Assembly: GCA_021397835.1 (NCBI GenBank)
Contig: JAJFZO010000094.1
Span: forward strand, 2,210,501 to 2,274,500
Origin: Moringa oleifera
Taxonomy: Eukaryota; Streptophyta; Magnoliopsida; Brassicales; Moringaceae
Length of the DNA stretch: 64,000 nt
Reading direction: 5' to 3'
Shown: piece after piece, positions 1-64,000 of the stretch
How positions within the stretch are numbered: the first letter of the stretch is position 1
Layout of the letters: every line of letters begins with the position of its first letter
Notes under the pieces: generated by a model
Databases searched by the model: none
What the model was told of the DNA's origin: nothing
Seen by the model: the letters and a program-made list of their open reading frames with translations, nothing else
Made by a program: the position numbers and the translations under genes

Positions 1-3000
1 CTGGAGAAAGGCATTAGCTGTTTGGCCGTTGTGTTATTGCATTCATACACCTATCCGGAGCATGAAATCTCTGTGCGAAAGTTGGCATTAGACTTGGGTT
101 TTAGACATGTCTCATTGTCTTCTGCATTGACTCCTATGGTTCGAGCTGTTCCTCGTGGTCTAACAGCCTCTGTGGATGCCTATCTTACCCCTGTTATTAA
201 AGAGTATTTTTCGGGGTTCGTATCCAAGTTTGACGAAGGGCTGGGAAAGGTGAATGTTTTATTCATGCAGTCAGATGGAGGACTTGCACCAGAAAGTAGA
301 TTTTCAGGACACAAAGCAGTTTTATCTGGTCCTGCAGGCGGAGTTGTTGGTTACTCACAGACTCTTTTTGGGCTTGAAACAGACAAACCTTTAATAGGGT
401 TTGACATGGGTGGTACATCAACTGATGTCAGCCGCTATGCTGGAAGTTACGAACAAGTTCTAGAAACCCAGATTGCAGGTGCTATTATCCAAGCACCTCA
501 GCTTGACATAAACACTGTTGCTGCTGGCGGTGGATCGAAGTTGAAGTTCCAATTTGGAGCTTTCCGGGTGGGTCCAGAATCAGTGGGTGCCCACCCTGGT
601 CCAGTTTGTTACCGGAAAGGAGGGGAGTTGGCAGTTACAGATGCAAACCTGATTTTAGGGTTTGTTATCCCAGATTATTTCCCATCCATCTTTGGACCCA
701 ATGAAGATCAACCCTTAGATATCAAGGCAACAAGAGAAGAATTTGGGAAGCTTGCAAAGCAATTAAATTCCTACAGAAAGAGCCAGGATCCATCTGCAAA
801 GGACATGACAGTGGAGGAGATTGCGCTGGGATTTGTAAATGTAGCTAATGAGACAATGTGCCGGCCAATACGGCAATTAACAGAGATGAAGGGCCATGAA
901 ACAAAGAACCATGCCCTTGCATGCTTTGGAGGGGCTGGACCCCAGCATGCCTGCGCTATAGCTCGTTCATTGGGTATGAAAGAAGTTCTCATTCACAGAT
1001 TCTGTGGGATCTTAAGTGCTTATGGCATGGGATTGGCTGATGTTGTTGAAGAAGCACAAGAGCCATATTCTGCGGTTTATGGTCCAGTAACTGCTGCCGA
1101 GGCCTCTTGTAGAGAAGCTGTGTTACTGAAGCAAGTGAAGCAGAAGCTGCAAGAGCAAGGTTTTAGAGAGGAAAATATCGCTACTGAGACATATCTAAAT
1201 TTGAGGTATGAAGGTACTGATACAGCAATCATGGTAAATAGACGAATCACTGAAGATGGATCAGGAAGCGACTATGCTGCTGAATTCAGGAAGCTGTTCA
1301 GGCAGGAGTATGGATTTGAACTTCAGAACAGGAATATCCTTATATGTGATGTGAGAATTCGTGGTATAGGAGTCACTAATATACTGAAGCCAAAGTCCCT
1401 AGAGCCTGCCCTTGGTGGTCCTAAAGTTGAAGGTCAGTACAAAGTTTATTTCATGAATGGATGGCATGACACTCCATTGTTCAAGCTTGAGAATCTGGGG
1501 TATGGGCATGTCATTCCTGGCCCTGCAATCATTATGAATGGGAACAGTACAGTGATAGTAGAACCTAATTGTAAAGCTATTATCACCAAATATGGCAACA
1601 TCAGAATTGAAATCGAGTCTACTTTAAGCACTGTGCAAGTTACAGAAAATGTTGCAGATGTTGTGCAACTCTCAATCTTCAATCATAGGTTTATGGGGAT
1701 AGCTGAACAAATGGGAAGGACCCTACAGAGAACTTCTATATCAACAAATATCAAGGAGCGGCTGGATTTTTCTTGTGCTCTCTTTGGTCCTGATGGGGGA
1801 CTGGTTGCCAATGCCCCTCATGTCCCAGTGCATTTAGGAGCTATGTCCAGTACAGTTCAGTGGCAGCTCAAGTACTGGGGTGACAAGTTAAATGAAGGAG
1901 ATGTCTTGGTCACCAATCATCCTAGTGCTGGTGGCAGCCATCTGCCAGATATAACTGTGATTACACCTGTTTTTGATAATCAGAAACTGGTATTTTTTGT
2001 TGCTAGTAGAGGCCATCATGCAGAGATTGGGGGAATTACTCCTGGAAGCATGCCGCCTTTTTCAAAGTACATCTGGGAGGAAGGAGCTGCAATAAAAGCA
2101 TTTAAGCTTGTAGAAAGGGGGATATTTCAGGAAGAAGGAATCATCAAATTGCTTCAATTCCCTTGTTCTGATCAATCAACTCATGCAATCCCAGGAACAC
2201 GTCGACTTCAAGATAACTTATCAGATCTTCGAGCACAAGTTGCTGCTAACCAGAGGGGAATTTTCCTTATCAAAGAGCTTATTGAGCAGTACGGTTTGGA
2301 TACTGTACAGGCTTACATGACCTATGTGCAGCTTAATGCAGAAGAAGCAGTCAGAGAAATGCTGAAGTCTGTTGCTGCTAGAGTTTCTTCTCAGTCAGCA
2401 AAGCTTGGAGAAAGATTCATAACTATAGAAGAAGAGGATTACATGGATGATGGGTCTGTTATTCATCTCAAACTTACAATTGATTCTGGTAAAGGAGAAG
2501 CAACTTTTGATTTTAGTGGGACAAGCCCAGAAGTTTATGGGAATTGGAATGCTCCAGAGGCAGTCACTGCTGCCGCGGTCATATACTGCCTCCGCTGCCT
2601 GGTGGATGTTGATATTCCTCTTAATCAGGGTTGTTTAGCTCCTGTTAAAATTTATATTCCGCCGGGCTCATTCCTCTCACCAAGCGATAAAGCTGCTGTT
2701 GTGGGAGGCAATGTTCTTACAAGTCAGAGAATAACTGATGTTATACTTACCGCATTTCAGGCCTGTGCCTGTTCTCAGGGTTGTATGAATAATCTCACTT
2801 TTGGGGATGATACTTTCGGTTATTATGAAACAATTGGAGGTGGTAGCGGGGCAGGTCCCTCTTGGGATGGAACTAGTGGGATCCAGTGCCATATGACCAA
2901 TACTCGTATGACTGATCCAGAGATTTTTGAGCAGAGATATCCTGTTATTTTGCATAAGTTTGGACTTAGAGGGAACAGTGGGGGAGCTGGATTGCATAGA

Positions 3001-3249
3001 GGGGGTGATGGGCTTGTGAGAGAGATAGAGTTTACGCGTCCAGTTGTGGTGAGCATTCTCTCAGAGAGGCGGGTACATGCACCTCGAGGCTTGAAAGGAG
3101 GGAAGGATGGAGCTTGTGGAGCTAATTACCTTATTATGAAAGATGAACGAAGAATCTACTTGGGAGGTAAGAATACAGTGAAGGTGCAGACTGGGGAGAT
3201 TCTTCAGATTTTAACCCCTGGTGGTGGCGGATGGGGTTCTTCTTGTTAA
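1..3249 (+). CDS. OXP1: 5-oxoprolinase, 3' part (start lies before the window)
   Basis: ATP-dependent cytosolic enzyme opening 5-oxoproline to glutamate in the gamma-glutamyl/glutathione recycling pathway. The frame is open from base 1, so the true start is upstream; plant OXP1 is about 1266 residues, so roughly 185 N-terminal residues are missing. Seen: hydantoinase A/oxoprolinase half (bases 1 to about 1600) with the glycine-rich ATP-site motif GFDMGGTSTDVSR near 400-440 and the AAGGGSKL stretch near 520; then a hydantoinase B half (about 1665-3230) beginning LSIFNHRFMGIAEQMGRTLQ and ending in a glycine-rich TPGGGGWG tail just before the TAA. There is no intron in more than 3.2 kb, as in Arabidopsis OXP1. 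No stops or frameshifts are seen, so this is very probably a functional gene. Confidence 0.96.
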   Translation: MEKGISCLAVVLLHSYTYPEHEISVRKLALDLGFRHVSLSSALTPMVRAVPRGLTASVDAYLTPVIKEYFSGFVSKFDEGLGKVNVLFMQSDGGLAPESRFSGHKAVLSGPAGGVVGYSQTLFGLETDKPLIGFDMGGTSTDVSRYAGSYEQVLETQIAGAIIQAPQLDINTVAAGGGSKLKFQFGAFRVGPESVGAHPGPVCYRKGGELAVTDANLILGFVIPDYFPSIFGPNEDQPLDIKATREEFGKLAKQLNSYRKSQDPSAKDMTVEEIALGFVNVANETMCRPIRQLTEMKGHETKNHALACFGGAGPQHACAIARSLGMKEVLIHRFCGILSAYGMGLADVVEEAQEPYSAVYGPVTAAEASCREAVLLKQVKQKLQEQGFREENIATETYLNLRYEGTDTAIMVNRRITEDGSGSDYAAEFRKLFRQEYGFELQNRNILICDVRIRGIGVTNILKPKSLEPALGGPKVEGQYKVYFMNGWHDTPLFKLENLGYGHVIPGPAIIMNGNSTVIVEPNCKAIITKYGNIRIEIESTLSTVQVTENVADVVQLSIFNHRFMGIAEQMGRTLQRTSISTNIKERLDFSCALFGPDGGLVANAPHVPVHLGAMSSTVQWQLKYWGDKLNEGDVLVTNHPSAGGSHLPDITVITPVFDNQKLVFFVASRGHHAEIGGITPGSMPPFSKYIWEEGAAIKAFKLVERGIFQEEGIIKLLQFPCSDQSTHAIPGTRRLQDNLSDLRAQVAANQRGIFLIKELIEQYGLDTVQAYMTYVQLNAEEAVREMLKSVAARVSSQSAKLGERFITIEEEDYMDDGSVIHLKLTIDSGKGEATFDFSGTSPEVYGNWNAPEAVTAAAVIYCLRCLVDVDIPLNQGCLAPVKIYIPPGSFLSPSDKAAVVGGNVLTSQRITDVILTAFQACACSQGCMNNLTFGDDTFGYYETIGGGSGAGPSWDGTSGIQCHMTNTRMTDPEIFEQRYPVILHKFGLRGNSGGAGLHRGGDGLVREIEFTRPVVVSILSERRVHAPRGLKGGKDGACGANYLIMKDERRIYLGGKNTVKVQTGEILQILTPGGGGWGSSC

Positions 3250-4559
3250 TTCTCTGAGTGACAAACTGTTGCGTGGGAGATCTGATCATCATGGTGAGTT
3301 TGCGTTCCCAAAATTTACCCTGATTTCCATCTTTTTCGGTAGTTTTCTGTGGTATAATTTGGATATCTCTTGTTCAGTGTTATTTTAGATCTCAATGATT
3401 AAATTTTTGTCATCATTTGATGATTTTGGCTTTCATAACGAAAGAAGAAGCTTAAATGATGTTCATGTTTCCAAATTTTTCGATTTAAAATCACCGACTA
3501 TGACAGCTTTAAGTGCATCTTATTTTCACATCAACCAGGAGTTCAACTGATTTTCTTGCTAAATTCAATTGCATTGTATTATCAATTTCTAGGAAATATA
3601 TTTCATCGGTTTCTAGTAACAGAGACTAGCCAATCTTTCGATTGTGACAATTTTAACTTTTCTCGTATAGAAGTCTTGTAAAGTTTGATGTTGGTCATAG
3701 GTGGCATACCACAAGGTGTAACTGTTGTATTTGTTAATAATGGATAATTATACTTTTGTGGTTTGCAGTCATTGGTAACCAACAAATTGGGTTGGCCTGG
3801 CATCTTCCTTCTCTCATGTTTGCTAAGCATTTAAGTGTGCGACAGATGAGAATGAACATAATCTACTTTCCGGTTGCCTTTTCCAGGTTGGTGGGAGTGG
3901 GTTCAAGACATTTGTGGAAGATGCACCCTATCCCCCTTTTTAAAATATGTTTTTTAATTTTTTTAAAAATAAAATTTCTCTATATTCCATATGAATAATT
4001 GAGTGTAATCCTTTTGAATACATGTAATCACTTTGAAGAAAATGATGGGTCATCTGCTGAGTACAGACCATAATCAATTGGCAGCTTTTCATTTCAATTT
4101 AGAGTACTACAAGCTGATAAACTTCCATGCAGGGTTGCAACATTTTTCTGTAGATTAACTTAGAATTTACTGTGTAATGTGTGAAAATGTATATCCATAC
4201 TACGAAAGATAACAATGCACTTACCACCCCGGTGTAATCAACCAAGATCAGTTCCATTATTGGACTATGGACTATGAAATAGAAGGTTAGCTTTTGGGTT
4301 TAAGGTGTGGTCCATGCAACAAAATGTTCATATGACAAATATTTTAAATTAGTATTTTATGCATTTCTTATTGTTCTGATTATTGTTATTGTTATCAAAC
4401 AAGTTTCAGTGAAATTTGGGCTTTGATAAATTTTTCTTCAGTTAAGTTTTATTTAATCCCATAATTATCAGCATCTAGTTCTTGAAAAGAGTATTCAGTG
4501 TTTGTTAAATAGGCATTATTGATATGAGAAAAGGTAAGGTGGGTCTTTCCTAAAGTTTC
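3250..4559 (+). other. OXP1 3' UTR and downstream spacer, with a possible 3' UTR intron
   Basis: Non-coding AT-rich DNA after the OXP1 stop. A good donor (ATG|GTGAGT, intron from 3294) and a pyrimidine-rich acceptor (TTTGCAG ending 3768) would make a 475-base intron in the 3' UTR. A short open frame at 3756-3998 has no family resemblance and I do not treat it as a gene. Nothing else is recognisable before the LINE. Confidence 0.4.
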
Positions 4560-4664
4560 TCTCTAATTTGAGTTGGTGTCATCTAAGTCTTTCTCCTTTA
4601 GATCAGCTTTGGTCTTGGTTAGTCAAGTTTTGTGATGTCTTTGTAGGTTGCCCCTCATCTTTCT

Positions 4665-4685
4665 CCCCCCCCCCCCCCCCCCCCC
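4665..4685. repeat. 21-base poly(C) tract
   Basis: An uninterrupted run of C (poly-G on the other strand) about 80 bases upstream of the LINE ORF1 start. It may be part of the pyrimidine-rich LINE 5' UTR. Length is likely unstable and error-prone in sequencing. Confidence 0.9.
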
Positions 4686-4766
4686 TCAACATTTCTCTTC
4701 ATAATCTTTTGACTTTGTGTAGCTTATCTCTTTTATTGGTGTCTCGGTTCTGAATTGTTGTGTCGA

Positions 4767-5589
4767 ATGGAGGAAGATATGACTCAATTATGGAACAAGT
4801 TAAGGCTAACAAATGAAGAGGCAGCAGATGTAGCCAGTTTTTATAGAAAAGGCAGTACAATTTGAAAGTAATGAAATTCGTTCTCTCAAAAAATTGGAAG
4901 CTTTCCAATGGCCTGAAGATCCACGAGGTGGGTGAGCAAGCTTATGTCTTCAATTTTGAAGTCCTCTGGAAAAAGAGAGGGAGGGTGGTGGTACGAAAAC
5001 TTTGGTATTTCAATAAGTCTTTAGTTGTTTTTAAAGATCTCGAGTACCAACCTTTTCCTGATAGTTCTTTGATGACTTAGTACTAGTTATGACTCCAATT
5101 TTATTGACTTCCTTTTACTTTTTATGAATGTCACTATTGGAACACTTTTTAGAGAAATCATAGGAGATGTCTAGGAGGTTGACGTGATCAAAGATTAGAT
5201 TGTGTTCGATAACTGGATGCATATTCGGGTCCATGTTAATCTCCAAAAGCCCATTGAGAAGGTGCTATCGGATTATCATTCCTGAAAATCAGAAGCATGT
5301 GTTGTTCTTTAAATGTGAGCGTTTGCCGAATATATGCTATGCTTGTGGTAAACTAAACCATGTGGAACAAGACTGCCTACTTTATCTCAAGAAGCAAAAG
5401 GAACTTTGCTGTTGCCAAAAGGAGTTTGGATCGTGGATTGGGGTAGACGAGCCACCTTTTTTTGATCCACAATGGTGCATATACATTCTTGACAGGCCAA
5501 TCCAGACAGTGATGTACCGACGTAGTGATGGTAGCAATTGCCAAAGATCCCAACGAAATGGATCTAGGTCCAAAACCGATGTGTTTTAA
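4767..5589 (+). pseudogene. LINE ORF1 remnant (DUF4283 + CCHC zinc knuckle)
   Basis: Nucleic-acid-binding ORF1 product of a plant LINE, broken. A start at 4767 gives MEEDMTQLWNKLRLTNEEA, typical of these ORF1 openings, but hits TGA at 4863. The frame then shifts to one beginning KFVLSKNWKLSNG and running to 5080, which looks like DUF4283, and again to the 5200-5589 segment. That segment holds a perfect CX2CX4HX4C knuckle (bases 5335-5376, CYACGKLNHVEQDC). At least two frame changes and an internal stop exclude function. Confidence 0.75.
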
Positions 5590-6169
5590 AAAAATTCTGA
5601 GTAGGGATCCACATTCAACCTACACAACCATATTAGTGGCATTAGAAAGGGTATGGCTACGGAGTCTTATAAGGAAAATTCTAATAATGTGGAGCTTGTC
5701 AAGGCTCTGATTTTGCATGTATTCACGTCGTCTATAAATATAAGGAAAATGATGTCAATCCCGACTGCCCTTATGCAGCATAAGTTGTCCTTCACCCATT
5801 TGCATGACAATAGGACCTAGTCACCAATCTTCATGCACCCATATGTTAAGGTGGCATAATAAAATCATATAATCGTTGCATCTATTCCTAGTGATCTGGT
5901 TCCTTCTCAAGGAAAGAATCAAAGACCAGAATCTGAATGAAAAGGGTTCATAAGGGACAAAGGTAATGCCCCTAAGGCTACATTGAACAAGCATCCTCTA
6001 ATGGCTAGGCATGCCTTAAGCATCCTACATGATACCACAATGTTCTAGGCAAAGAGACTGCATATTGACAATGAGAATGTGACAACTACATTACTCTTTT
6101 TATCGAGGAGGTTGGGGAAAGGCTAGCCCTGCTCGCCATCATGAGTTGTATAACCTAGAATTATTAAGA

Positions 6170-9100
6170 TATAAGGGCCCTTGGGTTAGCTTAGGAGTTA
6201 ACCCGACTAGTTAGATGATTTAATTCCCTTGTGGTTTTCCTTAGTGAAACTAGGAGATCACTATAAAAAATGGAGCTCATAATGGTGGAACTTTATGGCT
6301 GATTTTTTCAAGTGTAGGCTAAAGTAGAGAGTTGGCTCTTTTATAAAATGAAGCAGTGCAGGCAGGTTACTCTAAGACCTTTTTTCAGGAATCATATAGA
6401 TTTTGATGTCCTTGGATTACATCTCTTTCTACTATGGAGATTCATTGGTTTCTATGGGCATTCACAAACAGTATGTACAGAGGCCCTATCTCAAGATGAA
6501 AAATGGGGAGGCTGCCCTTGACCTCAGAGTCAAATTGATAGCATTACCAAAGCCTTAACAGACTGTGACTTATGGGCAATCTTATTCTCTGGATCCAGAT
6601 TTATCTGGTCAAGAGTCTCATGCATAACTCTTATTCAAGAAAGGTTGGACAGAAGGTTAGCCAACCAAGCATGGCTGGATCTATTTTCTGAAACTTATGA
6701 GAATCATCTCCCTGCTACTACTTCGAATCACTTGCCTATATTTTTCTCCAACAGTCATGCCAAGGCCACATCTCGTCGTAAGCTCATTGGATTCGAAAAC
6801 ATGTGGTTACTGCACTTCAACAGCGAAAACATTGTCACCATCAGTTGGGGTACCACTAGACCGTCTCAATGGATGATATCAAACAAAAAGCTAATCAATG
6901 TGGCAAAGCCCTCTTAAAATGGAGTCAAGAGTGTCTTTGGTAATATTCTTTATCAAATAAGGAAACAACAAGATGAACTAGAGAGGCCACTACTCAATAG
7001 GACAGAGGGTGATGTGTCGTTGAGGTTGAAAGAAGAGATCATATGGCGATAAAACACACAAAACACTTGGCTTCTCGCGGGGCGAGGGAGGGGGGGTGGG
7101 GGTGGGTGACAAAAATGCCAAATTCTTTCATTCTTCGGGATCTAAACGGTGAAGGACAAACCACATCTCTAGAATACAGGGAATGGGTATATTCTAAGAC
7201 AGGGATTGTAGAGGTGTTCATGGTATATTTCTCAAAAATTTTCTCCTCATCTAATGCTACAAGGATGACCAGGGTTTGTTAAAATATATGGGGTAGGCTT
7301 CTAAGTCCCATGAAAGAGCTATTGCTGCTAAGCTACATAGCGAACGAAGTTTTTATAGGCTCTAAAACAAGTGGCACCCAGTAAAGCCTCACGATCGGGT
7401 GGGCTGAATGCGTTGTTCCACCAAAAGTATTGAAAAATTGTGGGTAAGGACATTACTAAAATAATAGGTGATGTTCTTAACAAGGGCCTATCCTTGGCAA
7501 ATAAATCAGACTTATATAGCCTTGATCCCAAGAATACAAGATCCTACTTAGTCAAAAGATTATAAGCTTATCAGTTTATGCAATATTCTGTATAAGCTTG
7601 TGTTAAGAGTCCTCGCAAACTATTTGAAGGATGTCACCCCATCTGTTATTAGCAACACCCAATCTGCATTCAATCAGGACAGTATAATTTTTGACAATAG
7701 TAATGTATCCTATGAGACAATCCATTCCATGAAGCTAAGGCAACATGGATCTCAAGGATAGTTAGCTCTCAAGCTGGACATGAGCAAGGCTTATGATATG
7801 ATAGAATAGACTTTCGTGAAAGAAATCATGAAAACTATAAACTTCCCACACTAATGTGGATTAAATTGATAATGAAGTGAATTACATAGGTTTGTTACTC
7901 TATCCTGATTAATAGTCAGAATCATGGTCAATTGACACCATCAAGAGAACTGAAGCAGGGTGATCCTCTCTTTCCCTACCTCTTCCCACTATCTGTTGAG
8001 GGCTTGTCATTGCTACTCACTCAAGCAAAAGCTATAGGACAAATCCGAGGTGTTGCAACTGCACGCAGTGGATTAAAGCTTATTTAACTTTTATTTGTTG
8101 ATGACTATCTCATTTTTTTAAAGGCCCAAAAAGAGGAATACGAAGTTGGTTTGGATATTTTGAAGACATGCGAGCTGACTTTTGGACAACTAGTCAAGTT
8201 GGACAAAGCAAGGATATTTTTTTATGTTGAATGTTAACATGGGGCACCAAGAGGTGTTGTAGCAACAATCTGGTGTCTTGAGGGATTTCCTTCAAGAACC
8301 TTACCTCGACATCCCTATGATCATGGGTCAATCCAGGAAAAAAGAAACTTATCAAACTTAAACCCTATTTCTAATCCAAGCTAGAAGCATGGAAGGTGAA
8401 GTTACAATCCCAAGCAAGTAGAGGTGTGCTCCCAATATTAATCGCCTAAGCCATCCCAACCTACATTATAAGCTGTTTTCTTGGCAGGATATTGATGAGG
8501 AGATAAGAGTTCAACCAAAACAATACATTGGAAGTCTTGGGGTGCCTTTTGCACATCTAAACTTAATGAAGGAATGGGTTTCAAAGATTTGAAGCCTTTT
8601 AACATGGTCCTCCTTGGGAAGCAGTGATGGAATCGCAAGCTTTTGTCATTGTAAGTCAACTAAGTAGGGCCTTTTGAATTGAATCTTAAGTAGTCTATCA
8701 GTGGTGTGAAGTGGCTTTTCCCCTTTTCAGTGTAGGAGCGAAAGATTAATTAAAGAATCTCTTTGCTTTAAAGTTTCATAAGAAAAGTACTTCCCTTATG
8801 CTAATCCTTTAATAGTGCCACAAAAAGACATGAGTTCAAATGTTTCGCAAAGTTTACTAAAGCGAAGAGCAGTGATCTACGATGGTGAGCGATGAAAATC
8901 AGGGATGGAACTTAACTAGATGTTTGGTGGGATAATTAGGTTCCGAGGTTTCTAGCTTTACGAATAACATCCCTCACAAAGGTGCCACCCTCACATATGC
9001 TGATGAGGAGGCTGATCAATCCTATCATTAGAACTTGGGTGGTTACATTTTCTATACTGGAACTGTTTGAACCAGAGGTTAGTAAGGCCATCCTTAACAT

Positions 9101-9990
9101 ACCACTCAGTCATTTCTCGATGAAAAACATCCTAGTATGGCCTGACAGCAAAATTGGGGCTCACACGATTAAGGCTGGATATTACACAACCAGTAGGCTG
9201 CTTGGCAAAACTGTCTCTTGTCTTAACTCTAAACCTGTACTTTGGCATGCTATATGGAAAGCAAAGGTCCCTCTAAGTGTCCAACTCTTTGCATGGCCAT
9301 TGCTTCAAGGCTTTTACCGACCATATCAATGCTTGCTGATCAAGGCCTTAATTAACGTCACCAACACATGCTGCATTTATAGGGAAGGTCCGGATTCCTT
9401 GCATCATATCTTCTTCAGTGTTGTCTCAGCGAAAAAGTGTGGAACGCCTTGCACCAGGGGCTGGATACTTTCCTTGAAGAGTTACCAGTCAATGAACAGT
9501 TTTGACACCAAGTTTTCACTCGCATGAATGATTTGGAATTGATGAAAATTTTCTTTATTTACTGTCAAAGTATGTGGAGGAACAGGAATACGGTCTTTTA
9601 CACAGCCAGGTCTGTAGTACCTCGATGGCCATGGTGCGTGATGCAAGATAGAAACACATAGGGATACACACAGACTCGACCCCAAAAATGGCCCAACCTA
9701 CATATTAGCAGCCTCCTCTGTTGCGTGTGATCAAACGGAATACTAACATCTCTTTTAATGCAGTAAATAACCAAGCCAGGCTAGGAGTTGTCCTTTGGGA
9801 TGATCATGTGAGAGTCATTTTATGTGCATTGTAGTGTGGCTCGAGCTTCTTCCCCTTTACAATGAACTTCTGATTATTTGACATAACCTGAAAATTGCAA
9901 TGGAGCAAGGTCATTGGCGTCTTACTGTGGAGAATAATGATATCATGACAGTCATGGAACCCAGGCCAGAACATAAGGTTTTGAATGAGT
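6170..9990 (+). pseudogene. LINE ORF2 remnant (endonuclease, RT, zf-RVT, RNase H)
   Basis: The polyprotein that nicks DNA and copies LINE RNA, heavily mutated. Endonuclease traces start near 6176 (GPLG then a LSETR-like segment) and continue through 6645-6760, where RRLANQAWLDLFSE matches the C-terminal part of LINE endonucleases. The reverse transcriptase shows LDMSKAYD (7774-7797, motif A) and FVDD (8094-8105, motif C, usually FADD). The zf-RVT domain lies about 9121-9430 (segments around LWHAIWKAKVPLSVQLFAW). An RVT_3-type RNase H trace lies about 9745-9985 (LGVVLWDDHVRV). Frames change repeatedly and stops are frequent. Confidence 0.75.
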
Positions 9991-10020
9991 GAAGGGTACC
10001 TTTATAAGTATCCAGAACCT

Positions 10021-10772
10021 GGTCCTTCATTGTTAAGCTTGCTTATTCCTTCATATACCTAGACATGTAATAGGTTTAAGGTTTACTCATAACTTAGTCC
10101 GTTTACCCATCAATTTATGAACCCACGAAGTTTGAATTAATACATTATCAGATTTTTTCTGTAATCCTGATACATTTTAAAGTATTAATACATATATATA
10201 TTTAAAAAAATAGATATTATTGATATAACGATAAATTTTTAATTATTTATGTAGCAACACCAATTTTATGAGTATTTAAATATTTTAAAACTGACAATCT
10301 TATAAAACTGTTACCAATACAAAAGAAGTCATGCTTGCATCTGGTTTCTATTAGATAATAAAGAAAAAAGATAGAACATCCTAGAAAAATAATGGAGTGA
10401 ATGAAACAGACAAGATGTTAATAATCAAATAATTAATTATTTAAATGATTTTTTTTTTAAAACCATGACTTGTTCATAAATGTGCATTTTGCAAAAGAAG
10501 CAAAAAACTTAAGGTTATAAAAGAATCAGGAAAATAAAAAATAATGAAATAAAGAAGACTTTTTTTAAAAAATGCAAAATTTACCTATTAAATTTGGTCC
10601 AAGTCGTCAAAAATATCAGCACCATTTTCTTAATCAAACAAAGCGCGAATTTTGAAATTTCTTTTAATACGTAAGTAAGAGGCTAACCGCCCCTGGATTG
10701 GGATTGGGGCTGGTGGGGCATGGCTTGCCGGGACGAAACGGGACTCCGTTTTATCTAAGGCCTAAGCATCAT
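10021..10772. other. Spacer upstream of TERT, no gene seen
   Basis: AT-rich DNA with short A/T runs up to about 10640, then a more GC-rich 130-base stretch that is probably the proximal TERT promoter. No ORF or repeat of note. Confidence 0.5.
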
Positions 10773-10778
10773 CACGTG
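10773..10778 (+). promoter_or_regulatory. CACGTG G-box upstream of TERT
   Basis: A palindromic CACGTG, the core bound by plant bZIP and bHLH factors, lies 124 bases before the TERT start codon in the GC-richer proximal region. Only the sequence match is seen; use by TERT is inferred. Confidence 0.35.
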
Positions 10779-10830
10779 TGTTCAGTCAAACCAGTACGTG
10801 CGATACATTCACCACTTTCCAACTTTTGAA

Positions 10831-10833
<3 letters not shown>

Positions 10834-10870
<37 letters not shown>
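10834..10870 (+). repeat. (CT)n microsatellite in the TERT 5' leader
   Basis: About 18 CT units ending 31 bases before the TERT ATG. CT-rich tracts are common in plant 5' UTRs and core promoters, so this may lie in the transcribed leader. Confidence 0.9.
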
Positions 10871-10873
<3 letters not shown>

Positions 10874-10901
10874 CTCTTCTCTGCGTACAGAAAATTCGGA
10901 A

Positions 10902-13900
10902 ATGCGGCGAAGGCCAGCCAAACGGAGGGTACCGGACGTTCTATGGAGGCTATTTAGGGACAAAGCAAGAACCCTGGCCGACACCATTGTCTCCCTGATC
11001 CCCTCGCATTCACTGGCGAATTGCTACTGCAAACGGCGGCGCTGCCTCAGGTGCAGCGGCCCAAACGCAATGTCCTTTATCCTTCGCCCCGATGACCCCC
11101 GCGATTACTGCAGGCTCCTCAATTGCTGCTTCGTTGTCGTCAACGACAAGGCCCCCCCTCTCCTTGACTTCCGTGCCGACTCTCGTTGGTCCCAACAACA
11201 GGTGCACATATCTTTGCGTGAGCGCCACCGTAGGAGATTCTTGCAACGTTCAAATCGTGGAAAAAGCGCGATGTCTTTTTGCAGTTCTTTTTAGTTTTGG
11301 TTTAGTAGTTGGTATTTGAGAGTATATACGCCTGTACTGTCAAGTGTTGTACGTATAAGTATGTATGTCTACTTAGTGTATTAGCGTGGAACTGGAGATT
11401 TTTAATCTGTTGTTTGTGTTTGTGTATCTGTTGTATATCTACATGTGTTTGTGTAAATGTGTAAGTGTGAAGCTGGTAGCCAAGAAACTGCTGTTGTTGC
11501 TATTTCGTGGGAAGCTTAGATTAACATGATATAGTAATCTATTTCTAAGTCTGGGAATGTATCATGTGAATTTTTTATGTGTGATTGAGCTTGTGTCAGC
11601 AAATAAGGAAACTATTGCATTGACAAAAGTTTGGGCATAGTGTAATGCTTGATGCACATGTTTTCTGTTATTTTTGTTGAGATGTCACACCTTCCACATA
11701 CATATATGTCCACATATATTTATATTATGTAAGTATACCCAAAATATATGTATATGTAGCTGTATTCTCTCTATGTATCTCATATGTATATGTGCATATG
11801 CTTGTTTCTTGGGTTTGTATCTGATGCCTTATATGTGGTTGTGTGTATGCGGGTTGGAGAAATTTTATGTATTATATTTAAGTATTTTTCCTGAGAATAT
11901 AATTTATATATGGAATATAATAGTTTAAATGAAAATGTATTTATATACTTTCCAGTGTCATTGTTGTTAGCTTGCTGTTATATCATTTTTTTTTGCTCTT
12001 TTGTACCGTCTTTATCATTTACAATCTTGAAATTGTTGTGGTTCTACTTGCATACGTCCCATTGAATACTCTTGTACAGTTTCACTTGTACTTTCTTTTT
12101 AGGAGGATAAGACTGAATTTTTATTTAAAGTAGAAAGATACCATATAATTCAGAGAAATCAAGGTGTCAGTGAAAGAGCATTTCGCTTTTCACAAAAAGC
12201 ATAAAGGTTCCGTCTGGTATGATTTTCTTTTGGAAATGGGCAAAGTGAAGAGAAGTCACTAAAGTTGAATTTGCAGGGCTTAGGAGGAGGGTGACGTTCT
12301 TGTAGAATTGGCTTTTATGTTATTTTTTTCTTTTTGAAAAGGAACTTGATCTTGCATCAAAATGGGTTGGATAAAATGTAAAACTACATAAATGCCAATC
12401 GATGAAATTAGTGAAATATAAGTGTTTACAAGATATAAAATTAAGGGTACAACCTAAATTATTTTAACTATCAACTTGAGTCTAGAATGATATAACAATG
12501 TTGCATGAGCTAATGCATTTCCCAATATTCTTTATTTTTTCAGATTGTGGAAAGGACTATTGAGATGATGATGTATGAGGGTTCTATGTCTACCAATGTA
12601 ATCTGCAGTGGTTATGATAAGGCAAGTACTTAAGAATGATAAGGAGAGAAGTCGTCTTTGTGGTGCAAGAATATATTGGCATTATTATGTTGCGTTAGCA
12701 TTTTTATGTTCGAAACAGTAAATTTATACTTGGAGCTATTAAACTTTACGCTTCACTACATGAAAGTTTTTTTTTTTTTTACTTTTGGAAATAGTGTACA
12801 TATTGGTTTTTAGATGCATATAATTATGCTTACAAGGAAAACTTTATTTAGATGATTAATGAAGGTTTCAATAAGTTAGTTTTATCCAAAAGGGGTTTTG
12901 GGGAGTTCTATTAGATCTTTGAATTCTTTTTTTTGCATAAGGAATATTTGATATTAGGTCTCCCTATGTGTGCTCTTGTATACACACAATCCATTAGCCC
13001 ATCTTCTGATTATGGTGTTCCCGTGTTGGGAGTGAATGTGATGGTTAGCCTATGATGTTTTCAAGCAATTGTTCATTTAAATTGATATGGAGCTTGTGAT
13101 TAGAGTTTTGGCGAGCATGTCTTCATGTTTGTTTATTTCTTTTACTGCTCTAAAGGCTGTTATAGTTTTATTAAATTATTTTGGAGTCGGATGTCTAACA
13201 AGACATAGCCTTTGAATCTCCTAAATTAATGTTGGTATTGCTTAGGGTATTATGTGTTTTCTTTTTAAAATCATTTGCAATTTATTCTTTATAATTTTTT
13301 TGGGTAGGTTTTATTAAATTTTGGATTGTTGTCTGTTTTGTTCTTTCTTTCCTTATTAGAATTTCCTTGGTTTTTTTTTTTCTTAATCTGCATTTAACAG
13401 CACAGCCATTCAAGTCCAAATGTAGAATGTTTGACATGTTCAGCCTGGAATCTTCTCCTTAAAAGGGTAAGTTGTGGCTAAGCTTTTCATGAGTCTCCTG
13501 TCAGCTATGTGAAAAATGTGTTCTTGGAATAATTGATTTGTAAATATATTAAACTTAAGATTTTGTCTTGACAGGTTGGAGATGATGTCATGTTTTATAT
13601 ACTAAAGTGTGCATCAATATTTTTGCCACTTCCACATCAGAAATATCAACAAGTGGCTGGCCTTCCTATAAGTAATTTATGCCTTAAGTTTACGAAGCGT
13701 AAATCAGAGTCTCAAGGTTCTTCTCTTATTCATACTAGCAATTAAGAATCTGGATAAATAATCTACTTTCTAGTTTGCATGTTTGTTTTTATTCTTTAGC
13801 ATGGTTTTCTAGCATCATGGTCAGCTATTTTCCATGGAAATGAAAGATGATAAATACATATGTGCTGTTATTCATTTTGTAAACTGTTAGGAACTTCTCT

Positions 13901-16900
13901 GAAATGCTTTAATAGGCCTTTGTGAACTGCAATTATATGAGTAATTGTTATTGCCAATGACCATGGTAGCAGCCTATATTTTTTGAACCAAACACTTTAC
14001 AAGCTACAAATTCGTATAGTAATTTGGAAAATGTTAATGTCACCTGATGGACAAGTATAACAGATATCCTAAAATATCAGATAAAAATACTGTTTCTTTT
14101 TTGTTTTTTATTTGTTATTTTTATAGATATGCATGATACTTTCTTGATCAGGTCTTACCTGAATATTTGCCATCTTGTGTAAATTTAATATATATACAAA
14201 CACATGCACATATATATACATTTAATTTTAATTGTGCTATGATAAATTTTTGGTAGTTGTCCCTATATCCTACATCATTAATTAAAAATTGACTGGACAC
14301 TATACAGTGATCTTTAATATTGAACTTTACTTCAGGACCCAAAAATAAGAGGAAGAGAATTGATGATGTTAATTCAGTGATAAAGAGACAGCAATCTGTT
14401 GTATCTCTTGAATCAGTGATAAAGAGACCTGAAGGCAGTTCTTCTCTCAGTGTTGATGATCCCTCCAGTTCTGTTACTTGTGTTGGCTGTAAAGGAGAAA
14501 ATTATTTTAGGTCACACAGCCAGCATCCTCAGAAAAAATGTGGTGAGGAGAGTTCCTGCAGAGCAGCTATTTTGACAGCTGGAGGTGGTCTAGCAAAATA
14601 TGAAGAATGTTCTAATGGTGTTGAAAATAACTTAAATCATGTTACAAGGAAGTTTAGAAAGCGTCTAAGACAATTTAGTTGGCAGCGCCGGCAAAAGTGC
14701 AGGAAATTGAACTTTCAGGAATCTAGTGATCAAACCTGTTGTGCAAGTGTTTTTGGAGATGGAGATAGCTCAGCTGAGAAGCTTGCTTGTGACAATAATG
14801 GCAGGTTGGGCCATTTAAATGACAAGGTGATTTTCTTAGAAAAGACTATGAATTTTGGATTCAACTTTATTATAACATGTGGTGCGATAATGTTTCTAAT
14901 ATGTAAAAATCTGTTTTATGTGTTGCCTGACCTGCATAATTGTTTGGTTTGTCACTGTATATGGCACTTGGAAAAGCATCTAATGCTTTAACATGGATAC
15001 ACATTGTTCAGTATTTTCCTGCCAAATTATAGTAGTTCAAAAAATTATCTCTGTGCATCATGTAATATTTCTGAATACCATAGTTTTGCCAAGGATGTAA
15101 TTATGTTTCTTCCGCTTAACTAAGTCAAGTAGATTCACTTGATAGCTAAAACTACTTATCAAGCATATGGGACTGTGGTGTTTTGTCCCAGGAGAGTTTA
15201 ATATAAGCATTTGATTCATGTTCATGAACATGGTTATTGGTTATTGTTTTTTCTTGGCATGCATAATTTTTGGGGAAATTCTAATTATTATCCAGATATT
15301 ACATTTGTGCGGAATGAAGTAGAAAATCTTTGAGGGAGAGCGGGGGGAAGGGGGCAATAAATTTATTAGCTTTTGTAAAGAGGACCATGTCAACCATTGG
15401 TTAAGTACTTTTTAAAAAAAATATTTTCCTCTTGTTGAATTTCCCTTTTGGTCAATCAAATACTTCCATTTTGTTGGTGATCTATCGAACGTTAAAACAT
15501 ACCCTTTACGCTCCTCTTGTTACTTTTCTGTGCTCATGTGTCCTTTATTGTTTTATTTTGATGTCATTTGCAAATCTTTAACTATCTTTAATGTCTTCGC
15601 TGACATACTCTTGTTGTCATCAGAGTTTCATATGCCAATGTTTTTGTTTCTACATCTCTTTTTTATCTTCAGATGTCAAAGCAATGCTCTTGTTGTTCGA
15701 CATTGCAAGCTCCCCATTTGGTTTCCCAAGGGGATCAGATTAATAGGCGATCCATGTTTTATAGTTTGAGAAGTTCTTCGTCAATTCTCCCACGAAAACG
15801 TATCCTTTGGGTTCTTATATATTTATAATAGATATGCAACTTGTTTGTTCTTCCTCAATTCAAGTTTATTTTTCTATTTGTTATACTACTTTATAAATCC
15901 GTATGACAAATTTGGGCTTTGTTCACGGTCTTTTTTTGATAGTTTGCAATGGTGCAGTGGTGTTCTTGTGCTGTCCTGTTATCTTATTTAAGCAACATCG
16001 TTTGGCTTCAATTTTTTCCTTTTTGTTTGATTGACAAGAGCGCCAAAGGGCTGCCACGAAGGTAAGCTGTAAGCCAATTTACAAGATAAAAAACAATTGG
16101 AAGAAACAAGTTCCTCATGATCCTCAAAACTATTGAAACTGAACCAAGGTTGATTTCATATTTATGATTTAAGGCACTGTTCCCTCCATTTATTGAGTAT
16201 AAAATTGCTTGCATTGCCTTAATAATCTACAGATGTGCTAAACACCTTAAAGCCTAATTTCTCTGGTTCAAAGTGTCTGATTGGGAATATCTTTGGCCTA
16301 TCTGATGTAAATGTAAGTGCTCAGTCAAAACCATGCTCCCACAGCAGTGGCTTTTGTCTCATTGGATCTGCATGCCTGTAAGTTGAGAGTTATATGTTCC
16401 TAGACTTTGGTATAATAGATTCCTAATTTATGATATTTTTGTCGTTTGTGGTAATTCTTGTCTACGTTCATTTGTATTTTGGCATAGTAATTTGATCTAA
16501 ATTTATGCGCTCTGTGATCCATTTATCTCACTGTTTTAGTCTGTGAAGCATATAGTTATTGTTGGCTAGTAGATATAAATGCTTAGCAGCTCCTTTTTAT
16601 GATTAGAATGGTAGAGTCATGCATGGGATGACTCTAAATGAATTCGGATTATGTTGAGTTCTTTTACTGGATCCAAACTTGGTATCTTAGGGCTCTGGAA
16701 AGGGTTAAGGTGAAATGAGCCGATTCTTGGGGCAGTGAAATCGATTCTATAGCATTCGTTTAGCAGCTGTCAACTAGTTCTGGAAGGGCTCTGTTTGTGT
16801 ATGGTGGTGGTAATAATATCCTTGACATTTCTCATGTGAAAATATATTGTGAGTTGCATGTTTGAAAAAGTTAATATTGATATAAAATGGAGAAGAGTTG

Positions 16901-19900
16901 GATATCTAAACAGTTCTATTAGGAGTTTAAAATTCCACTTAAGTTCTTCTGATAATTTGATTCTATTAATGGTTTTGCAGGTATCATTCACTTCTCAAGT
17001 CACTTAAGACTCTCATATCCAGAACTAAGTCTTGCCAATACTTGAGATTGTTGGATAAGCATTGCCCTGTTCCTATAGTAAATCAACAAGTTAAGGAAAC
17101 GTCAAGCTCAATGTTTCAGGTTAGTAAACTTTGTGGTTCTGTCTAACTCCTCTCCTTTTATTTATTTATTTATTTTGCTTACCTTGGTGATTTTATATAC
17201 TAGTGAATGATTCTGCTACTGTCTGGATGTTTAAGTGTGCATCTTTGTCTTTTGTCTTTCTCTATAAATGGAAGAGCTTGCTTATATATTTAATCAAGAC
17301 GGTTCCTTATTTATCCAAGGATAATGCATATTTGTTAGCTATCCCTTTACAATGTCACTTCATCCTGCTTTGACTTTATCTTAGATTTTCTGTTTCAGAA
17401 GAATGAATTAGGAGAAAGAATATATCAGCAATCTCATGATTTCAACACTAAAACTTGCGAAAGAACTGTGGATGGTGGTGATCCTCAGTTTGATGCAGTC
17501 AAGTTTTACTGCTCAAAAGATCAGGTGGTGTCATTTATATGGGCTGTTTGTAGAAGTATAGTTCCTTCAGATTTGTTAGGGACTCCTTCTAACTGGAGAA
17601 TACTAAGGAGAAATATTGGCAGGTTTATTGGGCTACGAAGATTTGAGAGATTCTCCGTAAAACAATGTATGCATAAACTGAAAAGTTCAAGGTTCCCATT
17701 TTTTTCAAATAAGCATTCAGTGTGCTACTTGGATGAATTAGATATAAAGAATTCATCAGGGAATAATGTAAAGGTGTGTGACGAACTTGGTAAATTAAAT
17801 CATGCCATGCACAATATAAAGCATAAACTTTGGACGAACTGGATCTTTTGGTTATTTTCATGTCTAATTGTGCCTTTGGTGCAATCTAACTTCTATGTCA
17901 CTGAAAGTGAGCAAGGCGGACATGAAGTATATTATTATAGGAAGTTGATTTGGGAAAAGTTGACAAGAAGAGTCATTACTGGATTGAATGATAAGAGCTA
18001 TATTCATGTGGATGAGGATACTGTTAGAGATATTGTGAGCAAGAGAAGTTTCGGTTTCTCAAAGCTGAGACTTCGGCCCAAACAAAGTGGAGTAAGAATG
18101 ATAGCAAATCTTAAAGCATCATCAAGATTGCCAACTCGAGAATCCTTTTCGAATGGTAAGTTTGGTGCAACTGATGAACTTGTGCAGTTGTGTAATAAAA
18201 GAGTTACCTTTGACTACTTTAAGTCTGTGAATTTTGTTCTTCGGGATACACATGCTGTTTTAAAAGGCATTAAGCTGAAAGAACCGGAGAAGCTAGGATC
18301 ATCAGTGTTTGATTACAATGATGTTTACAGAAAGTTATGCCCATTTCTAGTTGGTCTGAAGAACAGGTCAAAAAAGATGCCTGGTGTATTCATTGTAGTT
18401 TCTGATGTATCAAAAGCATTTGATAGTATTGATCAGGAGAAGCTGCTTAATGTAATGGAGGAGGTCATATTGAAAGATGAATATCATTTAGAACAGTCTT
18501 ATCAAGTTGTCTGCACGAAGAGATCGTTGTGGGTTCATGAGAATTTGATGTCGCTGGATAGAGACACTTCATTTACAAGATATATATCCTCCATCACTTT
18601 CCGTGCACCACATAGCATCCTTATTAATCAGGTATTTATTTGAGTTGCTTTAATCAATATCTGTTTTATGGTTATTGTTCTGAATCTTTCTTTAGTTCAT
18701 TGCATCAATTTGTTATGACTGCTTTTTGCCCATCCAAATAGTCTCTGTTTCTCAACTTCAATACACGTATTAGCAATTTATGCCTTCCTTTTGTGTAGCT
18801 GATACCACTTGCATGGACAAAATGGTCTTTTGCATTTCAGTATACATATCCTACATCAGGATTACATGTAGTTAATCATGTGTCCTCTGGTTCCTTGCTT
18901 TTTCAATGGGGAGGAAGTACACATTTCAATTTGTCTCAGTGTGTGCAGGCATGGAGTATCCTGTCTATGATATTAGAATGAAATCTTATTTAAGTTGAGA
19001 GCCCTCTATGCTGTATGGAAATAGTTGATTCACTTTTTCCTAGCTTGAGAGTAAAGAATTTTAGCTTGCTGATCTTTGTACTTTCGGGCTTTTAGAGAGT
19101 GGAGCCTACACATAGAAAATAGAGAAGAATGATCATTTATATCAGAGCTGGGGCTGTTCAAACATAAGGATGACAAAAATTGCAGAATATTACATTTCTC
19201 TGCTACTATGCTGGAGCATGCTGAAATATCTTTTAAAAATATAACTTTTTATTTTTGTGGATCCCAAAATCAGTGAATGTTGTAAAGTGGTCGTTATAGA
19301 AGAGAAAATGTATACATACAGAAAGCATTGTACCTTGCTAGCAGCATGGATGAAATGCCTTGTGCTGGCTGGAGTCTAGCATGGTGAGCTCTGTTCTGAC
19401 AGATACTTGATTTATTATTACTATCATTATTTTACGAAAACTTGTAGCAATGGCCCCCCAAACTTGCCTATTGTTCTATGTATGAATACTGTCATGTGTG
19501 TGCACGTGCACGTGCATGTGAGTATACGTGTGTTTTTCTGTTGTTATTTTTAATTTTTATTCTGTAATGTTTTTGTTGTTATTGTTTCTCTTAGGTTCTA
19601 CTAAAGGGATATTGCTCAAATATCCTAATAGTCTTGCCAAATGATAAGAAACTTTTTTATGATAACGAACGATGTAAAATAATTTTTTACGATAAGGAAA
19701 GATGTATGGATAATTTATTAACAAAATTGCAAGTCAGTTAAAGTTTCTTGATAGCATTTTCTGTTATGGGCTTTATGCTTTAAAATTGGGCTATTTGTTG
19801 GAATTAAAGGTTGTATCACTAAGCCCCAAATTGCCCCAAAGTGCCTGTTTGAGCCAATTTTTTAAAATAGGCCTAGAATTTTGTTACTTAAGTCAGATTG

Positions 19901-22661
19901 AGCTGATAGGTTTTCCTACAAGGGTTTTATTTATCATGACAAGCATGATGTAACTTGTTAAGTAAATTAGCTGGTTCGCTTTGGGCCTATTGTTTAGGTC
20001 TAATTTAGGGCCTAACGATTAGGCTGATTTTTGGCCTAGTGAGGGAGCTGATATTTAGGTGTAAAATCTCATTATAAAGCAGTTGACAATTTAATCTCAA
20101 CCTGCAATATACTTGGATTTAAACTTGGAACTGCTGTTAGGCCCTAATGCTTTTTGCCCTAACCTTTTTCTAGCTGTGCCATCATGGTGGTCCATGGTTT
20201 TTTACCATCAACATTATGTTGTAATTCATTTCATGATATGCTAGTAGTACAAGTGATTGGCTTTTATCTATTTCTCTCATATTTACTTGTATACTTTTGC
20301 TTTGTTGTTGGGTTTTGATGTTTCAGGGTAAACACCGGCTTTTGAAAAAGGAAAATGTCCTTTTTAATCTAAATGAGCTTGTGAAGCGAAATGTGGTGCA
20401 GTTAGATAGAAACTTTTACTTGCAGGGAATAGGTATACCTCAAGGAAGCTCTTTATCTTCTCTGCTTTGCTCAATATACTATGGACATCTTGAAAGGAAC
20501 TTGATCTTTCCATTTCTAGAAAAAACATATCAAGCTGCTAATGAAGATCTATCCAGAAGACATAACTTTCATGCTGCTGCTTCAGTACAGAATAACAGGG
20601 AGGATACAATGACCTCATGCACTAACTACATTCTACTGAGATTTATTGATGACATCATTTTTATTTCTACCTCAAAGGAGCAGGCTGCTAGCTTCTTCTC
20701 CCGGTTGGGGAAAGGATTTGAGGAATATAACTGCTACATGAATGAGGAAAAATTCTGTGTAAATTTTGATATTGGATGTAAATCAGGGCTTCCATCAAAC
20801 AGAGTTTTTGTGGGTGAAGATGGTATCTCATTTCTCCGATGGAGTGGTTTGCTTATCAACTGTCGCACTCTAGAAGTTCAGGGGGACTATACAAGGTTAG
20901 CTTCCTTTATATATTCTAGTGATATCCTTGTCCTTCTTGGTTACTATCTTTTAACATGTTTTCGGTGGATTACTAACCAAAATTTGTGTTCATGAAGGCT
21001 CATACTATTTTTGCTGGGATTTGTTACACATTTATTATATTGAATTTCTTTTTCTCCCTAATTGGTAGCATATTCTGGATAGTTTTGAAAACATGAATTG
21101 CATCTCCAGTAACATTGATGATCTGGTAATTCTGATCTGCGAAATGTACTCTATATCTCTCGCAAGGTTGAATTGTCACTCCAAAAATCTTTGTCTTTTC
21201 TTAAAGTCAAACAATATGTTAATTAGAAGAAAAAGGACCATGGCTCATATGATGTGTCTAAAGCTCATTCTGAGATCAGATCATGAAGAACACAAGTGTT
21301 TAAGGGAAGAGATTTAGCCCAGAAATCTGGCATCGCCTGGCAAACCATTTTCTTAGTGTGTTCTTCTGAGTTGACACTTTAATGTTGTAGACAAGTGTTA
21401 TCTGTACATAATCAGACTATGACCTCTGATTCGTGTCTGCAATGAAATACTGATTTAGGTTTAATGTCTTTATATATAATCTTTTTTGGGTCAAAGTTAG
21501 GGTTGAGCATTATATTTCATAAGGCTGGATATCATCGCCAAATGAAAGTTTGTTGATTGTACCACTGTAATGCTAAAAGTTTCCTTTGTTTAGAGTTTTG
21601 GCACCTAGAGGTTGGGTGTACCTATGGTTGGAATGAGGTACTTTATGGGATATGAATCCATTGACATTTTTATGAATTTATCTTTTGTATCATTTGTCCA
21701 TATGGTATCAATTTTTGTTTGTTCAGTGGTAAAGAAATTTAAATTGATTATTTTAGTCACAAATTTAAGGCATAATGTGCCTTTAACAATGTCATCACTG
21801 AATAACTTTTTTATTCTGCTCAAAACAGGTATTTGAGCAACCAGTTAAGTTCTGCTCTTACCATCAGCTGGCAAGGTAAACCAGGTAATCAACTAAAAAC
21901 AACGTTGTGTGGCTTCATGAGACCTAAATGCCATCCCATATTCTATGACTCAAATATCAACTCAGCAGCTGTTGTCAGATTGAATATCTATCAAGCTTTT
22001 CTGTTATGTGCAATGAAGTTCCATTGTTATGTATCAAAGTTATCATGCATATGCAGACTTCGCCCAAGATTCTATTTGAAAATAATTGAGAGATCCTTAA
22101 GGTATGTGCTTATTTTCTTTTATTTTGAACTTGCTGTTTGAGATAACTCAGAGATCCAAATCAAATTTTATATGCATTGTTATGCTGCCGAATGCTATTC
22201 TTTTTCTGTAATTGTTAACACCCATATATTTTGGCAGTATAAAGTTGACTCTCAATAGGTTTTTGCATTAAAATTGTATTTGTGATCACCCTGTTCTTGA
22301 ATGCTTCTCATCAAAATTTTAGTTTTTTTCTTGGTCAACATTTTTTCTTGGCTCATTTTCATTGCTTTTTTGTTTACCGGCTATTAGGTACAAGCGTCTA
22401 CTAATAAAAAAAAGGATACGTTCCTTGTGCCTGGGTTCTAATCCTCATCAAATTCTTCAATTGGAGAAGGGGGAGGTGGAGTGGCTTGGATTACATGCAT
22501 ATGTCCAAGTGTTGAAGAAGAAACAGTCACGACACAGTGAGTTGCTCTCTTTGTTGAGGTCTAAGTTGTCGGCGCATAGATTAGCTGGGACTTTGTCCTG
22601 TCAGCTAAATTATGCTGTTGATAGGTCACATTCTTCTCAACTGTGGAAAATAAAGTTTTAG
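10902..22661 (+). CDS. TERT: Telomerase reverse transcriptase, complete, 12 exons
   Basis: Catalytic subunit of nuclear telomerase, which adds telomeric DNA using an RNA template. Exons I assembled by splice sites and phase: 10902-11201, 12544-12621, 13401-13466, 13575-13716, 14336-14826, 15673-15799, 16233-16377, 16981-17119, 17399-18631, 20327-20895, 21829-22101, 22388-22661. They total 3837 bases, 1278 residues, without a stop. Residues 1 to about 200 are the TEN region (starts RRVPDVLWRLF); about 200-400 is a variable linker; T motif FYVTESEQ starts near 661; motif 1 LRLRPKQSGVRMIANL near 721; motif A with Asp832; motif B' GIPQGSS 943-949; motif C LRFIDDIIF with Asp1015-Asp1016; motif E WSGLLIN; then the C-terminal extension. 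Arabidopsis TERT also has 12 exons but is shorter (1123 aa). All introns are GT-AG except intron 2 (GC-AG). Confidence 0.96.
12622..13400 (+). other. TERT intron 2, non-canonical GC-AG intron
   Basis: Exon 2 ends ...GGT TAT GAT AAG (12621) and the next bases are GCAAGT, the consensus GC donor; the intron closes at TTTAACAG (13400). The phase-0 join continues the conserved TERT reading from GYDK into HSHSSPNVE. No GT donor nearby keeps the protein in register. Confidence 0.8.
17399..18631 (+). CDS. TERT: TERT exon 9: RNA-binding domain and RT motifs 1, 2 and A
   Basis: The largest exon, 411 codons, phase 0 at both ends (acceptor TTTCAG before 17399, donor CAG|GTATTT). It holds the telomerase RNA-binding domain (SFIWAVCRSIVPSDLLG to the T motif at about 17891) and the first RT motifs, including the metal-binding aspartate of motif A (VVSDVSKAFDSID, Asp codon 18404-18406). 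It corresponds to the large exon 9 of Arabidopsis TERT. Confidence 0.93.
20327..20895 (+). CDS. TERT: TERT exon 10: RT motifs B', C, D and E
   Basis: After a 1695-base intron, this exon carries the rest of the catalytic core: GIPQGSS (B', 20432 on), the paired catalytic aspartates in FIDDIIF (20648-20653), EYNCYMNEEKF (D) and FLRWSGLLIN (E). It ends in phase 2 at ACA AG|GTTAGC and joins exon 11 to make an Arg codon. Confidence 0.92.
21829..22661 (+). CDS. TERT: TERT exons 11 and 12: C-terminal extension
   Basis: Exon 11 (21829-22101) encodes YLSNQLSSALTISWQGKPG through KFHCYVSKL; exon 12 (22388-22661) runs from RYKRLLIKKR to LWKIKF and TAG. These match the telomerase thumb/C-terminal extension that holds the RNA-DNA hybrid. 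Both junctions are phase 2 and leave no frame break. Confidence 0.92.
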
Positions 22662-23810
22662 ATTCTTGGAGCTAAACTAGTATTCTGATGTTTGATCTGC
22701 TTTTGTTGACTTTCTCAGGATCATATTATGTTAGCAAGTCTATTTATTCTGTTTCTCAACTCCTTTCTAATTTTAGTGGAAGTTCATGGTAAACAAAACA
22801 TTGTTGGTAGTTATTTTAGGTAGTTAATTGAAATGATTTTAGTATTTGATATTGATAACCAACTGTCCATGCTTTCCAACAGTTTTTCCATGCTAATGTG
22901 ATTATGTTTTACATCGTTGTTGTTTGTAATTTTTAAACGTTTGGACACCTCTTTCCTTTTGACTTCTTATTTTATGTTACAAAGTATCGCTTAAACTTGT
23001 GGTTGACGTAGAATAATTTTTCCAACAGTTAAGTAATCCACTTCTGATTTTATATGGACTTACTTTTCTGACTGCTGTTTTTTTTTTTTTTTAAAGATAT
23101 TCAGGAAATGTACTATGCCTAAAATACATCAAGATGTTTGAATGTAAAATTCTTGCTAATAAAAGGTTGGCTTCATGTATTGTTAAAAACACTTCAAGTT
23201 TTAAATTCATTGATGATGCTTAATTACATGGCATATGGATGTTTGACTCTTTTCATGAAATCATGTCATGTGTAGAGTGTATGTTTAATTTGTCATCATG
23301 AAGTTAAGACAGAAAAATATTGTATATCAATTAAGTTTATTCACTTCATAAAGGGTTTTGTGGTCTTTAATTTGTCGTATGCATTTTAGCAAAACTCTAC
23401 CATAGATTACGTTTTCAGCTGCCAAAACTAGTTTTAATACTACCACAGAGTGAAGATATGTGATACAAATGCAACCTTTGGTTAAGTGGATGTGCAATGC
23501 AATCTTCTCAGGCCCTTGTATTCTTCCTCATTTTTTCAATTAATTTTGTTGATATATATGTGCTATGCACTATTGATATTAATTTTCAGTATATTTTTTT
23601 AGGCCAGTGTATGGAAAAGGTTTGTGAAGTTTCGCTTTTGGTTTGGAGAATCATGCTAACAGTGGGAAGTGATTCCTTTTTTCTATAAGTAGACATGTTA
23701 TATACATTGAAGAGATACAAGGTTTTAAAAAATTGGCATAGTGGTATGGCTGTCCAATGAACTGTTTACATTAAAAGCTGAAAATTTTACTTGGTAATTG
23801 GCTAATTGCT

Positions 23811-23847
<37 letters not shown>

Positions 23848-24231
23848 TCCCTATTAATTTGGTTTTGTTTGTAGTAAAGGGACGTGTAGTAAAGGGACGG
23901 TACATAAAATAGGTCATGTGTGTATATGGTTTTACTCATTGTCAACCAAGTCTCATTTTGATTTGCATAGTTCTTATGATGGTACCAATCCTGGAGGTAG
24001 CTGATACATTCAACACTACGCTGTTAATAATAATACATGGTTCCATCAAACGTTCACTGGAAATTTGGGGACTTCCTTCGAGAATTTAGGGGTTAGTTAA
24101 TCAGAATACCATTTTGGATCAAGAATAATGAAGCTTTACGGTAAAACGCCTTGCTCTTTTCTACGTGTATAATATGGATCAATGAGCTGATTATGAGGGA
24201 CATATGGCATAACAGACTTATACAGGTTAAG
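22662..24231. other. TERT 3' UTR and downstream spacer
   Basis: AT-rich non-coding DNA with T runs. Apart from a (CT)n microsatellite no gene or mobile element is recognisable. Confidence 0.5.
23814..23843 (+). repeat. (CT)n microsatellite
   Basis: About 15 CT units followed by a CCCTCTCCC tail, in the spacer downstream of TERT. Confidence 0.9.
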
Positions 24232-24720
24232 ATGCTATAATCAGGGATGCTCTGGATAAGTTAACTCAGCAAACATACGATGACACTGAATTAATACAAG
24301 TCCTTGAGCATAGAGCAAAAAATCTAGATGGTGGTAATTTGACTTCAGGTACAATTTGGAAGACATTGCAGGTTGCCACCTGCCCCCAGAATAGAACTTG
24401 TTAAAGAGTGGTTCTCTTAGGTTTCACTCCCCTTTCTGAATTTCTCTCCTCTTGTATACTCAAACTGCTTGTCATCAAACTGGGATCTTCTTCTGCCTGC
24501 TGTGTAATGAATTCCATGCTTCATTAATCTGTTTGCAAGGTGCCGGTGTTTTGCTCCCAGTCTGTCATGTCCATCCTTAATATGACAAGTCCGAGCACTG
24601 TAGGAAGAGTTGCGAGACATGAGGATGGGCTTGGTGAGATCCCCGACGTGGTTGCACTTGGTGGATTGGACCTTACACTATCTCATTCTGGACTTGGTGG
24701 CAGAGCATGCAATGGCGCTT
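24232..24720. other. Unidentified coding-like stretch
   Basis: Less AT-rich than its surroundings. On + , about 24232-24390 reads openly as ALDKLTQQTYDDTELIQVLE and onward to WKTLQ. On - , 24620-24417 gives a 67-residue frame rich in charged residues (HIKDGHDRLGAKHRHLANRL). I recognise neither. They could be pieces of a decayed gene or transposon; strand is undecided. Confidence 0.25.
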
Positions 24721-24899
24721 AACACCTCAAACTACTGACCTGGATTAGAAATCTTCAGGACACATCCACAATCAAAGGGTAGATGCCAAACGAGAGAATC
24801 TCCAAGGTAGTAGCCCTGCCAGCTCTTACATGCATGATCGCAATGAGGTTAGGGTCATTGCGTGGTTCATGATCCATGTTGGACTAGTTTTATAGTTCG

Positions 24900-25142
24900 C
24901 TTAAATAAAATTTAGTTTAATTCATTTAATAATTAAGTTAAATTAAGGTTACTCATTTAAAAAATAGGCAGATTGTGAATTTTAAATTTTGAATCATATT
25001 GTTTTATGGACTGTCTGGTTAGAATTAATAAAATGAATTAAAAAATTGAGTTCACTTTGTTTGTCTAAATTTAAATTAAATTTTATGCAAGTTTCATAAA
25101 AATAAAAAATTATTAAAAAATTAATAGCATAATTTATTAATA

Positions 25143-25181
<39 letters not shown>

Positions 25182-28100
25182 CACATTATCATTAGTGTAC
25201 TATCATATTGAAAAATGAGGTAATTATTTATATTTTTTATTTTATATATTTTTTAAAATTAGTTCTTCGTATAAAAATGATTGTAATTTCATTTAATTGA
25301 TTTATTTTCTTTCAAAGAACATATATCACTTATTAATAAAATTAACTTTACATGTTAAAATCTATCTGCTAATTAGATAATAACATATTTTACTTGTTAA
25401 TTCTATTAATTTTAAATAACGGATAAAAATATATTAAATTTGTTATAATATTCAAAATATTTGAGGAGTTTGAAATTTTTTATTTAATATTTTTATATCA
25501 TTTTTATTATTTTATATGTTAAATTTATTTATTTATTTATATTATTTTTTTAAAAACAGTAGATAAGATTATTTATTAAATTGATATGTAAAAATTCATT
25601 TGATCAACACGCATTAATTTATTTTAAATTTATCAAATTATATCATTTAAAATTTAATAAAATAATTAAAAAATATGATTGAATAAGTCTAGTTCAAAGG
25701 TAAATCACCAATTTCATGATTTGAAGCACGAATTTGACTCAATTAGTTTAAAAAAATTTGTTGAATTTTGTTGAATCGAGCTTACATTATGAATTTACAA
25801 ATCAAGTCAACTCGATCTTGTTGTTATTAACCCTAACAAGAAGTCTTGAGGGTCCTAATGTAGCACTACCATAATGGGAACTATCAACGAAGATCTCGAC
25901 CACACTAAACTAGCTTGCTATGGATTTAGACTTGAAAGTTGTAGCTTCTAATTAGAGTTGCAAGAGATCTAAGAGTCCCAAAGCTTAAAAGTTCAAAAGG
26001 ATCCACAAACTGAAGACAATAAAAACTCAAAGCTTAGTGAGGATGGTATAAGTAGAGCCTTAGCTCATCCCCTCATTGTGAAGTTACTGTGTCATGGAGT
26101 CATTAAGGCAAGTAGTTGCTTCAACATAATTGCATTCCAATTTGGATAGAGAATTATATTATTTATAAGATTTGAACAATTCAACTTATGATTTAAAAAT
26201 CAGTTGAGACTTAATTTGAGATTATTTTTAAAATTTATAAACTAAATAATAAATATTTGTGTATATAACTTTTTTGAGACATAATCACCAATTTAAATTT
26301 CAAAATTCCTTTTAACAAAAAGATTACCATTAAATTAAAGTTCACACTCACTTTGTTTATATATAAATATTAATATTCTAATATAAAAATAAATTTAAAA
26401 TGTTATCAATTGCAGATTTAAATTTTCTTAAATAATTATCATTGAATTTAAAATTATACAAATACAATTATTTTTACATTAATGTATTTTTAAAAAAAAA
26501 TTATATATGTATACGAGATAAACTTAATGTTCACACGTGGACTTTGACAAATATGTTTGCAATTTTATTAAATCGTTCATATATATATTATAATATTATG
26601 TTAGATATATGATTTGATTAAAATGTCAACAAGATGGTCACTCTCATAAAGGTTGCCTTATCTTCTCCCAACCAAGGCTTGAGTTAATAGCCGAACTGTT
26701 TGCTTTAAAGCCGAAAATATTAGTAAGAGAAATGAATATGATACTCCACCCTCTCCATAATGCCAAAACTGTAATACTTTTCTCAATCCAGTAGGCCCAA
26801 TGTCAAAATGAACCATGCAAATTAATGTGGCTGCACTAACTTGTTAATTAAGTTGCATATTTTCATTAATTTGTTTGCTGAGATGTTCTTATCTTGGGGT
26901 AACGTTTCCTGTGTGGGATTTTAGATAATTATATTTTTCAAAAAATAAAAAATCTACTTTTAAAATTTAAATGTGTTGATAAATAGATTACTCACGGATT
27001 TGATACTTAAATTTTAGTTTAAATTTAACAGTAAATATGATTCTTACATTTGATTTTATTATCAAGTTTCTTGAGAATTATCTTATTATTACTTTTATTT
27101 TTTAATAACACTGTTATAAATATATATTTATAATTTGATTCATAATGTTTTAAAATTTTTATTAATAAATATTAATTAATTATCATAGTTTTATTTATTA
27201 TATCATATTATTTTAATTTATAAAATATTATAACTAATAAGTGAGACGATATTGCAGATGCAGACTATTGTAATGACAATAATAATATGATAATGACAAT
27301 CACACTATTGTTGCAAAAAATGTGAAATTTTATTAAAAAATAGAATTATATTATTTATGAGATTTTATTCAAGTGATTTCACAAGTTAGGACATGCTTAT
27401 TGTGTATTTTAAAAATAATAAATTAAAGTTACAGTATTTTTCATGGAAAATTTAATAATAAACAAAAAATATATTACTACTACCAAATAAATCATGTTAT
27501 GAGTTTTTGGTTTTCATAAATTTCCTAATCACCATAGATTTCATAAGTACAAAGTCTAACTTGTTAATACTCTGGAAATGTTTTTTTTTTCTTTTTCTCA
27601 TAAATTTTGGATAAATATATAACAAATTTTAAACTATTCATGTTTTTCCAATTTAAATCCCATATTTTGAATAAAATTTAAATAAAATTTTGAGATTTAT
27701 GCTCTCTCTCTCCAAGCTTTTAAAAAGTCTCTAAACCAACTTGATCTATTAGTTTGAATGAATTTGAATATTTATTGAAAAATTTAAAATTTTAAAAATA
27801 TTTTATAACGAATTTTCACTTGAAAATTATCATATATATATATATAAATATTCAAAAAAGAGTACTGAAAATATTTTTTCAAAAAATTTATACGATTTAA
27901 AATTTAAAAAATAATTTATAATTCAAAAATTGTTCAAATTAGAGAAATGAATTCGACATGAAATTTTGAATATATTTGAATCTTTTTTTTAGATATTATC
28001 CTTAATTCCTAATAATAGTTTTGAATCAAAGTCCAATTTAAATACAATTTAGAGGGAGATTTGTTTGGAGACTTACTAAAATTCATGATTTGTTTGGAAA

Positions 28101-30519
28101 GAGAAAGTAAGCATCATGATTTCGTATGATATTTATTTTTTAATCAATTTTTTATACACAAAATTTTAATTTAGTTTAGATTAGATTTTTAGTTCTAATA
28201 GTTGTGAAAAATTAAAAATGTTTTTATTGTTAAAATATCTTAAACTTAAATGTATTTTACATTTCATTTTGAGTTTCTCACTCAATTTTAAATAATTTTC
28301 AAATTTTAATGATTTTTATTTTAATTTTTTTATAATATACAATTTCAAAAAAAGCATTTTAGTGTTACAGAAGTTTTAAATTTTTTTGTCATAGTTGTTT
28401 GAATACTTCTTTCATTTATAAATTAAAATGTAGTAAAAATTAATTGAATAACATATTCAATTTTGATTAGTTTATATTTTAAAAAAATTAAATGTAAGAT
28501 TTAAATTAAAAATTCATAAGTAAAATATTTTAAAAAATTGATTGAAAATTGCAAATAATTGAAGTGTTTTATTTTAAATTTTTATCCGTAAATTCTATCA
28601 AAAATGACTTTTATTTGAAATCCATGTGAAGATAATAAAAACAAAAGATGCTCTTACCAAAGTCAATTATTCTCATTAATTTTGGGATAGAGAATTGAAC
28701 CCATGCCATGAAGAACTTGCATGAAAAGGCAACTCCTCCATCTTCTTCATTAATTATACATAGCTGTGCATGCATCTCATTTTCATGGTGTAAGGAAAGA
28801 AAAAGAAAACAGAAAACAGAAAATGACACTCTTGTCTGGTGTCTGCCGACGATTTAGTGTCAATCTTTCATCTTTGTAATCTTTTAGACGGAAATCCCAT
28901 ACAGGAGGCCACCAAATGTGGTTGGGAATGTGATATGACACCTTGGCGAAGTAACATTGCAAGTGGTACGTTTCTTATATATCTTTGAGTCACAGGGAAC
29001 ATCACTACCTTAATTTCCGGAGGGATAGTTGGATTTGGTCGAGTACTAACCTTATACCTATAGTTTAATTGTTTTCTATGATTTTAATGTCAATTCAACC
29101 TGCACATTAGCATCCTATCTTCTACCATATTGGGAGCAGTAAATGCCAAATACATGTGGTAGACAACATTATCTTCTTTATTGCATGCTTATTTTTGGTT
29201 ACAACAAGGCAATAGGAGAACCTAGTAAAACTAAATGCTACAAAAGTAAGTGCTCAAAGGATAAATTCTTATCTTCATTGGAAACACAAGACATGAAAGA
29301 AGACACGGACCCAAATCTATTTGATGAGTGGGTCTGCCGTTTGGTTGGCATTATGTAATTAAGGTAATCCTTTTGAAATGTGTTTATGTGACAGCTGAAG
29401 AGCATTCCACCAGCATGGGTATCTGTGTCAGCAGTCAGTATTGACAAGAATGAGAGAACCAACTGGTGCTAACCTCAGTTCATGATGTAGGGTTGTAGGC
29501 CCCAGAGTACAGGACCAGCACTGGATCATCACTTTGCTGGTTGCTCATAAAGCCAACAACACAACTGCACAATTCTAATTAATGTGGGTTTCTGTTTGCC
29601 CTAAGGATTTATGATTAACCGCAAGCAGTCAGTTCCCAGAGAGGAAGGGCATGGAGGTGGCGTCTGGGTGGCCATTAGGTTGGTGTGGAAGAGAAGTGCT
29701 GTTTGCTGCTGTTTTGTCGAGATAAGTCAGATAAATTATAATAATTCTAACATTATAGTAAATAAATTTGAAGTTAACAAAGAGAAATTCACTTTTATAT
29801 AATAAAGTTTATTTCCAATAAGTTAAGATAATCACTTTTGCGCTTAAATCGGCCGGGCATGGAAGAGGGAGGAGGATCTCACATGTTGCACATCACTCTT
29901 GCCCATGAAACCCCTTCCACAATGTTCTCTTTCTACCAAAACATATAAGCGGTTTTCTATTTTCTCCATCCCATTAAGCTCGTGATATATATTTGCTATC
30001 AATATTGAGTCACCGTGATGATAGTATATAATTAAATTAATGTTATATACCATCACATGCTTTGTCATTAGTTTTTATATTTTTTTATTATTTTTTAGTT
30101 GAATTTTTTTATTATACATGTTATACATATTATAAATAACAAATTTATGAAGTGCACTTTTTTATTAAATAAATTGTTTAATTTTTTTCACCTGTTCATA
30201 TCTAAATTCATATATTTTTTACTACATATTTATAACAATTCAATAATTAATATAAATATATAAGAATCATATATTAAAATAATATCAAAAAGAAAAGAAA
30301 TATCGAAGGATAGGCCTTCTTGATTGAGATTGAAATACCTACATTATCATGCAAACAATAACAGTTGTAAATAACTAAAATTAAAACAAGACAAAAATTA
30401 ATATTTAATTGATGTTTAAAATATATGAATTTTATATATATTAAAAATATTATAAAAATAAATATATAAAATCATAGGATAATTAAATTTTAGCTAAAGG
30501 TTATACAAAACCTTGATGT
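24900..30519. other. AT-rich intergenic DNA
   Basis: Very AT-rich, low-complexity sequence. No exon chain or mobile element could be read. Short frames at 29143-29358 (+) and 30068-29844 (-) have no recognisable similarity; the latter's GC-richer tract near 29850-29950 might be part of an old LTR. Confidence 0.5.
25149..25178. repeat. (AT)n microsatellite
   Basis: An uninterrupted AT dinucleotide run of 15 units. Confidence 0.9.
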
Positions 30520-30845
30520 TTATCCTATTTCACCAAACAAATTTTAATGTTGCAAAAGTTATAAGTCAAAGATTTATCAATTTGATTATTGAAATGCCTA
30601 AAAAATTAATCAATTCAATTTTGCATTACTTTTTGAGTACAATTCAATTTTAAAATTTTAAAATTTTTACAATATAAATTTTTAAAATATATTTACAATG
30701 CTAAAAAAAAATTTATTTTTTTAAAGATAGCTTAAATATTTTTTTATATCTTTGAAAAATTTTAAGTTAAAATTCTTTATATAAGGTCTCAAATTTGAAT
30801 ATCTTAATTTTTTTATAAAATTCAATTTAGTCTAAGTTGATAGAT
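30520..30845. repeat. Dispersed AT-rich repeat, copy 1
   Basis: Related by eye to 37430-37760: both carry a GGTCTCWAATTTGAATAT segment, then an A/T stretch, then TTCAATTTR and GATAGATMAAC. It abuts the left LTR of the first Copia-like element. Confidence 0.45.
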
Positions 30846-31300
30846 AAACTAAGGAGAACAGCAGTAGAGAGAGAACATAGAGAGAGAACAAACAGATTTA
30901 CGTAGTTTGACAATATACCTATAACCATGAGGTACAACACAAAATATTCTTCACTAGAAAGAAATTATATGCATAAGAAGATTGACAACTCTCTTCCTAA
31001 AAATTGAGAACCCTACAACTTTAACTTATAGAATATGCAATACAAGAATGAAATACTTAGAATTTTCTCACCCCTTAAGTATTTCAAGTGAAAACAAGGA
31101 TCAAATTATAACTATCAAACATAATAAACACTAAAGAAAGTGGTATTTATCTTTAAGACAGTTATCAAAAAGTTAAATCCCTAGATAAACACCACAAATT
31201 AAATGAGCTAAGTTCCATAAGGATTTAAATAAAAGATAAGGATAGAAATAAGTTTTTATTAAATCCTATCTAAATAAACTCCCATTTGAAGACTTTTTCT
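30846..31300 (-). repeat. Left (3') LTR of the Copia-like derivative
   Basis: Shares with the right copy the block starting AGAGAGAACAAACA, then TTTGAYAATRTACY, a TATTCTTCA block and an AGGAT...TTAAAT series in the same order. Divergence is high, so the insertion is old. Confidence 0.45.
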
Positions 31301-32559
31301 CATCCTTTCAAGATAACTCTCCAAAGTTGTTGCCTATCATTTATCAGTTAACAACAAGCCTAAGAGAAGTTTGAATAACTTCTTCTTTTTGAGGCTTCAT
31401 AGCAATTAGATACGTGGTTATCATTATGAATTTTCAACAATAAAATTCAACTCAGTCTCATGCACAATCAGGAATTCATAAAACCGACCAACCAAAAAAT
31501 ATCGACCACTATTATACAATGAAGTCCGGTGATGCACCTTTCAAAGCAAAAAACAACTCTACAATTATCCAATAATCTCTGCCCAATTAACCATGAACTT
31601 ATCCACAACTCCCATTACTTTTGTAATTTCAAGTTTGTACACATCATGATAACATAAGACTTCATACTGCAATAAATATAATCTTCAAAACATCTTTATC
31701 TTTCTCGTTTCTATGTTAAGGAATTATTCTAAAGATAACTATTAAACAAGGTGGGTATCTTACAGAGTGAAGTGACACAAAATCCTATTGACATAACTTT
31801 TAAGTTATCTAGTCTTTCTTATTCTCTTAGCCTCTAATTAAAGTTATCACAAGAATCTCATATGTAACTTTGACCTTCATTAAAATCCCTAATCAGTTAA
31901 GCTTTCAAGTTTTCAACACCCATGCAACTAATAACTCATCCAAAGATAAATATTATCATTATTAGCATCATATCTATAGAAATCCTAAGCTCATAATAAA
32001 GGAGTCAAATCACTCGTATGAATGCCTTGGTATCTATTTCATCTTGCAAAGATATGTTCATCAAGAGTCCTCATTTTTAATAGTAAAGTATCTCTAGCTT
32101 AAGTTAGAAGCAAACATATCAAATAAAATAAGATAGTTACATACTCCACTCATAAGAATACTAATATTCCTCCATCTATCTTTGATTGTTTGTTTCATCT
32201 ATATTCCTCATCTACATTTTCTGCGCATGCAAGTTCCATAATCTTTTCCACAATCTTTTTTGTAGTGGTTTTTTCAGACAAATTAAATAAAATCATACCT
32301 CTTTTAGAGTCAAGTGAATATTTACCATTACCAGTTCATCTTTCTTGATAAATCAACATCAAATATCTCATTTGGCTTTTTTTTCTATTCTAGCAAGGGC
32401 TATAACGCATCCATCATTCATAAAACTAGCATACATTTTTAACTTTCAATCTCTGGATAATTAGAATCGTTAAACTTTGAACCTTTTTATTTTTAATTAA
32501 TTAAAATAAAATCTTATACAAAATCAATAATTACAATCAAAGTTCTAATATTAATGGTT

Positions 32560-33130
32560 GAGAATTAAGAGAAGTAAATATATATAAGATAATAATTCAA
32601 AGATAATAATAATAATGGAAAATAAGCTAAAGAGAAAAATAGAGAGAACAAACATATTTAAGTGGTTTGATAATGTACTTACAAATTACGGGGCATAATA
32701 TAAGATATTCTTCATTAAAAAAATACTTCAAATATATAGGAAGATTACCATCTCTTACTCCCAAAACCCTTTCCCCAGGAGAACCTTTTCCTAGAGACAA
32801 GAAGAACCATCTCCTTAAAATTCAAAAATCTCACAACTCTTAACTTTATAAAGTACACAATATAAAAATGAGATACTTAAAATTCCTCGTTCCTTGGGTA
32901 TTTATAATGTAAACAAAGATCGGATAATTATTAAATATGATAAGTATTATCTTTAATAAAGATTATGTTCATCATTAAGATAATTATCAAAAATTTAAAT
33001 TCCTAAATAAGCAACTAGAAGAGATAAATTCGACAAGGTTTTAAAGCAAGAGATAAGAATAGAAAGAAGAATTCTATCTCAATATTACCATTAAATTTTA
33101 TTTGAAATATGATGAAATTGAACTATTTTA
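32560..33130 (-). repeat. Right (5') LTR of the Copia-like derivative
   Basis: Second copy of the repeat described at 30846-31300, starting near GGTTGAGAATT and containing AGAGAGAACAAACAT at about 32641. Confidence 0.45.
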
Positions 33131-33639
33131 TCTTTTTTCTTCTCCCCATAAGAATAAAAGAAATATTATTTTGATTTTAGCAATATTTTATTGGTTTAAA
33201 CTAAAATATCCTTAAAAGTGATAAAATGCTTTTAATGTTTCTCAATCTTTTTAGAGATGTAATAAACCTCTTTACCTTTGTGAATAAAAACTCACTTTCT
33301 CTAGCTTTTTTCTCTTCCAATATAAAGTTATTCGATTATAAAACTAAACATTGCTTTTCGAGCTAGAATTTCTACCCTGAAGATATGATTTTATGGACTA
33401 GTTCTATCTCGCATTTTGTTTTACATTCATCAAGATGGCCATTTTTTTTCACATACCTTTTCTACTTTCTCTCTCCACCTGATCAAATATTCTTTGATTA
33501 TAAGAGAAAATATTATTTTTTACTATGAAGTAGTATTTCATAAATCTGCAATGTGCTTTTTTAATCTTGTTTTGCTTTATACTTTCTCTCCAATTTCTCT
33601 TCTTTTGATTGAATATTCTTTGATTATATGAAGAAAGAA

Positions 33640-36300
33640 ATGTGTATTTGTTGAGACGTACACTTTTGAAGTAGTATTTCTTGAATTTATGGCTCCATTG
33701 TCTGGGTATCTTTGTTAAGCATGAGAAGGAAAAAAAATGATCTCATTAACTAGGTATATCATATGCACTTAATACTTGTTATGTTGGAGTTTCATGTTTG
33801 ATTTGTTTATCATATGGAATACTATGGTAACATAATTGCGATATTTTTTTTTAAGCATACATGTGTTGTTTTTTAGAAATGCAAGTACTATTACATTTGT
33901 AAGGCTCATTACTATTAGTGGAGTATTTAAGACACCAGTATCTTCTTTATTTGTATGATAAGGAATCTTTTTGTGTAGCTATGCAAAATTCTTTCATAAT
34001 AATTCTTTTATATTATCAAGTATTTTATTTTCATCAAGTCTCCAAATATTGTTATCCACCGAATTTGACTTATAACTTCTAAGTACCTCATTTCAAAATC
34101 TCTAGCCAATTGAGCTTTAAGTTTACATCACCATCTACATGGGAACCCGCAACTAGTAAGTTATTCACAGTTAATAAGATTATAAAACTATTGTCATTTA
34201 GTTGGTATAATGTTTAGTATTAGATTTGCGTAACTCAAAACTTGTAATTAAAGAATTAGATCGCTGGTATGAACAACTTGATACTAATTTAATTGGTACG
34301 TAATGATTTGTCCAATTGTCAAACAAGCTTTTTTTTTTTTACTTGCAATAGTCTTTAGCTTGAGTCATATATATATTCTAAAAAATAACATTGATAAATA
34401 AAATTAGATAGTTATGTAACTACAAGTAAACATATAAGTTACACTCTTAAGTATCATAACGGATCAAGACTTTTGTATATCGTTACATTAGTTATTATAG
34501 GAAGCCAACTTAATCTTGATCGAAAAGATCCAAGTTAAAAGATTTTAAAGTAGGAAGTATATTTCTGTGAAAAATAGTCTTTAATCCTTGTTAGCTCATG
34601 AAGCTTCTAATTATTATATCATATTTTAGTAGACTTTGTCATTGCCTTAGCACAACAATCTCGCTGACCATAATCTCACCTATCAACCTATGTATATCTT
34701 CTACAAGCCCTTTTATGCAACTATTAGTGCTCCTTTAACTATCTTTGCTTGTTTGCTTCTTTTAGAAAACTTTTGCCCTTTCATTAAATTTTCCTAAAAA
34801 TAATAAAACTTTTTTGATTTCCAAATATTTGGTTATGGTGCAAAACCTAGATTATATGCATTGAACCATTAAATATTTCAACCCATAAGCTTTTCTATGC
34901 AACCATTATTTTACATGTGTTATCATGACTCTTGTAAATAGTATCTCTATTGAATCGATGCTTTTAAGTTAGAAACCTACTGATATTACATACACTTTCA
35001 TAAGGATCTTCAAATGCACATAATGTTCTTCTTCAACATTAATAGGAATTTTTTCAAATGATTACGAGTTACCTTGATTCATATTTTCTATTCTACATTC
35101 TCTCCTGATATGTTTCTTCTTTTCATACTTCATATACTTTATTTTTTAATAGTTTCTCAAATTGTATCTCATTTTATTTGCATAATTATCACAATTCTCA
35201 CTAGATCTACTACAAATTATAGTTGCTTCTCTTGATAAGCCATACTTGTTTTCATGAGTGATTCCTTAAAACGTAATATTGTTACTACAAATGCATATGC
35301 AATATCAAACTCTTTATTAATGATCATCAAAAAAGAATCCCATGATTCTATCATTGAACAAAGTAGAAGACCAAGTTGATCTTTTTCATTATTTTTATCT
35401 AAATAACTACTAAAGATATTAAACTTGTTTAAGTATTCTTGTAAAGAAGACTTTGCCTCCATCATAAGGTTGTATAGCTTCTTCCACAAAGACTTCATTT
35501 GAAAAAGATTTACCTCAAACAAGTTCTACAAGTTGTCCCGTAAACTTTTTATTATAGTTTTCTTGTATACGTTAAACATAACCATTTCAGCATTGCAAGT
35601 GAATATTTGTCATTCCAACTTTAGGTTTTTGACAAGATTTGTATTACATTTCTTTTTTAGGTATTTTTTTATTCTAGTAATGACCACCGCACATCCATCC
35701 TTCATGATAGTCACATACATCTTCAACTTTCAATTAGATAATTGGAATCTTTAAAGTTCGAGATCTTAAACTTAGTGAAACTTGATCTTGTAATCTTTGA
35801 ACTATATGCAGATCTTATATGTATATAGGATAAAACTTAACGTTGATACCAATTGCAATGACGTTGAATAGAAACATACATATAATTAATAATTTAAATA
35901 TAAATAACTAATAAAATAAATTAAAAAGATAAATCAAGTTAACGATAAAAAAATTTTACGGTTTGACAATAAACAATTGAAGAAATACAATAATTAAAAT
36001 CACTCTCATTCTATCCTGAATTCTCTATTCAAGAGTCATACTAATTCATAAATTTTTCTATGTAAAATACTTTAAATGAAATTGAATGAATTAAATTTCT
36101 CTATCCATGAAAATTTTGTAGTGAAAAGCTGAATATCAAATAGCTATCAACTATTATTTTTAAAAATAATTAAATTTTCAAAACAAATCTCTAAGGAAAT
36201 AAAATTATATCTTTTTTCTTTCAATTTCTTTTTTCTTTTTCCATATATGAGACATGAAATGAAAAGATGATTTTTTTTGTATTTAGAGATGACATTTGAT
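33640..36300 (-). mobile_element. Second decayed Copia-like fragment
   Basis: Contains a gag remnant (35217-35522), a 5' internal border with a GATACCA primer-binding-site-like core at about 35842, and an LTR-like segment from about 35850 to 36300 with the TACGGTTTGACAATA block. Part of 34090-34400 resembles 31880-32110, so both elements belong to one family. The left edge is unclear. Confidence 0.45.
35217..35522 (-). pseudogene. Copia gag fragment (UBN2-type)
   Basis: A 101-residue - strand frame, MFEVNLFQMKSLWKKLYNLM, then SLQEYLNKFN and a LLCSMIESWDSF segment. This is the layout of the gag polypeptide of Copia elements (LYNLxM...HLNxFN...LLxSLPESWD). It lacks a true start and the rest of gag, so it is a fragment. 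Confidence 0.7.
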
Positions 36301-36739
36301 CTAACCATTATACGATCCCACTTAACATTTACTTTTCATGACATTGATCCTTGGTATAATTTTATCTAAACTTAAAAAATAAGTTTATTTGGAACTTTTT
36401 AAAATCATAATTTGTTTGTCTAATGGTCCAAATTCTATAATTTTATATTACATTTACTTAATCATTTACTACTCACTAACTACCAGCTGGATTACTAATT
36501 TAATTATTAAATTTTAAAATTGAAAATATAATTTAAATTTGATAATTACTTAAATATTGTAATACATGACAATTATTTTATTGGCATATAATGAATAAAA
36601 ATAAAACTTAACTTAAAAATAATATCAATGGCTTTCATATAAATGACTAGTTTTAAATTAAATATCGTGATCACTCTTGAATTTAATAGGCTACTGTCTC
36701 CAAGTTTATTCTTACTTCATTAACTTTATCAGTTAGATA
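36301..36739. other. AT-rich spacer
   Basis: No gene or element seen. Confidence 0.4.
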
Positions 36740-37060
36740 GATTAGCATTAAAAATCTGACCATAGTCCATTAATGTCGCACACAAAGCCTTTAAGACACT
36801 TTCATCATTTTTATTTTTATTTTAGCCTCTCTTCTTTCTTAATACTTAACCCAAAAAAAAAAAAAGTATTGACTATCTGGCTAGTATTAACCGAAAAGCA
36901 AAATAAATAACTAACAAGGAGACTAAATGTTATTATTAAATAATGCCACGCACCATTTAGGCTAGCCCTTAGTGGCCTATGTTGTACTTGGTAAACCTAC
37001 TCAGAGTAACACCTCTAATAAATTAGTGCAACCAATTAGTAAAAGTAATAGAATTAAGGT
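36740..37060. repeat. Upstream duplication, copy 1
   Basis: Carries CATTAATG, a TAGCCTCTCTTCTTTCTTAATA block, then AGGCTAGCCC, GGCCYA, TAAACCTA, a CTCAGAGTAA stretch and GTGCAACYAATTA. The same blocks recur in the same order at 38960-39215 just upstream of the BAHD gene. Confidence 0.55.
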
Positions 37061-37429
37061 TAAATAAAACTTTATTTATGTTTATCCTTTTTTACAAAAT
37101 GATTTCTAATTTTTAATAAATTTTCTATAAATTTTTTTTATAAATTTGAATTAAATTGAATTATATTAAAATTATAAAGTAAACATATTTAAATTAGTTA
37201 TCTTTATAATCATTTTGACTTGAATTTTTCCTTCTAGTTGTAAAGGAATATTCAACTTATCATCATAACAAAAATATCATAATTTTTTAGTACAAAAAAT
37301 ATTTTAAAAATTTATAAAATAAATATTATTTTAAACCCTAAATTTTGCACTCTCTCATTAATTAAACTTTAATTTTCAAAATATTTTTAAATAAATCTTT
37401 TTCTATTAATTTTGTTCAAAATAAACCTT

Positions 37430-37760
37430 CATGAAAGTATTATAAAAAATTAATTTGTATTTTGATTATTAAAATGCTTTAAAAATTATTATTTTGATTT
37501 TATCCCTCAAATGTAAATAATTTTTCACTAAAAAGCTCTTCTTCATGAATTTTTAAAATTTTTGATAAAATAATATTTTTTAAAAAATTTCAGTACTCAG
37601 AAAATTTGATCCAAATTTTTTGTTATGGTACTTGAAATAATTATTTGCATTTATGAAAAATTTTAAATCAAAATCCATTATAAAAGGTCTCTAATTTGAA
37701 TATTTTTAATTTTTAAATTTTTTGATAGGGTTCAATTTGATATAAATTGATAGATCAAAC
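37430..37760. repeat. Dispersed AT-rich repeat, copy 2
   Basis: Matches 30520-30845 as described there; same orientation. Confidence 0.45.
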
Positions 37761-38053
37761 ATTTATCTAAATTTGTATTATGAAAAATTAAAAAAATCAT
37801 AAAAAATAGTTTTTTGAATCGATAATAATTTTAATTTTAAGAATGGACTTAAAATAAAATATAAATTTTTTTGAATATTTTTTTAATCATTTCAACCTTA
37901 AAGATATTTAGAACTATTTAAAAAATAAAATTGAATTTGGCCATAACACTAGATTAATATTTATTTAAATATTTTTTAAAAAGAAAGTAACTAAGATTTT
38001 GCATGATATTTACCAAAAATAAATTAATAAAAATTTTAAATTAAAAATTTATG

Positions 38054-38055
<2 letters not shown>

Positions 38056-38089
<34 letters not shown>
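38056..38089. repeat. (AT)n microsatellite
   Basis: About 17 TA units. A 60-residue frame reading through it (38041-38223, -) is an artefact of the repeat. Confidence 0.9.
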
Positions 38090-38091
<2 letters not shown>

Positions 38092-38959
38092 AGGTTGCCA
38101 AAATTTGCTTTTTGAGCTAATTAACAACAGATAATGATGAAAGATTTCTCTTTTTTCTTGGGTTGGACCATTCTTGGTTGAATTATTGCTGAAATCTTGC
38201 TTTAAAAAAAAAAAAAAAAGCACCGGATGACTTCATAATCCACATTAATGCTCAAGTAAAACAAAATTCTTATTAAAAGAAAGCAAGGTGGAGTAAAATA
38301 ATGAGAGCCTCGAGCCTTATGTGAGGGTATGATGGTTCTTTATAGACGATTTTGTAACGGTTTTCACCATTTTTTTATTTTTCAAAATTTTAGATTGGGT
38401 TTATTGATTTTTTCTCATGTGAAAAAAAAAAACTATCGTAAAATCGCATTGAAAGATTGCATTTGCTAGGCTGAGTAGGCTCTTTGTGTCTTAGATATAC
38501 TGGACATTTATGTCCAAAGTGTGCTCATTTTAGATCCCAATTGCATTTGAGCTCATGATCTTTCTCTTTTAAGTGCATAAATCAAACAGGTCAAATCATC
38601 ATTTAGATCTAGGTTATTTTTATCCGTATCATATATATATATATATATTATAAATTAATTTTTTTAAAAGATAATCATATACTACCACTAAAGAAAACAA
38701 GTCAATTATAAAATTTTGAAAACAAGAAAACAAAACTTCATAAGTCGAAAATGTATTTTATCCTTTTAAAAATTAAAGTAAATTAAATTCATAGACATGA
38801 AATTTAACATTTTTTTTTAAAAAAAGTCAGTTGGAAATCCAACTTCAAAATGTGGTATTTATATACAACTATTTTTAAATATTTAAATAAATTTTATACA
38901 TCATGAATATTGAAGATTAAAATTTTTGTAGATATAAATGTCACTATATTGGATTTGTT

Positions 38960-39215
38960 CATTAATGCCCCAAAGCACAATTTTACACAAACTTTTAATA
39001 GCCTCTCTCTTTCTCTCTTTTAATAAGTAACATAAATAAGGAAAGAAGGCATTAATTGATTTGTAAAGATTAAACTAACAACCCAATAACCAGCTAATCT
39101 GACAAGGAATACATTGCTATTATTGCTTAGGGCTACCCTCAAAGGCCCAAGTTTTATCTTTTAAACCTATTAAAGTCTGCCCATAAGATAGGTGCAACTA
39201 ATTAATAAAAGCGTT
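38960..39215. repeat. Upstream duplication, copy 2 (near BAHD promoter)
   Basis: Second copy of the block at 36740-37060, ending about 300 bases upstream of the BAHD start codon, so it may lie in the promoter. Confidence 0.55.
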
Positions 39216-39461
39216 ACTAGCAAAGATTTATTTATTTATTTATTTTTTTAAAAAGAAAATCAGATGCCACTATCGGCATGGCAGCATCATGAACAATTAA
39301 TGTGACCAAATTTATGGCTTATTTCTAAAGCCAATAGAGAGAGTGGCAATCATTCATCACATAGTGCATAAAAATATGTATTTGGTATTGTTGGCAGTTC
39401 CTACACCATTCAAAATAAATATGCATCCGAGCTTAAGTTTAAAGGACTCCTTGTGAATATG

Positions 39462-39470
39462 TATATATAA
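39462..39470 (+). promoter_or_regulatory. TATA box of the BAHD gene
   Basis: TATATATAA 47 bases before the ATG at 39517. Transcription would start about 25-30 bases after it, leaving a short leader. Confidence 0.6.
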
Positions 39471-39516
39471 ACACATGTGCATAGACATTGAAGATTGCAG
39501 AACCGAAAAAGAAAGC

Positions 39517-41917
39517 ATGGGAAGCCTCTGCCGAGAAACCCCAAGTCTTGCCCAAGACCTCAAAATCACCATTCATGACACTTGCCTTGTTTTCCCAGCA
39601 CAAGAAACTGAGCAAAAATCCATGTTCTTGTCGAACATTGACAAAGTTCTTAATTTTCAAGTCCAAACAGTTCATTTTTTCCCATCCAACAAAGACCTTC
39701 CTCCTTATGTCGTTGCTGAGAAACTGAAAAGTACCCTGAAAAAGTTACTGGTACCGTACCATTTCTTGGCCGGAAGATTTAAGCTGAATCCTAAAACGGG
39801 TCGTCTAGAGATCGACTGCAACAGTGCGGGAGCTGGATTTGTGGTCGCGTCTAGCGAGTATGAATTGGAGGAGATTGGTGACTTGGTTTACCCTAATCCT
39901 GGTTTTGCACGGCTAGCTCCCACTACAATGGAAAGCTTGGGAGACGATGATCAACCACTATTTACTATGCAGGTGACAAATGAAAGCTCCTCCTACCTTA
40001 CCACATTCCACTCGTTTTTCATGCATGATTCAAACTGATATCTCTTAATATGCTGGCGTATATAATTTTTATGCATTCAAGATGTTAATATTCCTCTATG
40101 AGCAAAGAATTATACTAAAATAACTTGTAAACTTGATGAATGCATATTCATTTTATTTGTCCAACAATATCTTTTGCGTGTCAAATACACAGGAGATCAC
40201 AACTGTTTACACCCAAAAAAAAAAAAAAGCAACAAATCTATGAAAGAATAGCCAGCTCCAAATATGGGAATGGTATTCATTTTATTATTAAAATAACTTT
40301 TCTCTATGAAAAACAATAATTTCATTAAAATATTATCATTTCGTTGAAGCATACTTAAATGATCAATTATGACATGCCTCTCCCTCTGCCATATCGTGAA
40401 AAATGGTTTTGCACGGAATTGAAAATTTGCACTTTGGGCATGGGCTCAACTGTAAGATATTAATGAGCTTCACGTAAAGGTTCAAGTGTACAAAAGATAA
40501 CTGGTCAACAGTTGAAAGCAAGGTAAAGCTAACCCAGCTAAACGGTCAGATCTAACTTTCATGTTCTACATATGTGAGTGAACAGTACGCTGTCTGAAAC
40601 TTATTTTAGAATTAATAGATGTCGATTGGCTCGGAGATCTGTTTGCACCAATTGCCGTGACAATCTATGAACACCTTTCTCATCGTCGTGGACCAGATGA
40701 TGACTTTGAGCCATGCAATTATTTTGCAATTATAACTATTGGCCTCCAGCCGACTAGTTGGATATTCAGATGACTATCATATCTGCAATTTACATGTTTT
40801 TGTGCATGTGACTGCATTTGTAATTGTACTGAGATTTTCCTGAACTGTTAAAATATTAATGTTAAATGCATTAAGTATATTAAAGATTTTGGAACCGTTC
40901 ATTAAATATGATGTGAGCTCTTAAGTACATTTTTTAGAACTATAGACTTGAAGTCTGACTTTGCCAGAATAAAAGGATAAGAGGCAGAACAAAGAATGAT
41001 AACTACGGGTTCTTTGACAGGTAACATCTTTCAGGTGTGGTGGCTTTGCCATGGGCATAGCTACCAATCATGCAACCTTTGATGGGCTTAGCTTCAAACT
41101 CTTCCTAGACAACTTGGCTGCCTTAGCGGCCGACAAGCCCCTGGCGATCACTCCCTGCAATGACCGTCAACTCCTGGCCGCGCGATCTCCCCCGCGCGTC
41201 ACCTTCTCCCACCCTGAACTCGTCCAACTCGAAGCCTTGAAACCTACAGTCTTTGATGATACCCATGAAGATCTTGACTTCAAAATCTTCAGGCTGACCC
41301 CTGAAGTCATCACCAACCTCCAGGAGAAGGCCACCGGTGGGCCGCTCCATAGCAACTTGCGGGTCTCAAGGTTCAACGCCATCACCGCTCTCCTATGGCG
41401 CTGCAAGGCCTTGTCATCATGTGAAACTGACACAACCTTAGGGACACTTCATGGCTTTGAGAGGGAGTCCACAATACTCTATGCAGTCGATATAAGGCCA
41501 AGACTGACCCCTCCACTGCCGCCATCCTACACCGGAAACGCTGTGCTAACTGCTTACGCCACGACAACATGCAAGGAGATACTTGAAGGGCCATTTTCGA
41601 GATTAGTGGATATGATATCAGAGGGAGCAAGACGCATGACAGATGAGTTCGCCAGGTCTGTGATAGACTGGGGTGAGCTCTACACTGGAATCCCTAATGG
41701 GGAGGTGCTGGTGTCATCATGGTGGAGGCTAGGGTTTGCAGAGGTGGAGTATCCGTGGGGTAGGCCTAAGTATAGCTCCCCTGTGGTGAACCACAGGAAG
41801 GACATCATCTTGCTTTTTCCTGATATCGATGACAAAGACGGTGTCAATGTTTTGGTTTCTCTACCTCGCAAGGAAATGATCAAGTTTCAAGGCCTATTTG
41901 AGAAGTTCTTGACTTAG
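39517..41917 (+). CDS. BAHD acyltransferase, two exons, intact
   Basis: Cytosolic acyl-CoA-dependent transferase that moves an acyl group to an alcohol or amine. Exons: 39517-39972 (152 codons, donor CAG|GTGACA) and 41021-41917 (acceptor TTTGACAG), giving 450 residues, normal for the family. ATG 39517 is chosen because it follows a TATA box and gives MGSLCRET; the frame extends a little upstream. The catalytic HXXXD is HATFD (bases 41069-41083, His169/Asp173). The C-terminal structural DFGWG motif is replaced by EYPWG (41747-41761, residues 395-399), followed by RPKYSSPVV. Resemblance, from memory, is to the clade annotated as omega-hydroxypalmitate O-feruloyl transferase-like; the substrate cannot be read from sequence. 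A 1048-base intron separates the exons. Confidence 0.92.
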
Positions 41918-42469
41918 AAGGGACTGTTGATATATGGTATATAACATAAATGTGCATAGCTGGGTAATATATGATTAGCTAAAACGTATTGAGATAAATG
42001 GGCTTAGCTTGTGATATTTTATAATACAGCCATTTAAAGAAGTGTATCACATACTCGGTGACATGTGGCTGGACAAAATAAATGTTACTTCAACAATGTT
42101 CTATGAAATGAACAGTTGGTCCTCCTTCCGGATTTCTCTTCCCTTCCCCTTTTATATGGTTCGTTTCACTATGCCCTTCGTTGTTCCTATTCCTAGTCCA
42201 ATTTTTTCTTTCGTCCACTCTTTATGATCACAAGTAGTAAGTTATCGGTGTCTTCTCCGCATAGTGGTTATGCTCAGTGCGCCTATGATATGTCTTTTGT
42301 GCAGGGTGACGTTCGACAGGTGTCACTTCTGTTACGTGCGTGCTTTTGGACTGCGCCTCCCTCTTTTTTACCAATCATCAGGCATTGGGTCCCCCTTGAC
42401 TTGATTTTGTGCATGCATATTCATTTGAGGGGTGTTTGTTTTTGTAGCTGTCTTTATAAAAATATTTAC
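41918..42469. other. BAHD 3' flank
   Basis: Non-coding; small frames at 42042 and 42224 have no recognisable family. GC content falls towards the MULE edge. Confidence 0.4.
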
Positions 42470-42471
42470 GT

Positions 42472-42490
42472 AAATAATCAAAATTAGTAA
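42472..42490 (+). repeat. Candidate left terminus of the MULE
   Basis: AAATAATCAAAATTAG resembles the inverse of the right end (AAATTGTCAAAATTAG), with 14 of 16 bases matching. In such AT-rich DNA this could be chance. Confidence 0.35.
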
Positions 42491-42989
42491 TGTATTTGTT
42501 TTTATTACATTTTAGACATTTAAAACAAAATTATCCTTTGTGTAACATATGTAATTACTTATTTGTCCAAACATAGAATTTGAGAAGTCAAACATATCAA
42601 TCGTCTCTCTTTCCCTCTCTTATTACTCTGACGCTAAACTTCATCACTTAGTTTCGTCCCTTTACATTCGGTGTTTGTTCATTTCTTCGCTTTCGTTGTA
42701 AATCGACCTTTGAAGAATATCCGCAAGCTATTGAGTCACAAAAAAATCAATAGCAGTATGTTTTTAAATAATATTTTCAACTCAAATTCTTCATTCTTTT
42801 TTGCTGAATATCGACTTAGTTTCATCCCTCATTTTTCATTTATTATTTTTTTAATATTTTTGAGTTTGGTTTATGGGTATAATAGCTTGAATACACGTTT
42901 TGTTTAATATTTTTGGGCTTTGGTATTAGTTTTCCAATTTGCGATGTTTGGGTGATAAATAGCAGTGTATTGTTGCATCAGTTTATCAT

Positions 42990-43200
42990 ATTCGTACCAT
43001 GTTAGGGCAAATCGTTCATAGTTTTAGGAATCGCACTAATTAATCGTATCTAGTTTCATAAAGCGTACCTAATTTTTGGTAAATCATACATACTTTTGGT
43101 AAATCATACCTAATTTTTGTAAATCATACATAGTTTTTGTAAATCGTACCTAGTTTTTGAAATCGTACCAATTTATTGTATCAAGTTTTTTAAATCGTAG
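42990..43200 (+). repeat. 20-bp tandem array 5' of the DUF1985 gene
   Basis: Unit AAATCRTACMTAGTTTTTGT, with copies starting at 43081, 43101, 43121, 43141 and (one base short) 43160, preceded by degenerate copies back to about 42990. Each unit carries TCGTACC or TCATACM. It lies just upstream of the first recognisable exon. Confidence 0.85.
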
Positions 43201-43263
43201 CTTATTATTGTTTACTCTAATTTTGACGTTTTTTCCGCCTAAGCAACCAGCTTTACTTCACAG

Positions 43264-46200
43264 AAGCCATATGTGATCCTCAGAGAGTCCTGGAATATTG
43301 AAAAGATACTAAAACACTGCAATAATGATGTCATCCCTACCTTAAAGGAAATTTTGGATGACTCTCAGAAGAAAAAGTTTGAAAGGACCTGCTTAAGGCA
43401 TTTTCTACATTTGCACAAAGATTTTAACTTCTCTGAGATTATTGTCTATAATCTTCTGCTTAGAAAGATTCAACAAAACCGCGATGACGAAATATGGTTT
43501 AGACTTGGGCAGAATAAAGTTCGTTTTAGCAAAGTCGAATTCTGCCTAATCACTGGCTTGAAGTTTGGCAAGCTACTGGACATAGACAAAATTGCAAAAA
43601 ATCCATCTAGTATTCTCACTAAATACTTCGGGGGGAGGGGTAATGTCAGCGGTAGTAGCATCAAGACAAGGCTGCTCGAAGGAGAGTTTGAAGATGAAGA
43701 TGACAAGTTGAAGTTGGGCTTACTGTATTTGCTAAATGGTTTCATCAAAGGCCACGACGAGCGCCAGTATGTACCCACGTGGCAGCTCCTTTTAGTAGAT
43801 AATATTGAAACCTTCAACTGCTTTCCATAAGGCACATGGGTGTATTGCAACTCCTTGCAGCATTTCAAGAAGACAGTTACGAATCGAGCCATGGACGTTA
43901 AAAAGGTGAACTACAATGCCTATGGCTTCATATGGGCACTACAAGTAAGGACCATACTTTTTTATTTTTTATTCATTTATTTAATTGAATTCATGTTTTA
44001 TCTTCATGAAGCCTAACTTGATTTTCTTTTCTTTTTTCATAAATTTTTGCCTCCGAAGTGATTCCTGCTACCAACATGCATGGTAGTAGATTGATAGGCT
44101 CGAAACTGCCATTGCCTCGAATTTACCGATGGAGGTTCCATCGAAAGCCACATGTCGCAGATTGCAAGAAGATTTTCACTAACACTGTAAGTAATATCGT
44201 ATCTTCATTTTCATTTCGTACCTATCTTTCCAATTTCGTGTCTTCATTTTTCAATTTCATACCTACATTCTCAATTTTGTGTAGCATATTTCAATTTCGT
44301 ACTTATTTTCTCAATTTCATGTCTTCATTTTTCAATTTCGTACCTACATTCTCAATTTCGTGTATACATTTTTCAATTTCGTACCTTCATTATCAATTTC
44401 ATGTTTTCTTTTTTCAATTTCGTACCTTAATTCTCAATTTCGTACCTACATACATTCTCAATTTCATGTCTTTAATTTTTAATTTCGTGCCTATATTCTT
44501 AATTTCGTGTCTTCATTTTTCAAATTCGTACCTACATTCTTAATTTTGTGTCTTTATTTTTCAACTTCATACCTACATTCTCAATTTCATATCTTTATTT
44601 TTCAATTTCGTACCTTTATTCTTAATTTTGTACTTTTATTTTGTAATTTCGTACCTTCATTCCTCATTTTGTATCTTCATTTTTCAATTTAGAAGCTTTA
44701 TTTCGTATTTTCAGATAATGGCTAAGCTAAAGTTAGACCCAACAATTGCTAAGAGCCATGCCCCTTATTATGTTGGAGTTGAAGACTTGGTCATGCTGTT
44801 ACAGCCAGATGCTCAAGCCAATATGTCGGCTACACGATTGAGTGGGGATGAGTACACTGTGGAGGGTCTCATCCAAGACAACTTCACGAAATTGTATTCT
44901 TCTTTGCCAAAGCAATACAAGGTATATATTCTTCATAATAGATATGAGTTTTGTTGTTGTGTTTTATAATTAACAACTTATGTTACTTGCAGCGACGAGT
45001 TGGCTTTCTTCATGTCGAGCGACCAAGGGATTATGCATCTGATGAAGTCGTCAGTGACAGAATAGAGCTGAGGCCACAGAGGATGGCCCCTGAGGTGCCA
45101 AAGTGTAACATTGAAGGTGAAGCACCTGGCGTAGAAAGAACTGCAGAGGATTCAGAAGTTTGCCGTCGCCTCACTACTATGGAGGCGAAATTAGATCTCT
45201 TTGAGGTGAAGGTAAACCAAATGGAATCACAAAATGAAAGACACCATGAGAAGCAAATGGCGTTCTTAAAATCCATCCAGCTCTCCCTATAAGGATATGG
45301 ATTTGGTATGTCAGAACTAGTTCCTAATGATGTACCTAATGTCGTATGTAACAATTACTTTAGTTTTTGATTTTTAATATTGTACAACTTATGACATGAA
45401 GATGAAATCTTTAATTGTTTTCTCTTTTTTTTAAGGTTTCAATGCAGGTTTCGCATCACATCATCTCATCATTGAGGAAGCTAGGGACTCTGCAGACTTC
45501 GTAGAGGAGATCTTGACTCGTGCAGTGCACTTCCATGAAAAAAAAAGCCACTGCAGGGCCAATTACAGAGGAAGTGGCCACTGTAGGGCTAATGGATGAG
45601 GAAGTGGCCCCTGCAGTAGGTCTACACAATGAAGAAGTGGGAGGCTTGGCTATTACCCAAGTTGAGGCAACTGACAGTGTGCTGCCAGTTGTTAGGTCTC
45701 GTAAAATGTCAAGACAACTGTGCAGCCCATATGTCAACCTTAACACTAGGGAAAAGATAGCCAAGTACTCTCGCATGGTGAGTACAAAGGCCAAATTCAC
45801 AGGCAAGATCCTCACTGCATTCAACGAGTTCATGAGTGGTCAATCATAGTACGTCATTTATAATTATATTTTTTGTTTTATTAGCTAGATTGAATTTTCA
45901 TTTTTTAACTTTTTCTCACGCTTTATTTTCATTTTCTTTAGCCATAATGTAGGTATCGGTCATTCGGTTAGTATAGAATGGTTTAAAGCCTTCAAAGACA
46001 ATGATGAATGGGTCGATGACTCTGTAAGTTAGTCATTTTACAAACTACTGTTCTTTACATTCTTATCATACTAGAATTAACATTCGTGCCTTCACTTCGT
46101 ATACTGATTTAATATTACATTATTATTTTTGTTGTGTCAACTAGCATATTTGAGTCTCCTTCGAAGAAGGTAAAGGGAGTTTCCTCAATAATATGCACAA

Positions 46201-47060
46201 AATGTTTGTATCTGCAATCCTTGGCTCTATGTAAGTTTTATAGACTTCAATTGTTTAGATACTTTATATTCAATTTGTTTATTGACTTTGGTTTACTCAA
46301 ATTTGTAGACATCAATTTTTTACATTTACAATGAATATCAAGCGGATCCAGATGCTGATTGTCCTCCTCCACACTCTAATTTTGAAGCACATAAGTGGGA
46401 ACCAGACTTCCTAGATCGTGTAAGAGGCAAATTTGGTCATCATTGTCCAGCTTGGCACACTGTGAATAAGGTATGTGTATCTTCATTGGTTTTAACTATT
46501 TTCTTGCAATATTATGAGAACTTATAACTGACATTTAAACAATATTTTTTAATGTAGTTGATAGTTCCATGCCACGTTGAGGGATCTCACTGGCTACTAG
46601 TGGTTGTAGATTTGCAGACATTTTCTTGACGAATTTTTGACTCTTTCCGACAAGAGATCCCCACTGAGGTGCGTATTCGGCAACAAAACCCCCTCAAATA
46701 TATGCTGCCTAGTTACATGGCTAGCGGGGGATATTTCATGCAAAAATCAGATGTTAATAAGCCGAATATTCCACTTTCATGCTTACTAGAGTCAAAGAAC
46801 AAGGTTCCCCAGCAGAAAAAAAGGTAAGAGTCTTTTTTGCTAATTATTATCCTTATTTAGAAGTTTTTTATTCAATGTCAATTTCTTTTAACTGTGTTGT
46901 TATTTTTTTCAGTGGCAATTGCAGGCCTCACATGTTGTACATAATAGAGCATTTACTAGCTGGAAAAGCACTGAAATACAATGACAAAGACATGCCAAAG
47001 ATACGGAAACATATGACCATACATGTATTCGCTAACTCAATTGTAGATGATAAGGGTTAA
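43264..47060 (+). pseudogene. MULE-borne DUF1985 / Ulp1-like (C48) protease gene, disrupted
   Basis: Exon-like blocks: 43264-43944 (DUF1985: FCLITGLKFGK and a LLYLLNGF helix), 44058-44186, 44715-44921, 44993-45292 (coiled-coil-like RLTTMEAKLDLFEVKVNQME), about 45437-45849, about 45945-46023, about 46330-46470, about 46560-46824 and about 46911-47060. The last two hold C48 peptidase traces: His in EGSHWLLVVV, Asp in IFDSF, and the cysteine block GNCRPHMLYIIEHLLAG, where DCG is expected. Breaks: TAA at 43828 after NCFP, TAA ending the 45292 block, TGA near 46628, and a probable lost acceptor before 44058 (GAA|GTG). Such genes are TE passengers; roles proposed elsewhere include SUMO/ubiquitin cleavage and, for DUF1985 VANC proteins, anti-silencing. 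Confidence 0.75.
44188..44705 (+). repeat. About 22-bp tandem array in an intron of the DUF1985 gene
   Basis: Roughly 22 copies of a unit like TCAATTTCGTACCTACATTC, often alternating with a TCGTGTCTTCATTTT form so the higher-order period is about 44. At least eight copies have exact TCGTACC. It fills the intron between 44187 and 44714. Long frames here (44058-44692) are the repeat translated, not protein. Confidence 0.9.
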
Positions 47061-47224
47061 TTTGTGTTATTCTTTTTACATTACATTGTATTCATTTGTA
47101 TATACATTCAAAAATTGTGTATAATATTTTTTTTGCTAATAAAAGAATCATTTTCAATACGTTGTGTAATCATCTTACTTCTTCCCTCATCTACCAATAA
47201 TTTTCAGTATATTGTAAGTGTTCA

Positions 47225-47770
47225 TTGAAGACTATTGAATGTGCGATTTATTTAACATTGAAGATACGATTTTACTAATGAAGGTATGATTTATTTACCA
47301 TTAAAGGTATGATTTTGCTAATAAAGGTATGAATTAATAGTGTGATATAATATTTAAGGTACGATTTTACGAATAAAGGTGCGAAATGATTGTACGATTC
47401 AATATTTAAGGTACGATTTTTAGTGTTGCATTTGTGAAAATAATGGTACGAATTAAATGTACGATTTATTATTTAAGATACGAATATAATGTACGATTTT
47501 ACTAATAAATGTGCGAATTGATGGGGTGATATATTATATAAGGTACGATTTTACGAATAAAGGTGCGAAATGATGGTGCGATTCAATATTTAAGGTACGG
47601 TTTTAGTGTTGCAAGTGCGAAAATGATCGTGCGAATTAAAGGTACAATTTATTATTTAAGATACGATTACAAGGTACGATTTTACTAATAAAGGTGCAAA
47701 TTAAAGGTATGAAGTCATAGTCAGTAGGTATGATTTAGTATTGAAGTTGGAAATTGAAGGTGCGAAATCA
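47225..47770 (+). repeat. GGTACGA array between the two MULE genes
   Basis: Many short units (GGTACGATTT, GGTGCGAA, GTACGAATTA) packed between the two gene ends, arranged in a higher-order tandem pair: 47355-47538 and 47539 to about 47700, period about 184. At least five exact GGTACGA copies. The core is the inverse of the one in the two left arrays. Confidence 0.9.
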
Positions 47771-47934
47771 TTGTCCAATCAATTGCATTGCCAATATTGC
47801 CACCATTACATGAATTGACCTGTACAAAACTGTCAATACCGTATAAAAACTTAAAAATCTCAAAATAGTATACCAATCAGTAATGAAAAATAAGTTTTGC
47901 AAATAATAATAATATAATCAAAACATTAGGATTA

Positions 47935-50648
47935 TCATAAATCAATTGTGTCATCATCTAGTAAAGTTGAATTGAGAGGCATTTTACAAGTTTGTGAATT
48001 ATGCCCAACTCCACCACAATTACGACATTTACGACGCAACTGATTAGGCACCTTAGACGATCGAAAGTGACTCACTCCATCATAATATTGTGGAATCGAG
48101 TACGTCAATCGATTGTGTCCATATTGCATGCATCTAGAGCACTTTTTTTGGACCGTCCTCTCCCCACTAGAGGGTATTCTCTATTGTTTAGGACGCCCTG
48201 CTGACTTACCATTATTTGGTGGTAATACCACAACTCTTCTAACTTCCTCAAGTACATCCCAATCAGACTTATCACCAATTGGATATACCAGCTCAGAGTA
48301 TGTTACTACTAGTTAATCCTGTTTATAGTAGTTAAAGCAAAGAGTTATGAAGTCAATCTTATGTTCCCTGTAAAAAAAAAAACCAATTTGTGAAGTTAAT
48401 ACAAGCAATAACAATGAATAATTAAAAAATATTACCAACAGAACCATCAATGTCACTTGGAAGCTGCTAGTGCATGTGCACATGGCAAAAGATCAGCCTG
48501 AAACTCTCTATAAGTGCAAGTACGTTCAATAAGATTCACAATTGCCTCCTTACCCTTTTGCCTAACTAAAAATACATTCCAATCAACATTAGAAACTGTC
48601 ATTTGTAATGAAACTTTTTGTTTCTCAGTTATCAATAAGTGAGCCCATTCTGTTAGTTGTGACCTCCAAACCTTAGCTTTTTCAAGTTGATTATAGAACC
48701 AATGTTGCGTCATGTCTCGAATGAATTCCAATAGAGCTATCATGCGTAACTCTTGAGCAAATCACAGAGACGAATTCAAGCTCTCAGCTATGTTAGTGGT
48801 CATGAGTTGATATCGTCTTCGGGGGCAATACACACATGACCATTTTCTTGGATCTTCCTTCATGATATATTTGAATACTTTAGGGTGATTAGCTTGCAAA
48901 TCAATCATCAATTTATTAAATTTAGATTCTCGATATACCCTTGCTGCATTATAAAATGTCTTAGATATATCTTCCCTCTTAAATTTATTCTTTGTATTTT
49001 GGGCCATATGCCACGAACATAAACCATGACAAGAATTGGGGAAGACCTTTTTGATGGCATTTGAAATACTGACATGATGATCTGATATAATAACCGAGTC
49101 CTCAACCGAACCTATAGCTTCTTTCAGCTGCCGCAAGAACCACTCCCATGCATCATAGTTCTCGGAGTCACCATAACCGAATGCTAGTGGATATATCTGT
49201 TCATTCCCATCTTTGCATGCCATTACAAACATTACACCGTGAAACCTCCCTTTTAAGTGAGTGGCATCGATAGCAATGACTTGTCTGATTACTAAATGGA
49301 ACCCCCTCAACGATTGCCCAAGAGCCACAAATAAATACTTAAATCGATTAGTTCCATCTTCAATGCATATGTGGGCCTTAGTTCCTAGATTAACTATTTG
49401 CAACAGGTGGTAGTATGACGGCAATTGTTGATATGACTCAATTGGGTCACCATATGTAAGAGACAATGCATGCTCTTTAGCCTTCCAAGCTTTACTGTAT
49501 AAAATTTATATGTCATAGAGTTCTTTCATATCACCCATGATATCTTTCGGCTTAATGATTCTAGTATTAGTAGACAATCTTTGAGCCACAATTTCTCCCA
49601 TAATGGCAGAACTTGCTTGTCAATGCCGTCGATGCAACTCTTCAACTGTGCAAGTGTGTGTCAAATCACACTTTCTAATTTGGAAGAATTGCCCTTGTGC
49701 AACTCTCATAGCACGAATCTTCTATGTACAATTTCTTTCCCTACAAGCAATCTCAAATAATGATTTTTTATACCTAGTGACTCTAAATTCAAAGTTCTCA
49801 GTTAAAGCATGCACACCCAAAAATCGCTTCAATTCTTTTCTGTTCAGAAAAAATTGACTTCTAGCAAAGGTGTCAATTGGAATCACTGATTCTATAGTAG
49901 AAGTTGACGCAAGACCGCGTAATTCAGCACCCAACACACCATACCGGCTGACAACACCATCACTTGAATTATTATGTACTTCCGGGCATATAACTGGGAC
50001 ATAAGGTGAGACAGGACGTAGGTTCTCATTCAATTCTTCATTATCAGGTTCTGTTTCTAGAATGAGTTCACATTGATCTTCACTGAAGGGTTGAGTAGGA
50101 TGAGTTTCCATAATTGGGTATTTACACCTAATATCATAGTCCATCCGCTCATCCAAGTTGATCTTATTGGTATGGATCTCATTAATATGCTGAGTGTCAA
50201 CGGGAGTCTCACTATGGATGGATGGTTCAATGCCATAAACATCTAATTCAATAGTTGGATTACTCCCAGAACAACTTATGTTAATAGAATTGACTTGTCC
50301 TGAAATTTCACATTTACATAAACTTTGTCTATTCTCAACAAAATTTCTCTCAACTAGATCAACAATCACACGAGGAACTATGCTGTCATTGTACAACATA
50401 AACTCAACATCGTCATCATTCACTAACTCAATTTTCCTAGCAGTTTTTTCAGATCTTACTATGGTATGCAGTACAACATCAGTCATAGTGAAATCAACCT
50501 CCACACAAGATTTAACCAAATCCAGCAACTGCACATATGTCAAACCACTCCGAATAATATATCCCTTAGTTTTGATATCTCTGCCAACATACTCAAAACT
50601 ACCATTAGACTCAGACCACTCACCATTTCAAGTTACAATTATCCGCAT
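47935..50648 (-). pseudogene. MuDR/MULE transposase, five point nonsense codons
   Basis: DDE transposase that cuts and inserts MULEs. From ATG 50648 (MRIIVT) one frame runs to 48453 with no frameshift but stops at 50628-50630, 49722-49724, 49620-49622, 49506-49508 and 48759-48761. N-terminal domain YVQLLDLVKSCVEVDF; a MuDR DNA-binding-like region around 49780-49860 (FEFRVTRYKKSLFEIACRE); MULE core with Asp in VIAIDATHLKG, Asp in VIISDHHVSI, the LCSWHM motif and Glu in NIAESLNSSL; SWIM finger CTYREFQADLLPCAHAL near 48460-48520. After a probable intron (about 48440 to 48370) a last part ends with a CX2CX4HX4C knuckle (CRNCGGVGHNSQTC) and stop at 47935. Confidence 0.85.
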
Positions 50649-50711
50649 TCTGTAATGCCAAAGAAAATATTTCAAATGACAACTGAAAAGAATTACTTAT
50701 AACATAAAATA

Positions 50712-50900
50712 AGGCACGATTTTATAAACTTGTTACCATTTCATGAGAGAAGTTATGAATTAGCATAATAATGTTACGATTTACTAAGATATGATTTTCA
50801 AACATATATATTTTTTCATATTCTATATATAACGAAGAACACTTATATTTAAGTTACGTTATTGTTCAAATGCATAATTATGTTACGATTTATCAATTAA
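50712..50900 (+). repeat. Sparse RTTACGATTT motifs upstream of the transposase
   Basis: Copies GGCACGATTT (about 50713), GTTACGATTT (about 50775 and 50884) and related ATATGATTTT between the transposase start and the right end. More degenerate than the other arrays but the same orientation as 47225-47770. Confidence 0.6.
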
Positions 50901-50906
50901 GATATG

Positions 50907-50933
50907 ATATATATATATATATATATATATATA
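50907..50933. repeat. (AT)n microsatellite
   Basis: AT dinucleotide run inside the MULE right flank. Confidence 0.9.
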
Positions 50934-51374
50934 AGGAAGGATACAAGTTACATTCAAGCTACATTATTGTTCAAAGGTATATCCGTCACCCTTTTCACAT
51001 TCGAGCACGTTCTGATTATGAAGACAAATATGATGTGAAAAAACACGAGATTGAGAAATATGCACTCAAAAATACGAGCTTTCTTCTCTGCAGGACAAAA
51101 AGTTAAAAATGTTAATGACTACCTTCGATTCCTTCTTTGGATCTTGGATACAAAGGAGGGAAGAAAAAACCAAAAGAGAGAGTAAAGAAAAACCCAAAGA
51201 GAGAGAGATCTCAAAAGGAAAAAGTATTCAGACAGATCTCCTCAATTTTTGAGTTATTTTAATTTCAAGGGTATCATTATCTTTTGTAAGGGTATTTTTG
51301 TCTTTCTGATTCATGTAAGTGCCTAAAAAAAAACAACATAGTAAAAGAAGTTTATTTTGCAAAAAAAAAAAATT

Positions 51375-51400
51375 GGTGGGATGCTAATTTTGACAATTTC
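51375..51400 (-). repeat. Right terminus of the MULE
   Basis: GGTGGGATGCTAATTTTGAC followed by AATTTC. The same end with few changes closes the second MULE at 61137-61162, and read from outside in it begins GAAATTGTCAAAATTAG, typical of plant MULE ends. Confidence 0.65.
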
Positions 51401-51666
51401 TTCTTCATTTGAGCTCTTTGTTTCTGATTTCTAACTGGCATCAAACATCTCCCTTTTCTGGCAAGTCTTTTGTTAGTAGGATCAAATGGGCTCATATTGC
51501 TTGTCCAACATAAAGTTATTTTATTTAGCAATAAAATTTAAAATATTATTTATTCATGCTTAGTTAATATCATTAATAAAACCAAATGAATTCACTCAAC
51601 AAGAAAGTTTCTTGATTCTTTGGTGACCCTGCAAGCTTTCTAACTTCGCCCATATATTCACTTCTG

Positions 51667-51835
51667 TGTTGAGAATTTGACTAACCAATTCTTAGTTAAT
51701 GAATTAAATATAAAATTTTTAAAATTTGAAAGCAACAATAATCAATGTGAGAACAAATTAAATAATCGTAAGAATACACGATTTATAGTAGTTTACCTTC
51801 AATTAAGAGTTACATCCACTTTATATTCAAAATTG
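51667..51835 (-). repeat. Left (3') LTR portion of the Copia element
   Basis: TGTTGAGAATTTG onward matches 54611 onward through AATAATCAATG and ACACGATTTATA; similarity fades after about 51835. Confidence 0.6.
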
Positions 51836-52019
51836 TGCTTATTAGTTTGGTACCATCTATTCTGAATCTAGTAAGTGCCTTATTGATGTATTTTTTCTGA
51901 GATAGCTTGAGAATCCCCTTTTTCTTGGTAATTCTCATCTCATGGATTAAATTGTTTAGTAGACACAAATTCTTCATAGCATGCAAACTTTTCTAATAGC
52001 TTAGTCTTTATACAAATTA

Positions 52020-54400
52020 GCTTCAATAATTAACATATCATCAACATATGACAATAGTATAATATAAGACTAATCATATCTTTTGACATAATAACAATGG
52101 TCTGCTTGGCACCTTAAGAAACCATTGTCACCTATGAAGTTATCGAACTTCTTATACTATTGTCTAGGAGCTTATTTTGACTAATATAAACTTTTTTAAA
52201 GTTTGTATATCATTTTCTCCTTACCTTTAACTTCAAATCTTTGTGACTGATATATGTAAATTTCTTCCTTTAAATCACAGTCCTGGAAGATCTTCTCACT
52301 TCTGTTACAAGAGTAATTAGATTTACCTCTAAGTCATACTTTTCTGATTTCTTTTAGCAATGTAGTCTTTAATTTCTTAAGTGTTTTGTTGCAACTGATT
52401 CATCGGAACATATCTCAAGTGGATTACTTTAGGCTTTTTTACTTTAGAATTTTTTACTTCTAAACTCTTGCTTAAACTATCTTTATATAGAGTTTGTTCA
52501 TTGAAGATTACATTCCTACTCCTAATGACTTCCTTGTTTTCGTTATCCCAAAAATGATAACCAAACTTATTGTCACCATGTCCAATGAAAAAAATATATT
52601 TTTTGATTTAAGATCAAATTTACCTCTAGCAACAACATCAATATATATGGACTTAAGGTAGGTAACCAAATATTCTTAAAAAAGACTTTACTTTTTTATA
52701 TCACTCCAAACTTTCTTAGGTATTCTAGAATTCAAACAAACTGAAGGACTTCTATTGATTAGAAAAGTTGTAGTGTTAATTGCATCTGTCCAAAAGGATT
52801 TGGGCAACCATACGTGAATTCTCATGCCTCTTATATGCTCATTCAGTGTCTTATTCATCCTTTTTGCAACATCATTCTGCTGAGGTGTTCTTGGAATAAT
52901 GTTCCCCATCTTGAACCATTACTAGCAGAAAACTGTTTAAAATCCTCATCAATGTATTCTCTATTATTATTAGATCTAAAACGCTTAATCTGAAAATTAA
53001 TCTCATCCTTAACCATGCTTCATTTTTTGAAAGCATCAAACACATCAGATTTATTCTTAAAAAAATAAATTCATATCTTTCTAGTTAAGTCATCAATAAA
53101 CATTACGTAATAGCCAGATTACCCAAGAGATGTTACAATGAAGGCCCTTATACATTTGTGTGAACTAACTCTAGTTTTTTTGTACTCCAACTTATTTCCT
53201 ACTTTGGAGAAGCTGACCTTTTTTTGTTTGCCAAAGATACAGTTTTCACATAATTTATGCTCTACGAATTTCAAATCTAGCAAATTATTTGCCACAATGA
53301 CTTTCATACTCTTTTCATCCATATACCTAAGTGAGAAATGCCATTAATTGAAGTTTATACCAGTGTCAATAGCAGTCACTATATCATTGTAATTTGAAAT
53401 CATGTAGAGGGTTCCAGTTTTACTCCCTTCAGCAACAACTATAGCGCATATTGTAATTTTTCAAGTATTATCATTAAAAATCATCTTGTGCCCTTTATTA
53501 TTAAACTTCCAACTAAAATCAGATTTTCCATCAATTTTGGCACATGCCTCACCTTTTAAATCTTTCACATATTTTTATTTGGTATCTCCAATTTAACATC
53601 ACCCATACTAATAATATCCAAAAGTTCTTTATTAGTAAGATATAACTTTTTAAAGTTATCCACAACATAATATTCCATTATTTTGCTATATGGAGTGGTA
53701 TAAAAAGATGTTATTGAGTCCAAAACTCAAGATTCAAGAGGATTATCAATAGCCAAATGTAATACACTATCTACCTTATTTATGATAGCATTTGCGGTAT
53801 CATCTTTATTTTTACATTTTTCCTTCAATGATCAGTAATCTTTTTTCATGTCACCATTTTTTTTCACAGTTTTATCATTATAGATTTCTTCCAAATTTAG
53901 ACTTGCTTATTCCATTCTTTGACTTAGATTTGCTCTTATTGCAATTAAAATTTTTATCACTTTTTTTTTCCTATTTTTAACATTTAGGACGGAATTTGAA
54001 ATTGATATTTCATCCGAATCGATTTTTCGAACATCCTTTGTAAGAATTTGATCATGAACATCATTGAAATTAAGTTTTGAACTCCCAATAAAATTACTAA
54101 TCATTGCCCTCATAAGATCTTAATTGTCAAAAGTATTAGGATACATACCCCATCATCAAATTTAATCTTTACAAAAGATAACTAATTGACAATAGTATTA
54201 AACTCATTAATATGAGTTACCATAAAATTTCTTTTACCCATTTCCAAGTGAAATAGCTTCTTTATAACAAAAATCTTGTTATTTACTGAAGGTTTTTCAC
54301 ACATGTTAGATAGCATCTTCATCAGACTTATTGTTGTTTTCTCTTTCGTCACGTCATAAGCGACATTCTTTAACATTGTCAACCGAATAGCTACTAGTTC
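52020..54400 (-). pseudogene. Copia gag-pol remnants
   Basis: On the - strand from right to left: gag UBN2-type segment 54382-54182 (MTMLKNVAYDVTKE, then GKRNFMVTHINEFN); GAG-pre-integrase segment 53322-53119 (HKLCENCIFGKQKKVSFSK); integrase C-terminal core 52909-52688 (PRTPQQNDVAKRMNKTLNEH, where the family has QQNGVAERMN, so the catalytic Glu is Lys here); reverse transcriptase about 52240-52020 (KSLY then APRQ, RCQADHCYYVKRY and YVDDMLI) with several stops. Aspartates of YVDD are kept but the frame is dead. Confidence 0.75.
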
Positions 54401-54596
54401 CTGTCTGTAAAGGAGATTTCAATCGCATTTGGAAATTTTTTAAGGCTTTTGACTCAAAAGTAATTCATGCAGCTTTTTTTTATATAGAAAATTCTCAATT
54501 TATATTCTTCAAAAGGCATAATCTATACCATCAAACTTAATAATCCCATGTGATTAGTTTCTTCACTACTCATTGCTTTTAATTTCAAAAACCGAA

Positions 54597-54608
54597 GCTT
54601 TGATACCA
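54597..54608 (-). other. Primer-binding site of the Copia element
   Basis: On the - strand TGGTATCAAAGC, complementary to the 3' end of plant initiator-Met tRNA, two bases inside the 5' LTR. It fixes the element's orientation. Confidence 0.75.
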
Positions 54609-54610
54609 GT

Positions 54611-55000
54611 TATTGAGAATTTAACTACCAAATCCCTTGTCGATGGATTACATATTAAATCTCTAAAATTTAAAAGCAATAATAATCAATGAAGAAGAAA
54701 TTAAATAACCACAAGAACACACGATTTATAATGATTCACCTCAATTGAGAGTTACAATCACTAAAAAAACCTTTTTTACTATGACAATAAATTACAAGTA
54801 AAGATAAATATTTTTATCTAGCCTGCCCTTTGTTATAATAAAGCCTAAAGCTCTCACCTTCTCCCTCTGTATATTTTACATGGTAAGAACCTCATCTTTA
54901 TATTAATAAAGCCCAAAGCTAATAATAAATATGTGAACACTTCAAAATATCCTTCTATGTAAATTTGTCTTCATATATACTCAACATTCTATAAGTAGAT
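54611..55000 (-). repeat. Right (5') LTR of the Copia element
   Basis: Begins TATTGAGAATTTAAC next to the primer-binding site and matches the left copy for about 150 bases. The outer edge is estimated. Confidence 0.5.
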
Positions 55001-57399
55001 CAACTATCTTGCTTGCTTCCCTTAACTATGCTATGGCTGATTTTCTTTAAAGTGTTCATTATCAAGTGGTTTCTCGTCCAACTAATATACTTTAATTTTC
55101 TCCACTAAACTAAATCTCCGTTGAAGATATTTATGTTAAATTCACATGATAGTAAAAAATATTCACCACAAAGAGCTTTTATGTAAAAATTTGGTCAGAG
55201 GCCCATAAAAGGATAATCACATTCATACAATATTCCTCAGTATTAGACTAATTAGTAACTTATTATCTCAATAATCAATTTATTAGGAAATATTGCTCTT
55301 GTTAGACTATATGATGATTAAAGTAACTTAAGCAAAAATGAGTTCAATATATTGCTTAGATTTTGCTTCAATAAACAAAGATTAATGCTTTAAAGATTCA
55401 AGCTCTGATTGCTTTGGATGATCAATGAAAACAACTAGTGAACAACTTATGATTTTTTTATTTGAAATAAGAAAATAGAGATGTATTAAAACCTTTCAAT
55501 TGCACACAAGATCTATACATATATAAGAAATCATGGTGCGATAATCCACCTATGATCATGTTAAAAACGTTTCTCATTAGACTTTCCCATTTTACATCAA
55601 ATTGATTGGTACAAAACTTGAATTCAATGTTGTGGTTTTTTCTAAAATCATTATTTATTAAATGTCAAAGACTTCTTCTCATTGGTTTGATATGGACCGA
55701 TAATGAAACATCTATTATTATAATTGGTTGATGGTAAAATGCACGTCGATAAATGTTCATGTTTGAGGTTTTTTTTCATTGGTTGTTAAAGGACTAATAG
55801 CAAAAATAATGCTATCATGCCTTTGTTATTGGTCCATTATTATCATTGGTGACTAGATAATTGATGATAAAACGTAACGTTTTTATCATTATTTATTTCA
55901 TGTATGGAATTGAAACAAGCTTGAAGGGTGTATTATTGAAGTATACATATTAGAAGAAGTATTAAATTGTCATTGAAATCCTCTATGGATGAACGAATAC
56001 TATGATAATATTATGATAATTCATTTTAGAATAAGAGACCTCTGTCCAGTGGATGTGTTGATAAAATTACCCATAATTTTCTCCAACAAGCTCACTACAT
56101 GTTTTAATAAAACAAAATGAAGTTCAATCCTACATCAGATAATTTTCCTAAGACATTAAATAGACAACATTATCATAATGAGATTCAACTGAGGAACTCC
56201 AAAGTGATTTAAAGAAAATTTCTTTGAAGTTTTGATTGATTTTAATAAAGAAATAAAAATAATGGACTTTTTTTCAATCTATTTTATGATGTAATTGGGC
56301 ATTAGGATTCATTTATTTTGAAAATTGTTTAAAGGTAATACAAGTAAACGAAAAAAAAAGGGTTTGATTGTATTAATATTAAGAGAAATAGATTTTAGTG
56401 TAAGTGACCTATGAAGAAAGATCAACACTCATGATGATCACATAATATGCAAATTGATTAACAGAACATCACATATCAACAATTATGGACTCAAAACTCT
56501 AGGATTGGCTCAATAATTCACATATTCATGAAATATCGTGATATATCAATAAGAACATTTAACATCAATCATCAGTAGTTCAAAATGCATGGTAACTTGA
56601 TATATACTTTACCAAATCGCTCTAGCATACATTTGATGAAGAAATCTTATATTTTCAAGAAACTAAAATCTCAAATTAGAAGTAATTAGCATAAAATTTA
56701 CCTTTTGGATAGCTAAACAAACTAGAAAATACATCATCGTGTCCTTTAAAAAATCATTTGATCATGAAGATTTCATTGATGATGAGAATGATCCAGTTGA
56801 AAACCAATATTCTACCAAAGACAAGAATCGCAAAGAGTATGTGTTAGCAGCGTGACCCGAAGAACAAAAAAGTGAAAGCATTAAATTGTTGAGTATTAAA
56901 AGCTCTAGAATGAGGAAAAAGTTTAAAGTGTAAAAGATGTGTGTCAGTCTTAAGTGCAAAAAAGTGCCTTTGCTTGCTTTAAGTTCCTTTATTTACAAGG
57001 AGAAAAATGGCACCTTTGTTCACCCAAAACCCATAAAAAAGCAAAGTAAATGAGGAACCACTGTGTGTAACGCACCCTCTAAAACATCTTGAGCATTACG
57101 ACCTTTTGGAGACTTGAATTAATTTTTTTGAATCTTTTATTGAAAGCCCCTAACCCGTAAAGCTAAGCTTAGGAAGCTCGATGCTTCAACATTATTAACT
57201 AAAAGCTTATTGAAGTGTTTGGGCATATTATTTATGTTCAAGATGATTTAATTTATGAAAAACATAGTAAAAGATGAATCAAATTCTAATGCAAAAGAGC
57301 ATTACTGAAGCAGAAGGAATGCATACAAACTTCATTATTTGAAAATAAAAAAAAAATAAAACGAAACATAGATTGCAATTCAAACTACAATTTTTTGAA
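55001..57399. other. AT-rich spacer
   Basis: No gene, exon chain or mobile-element domain recognised. Confidence 0.45.
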
Positions 57400-58270
57400 T
57401 TTGGTCTTTAATTATGAGTGAAAGAGCAACTATTGGTCAGCTGGATTTAGACAAGGTGGTCCCAGTAGAACGAAGGATTAAGTTAAGTAGAAATATTAAA
57501 TCCTCTGATATGTCTAACTTAATTAGGAAAATCTTAGGATTACCTAAGCCCCATTTGAGATGTCTTGTTATAGCAATAATTTAGAATATGCTTTAAAAAC
57601 ACAAAAAAATCTAAGATTTAGTCAATTGTCAAGATATTAATATCAAGATACTAAAAAGAGATTTCAACTCAAAAGAGGCAAAACAGAGAATGGTTTATGA
57701 AAACTTTCTCCAAAGAAGAAAGGCACATAATCAAAAATATTTAGTACACGGAAATGAATGTAATTAGAGAAAACATTAAGTTTACCTAATTTAAAAAATA
57801 TGCACAAGAAAATAATATTGAATATCCATGTGAGGCCTAACTTAATATATTAGAACAAACAACTCATGTATGGTATACCATTAGGAACATAAAAGTAATA
57901 GCATTCTATCCCTCACTAGAACAAATAGAATTATAGTACCTTGGTAACAACATAATAATCTCATCCTTTAAACAATCAAATGATCCAAAGAAGTCAAAAT
58001 AACCCAACAATCTTTAAAGATATAGTATCATTATATCAATAAAACAACTATATTAATCAGATCTTACATACAGTAGCTAGATAATTGGATAGGATAAAAA
58101 GAACCAATACTGGTCCACAACAAAAGAATTCCCAAGAAGGGTTAGGGAAATGAACATCGTTAAATATAATCAACCTTATAAAATCAATTTTTAAAATGTA
58201 TAATGTTCCTAGAAAACAAGCACTTATACCTATAAAACATGATGATGAACTTATAAAAAAATAGAAAAAA
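57400..58270 (+). pseudogene. Unidentified fossil coding sequence, possibly a retroelement or endogenous pararetrovirus
   Basis: Several + strand stretches read like protein for 20-60 codons between stops and frame changes, e.g. a block near 57425-57480 starting ATIGQLDLDKVVP and blocks near 57780-58160. Codon texture is coding-like, but no catalytic motif is visible. The style recalls coat/gag regions of florendovirus-type plant pararetroviruses, which are common genome fossils; a Gypsy-type gag is an alternative. Heavily interrupted, no function possible. Confidence 0.3.
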
Positions 58271-58929
58271 AGTTAATTTCACTGACAATAGGTAAAGACC
58301 AAGGCAAGAGACACATAAACACAATAGGACACATAGATAGTAATTTATAAATGAAACAAGAAACTAGAGAGAAAACTTAGAAAAGCAATTTGAAGAAATA
58401 AGCCTTACAAAACAACTAACAGTAAACAAAATACATAATCTCAAATCAAATTAAAGGACTAAAAGAGAAGAAAAAAAGATAAATAGCTATTAAAAAGGTG
58501 TTCAGCAGTGACTAACTCAATTCAGCACTTGAACCCATTGGCTGATCTTGAAACCTTCTTACTACATCGAGATTACTTAAAATCCAAATTAAGGTTAACC
58601 CAAATTACTGGATTCAACTGGATAACTTGAGATTAGTTGACCCTATGGCTTGAAATTAGCTAAATAAAATTTGGTTGAGCAAAGATTTGAATAACTCTTA
58701 GTTGAATAATTAACCTTTTGAATAAATTAAGGTGTGTAGATCACTCGTGGTGAGTAACTGCACACCAAATTCTTCATATCCATCCCAGTGCTTGCCATTT
58801 TTGCTTATAAATAGCGAATGCAAGAAGAATGAGATGAATTTTGAAATATAAAATCTTTTTTTATTTTTTTGTCTCTAGTTTCCTTAAAAAAGTGTCCTTA
58901 AAAGAGCCATTGCAAGCATCACAGTTCTT
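58271..58929. other. Spacer
   Basis: No recognisable feature; A-rich at first and then mixed. Confidence 0.4.
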
Positions 58930-61163
58930 ACGATAATTGTTCTATTATTGTTAGAAGTGATAAAATCGATTGCTTCCTTCAGCTACCTTAAGAATCATTC
59001 CCAAGTCTTATAGTTCTTTGAGCTACCATACCCAAACGCGGGTAGGTTTATCTATTCATTGCCATCCTTACAAGCCACTACACGTATAACACCATGGAAC
59101 CTCCTTCTCAAATGAATGACACCGATACCGATAAATAATTTAATCACTGAATGAAACCCTATCAATAATTGCCTAAGAGCTACAAAAAAAATACTTAAAC
59201 TAATTAGCCTCATCCTTGATGCATATGTGAGCCATAATATCTCAATTAACTTATTGCAATATGACGATAACTATTAGTATAACTTAATTGGATCATTGTA
59301 TGTAAAAGACAATACATACTCTTTAGCCTTCCAAGCTTTGCTATATAACGTTTGTATGCCATACAAGTCTTTCATATTACCTATAATGTCTTTCAACTTA
59401 ATTATTTTAGTATTAGTAAACAACTTTTGGGTGATAATTTTTTGAACGATAGTAGAACTTACTTGTTACTTTTGTCAAGGTAGTTGTTCAACTACGCAAG
59501 TGCGTATCAAATCATACATTTAATTTGAAAGAATTAGCCTTATTCAACTTTTAAAGCATGGACCTTCCACGCATAATTTTTTTTCTCTAAGATAATCTTA
59601 AGTACTAATTTGTTAAATCTAATGACTCTGAATTCGAAGTTCACAATCAATGCATGCTATAAAAAAATTACTTCAACTCTTTTTTTGTTTAAGAAAAACT
59701 GACCTCTAGTAAAAGTGTGAATAAGAGCCATTTCATAATAGAAGCAAGAGCAATACTATATAATTCAGCACCTAACACACTATACCTTCTAAAAATATCA
59801 TCACTTATATTATATGCTTCAAGGCATGCATGTGGAACATAAAGATGGGGTAGTATGTAGATTCTTATTAAGATCTTTATTATTGAGATCTGCTTCCTTA
59901 ATGGTTCTATATTGCTTTTCATCTGTAGGTTAAGTTTTTGAAATCAAGTATCTATATCCAACAACATAGTCTATTAGCTCATTCATGTTAATCTCATCAA
60001 TACATTAAGTCTCAATGGGAGTCTCATTATAAAAGAATGGTTTTATGCCAAAATTTTCACCTTGAACATATGAATAGGGTTGCAAAATTGAGATTGCATT
60101 TTTGACTTGATTCTTATCAAATAAGAATTAAAATGATTGATTTGTCTTAGAATTCGACTGTCATAAAGAATAATCTATTCTCAGTGACATTCCATTCTAC
60201 CAAAATTACAATTATAGAGGAAATTATATCATTATCATATAAAATAAACTCAAAATCATCATTGTTTATCAACTTAATTTTGATGAAAGTTTTTTCAGAC
60301 TCAAATATTATATGCAATATAGTATCATACTTAAAGATCAGATCAACCTCTATGCAAGATTTAAGTAAACTCAATGATTATGCGTGTGTCAAAACCCTCT
60401 AAATAACATACCCCTTAATTTTAAGAGCCATGGCATTATAATCAAAATATCATCTTAATTCAAACCACTCATCATTCTACATCACATTTTTGCATGAATA
60501 TAGTACAATTTTGTCAATGAAATCATGTTTTATCATAAATAGAGTATGATTTCATGAAGTAGTGGTTTTAAGAATTTAAGTATAATATCCATTTCAAAAT
60601 ATAATTTTATCAAAACATCGTATGTTTTCATGATTAAGTCATTTTTTCGTTAATTTCGATATGATTTGATAATCATTACATGGTTATTTATTTCAATTAA
60701 CAAAATAAGAAATATATCATGATTTTTTATAATGCAAATAAAATCTACATAGTTTTTTAGCTATATTATCATTCAAAAGTATACATTTTATCCTAGGGAC
60801 TCAACCAAACGTTATCTGATTTTGTAGAGTAAAAATTTACATAAAACAAGAGTTTTTTTCTTAGTGTTCATGAAGTATGATAAATGTGAAGAAGAATCGA
60901 ACAAAAAGAATTAGGAATGCCTTCAAATCATTCTCTAGATAATGTGTGGATAGATTTATGACATCGATTTGAAGAGAAAGAGGTTGAGAGAGACAAAAAG
61001 AGAGCCAAGAGAGAGAGCTTTTAAATAATTCTTCTTAAATTTTGTGTTTATTCAATTTGAGAAGTATTTTTGCCTTTAACAAATCCAATTTGATGTTAAA
61101 AGAACTTAAGTTAATAAAAATTATTATTAAAAAAAGGTGGGATACCATTTTTGACAATTTCCT
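58930..61163 (-). mobile_element. Second MULE, truncated and older
   Basis: Collinear with the right quarter of the first MULE (about 49110-51400) on the same strand, with the same terminal sequence at 61137-61162. Contains the N-terminal half of the transposase in pieces: 60374-60147 (LLKSCIEVDLIF, ESEKTFIKIKLINNDDFEF) and 59922-59689 (YSVLGAELYSIA), then traces to about 58950 that match the catalytic-core region. Frameshifts and stops are many. The left part with the rest of the transposase and any DUF1985 gene is missing. Confidence 0.75.
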
Positions 61164-61834
61164 CAAAAAAAAAAAAAAACAATCAACATGACATGCGTTA
61201 AAAGAAGTTGGTTTGGCCAACACCAACAAATAAAGTGCAATTCTCAAGAAATTTACCCCGAACGATCCGACCATGGGTTGTCCTGCAAACTCGTCGGCAT
61301 GACAGTTGCTCTGAGCTTTTCAAAAACAGATCCTCATGAAACCCTCGGTCCGTACGGCAATGTTGGAGAGGGGACATATGTTGGATAAAACCCATTCAAC
61401 ACTGTACTCTACCCGGACCGAAATAAGGCAGCAAAAAATCAAACCCATAAAGCACGACTTTGTCAAGCCCAAGAAAAACCTTTGATGCCACATCGGTTGC
61501 TTCGTAATGCTCAGACGTAAGAGGAATTATGGGCATCATAAAGTCAGTCATCCACTCTCTAATTGGGACATGGCATGTGTCACACGGTTGAGCTCTATGC
61601 TCGAATTTTCACCGAGTGATGGCACGAGTAACACCCAACTCGTCAGCCAATCTGCAACGAATGCCCTCAGTCTCAAGTGAGCTTTATGCTGAAGCACACA
61701 CCTACGCACACAAGAGAGAATGAAAGAGAGACACAAGTGTTTACGGAAACCAATCCCAACCTTTTTCACTAACGAATAAGGATTTACACTCTAACGCAGC
61801 AGGACATCACACCCTTGATGACTCTGCCTCTTGG

Positions 61835-61843
61835 TTTATATAG
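61835..61843 (-). promoter_or_regulatory. LTR TATA box
   Basis: CTATATAAA on the - strand within the LTR, about 560 bases from its 5' edge, a usual position for the U3 promoter. Confidence 0.6.
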
Positions 61844-61970
61844 CCTACAAAACTTGGCAGTTGACACCCCCAACTGCCCTAGGGTAATAGGGTTTCATCC
61901 CCACAAAACCAGCCCCACATGCAGCTTTGACTCTAGCCCCTTGCGACAAGTGTCCCACTCCCTTGCAAGT

Positions 61971-62060
61971 GCTTGGTAACCACTGGTAACTGCTGTCAAC
62001 TACTGGTAACCACTGGTAACTGCTGTCAACTGCTGCAAACTGCTGGAAACTGCTGCCAGC
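61971..62060 (-). repeat. 10-bp phased array in the LTR U3
   Basis: Nine consecutive 10-base units (+ strand forms CACTGGTAAC, TGCTGTCAAC, TACTGGTAAC, TGCTGCAAAC) with no drift in period. It lies 130-220 bases upstream of the LTR TATA box. Confidence 0.85.
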
Positions 62061-62398
62061 TTCATGAGCTAAGCCCATCAAGTGCACCCCGAGTGCCTCG
62101 TGCTCGTTTGCGTGCCCGGTAAGGTGCTAACGCGAGCCCGTGTCTGTTTTTCTGCCAGTGTTCTGCTCACTCGCTGCCCAGGTGCCCTGCACCATGTCCA
62201 GTCCTCATGAGCCATCTCTTTATGACTCACGCATCAAGAACTTGATCGATAACCATCGCGAGTGGGCTGCTCCCGTGAGCAGGCCCAAGCAGGTGTCAAC
62301 ACTCGCTTGTGATGCTTCCCATGGCATCACTTGGGCTGAAGCCCCGATGAGCATCCCATGTCTTCATTGTGCCACCACGCCACTACTATGTAGAGGGC

Positions 62399-64000
62399 TT
62401 ACAAACCACCCCCACTAGAAGAGTGCGACGTCCTCATCGCAACACCTTCTAGATAAGACTTAACCTTATCTTCAAATTGCCATAAAGTTACTGCCTTTTC
62501 CCAAGTAGCATCGGCTGCTTCCTCGCCATGCCATCGTACCAAGTATTCTGTCCGCCTATTTTTCTTGCTCGCCCCAAGCGTTCTATGATCAAGGATCTCT
62601 GCGAGGTCCTTGGAAAAGTGCTTGCGAACCGTTGGGGGAGCTCTTTTTGCTTTCACCCGATCTGTGTTAACATCTTCATGATATTCCTTTAAGAAACTAA
62701 CATGAAAAGTTGGATGTACCTTAAATCGTTCGGGCAGCTGCAATCTATAGGCCACTTTGCCTACCTTCTTGACAACTTCGAACGGACCATCATACTTTTG
62801 TACGAGCCCTTTGTGGTATCTTTTATCTGTAACCTTTTTCCAGATTTGTGGGGTAAGTCCCCCACGTTGAACTCTAAGTCCCTTCTGTTTTCATCAGCAT
62901 GCTTCTTTATTCGTTTGGTTGCCTTAGCCAAACTGTCGCGGGCTTGCTCCACCAGCTTTGTTTTGTCCCGAGCAAAGCGACAAGCTGCTGGACAAGGCCC
63001 TTACGATTTCTGTTTCGCAATCTCATGCGGAGTAAAGGGCTGCCTACCAAGGACTATCTCCGCTGGACTCATCCCTGTAGATGAGGAGCGGTGGACATTG
63101 TAGCAGAACTGAGCCACGTCCAACAAATCCAACCAGTTTCGTTGGCTGGCAGTGACATAGTGCCTCAAATATTCCTCTAATAGTTGGTTCACTCGCTTGG
63201 TTTGGCCATCTGTTTGGGGATGATTGGCAGTGGAAAACTTCAATTCAGACCCCATCATGTTGAAGAGCGTAGTCCAAAATCGACCCGTGAACCGTGAGTC
63301 TCTGTCACTGATTATGTCCTCCGGCAACCCGAAATACTTAACCACATTCCTCATAATTAGTTCAGCTGCAATCTCTGCTGGACAAGCTTGAGGTGCAGTA
63401 ATGAAAATAGCATACTTTGAAAAGCGATCTACCACTACAAGGATAGATCTCATACCTTTCACTTCTGGAAAACCAACGATGAAGTCCATGGAGATGGATT
63501 GCCATGGCTTCTCTGGAATGGGCAGGGGCTGTAGCAATCCTGCCTCCTTCTTTCTTTCAGTCTTGTCTTGTTGGCACACAAGACAAGTCTTGACATAGGA
63601 CTCAACGTCCTCTTCCATCTTTGGCCAAAAGTATGACTTTCCCAGCAAAGCCATCATTCTCTCCACTCCTAGGTGACCAGCCCATTGAGGGTCATGAGTT
63701 TCCTTAAGCAACTCTCGCCTTAAGCCACCGCTGCTTGGCACAAATAGCCTACTGCCCTTGGCATACAGTAGGTCATTTTCCAGCCAATACTTTCGCACCA
63801 AGCCCTCGAAAACTTGTTGCTTAAGCTTCACATAGTTCGAGTCCAAGTAAGACCGTTCTTTGACTCGATCACAAAACGTTGCTTGCACCGAATACAACGC
63901 TGCCACATATGCTTCCACCACTTTTCTGCTTAAAGCATCCGCCACCTGATTCTGCCTACCAGGTTTATGCAGCCACAGAAAATCAAACTCAGCAAGGAAC
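62399..64000 (-). pseudogene. Gypsy pol: RNase H tail, integrase, chromodomain (disrupted)
   Basis: Enters at 64000 (QVADALSRK, the end of RNase H). The integrase frame 63945-63001 has the HHCC finger (His84, His91, Cys121, Cys124), catalytic Asp154 (SMDF) and Asp214 (ISDRD), but residue 250, where the DD35E glutamate belongs, is Lys (codon 63198-63196, AAG). A stop follows KQKS at 63001; the frame resumes in 62952-62761 and, after a frame change, in 62755-62399. The last piece holds the conserved HPTFHVSFLKEY and a chromodomain (YLVRWHGEEAADATWE). The stop codon 62401-62399 lies inside the first bases of the LTR. It is inactive by frame breaks and the Lys250 change. Confidence 0.85.

Follow-up and report, generated by a model that had tools for sequence, protein, structure and literature searches.

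A TCGTxxC motif series in tandem arrays of VANDAL-type elements of Moringa oleifera, putative binding sites of the elements' own VANC-like protein

The element at the locus and its two genes

The window analysed here is the whole stretch of 64,000 nucleotides from Moringa oleifera (contig JAJFZO010000094.1, positions 2,210,501 to 2,274,500, forward strand). It holds a Mutator-like element (MULE) with the following features, given in window coordinates.

42420..42428, no strand: left target-site duplication, TTCATTTGA
42429..51403, no strand: non-TIR MULE (VANDAL-like), 8,975 bp, edges set by sister-copy homology
42992..42998, + strand: single TCGTACC heading the upstream zone
43042..43180, + strand: upstream array, 20-bp unit, two exact TCGTACC, the rest decayed
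43243..43830, + strand: exon 1 of the VANC-like gene, decayed copy (Pfam PF09331)
about 43456-43827, + strand: DUF1985 in that exon (PF09331, E 3.2e-20)
44193..44703, + strand: intron array, 41-bp (20+21) unit, eight exact TCGTACC
46320..47060, + strand: Ulp1-like C-terminal exons of the VANC-like gene, decayed, assigned by eye
47231..47775, - strand: intergenic array between the convergent gene ends, five exact TCGTACC
47935..50627, - strand: transposase gene, decayed (Pfam)
47935-48180, - strand: CCHC zinc knuckle of the transposase gene (PF15288)
48453-48761, - strand: SWIM-like part of the transposase gene
48762-49505, - strand: MULE domain of the transposase gene (PF10551)
50713..50888, - strand: right-end zone upstream of the transposase gene, variant cores
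51404..51412, no strand: right target-site duplication, TTCATTTGA

The edges of the element are where homology with 20 sister copies starts and stops, to within some bases, and its termini read GGGGT...TTTCTTC. Direct repeats of 8-10 bp are present at the ends of the window copy and of 16 of 21 other copies; a terminal direct repeat was sought in L018, L021, L024 and L028 and none was found, while a match in L015 lay out of place and was excluded, and L029 was left out of this tally. When the outermost 120 bp of each end were searched for terminal inverted repeats, the best match was 16 bp (E 0.016) and did not lie at both very ends. The transposase contains the MULE domain (E 3.2e-22), a CCHC_6 match above its cut-off (E 9.9e-6) and a SWIM match that falls under its cut-off (17.5 against 19.6 bits, E 0.003). 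Judged by these features, the window element is a VANDAL-type non-TIR MULE with a 9-bp target-site duplication, and the DUF1985 match bears out its description in an earlier note on this DNA as a DUF1985-bearing MULE.

Two genes of the element are recognised among its open reading frames, and in this copy both have stops or broken frames. Thus, the claim in the earlier note that the element encodes a DUF1985 factor holds for intact sisters and not for the window copy; because its own VANC-like gene is broken, the latter would be a target and not a source. Two window open reading frames tried for the Ulp1-like exons gave no Pfam match. Their counterpart is found in an intact sister, L030, with a predicted protein of 830 aa that combines DUF1985 with an Ulp1 protease domain (Peptidase_C48, E 3.1e-24). 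Up to E 1, these two are the only Pfam matches of the L030 model, the presence of DUF287 in this copy of Pfam being unconfirmed. Homology between the DUF1985 exon and VANC21 is seen in both sequence and fold, and the sole match under E 0.001 in a fold search with the DUF1985 region was the crystal structure of VANC21 with its target DNA. Between subfamilies, this first exon is under purifying selection. The named relatives of the window proteins are eudicots, with DUF1985 relatives in Acer, Dipteronia and Xanthoceras. The earlier note had proposed an independent lineage of the VANC strategy. In view of this homology to VANC21 we reject an independent origin; the element belongs to the same VANC family, with a KIU-type Ulp1 domain.

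Beside the element, a BAHD-type acyltransferase gene lies at 39457-41917; the closest matches, with at most 70% identity, are to omega-hydroxypalmitate O-feruloyl transferase-like proteins, the top three of them from plants placed in the Malvales. On the - strand at 52377-53084, open frames resemble, by eye, pieces of a Copia-type retrotransposon integrase.

The core word and its arrays

The element contains 16 exact copies of the word TCGTACC/GGTACGA (11 + 5), while 200 dinucleotide shuffles of the element gave a mean of 0.255 and a maximum of 2. With up to one mismatch allowed there are 49 cores, where the shuffles average 9.7 (sd 3.3, maximum 20), and the enrichment on which the earlier note had staked its reading is therefore present. 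Among all 7-mers of the element, TCGTACC has the top enrichment score (17.8; best 7-mer in 100 shuffles, 7.1), although in raw counts six A/T-rich words outnumber it. The 55 kb of the window outside the element contain two exact cores, and the genome contains 8,892 in 279.5 Mb, or about 32 per Mb; the density in the element, about 1,780 per Mb, is about 56 times higher.

By zone (+/-), exact cores number 3/0 upstream, 8/0 in the intron, 0/5 in the intergenic array and 0/0 at the right end. The core had been said to recur in four non-coding zones, with scattered copies above the transposase; it does so in three, and the right-end zone has no exact copy and instead has the variants GGCACGA at 50713 and GTTACGA at 50773 and 50882, which read TCGTGCC and TCGTAAC on the - strand. 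Among the 20 subfamily-A sisters, the upstream zone has 3-8 exact TCGTACC and the right-end zone 2-4 GTTACGA each. Upstream, the proposed 20-bp period was recovered. The intron array, described as 22-bp, in fact has a period of 41 bp (20 + 21; lag-41 identity 0.70), exact cores alternating with other TCGT and TCAT variants. The intergenic array has 52-bp and 184-bp higher-order repeats, the latter, anticipated at about that length, being a duplication that spans 216 bp at 87%. Nor are the unit lengths unrelated, as had been supposed: in four loci, 97 of 150 successive core gaps measure 18-22 bp. Within 5-30 bp, the strongest period of core distances in L009, L030 and L029 is 10.15 bp (0.463), with 0.397 at 20.3 bp; 12 of the 150 gaps are of 13 bp, which does not fit the helical phase.

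Core orientation was counted as TCGT[AG][AC]C in 22 stretches (20 A sisters, L030 and the window; L029 left out). Left halves have 411 cores on the + strand and 3 on the - strand, and right halves 324 on the - strand and none on the + strand. Thus, the strand split noticed in the single element is borne out by its sisters.

Sister copies and subfamilies

A genome search gave at least 151 transposase and at least 150 DUF1985 matches, counting those of the window itself; many of them have long open frames. Among the 149 other listed DUF1985 loci, we sampled 42 for spread of identity, 22 as 10-kb and 20 as 1.8-kb stretches. The 43 rows of the DUF1985-exon tree fall into clades A (21, with the window), B2 (8), B1 (7), C (4), D (2) and E (1). 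In the upstream and intron zones, the mean count of TCGTACC per locus is 14.1 (A), 16.1 (B2), 8.7 (B1), 1.8 (C), 0.5 (D) and 0 (E). For TCGTAAC the means are 4.1 (B1), 2.0 (D) and 0 elsewhere, and for TCGTATC they are 6.0 (D), 4.0 (E), 3.2 (C) and 1.1-2.2 in the rest. The 10-kb stretch of L030 (B1) contains 37 TCGTAAC and 15 TCGTACC, and 9 kb of L029 (C) contain 10 TCGTGAC, 7 TCGTGCC, 6 TCGTATC and 3 TCGTACC, at most 1.35 being expected per variant in either case. Therefore, TCGT and the final C are constant, while bases 5-6 shift with the DUF1985 clade: the core is TCGTACC in A and B2, TCGTAAC with TCGTACC in B1, and TCGTGAC and TCGTGCC in C. Among the sampled clades, arrays built on TCGTxxC are clear in A, B1, B2 and C and weak in D; the cores of D and E are uncertain because both are decayed, with stops, and their arrays are weak. 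The top 7-mer of the 86 upstream or intron zones is TCGTNNC in 11 and a word sharing five bases with it in 42. Because flanking A/T plus TCGT often ranks top, the bound motif possibly extends leftward beyond 7 bp.

Further arrays were seen. L030 (B1, 3834-4042) and L029 (C, 4143-4392) have an extra array in a later intron; a tandem array was looked for in that intron of the window (subfamily A) and none was found. L029 also has a 165-bp tandem array at 9063-10000 (5.7 copies, 97% matches), on the right side of the C-clade element. On contig C1 of the assembly (G000), the contig that carries the window, at about 28-190 kb, TCGTGCC recurs in satellite-like fashion by eye. Because this recurrence has a phase of about 182 bp, a genome-wide count of TCGTGCC is uninformative on the C motif.

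Comparing subfamily representatives, we find that the A repeat words which also abound in B2 as well as in B1 overlap the core with its A/T flank, and spacer words of A are mostly absent from the B2 and B1 repeats, CTTCATT, common to A and B1, being an exception. Two methods put the synonymous divergence of A from B2 at 0.55-0.79, and sharing of the core is therefore not mere recency. Within subfamily A, core columns are no better conserved than spacers, most rotated masks doing equally well or better in three of four zones. Thus, both the prediction that sisters keep the core as spacers diverge and the idea of selection on the core find a sign of support between subfamilies and none inside A. 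CpG positions are among the worst-conserved core columns within A, and dead A copies seem to decay at core CpGs in the way methylated CpGs do.

The CpG of TCGT is invariant in the arrays of every clade with clear arrays. In hand-chosen arrays of one representative each, CpG observed/expected is 2.49 in A, 2.25 in B2, 2.21 in B1 and 1.50 in C; it is 1.99 in the arrays of the window copy and 0.47 in the whole window. Sense-strand TCGT accounts for 53/72 of these CpGs in A, 63/70 in B2, 75/85 in B1, 35/44 in C and 38/52 in the window copy.

Genome-wide, 545 pairs of TCGTACC lie 18-22 bp apart, compared with 27 for a control. Contig C1 holds 11 clusters within the first 100 pairs listed, of which nine lie, by eye, at DUF1985 or transposase matches (the window included) and one is L057. 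At 1278-3396, L057 is a 2.1-kb non-autonomous B2-type element with the 9-bp target-site duplication TTTTATAAA. Three protein queries found nothing in it by tblastn: the DUF1985 exon, the C-terminal 230 aa of the Ulp1 part and a 247-aa piece of the transposase. In this single example, both terminal arrays are kept in their usual orientations.

A model for the arrays and its relation to known systems

Based on these sequence comparisons, we suggest that the arrays probably consist of sites bound by the VANC-like protein that the family itself encodes. In this model, the protein would bind the core via its DUF1985 region, and the spacing of about 20 bp, i.e. two helical turns, would aid binding. 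The bound protein would remove or prevent DNA methylation over the element and, with methylation lowered, both element genes could be expressed. Because its genes are broken, the window copy would respond only to the protein of intact sisters.

Tandem repeats can also arise neutrally, slippage expanding and contracting arrays and the core being left over from a single ancestral array that spread through the element by copying. Expansion and contraction between copies do occur, some spacer words such as CTTCATT are common to A and B1, and the core lacks excess conservation inside A. We nevertheless consider this explanation unlikely, because, in the zones compared, the core persists from one subfamily to the next and most spacer words are replaced. 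In addition, the hand-chosen arrays are CpG-rich (observed/expected 1.5-2.5, with 0.47 for the whole window), chiefly through TCGT on one strand, core orientation is almost perfectly split, and the deleted derivative L057 retains its arrays.

The retention of arrays near both ends of this 2.1-kb element with its 9-bp duplication, together with the zinc-finger-like motifs of the transposase, would also suit subterminal transposition sites bound by the transposase and not by a VANC-like protein. This is quite improbable: the arrays are densest in the intron and in the intergenic zone, well away from the ends, and the transposase DNA of L029 is still about 80% identical to that of the window, yet its commonest cores are TCGTGAC and TCGTGCC (its DUF1985 exon is 58% identical at the protein level). 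Finally, arrays upstream and in the intron of one gene, and variants upstream of the other, are in places apt for enhancers, and host transcription factors might bind them to drive the transposon genes, the DUF1985 protein being unrelated to the arrays. We give very little credence to this explanation, since host factors do not predict a core that varies by subfamily within one host genome, and the DUF1985 region is homologous to DNA-bound VANC21.

Returning to binding by the VANC-like protein, the core CpG raises the question of whether a VANC-type factor can read methylation itself. Because this CpG is invariant, unlike in the VANC21 and VANC6 motifs, core recognition could depend on its methylation, the protein either binding and clearing the methylated site or being blocked from binding by silencing; we regard such dependence as somewhat doubtful. 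If silencing blocks binding, the transposon would possess a bistable switch, and if recognition does depend on methylation, the excess of CpG seen in young-copy arrays would record sites that stay unmethylated in the germ line. One genome with several subfamilies, several of them with open reading frames, offers VANC-like proteins and putative target cores that have diverged together. Because these diverged subfamilies exist alongside a VANC21-DNA crystal structure, a change in VANC specificity is directly testable by subfamily swaps.

A 2022 EMBO J study of co-evolving anti-silencing systems reportedly describes gain and loss of Ulp1 and DUF287, helical periodicity and at least ten systems. 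In the accessible text of PMC5735166, VANC21 binds YAGTATTAY, present in tandem arrays of non-coding regions, VANC6 acts on AGTTGTCC/AGTTGTAC, tandem repeats of non-coding regions, and DUF1985 and DUF287 are noted in VANC proteins. The Moringa element is similar to VANDAL21/VANC21 of Arabidopsis (PDB 9lnj, 9lnk) in being a MULE with a DUF1985 protein homologous in sequence and fold and, as far as that text describes VANDAL21, in carrying a short motif, repeated in tandem with one orientation, within introns and in intergenic and terminal non-coding DNA. Unlike the YAGTATTAY given there, the Moringa core contains a CpG, and whereas VANC proteins are drawn there with DUF287, the L030 model has Ulp1, and DUF287 is not among its Pfam matches. 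VANDAL6/VANC6 likewise pairs a related protein with a motif pair of its own in non-coding tandem repeats; as given in that text, the VANC6 motifs differ from the Moringa core and lack CpG, and the host differs too.

As described in the available part of PMC13317346, KIU is an Ulp1-bearing VANC acting on the motifs of KIU-bearing elements, and the capture of Ulp1 is dated to the monocot/eudicot split. KIU/KAONASHI elements, as described there, share with the Moringa family a non-TIR MULE and an Ulp1 domain in the VANC gene (here, in the L030 model), and a ULP domain opposite to the transposase is a further shared feature (PMC2528002); they have three genes, whereas two are recognised among the open reading frames of the element here, and the TCGTxxC series is absent from the descriptions of them that we found. 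The MULEs of grapevine, melon and rice with a ULP1-like region are also similar, and the accessible part of their description makes no mention of motif arrays (PMC2528002). A literature search found no such motif outside Arabidopsis in the text accessible to it, which does not prove its absence. By its testable sequence features, the system fits the VANC/VANDAL anti-silencing type in its Ulp1-bearing (KIU) form. Thus, the kind of system is already known, and what appears to be new is the TCGTxxC motif series with its invariant core CpG.
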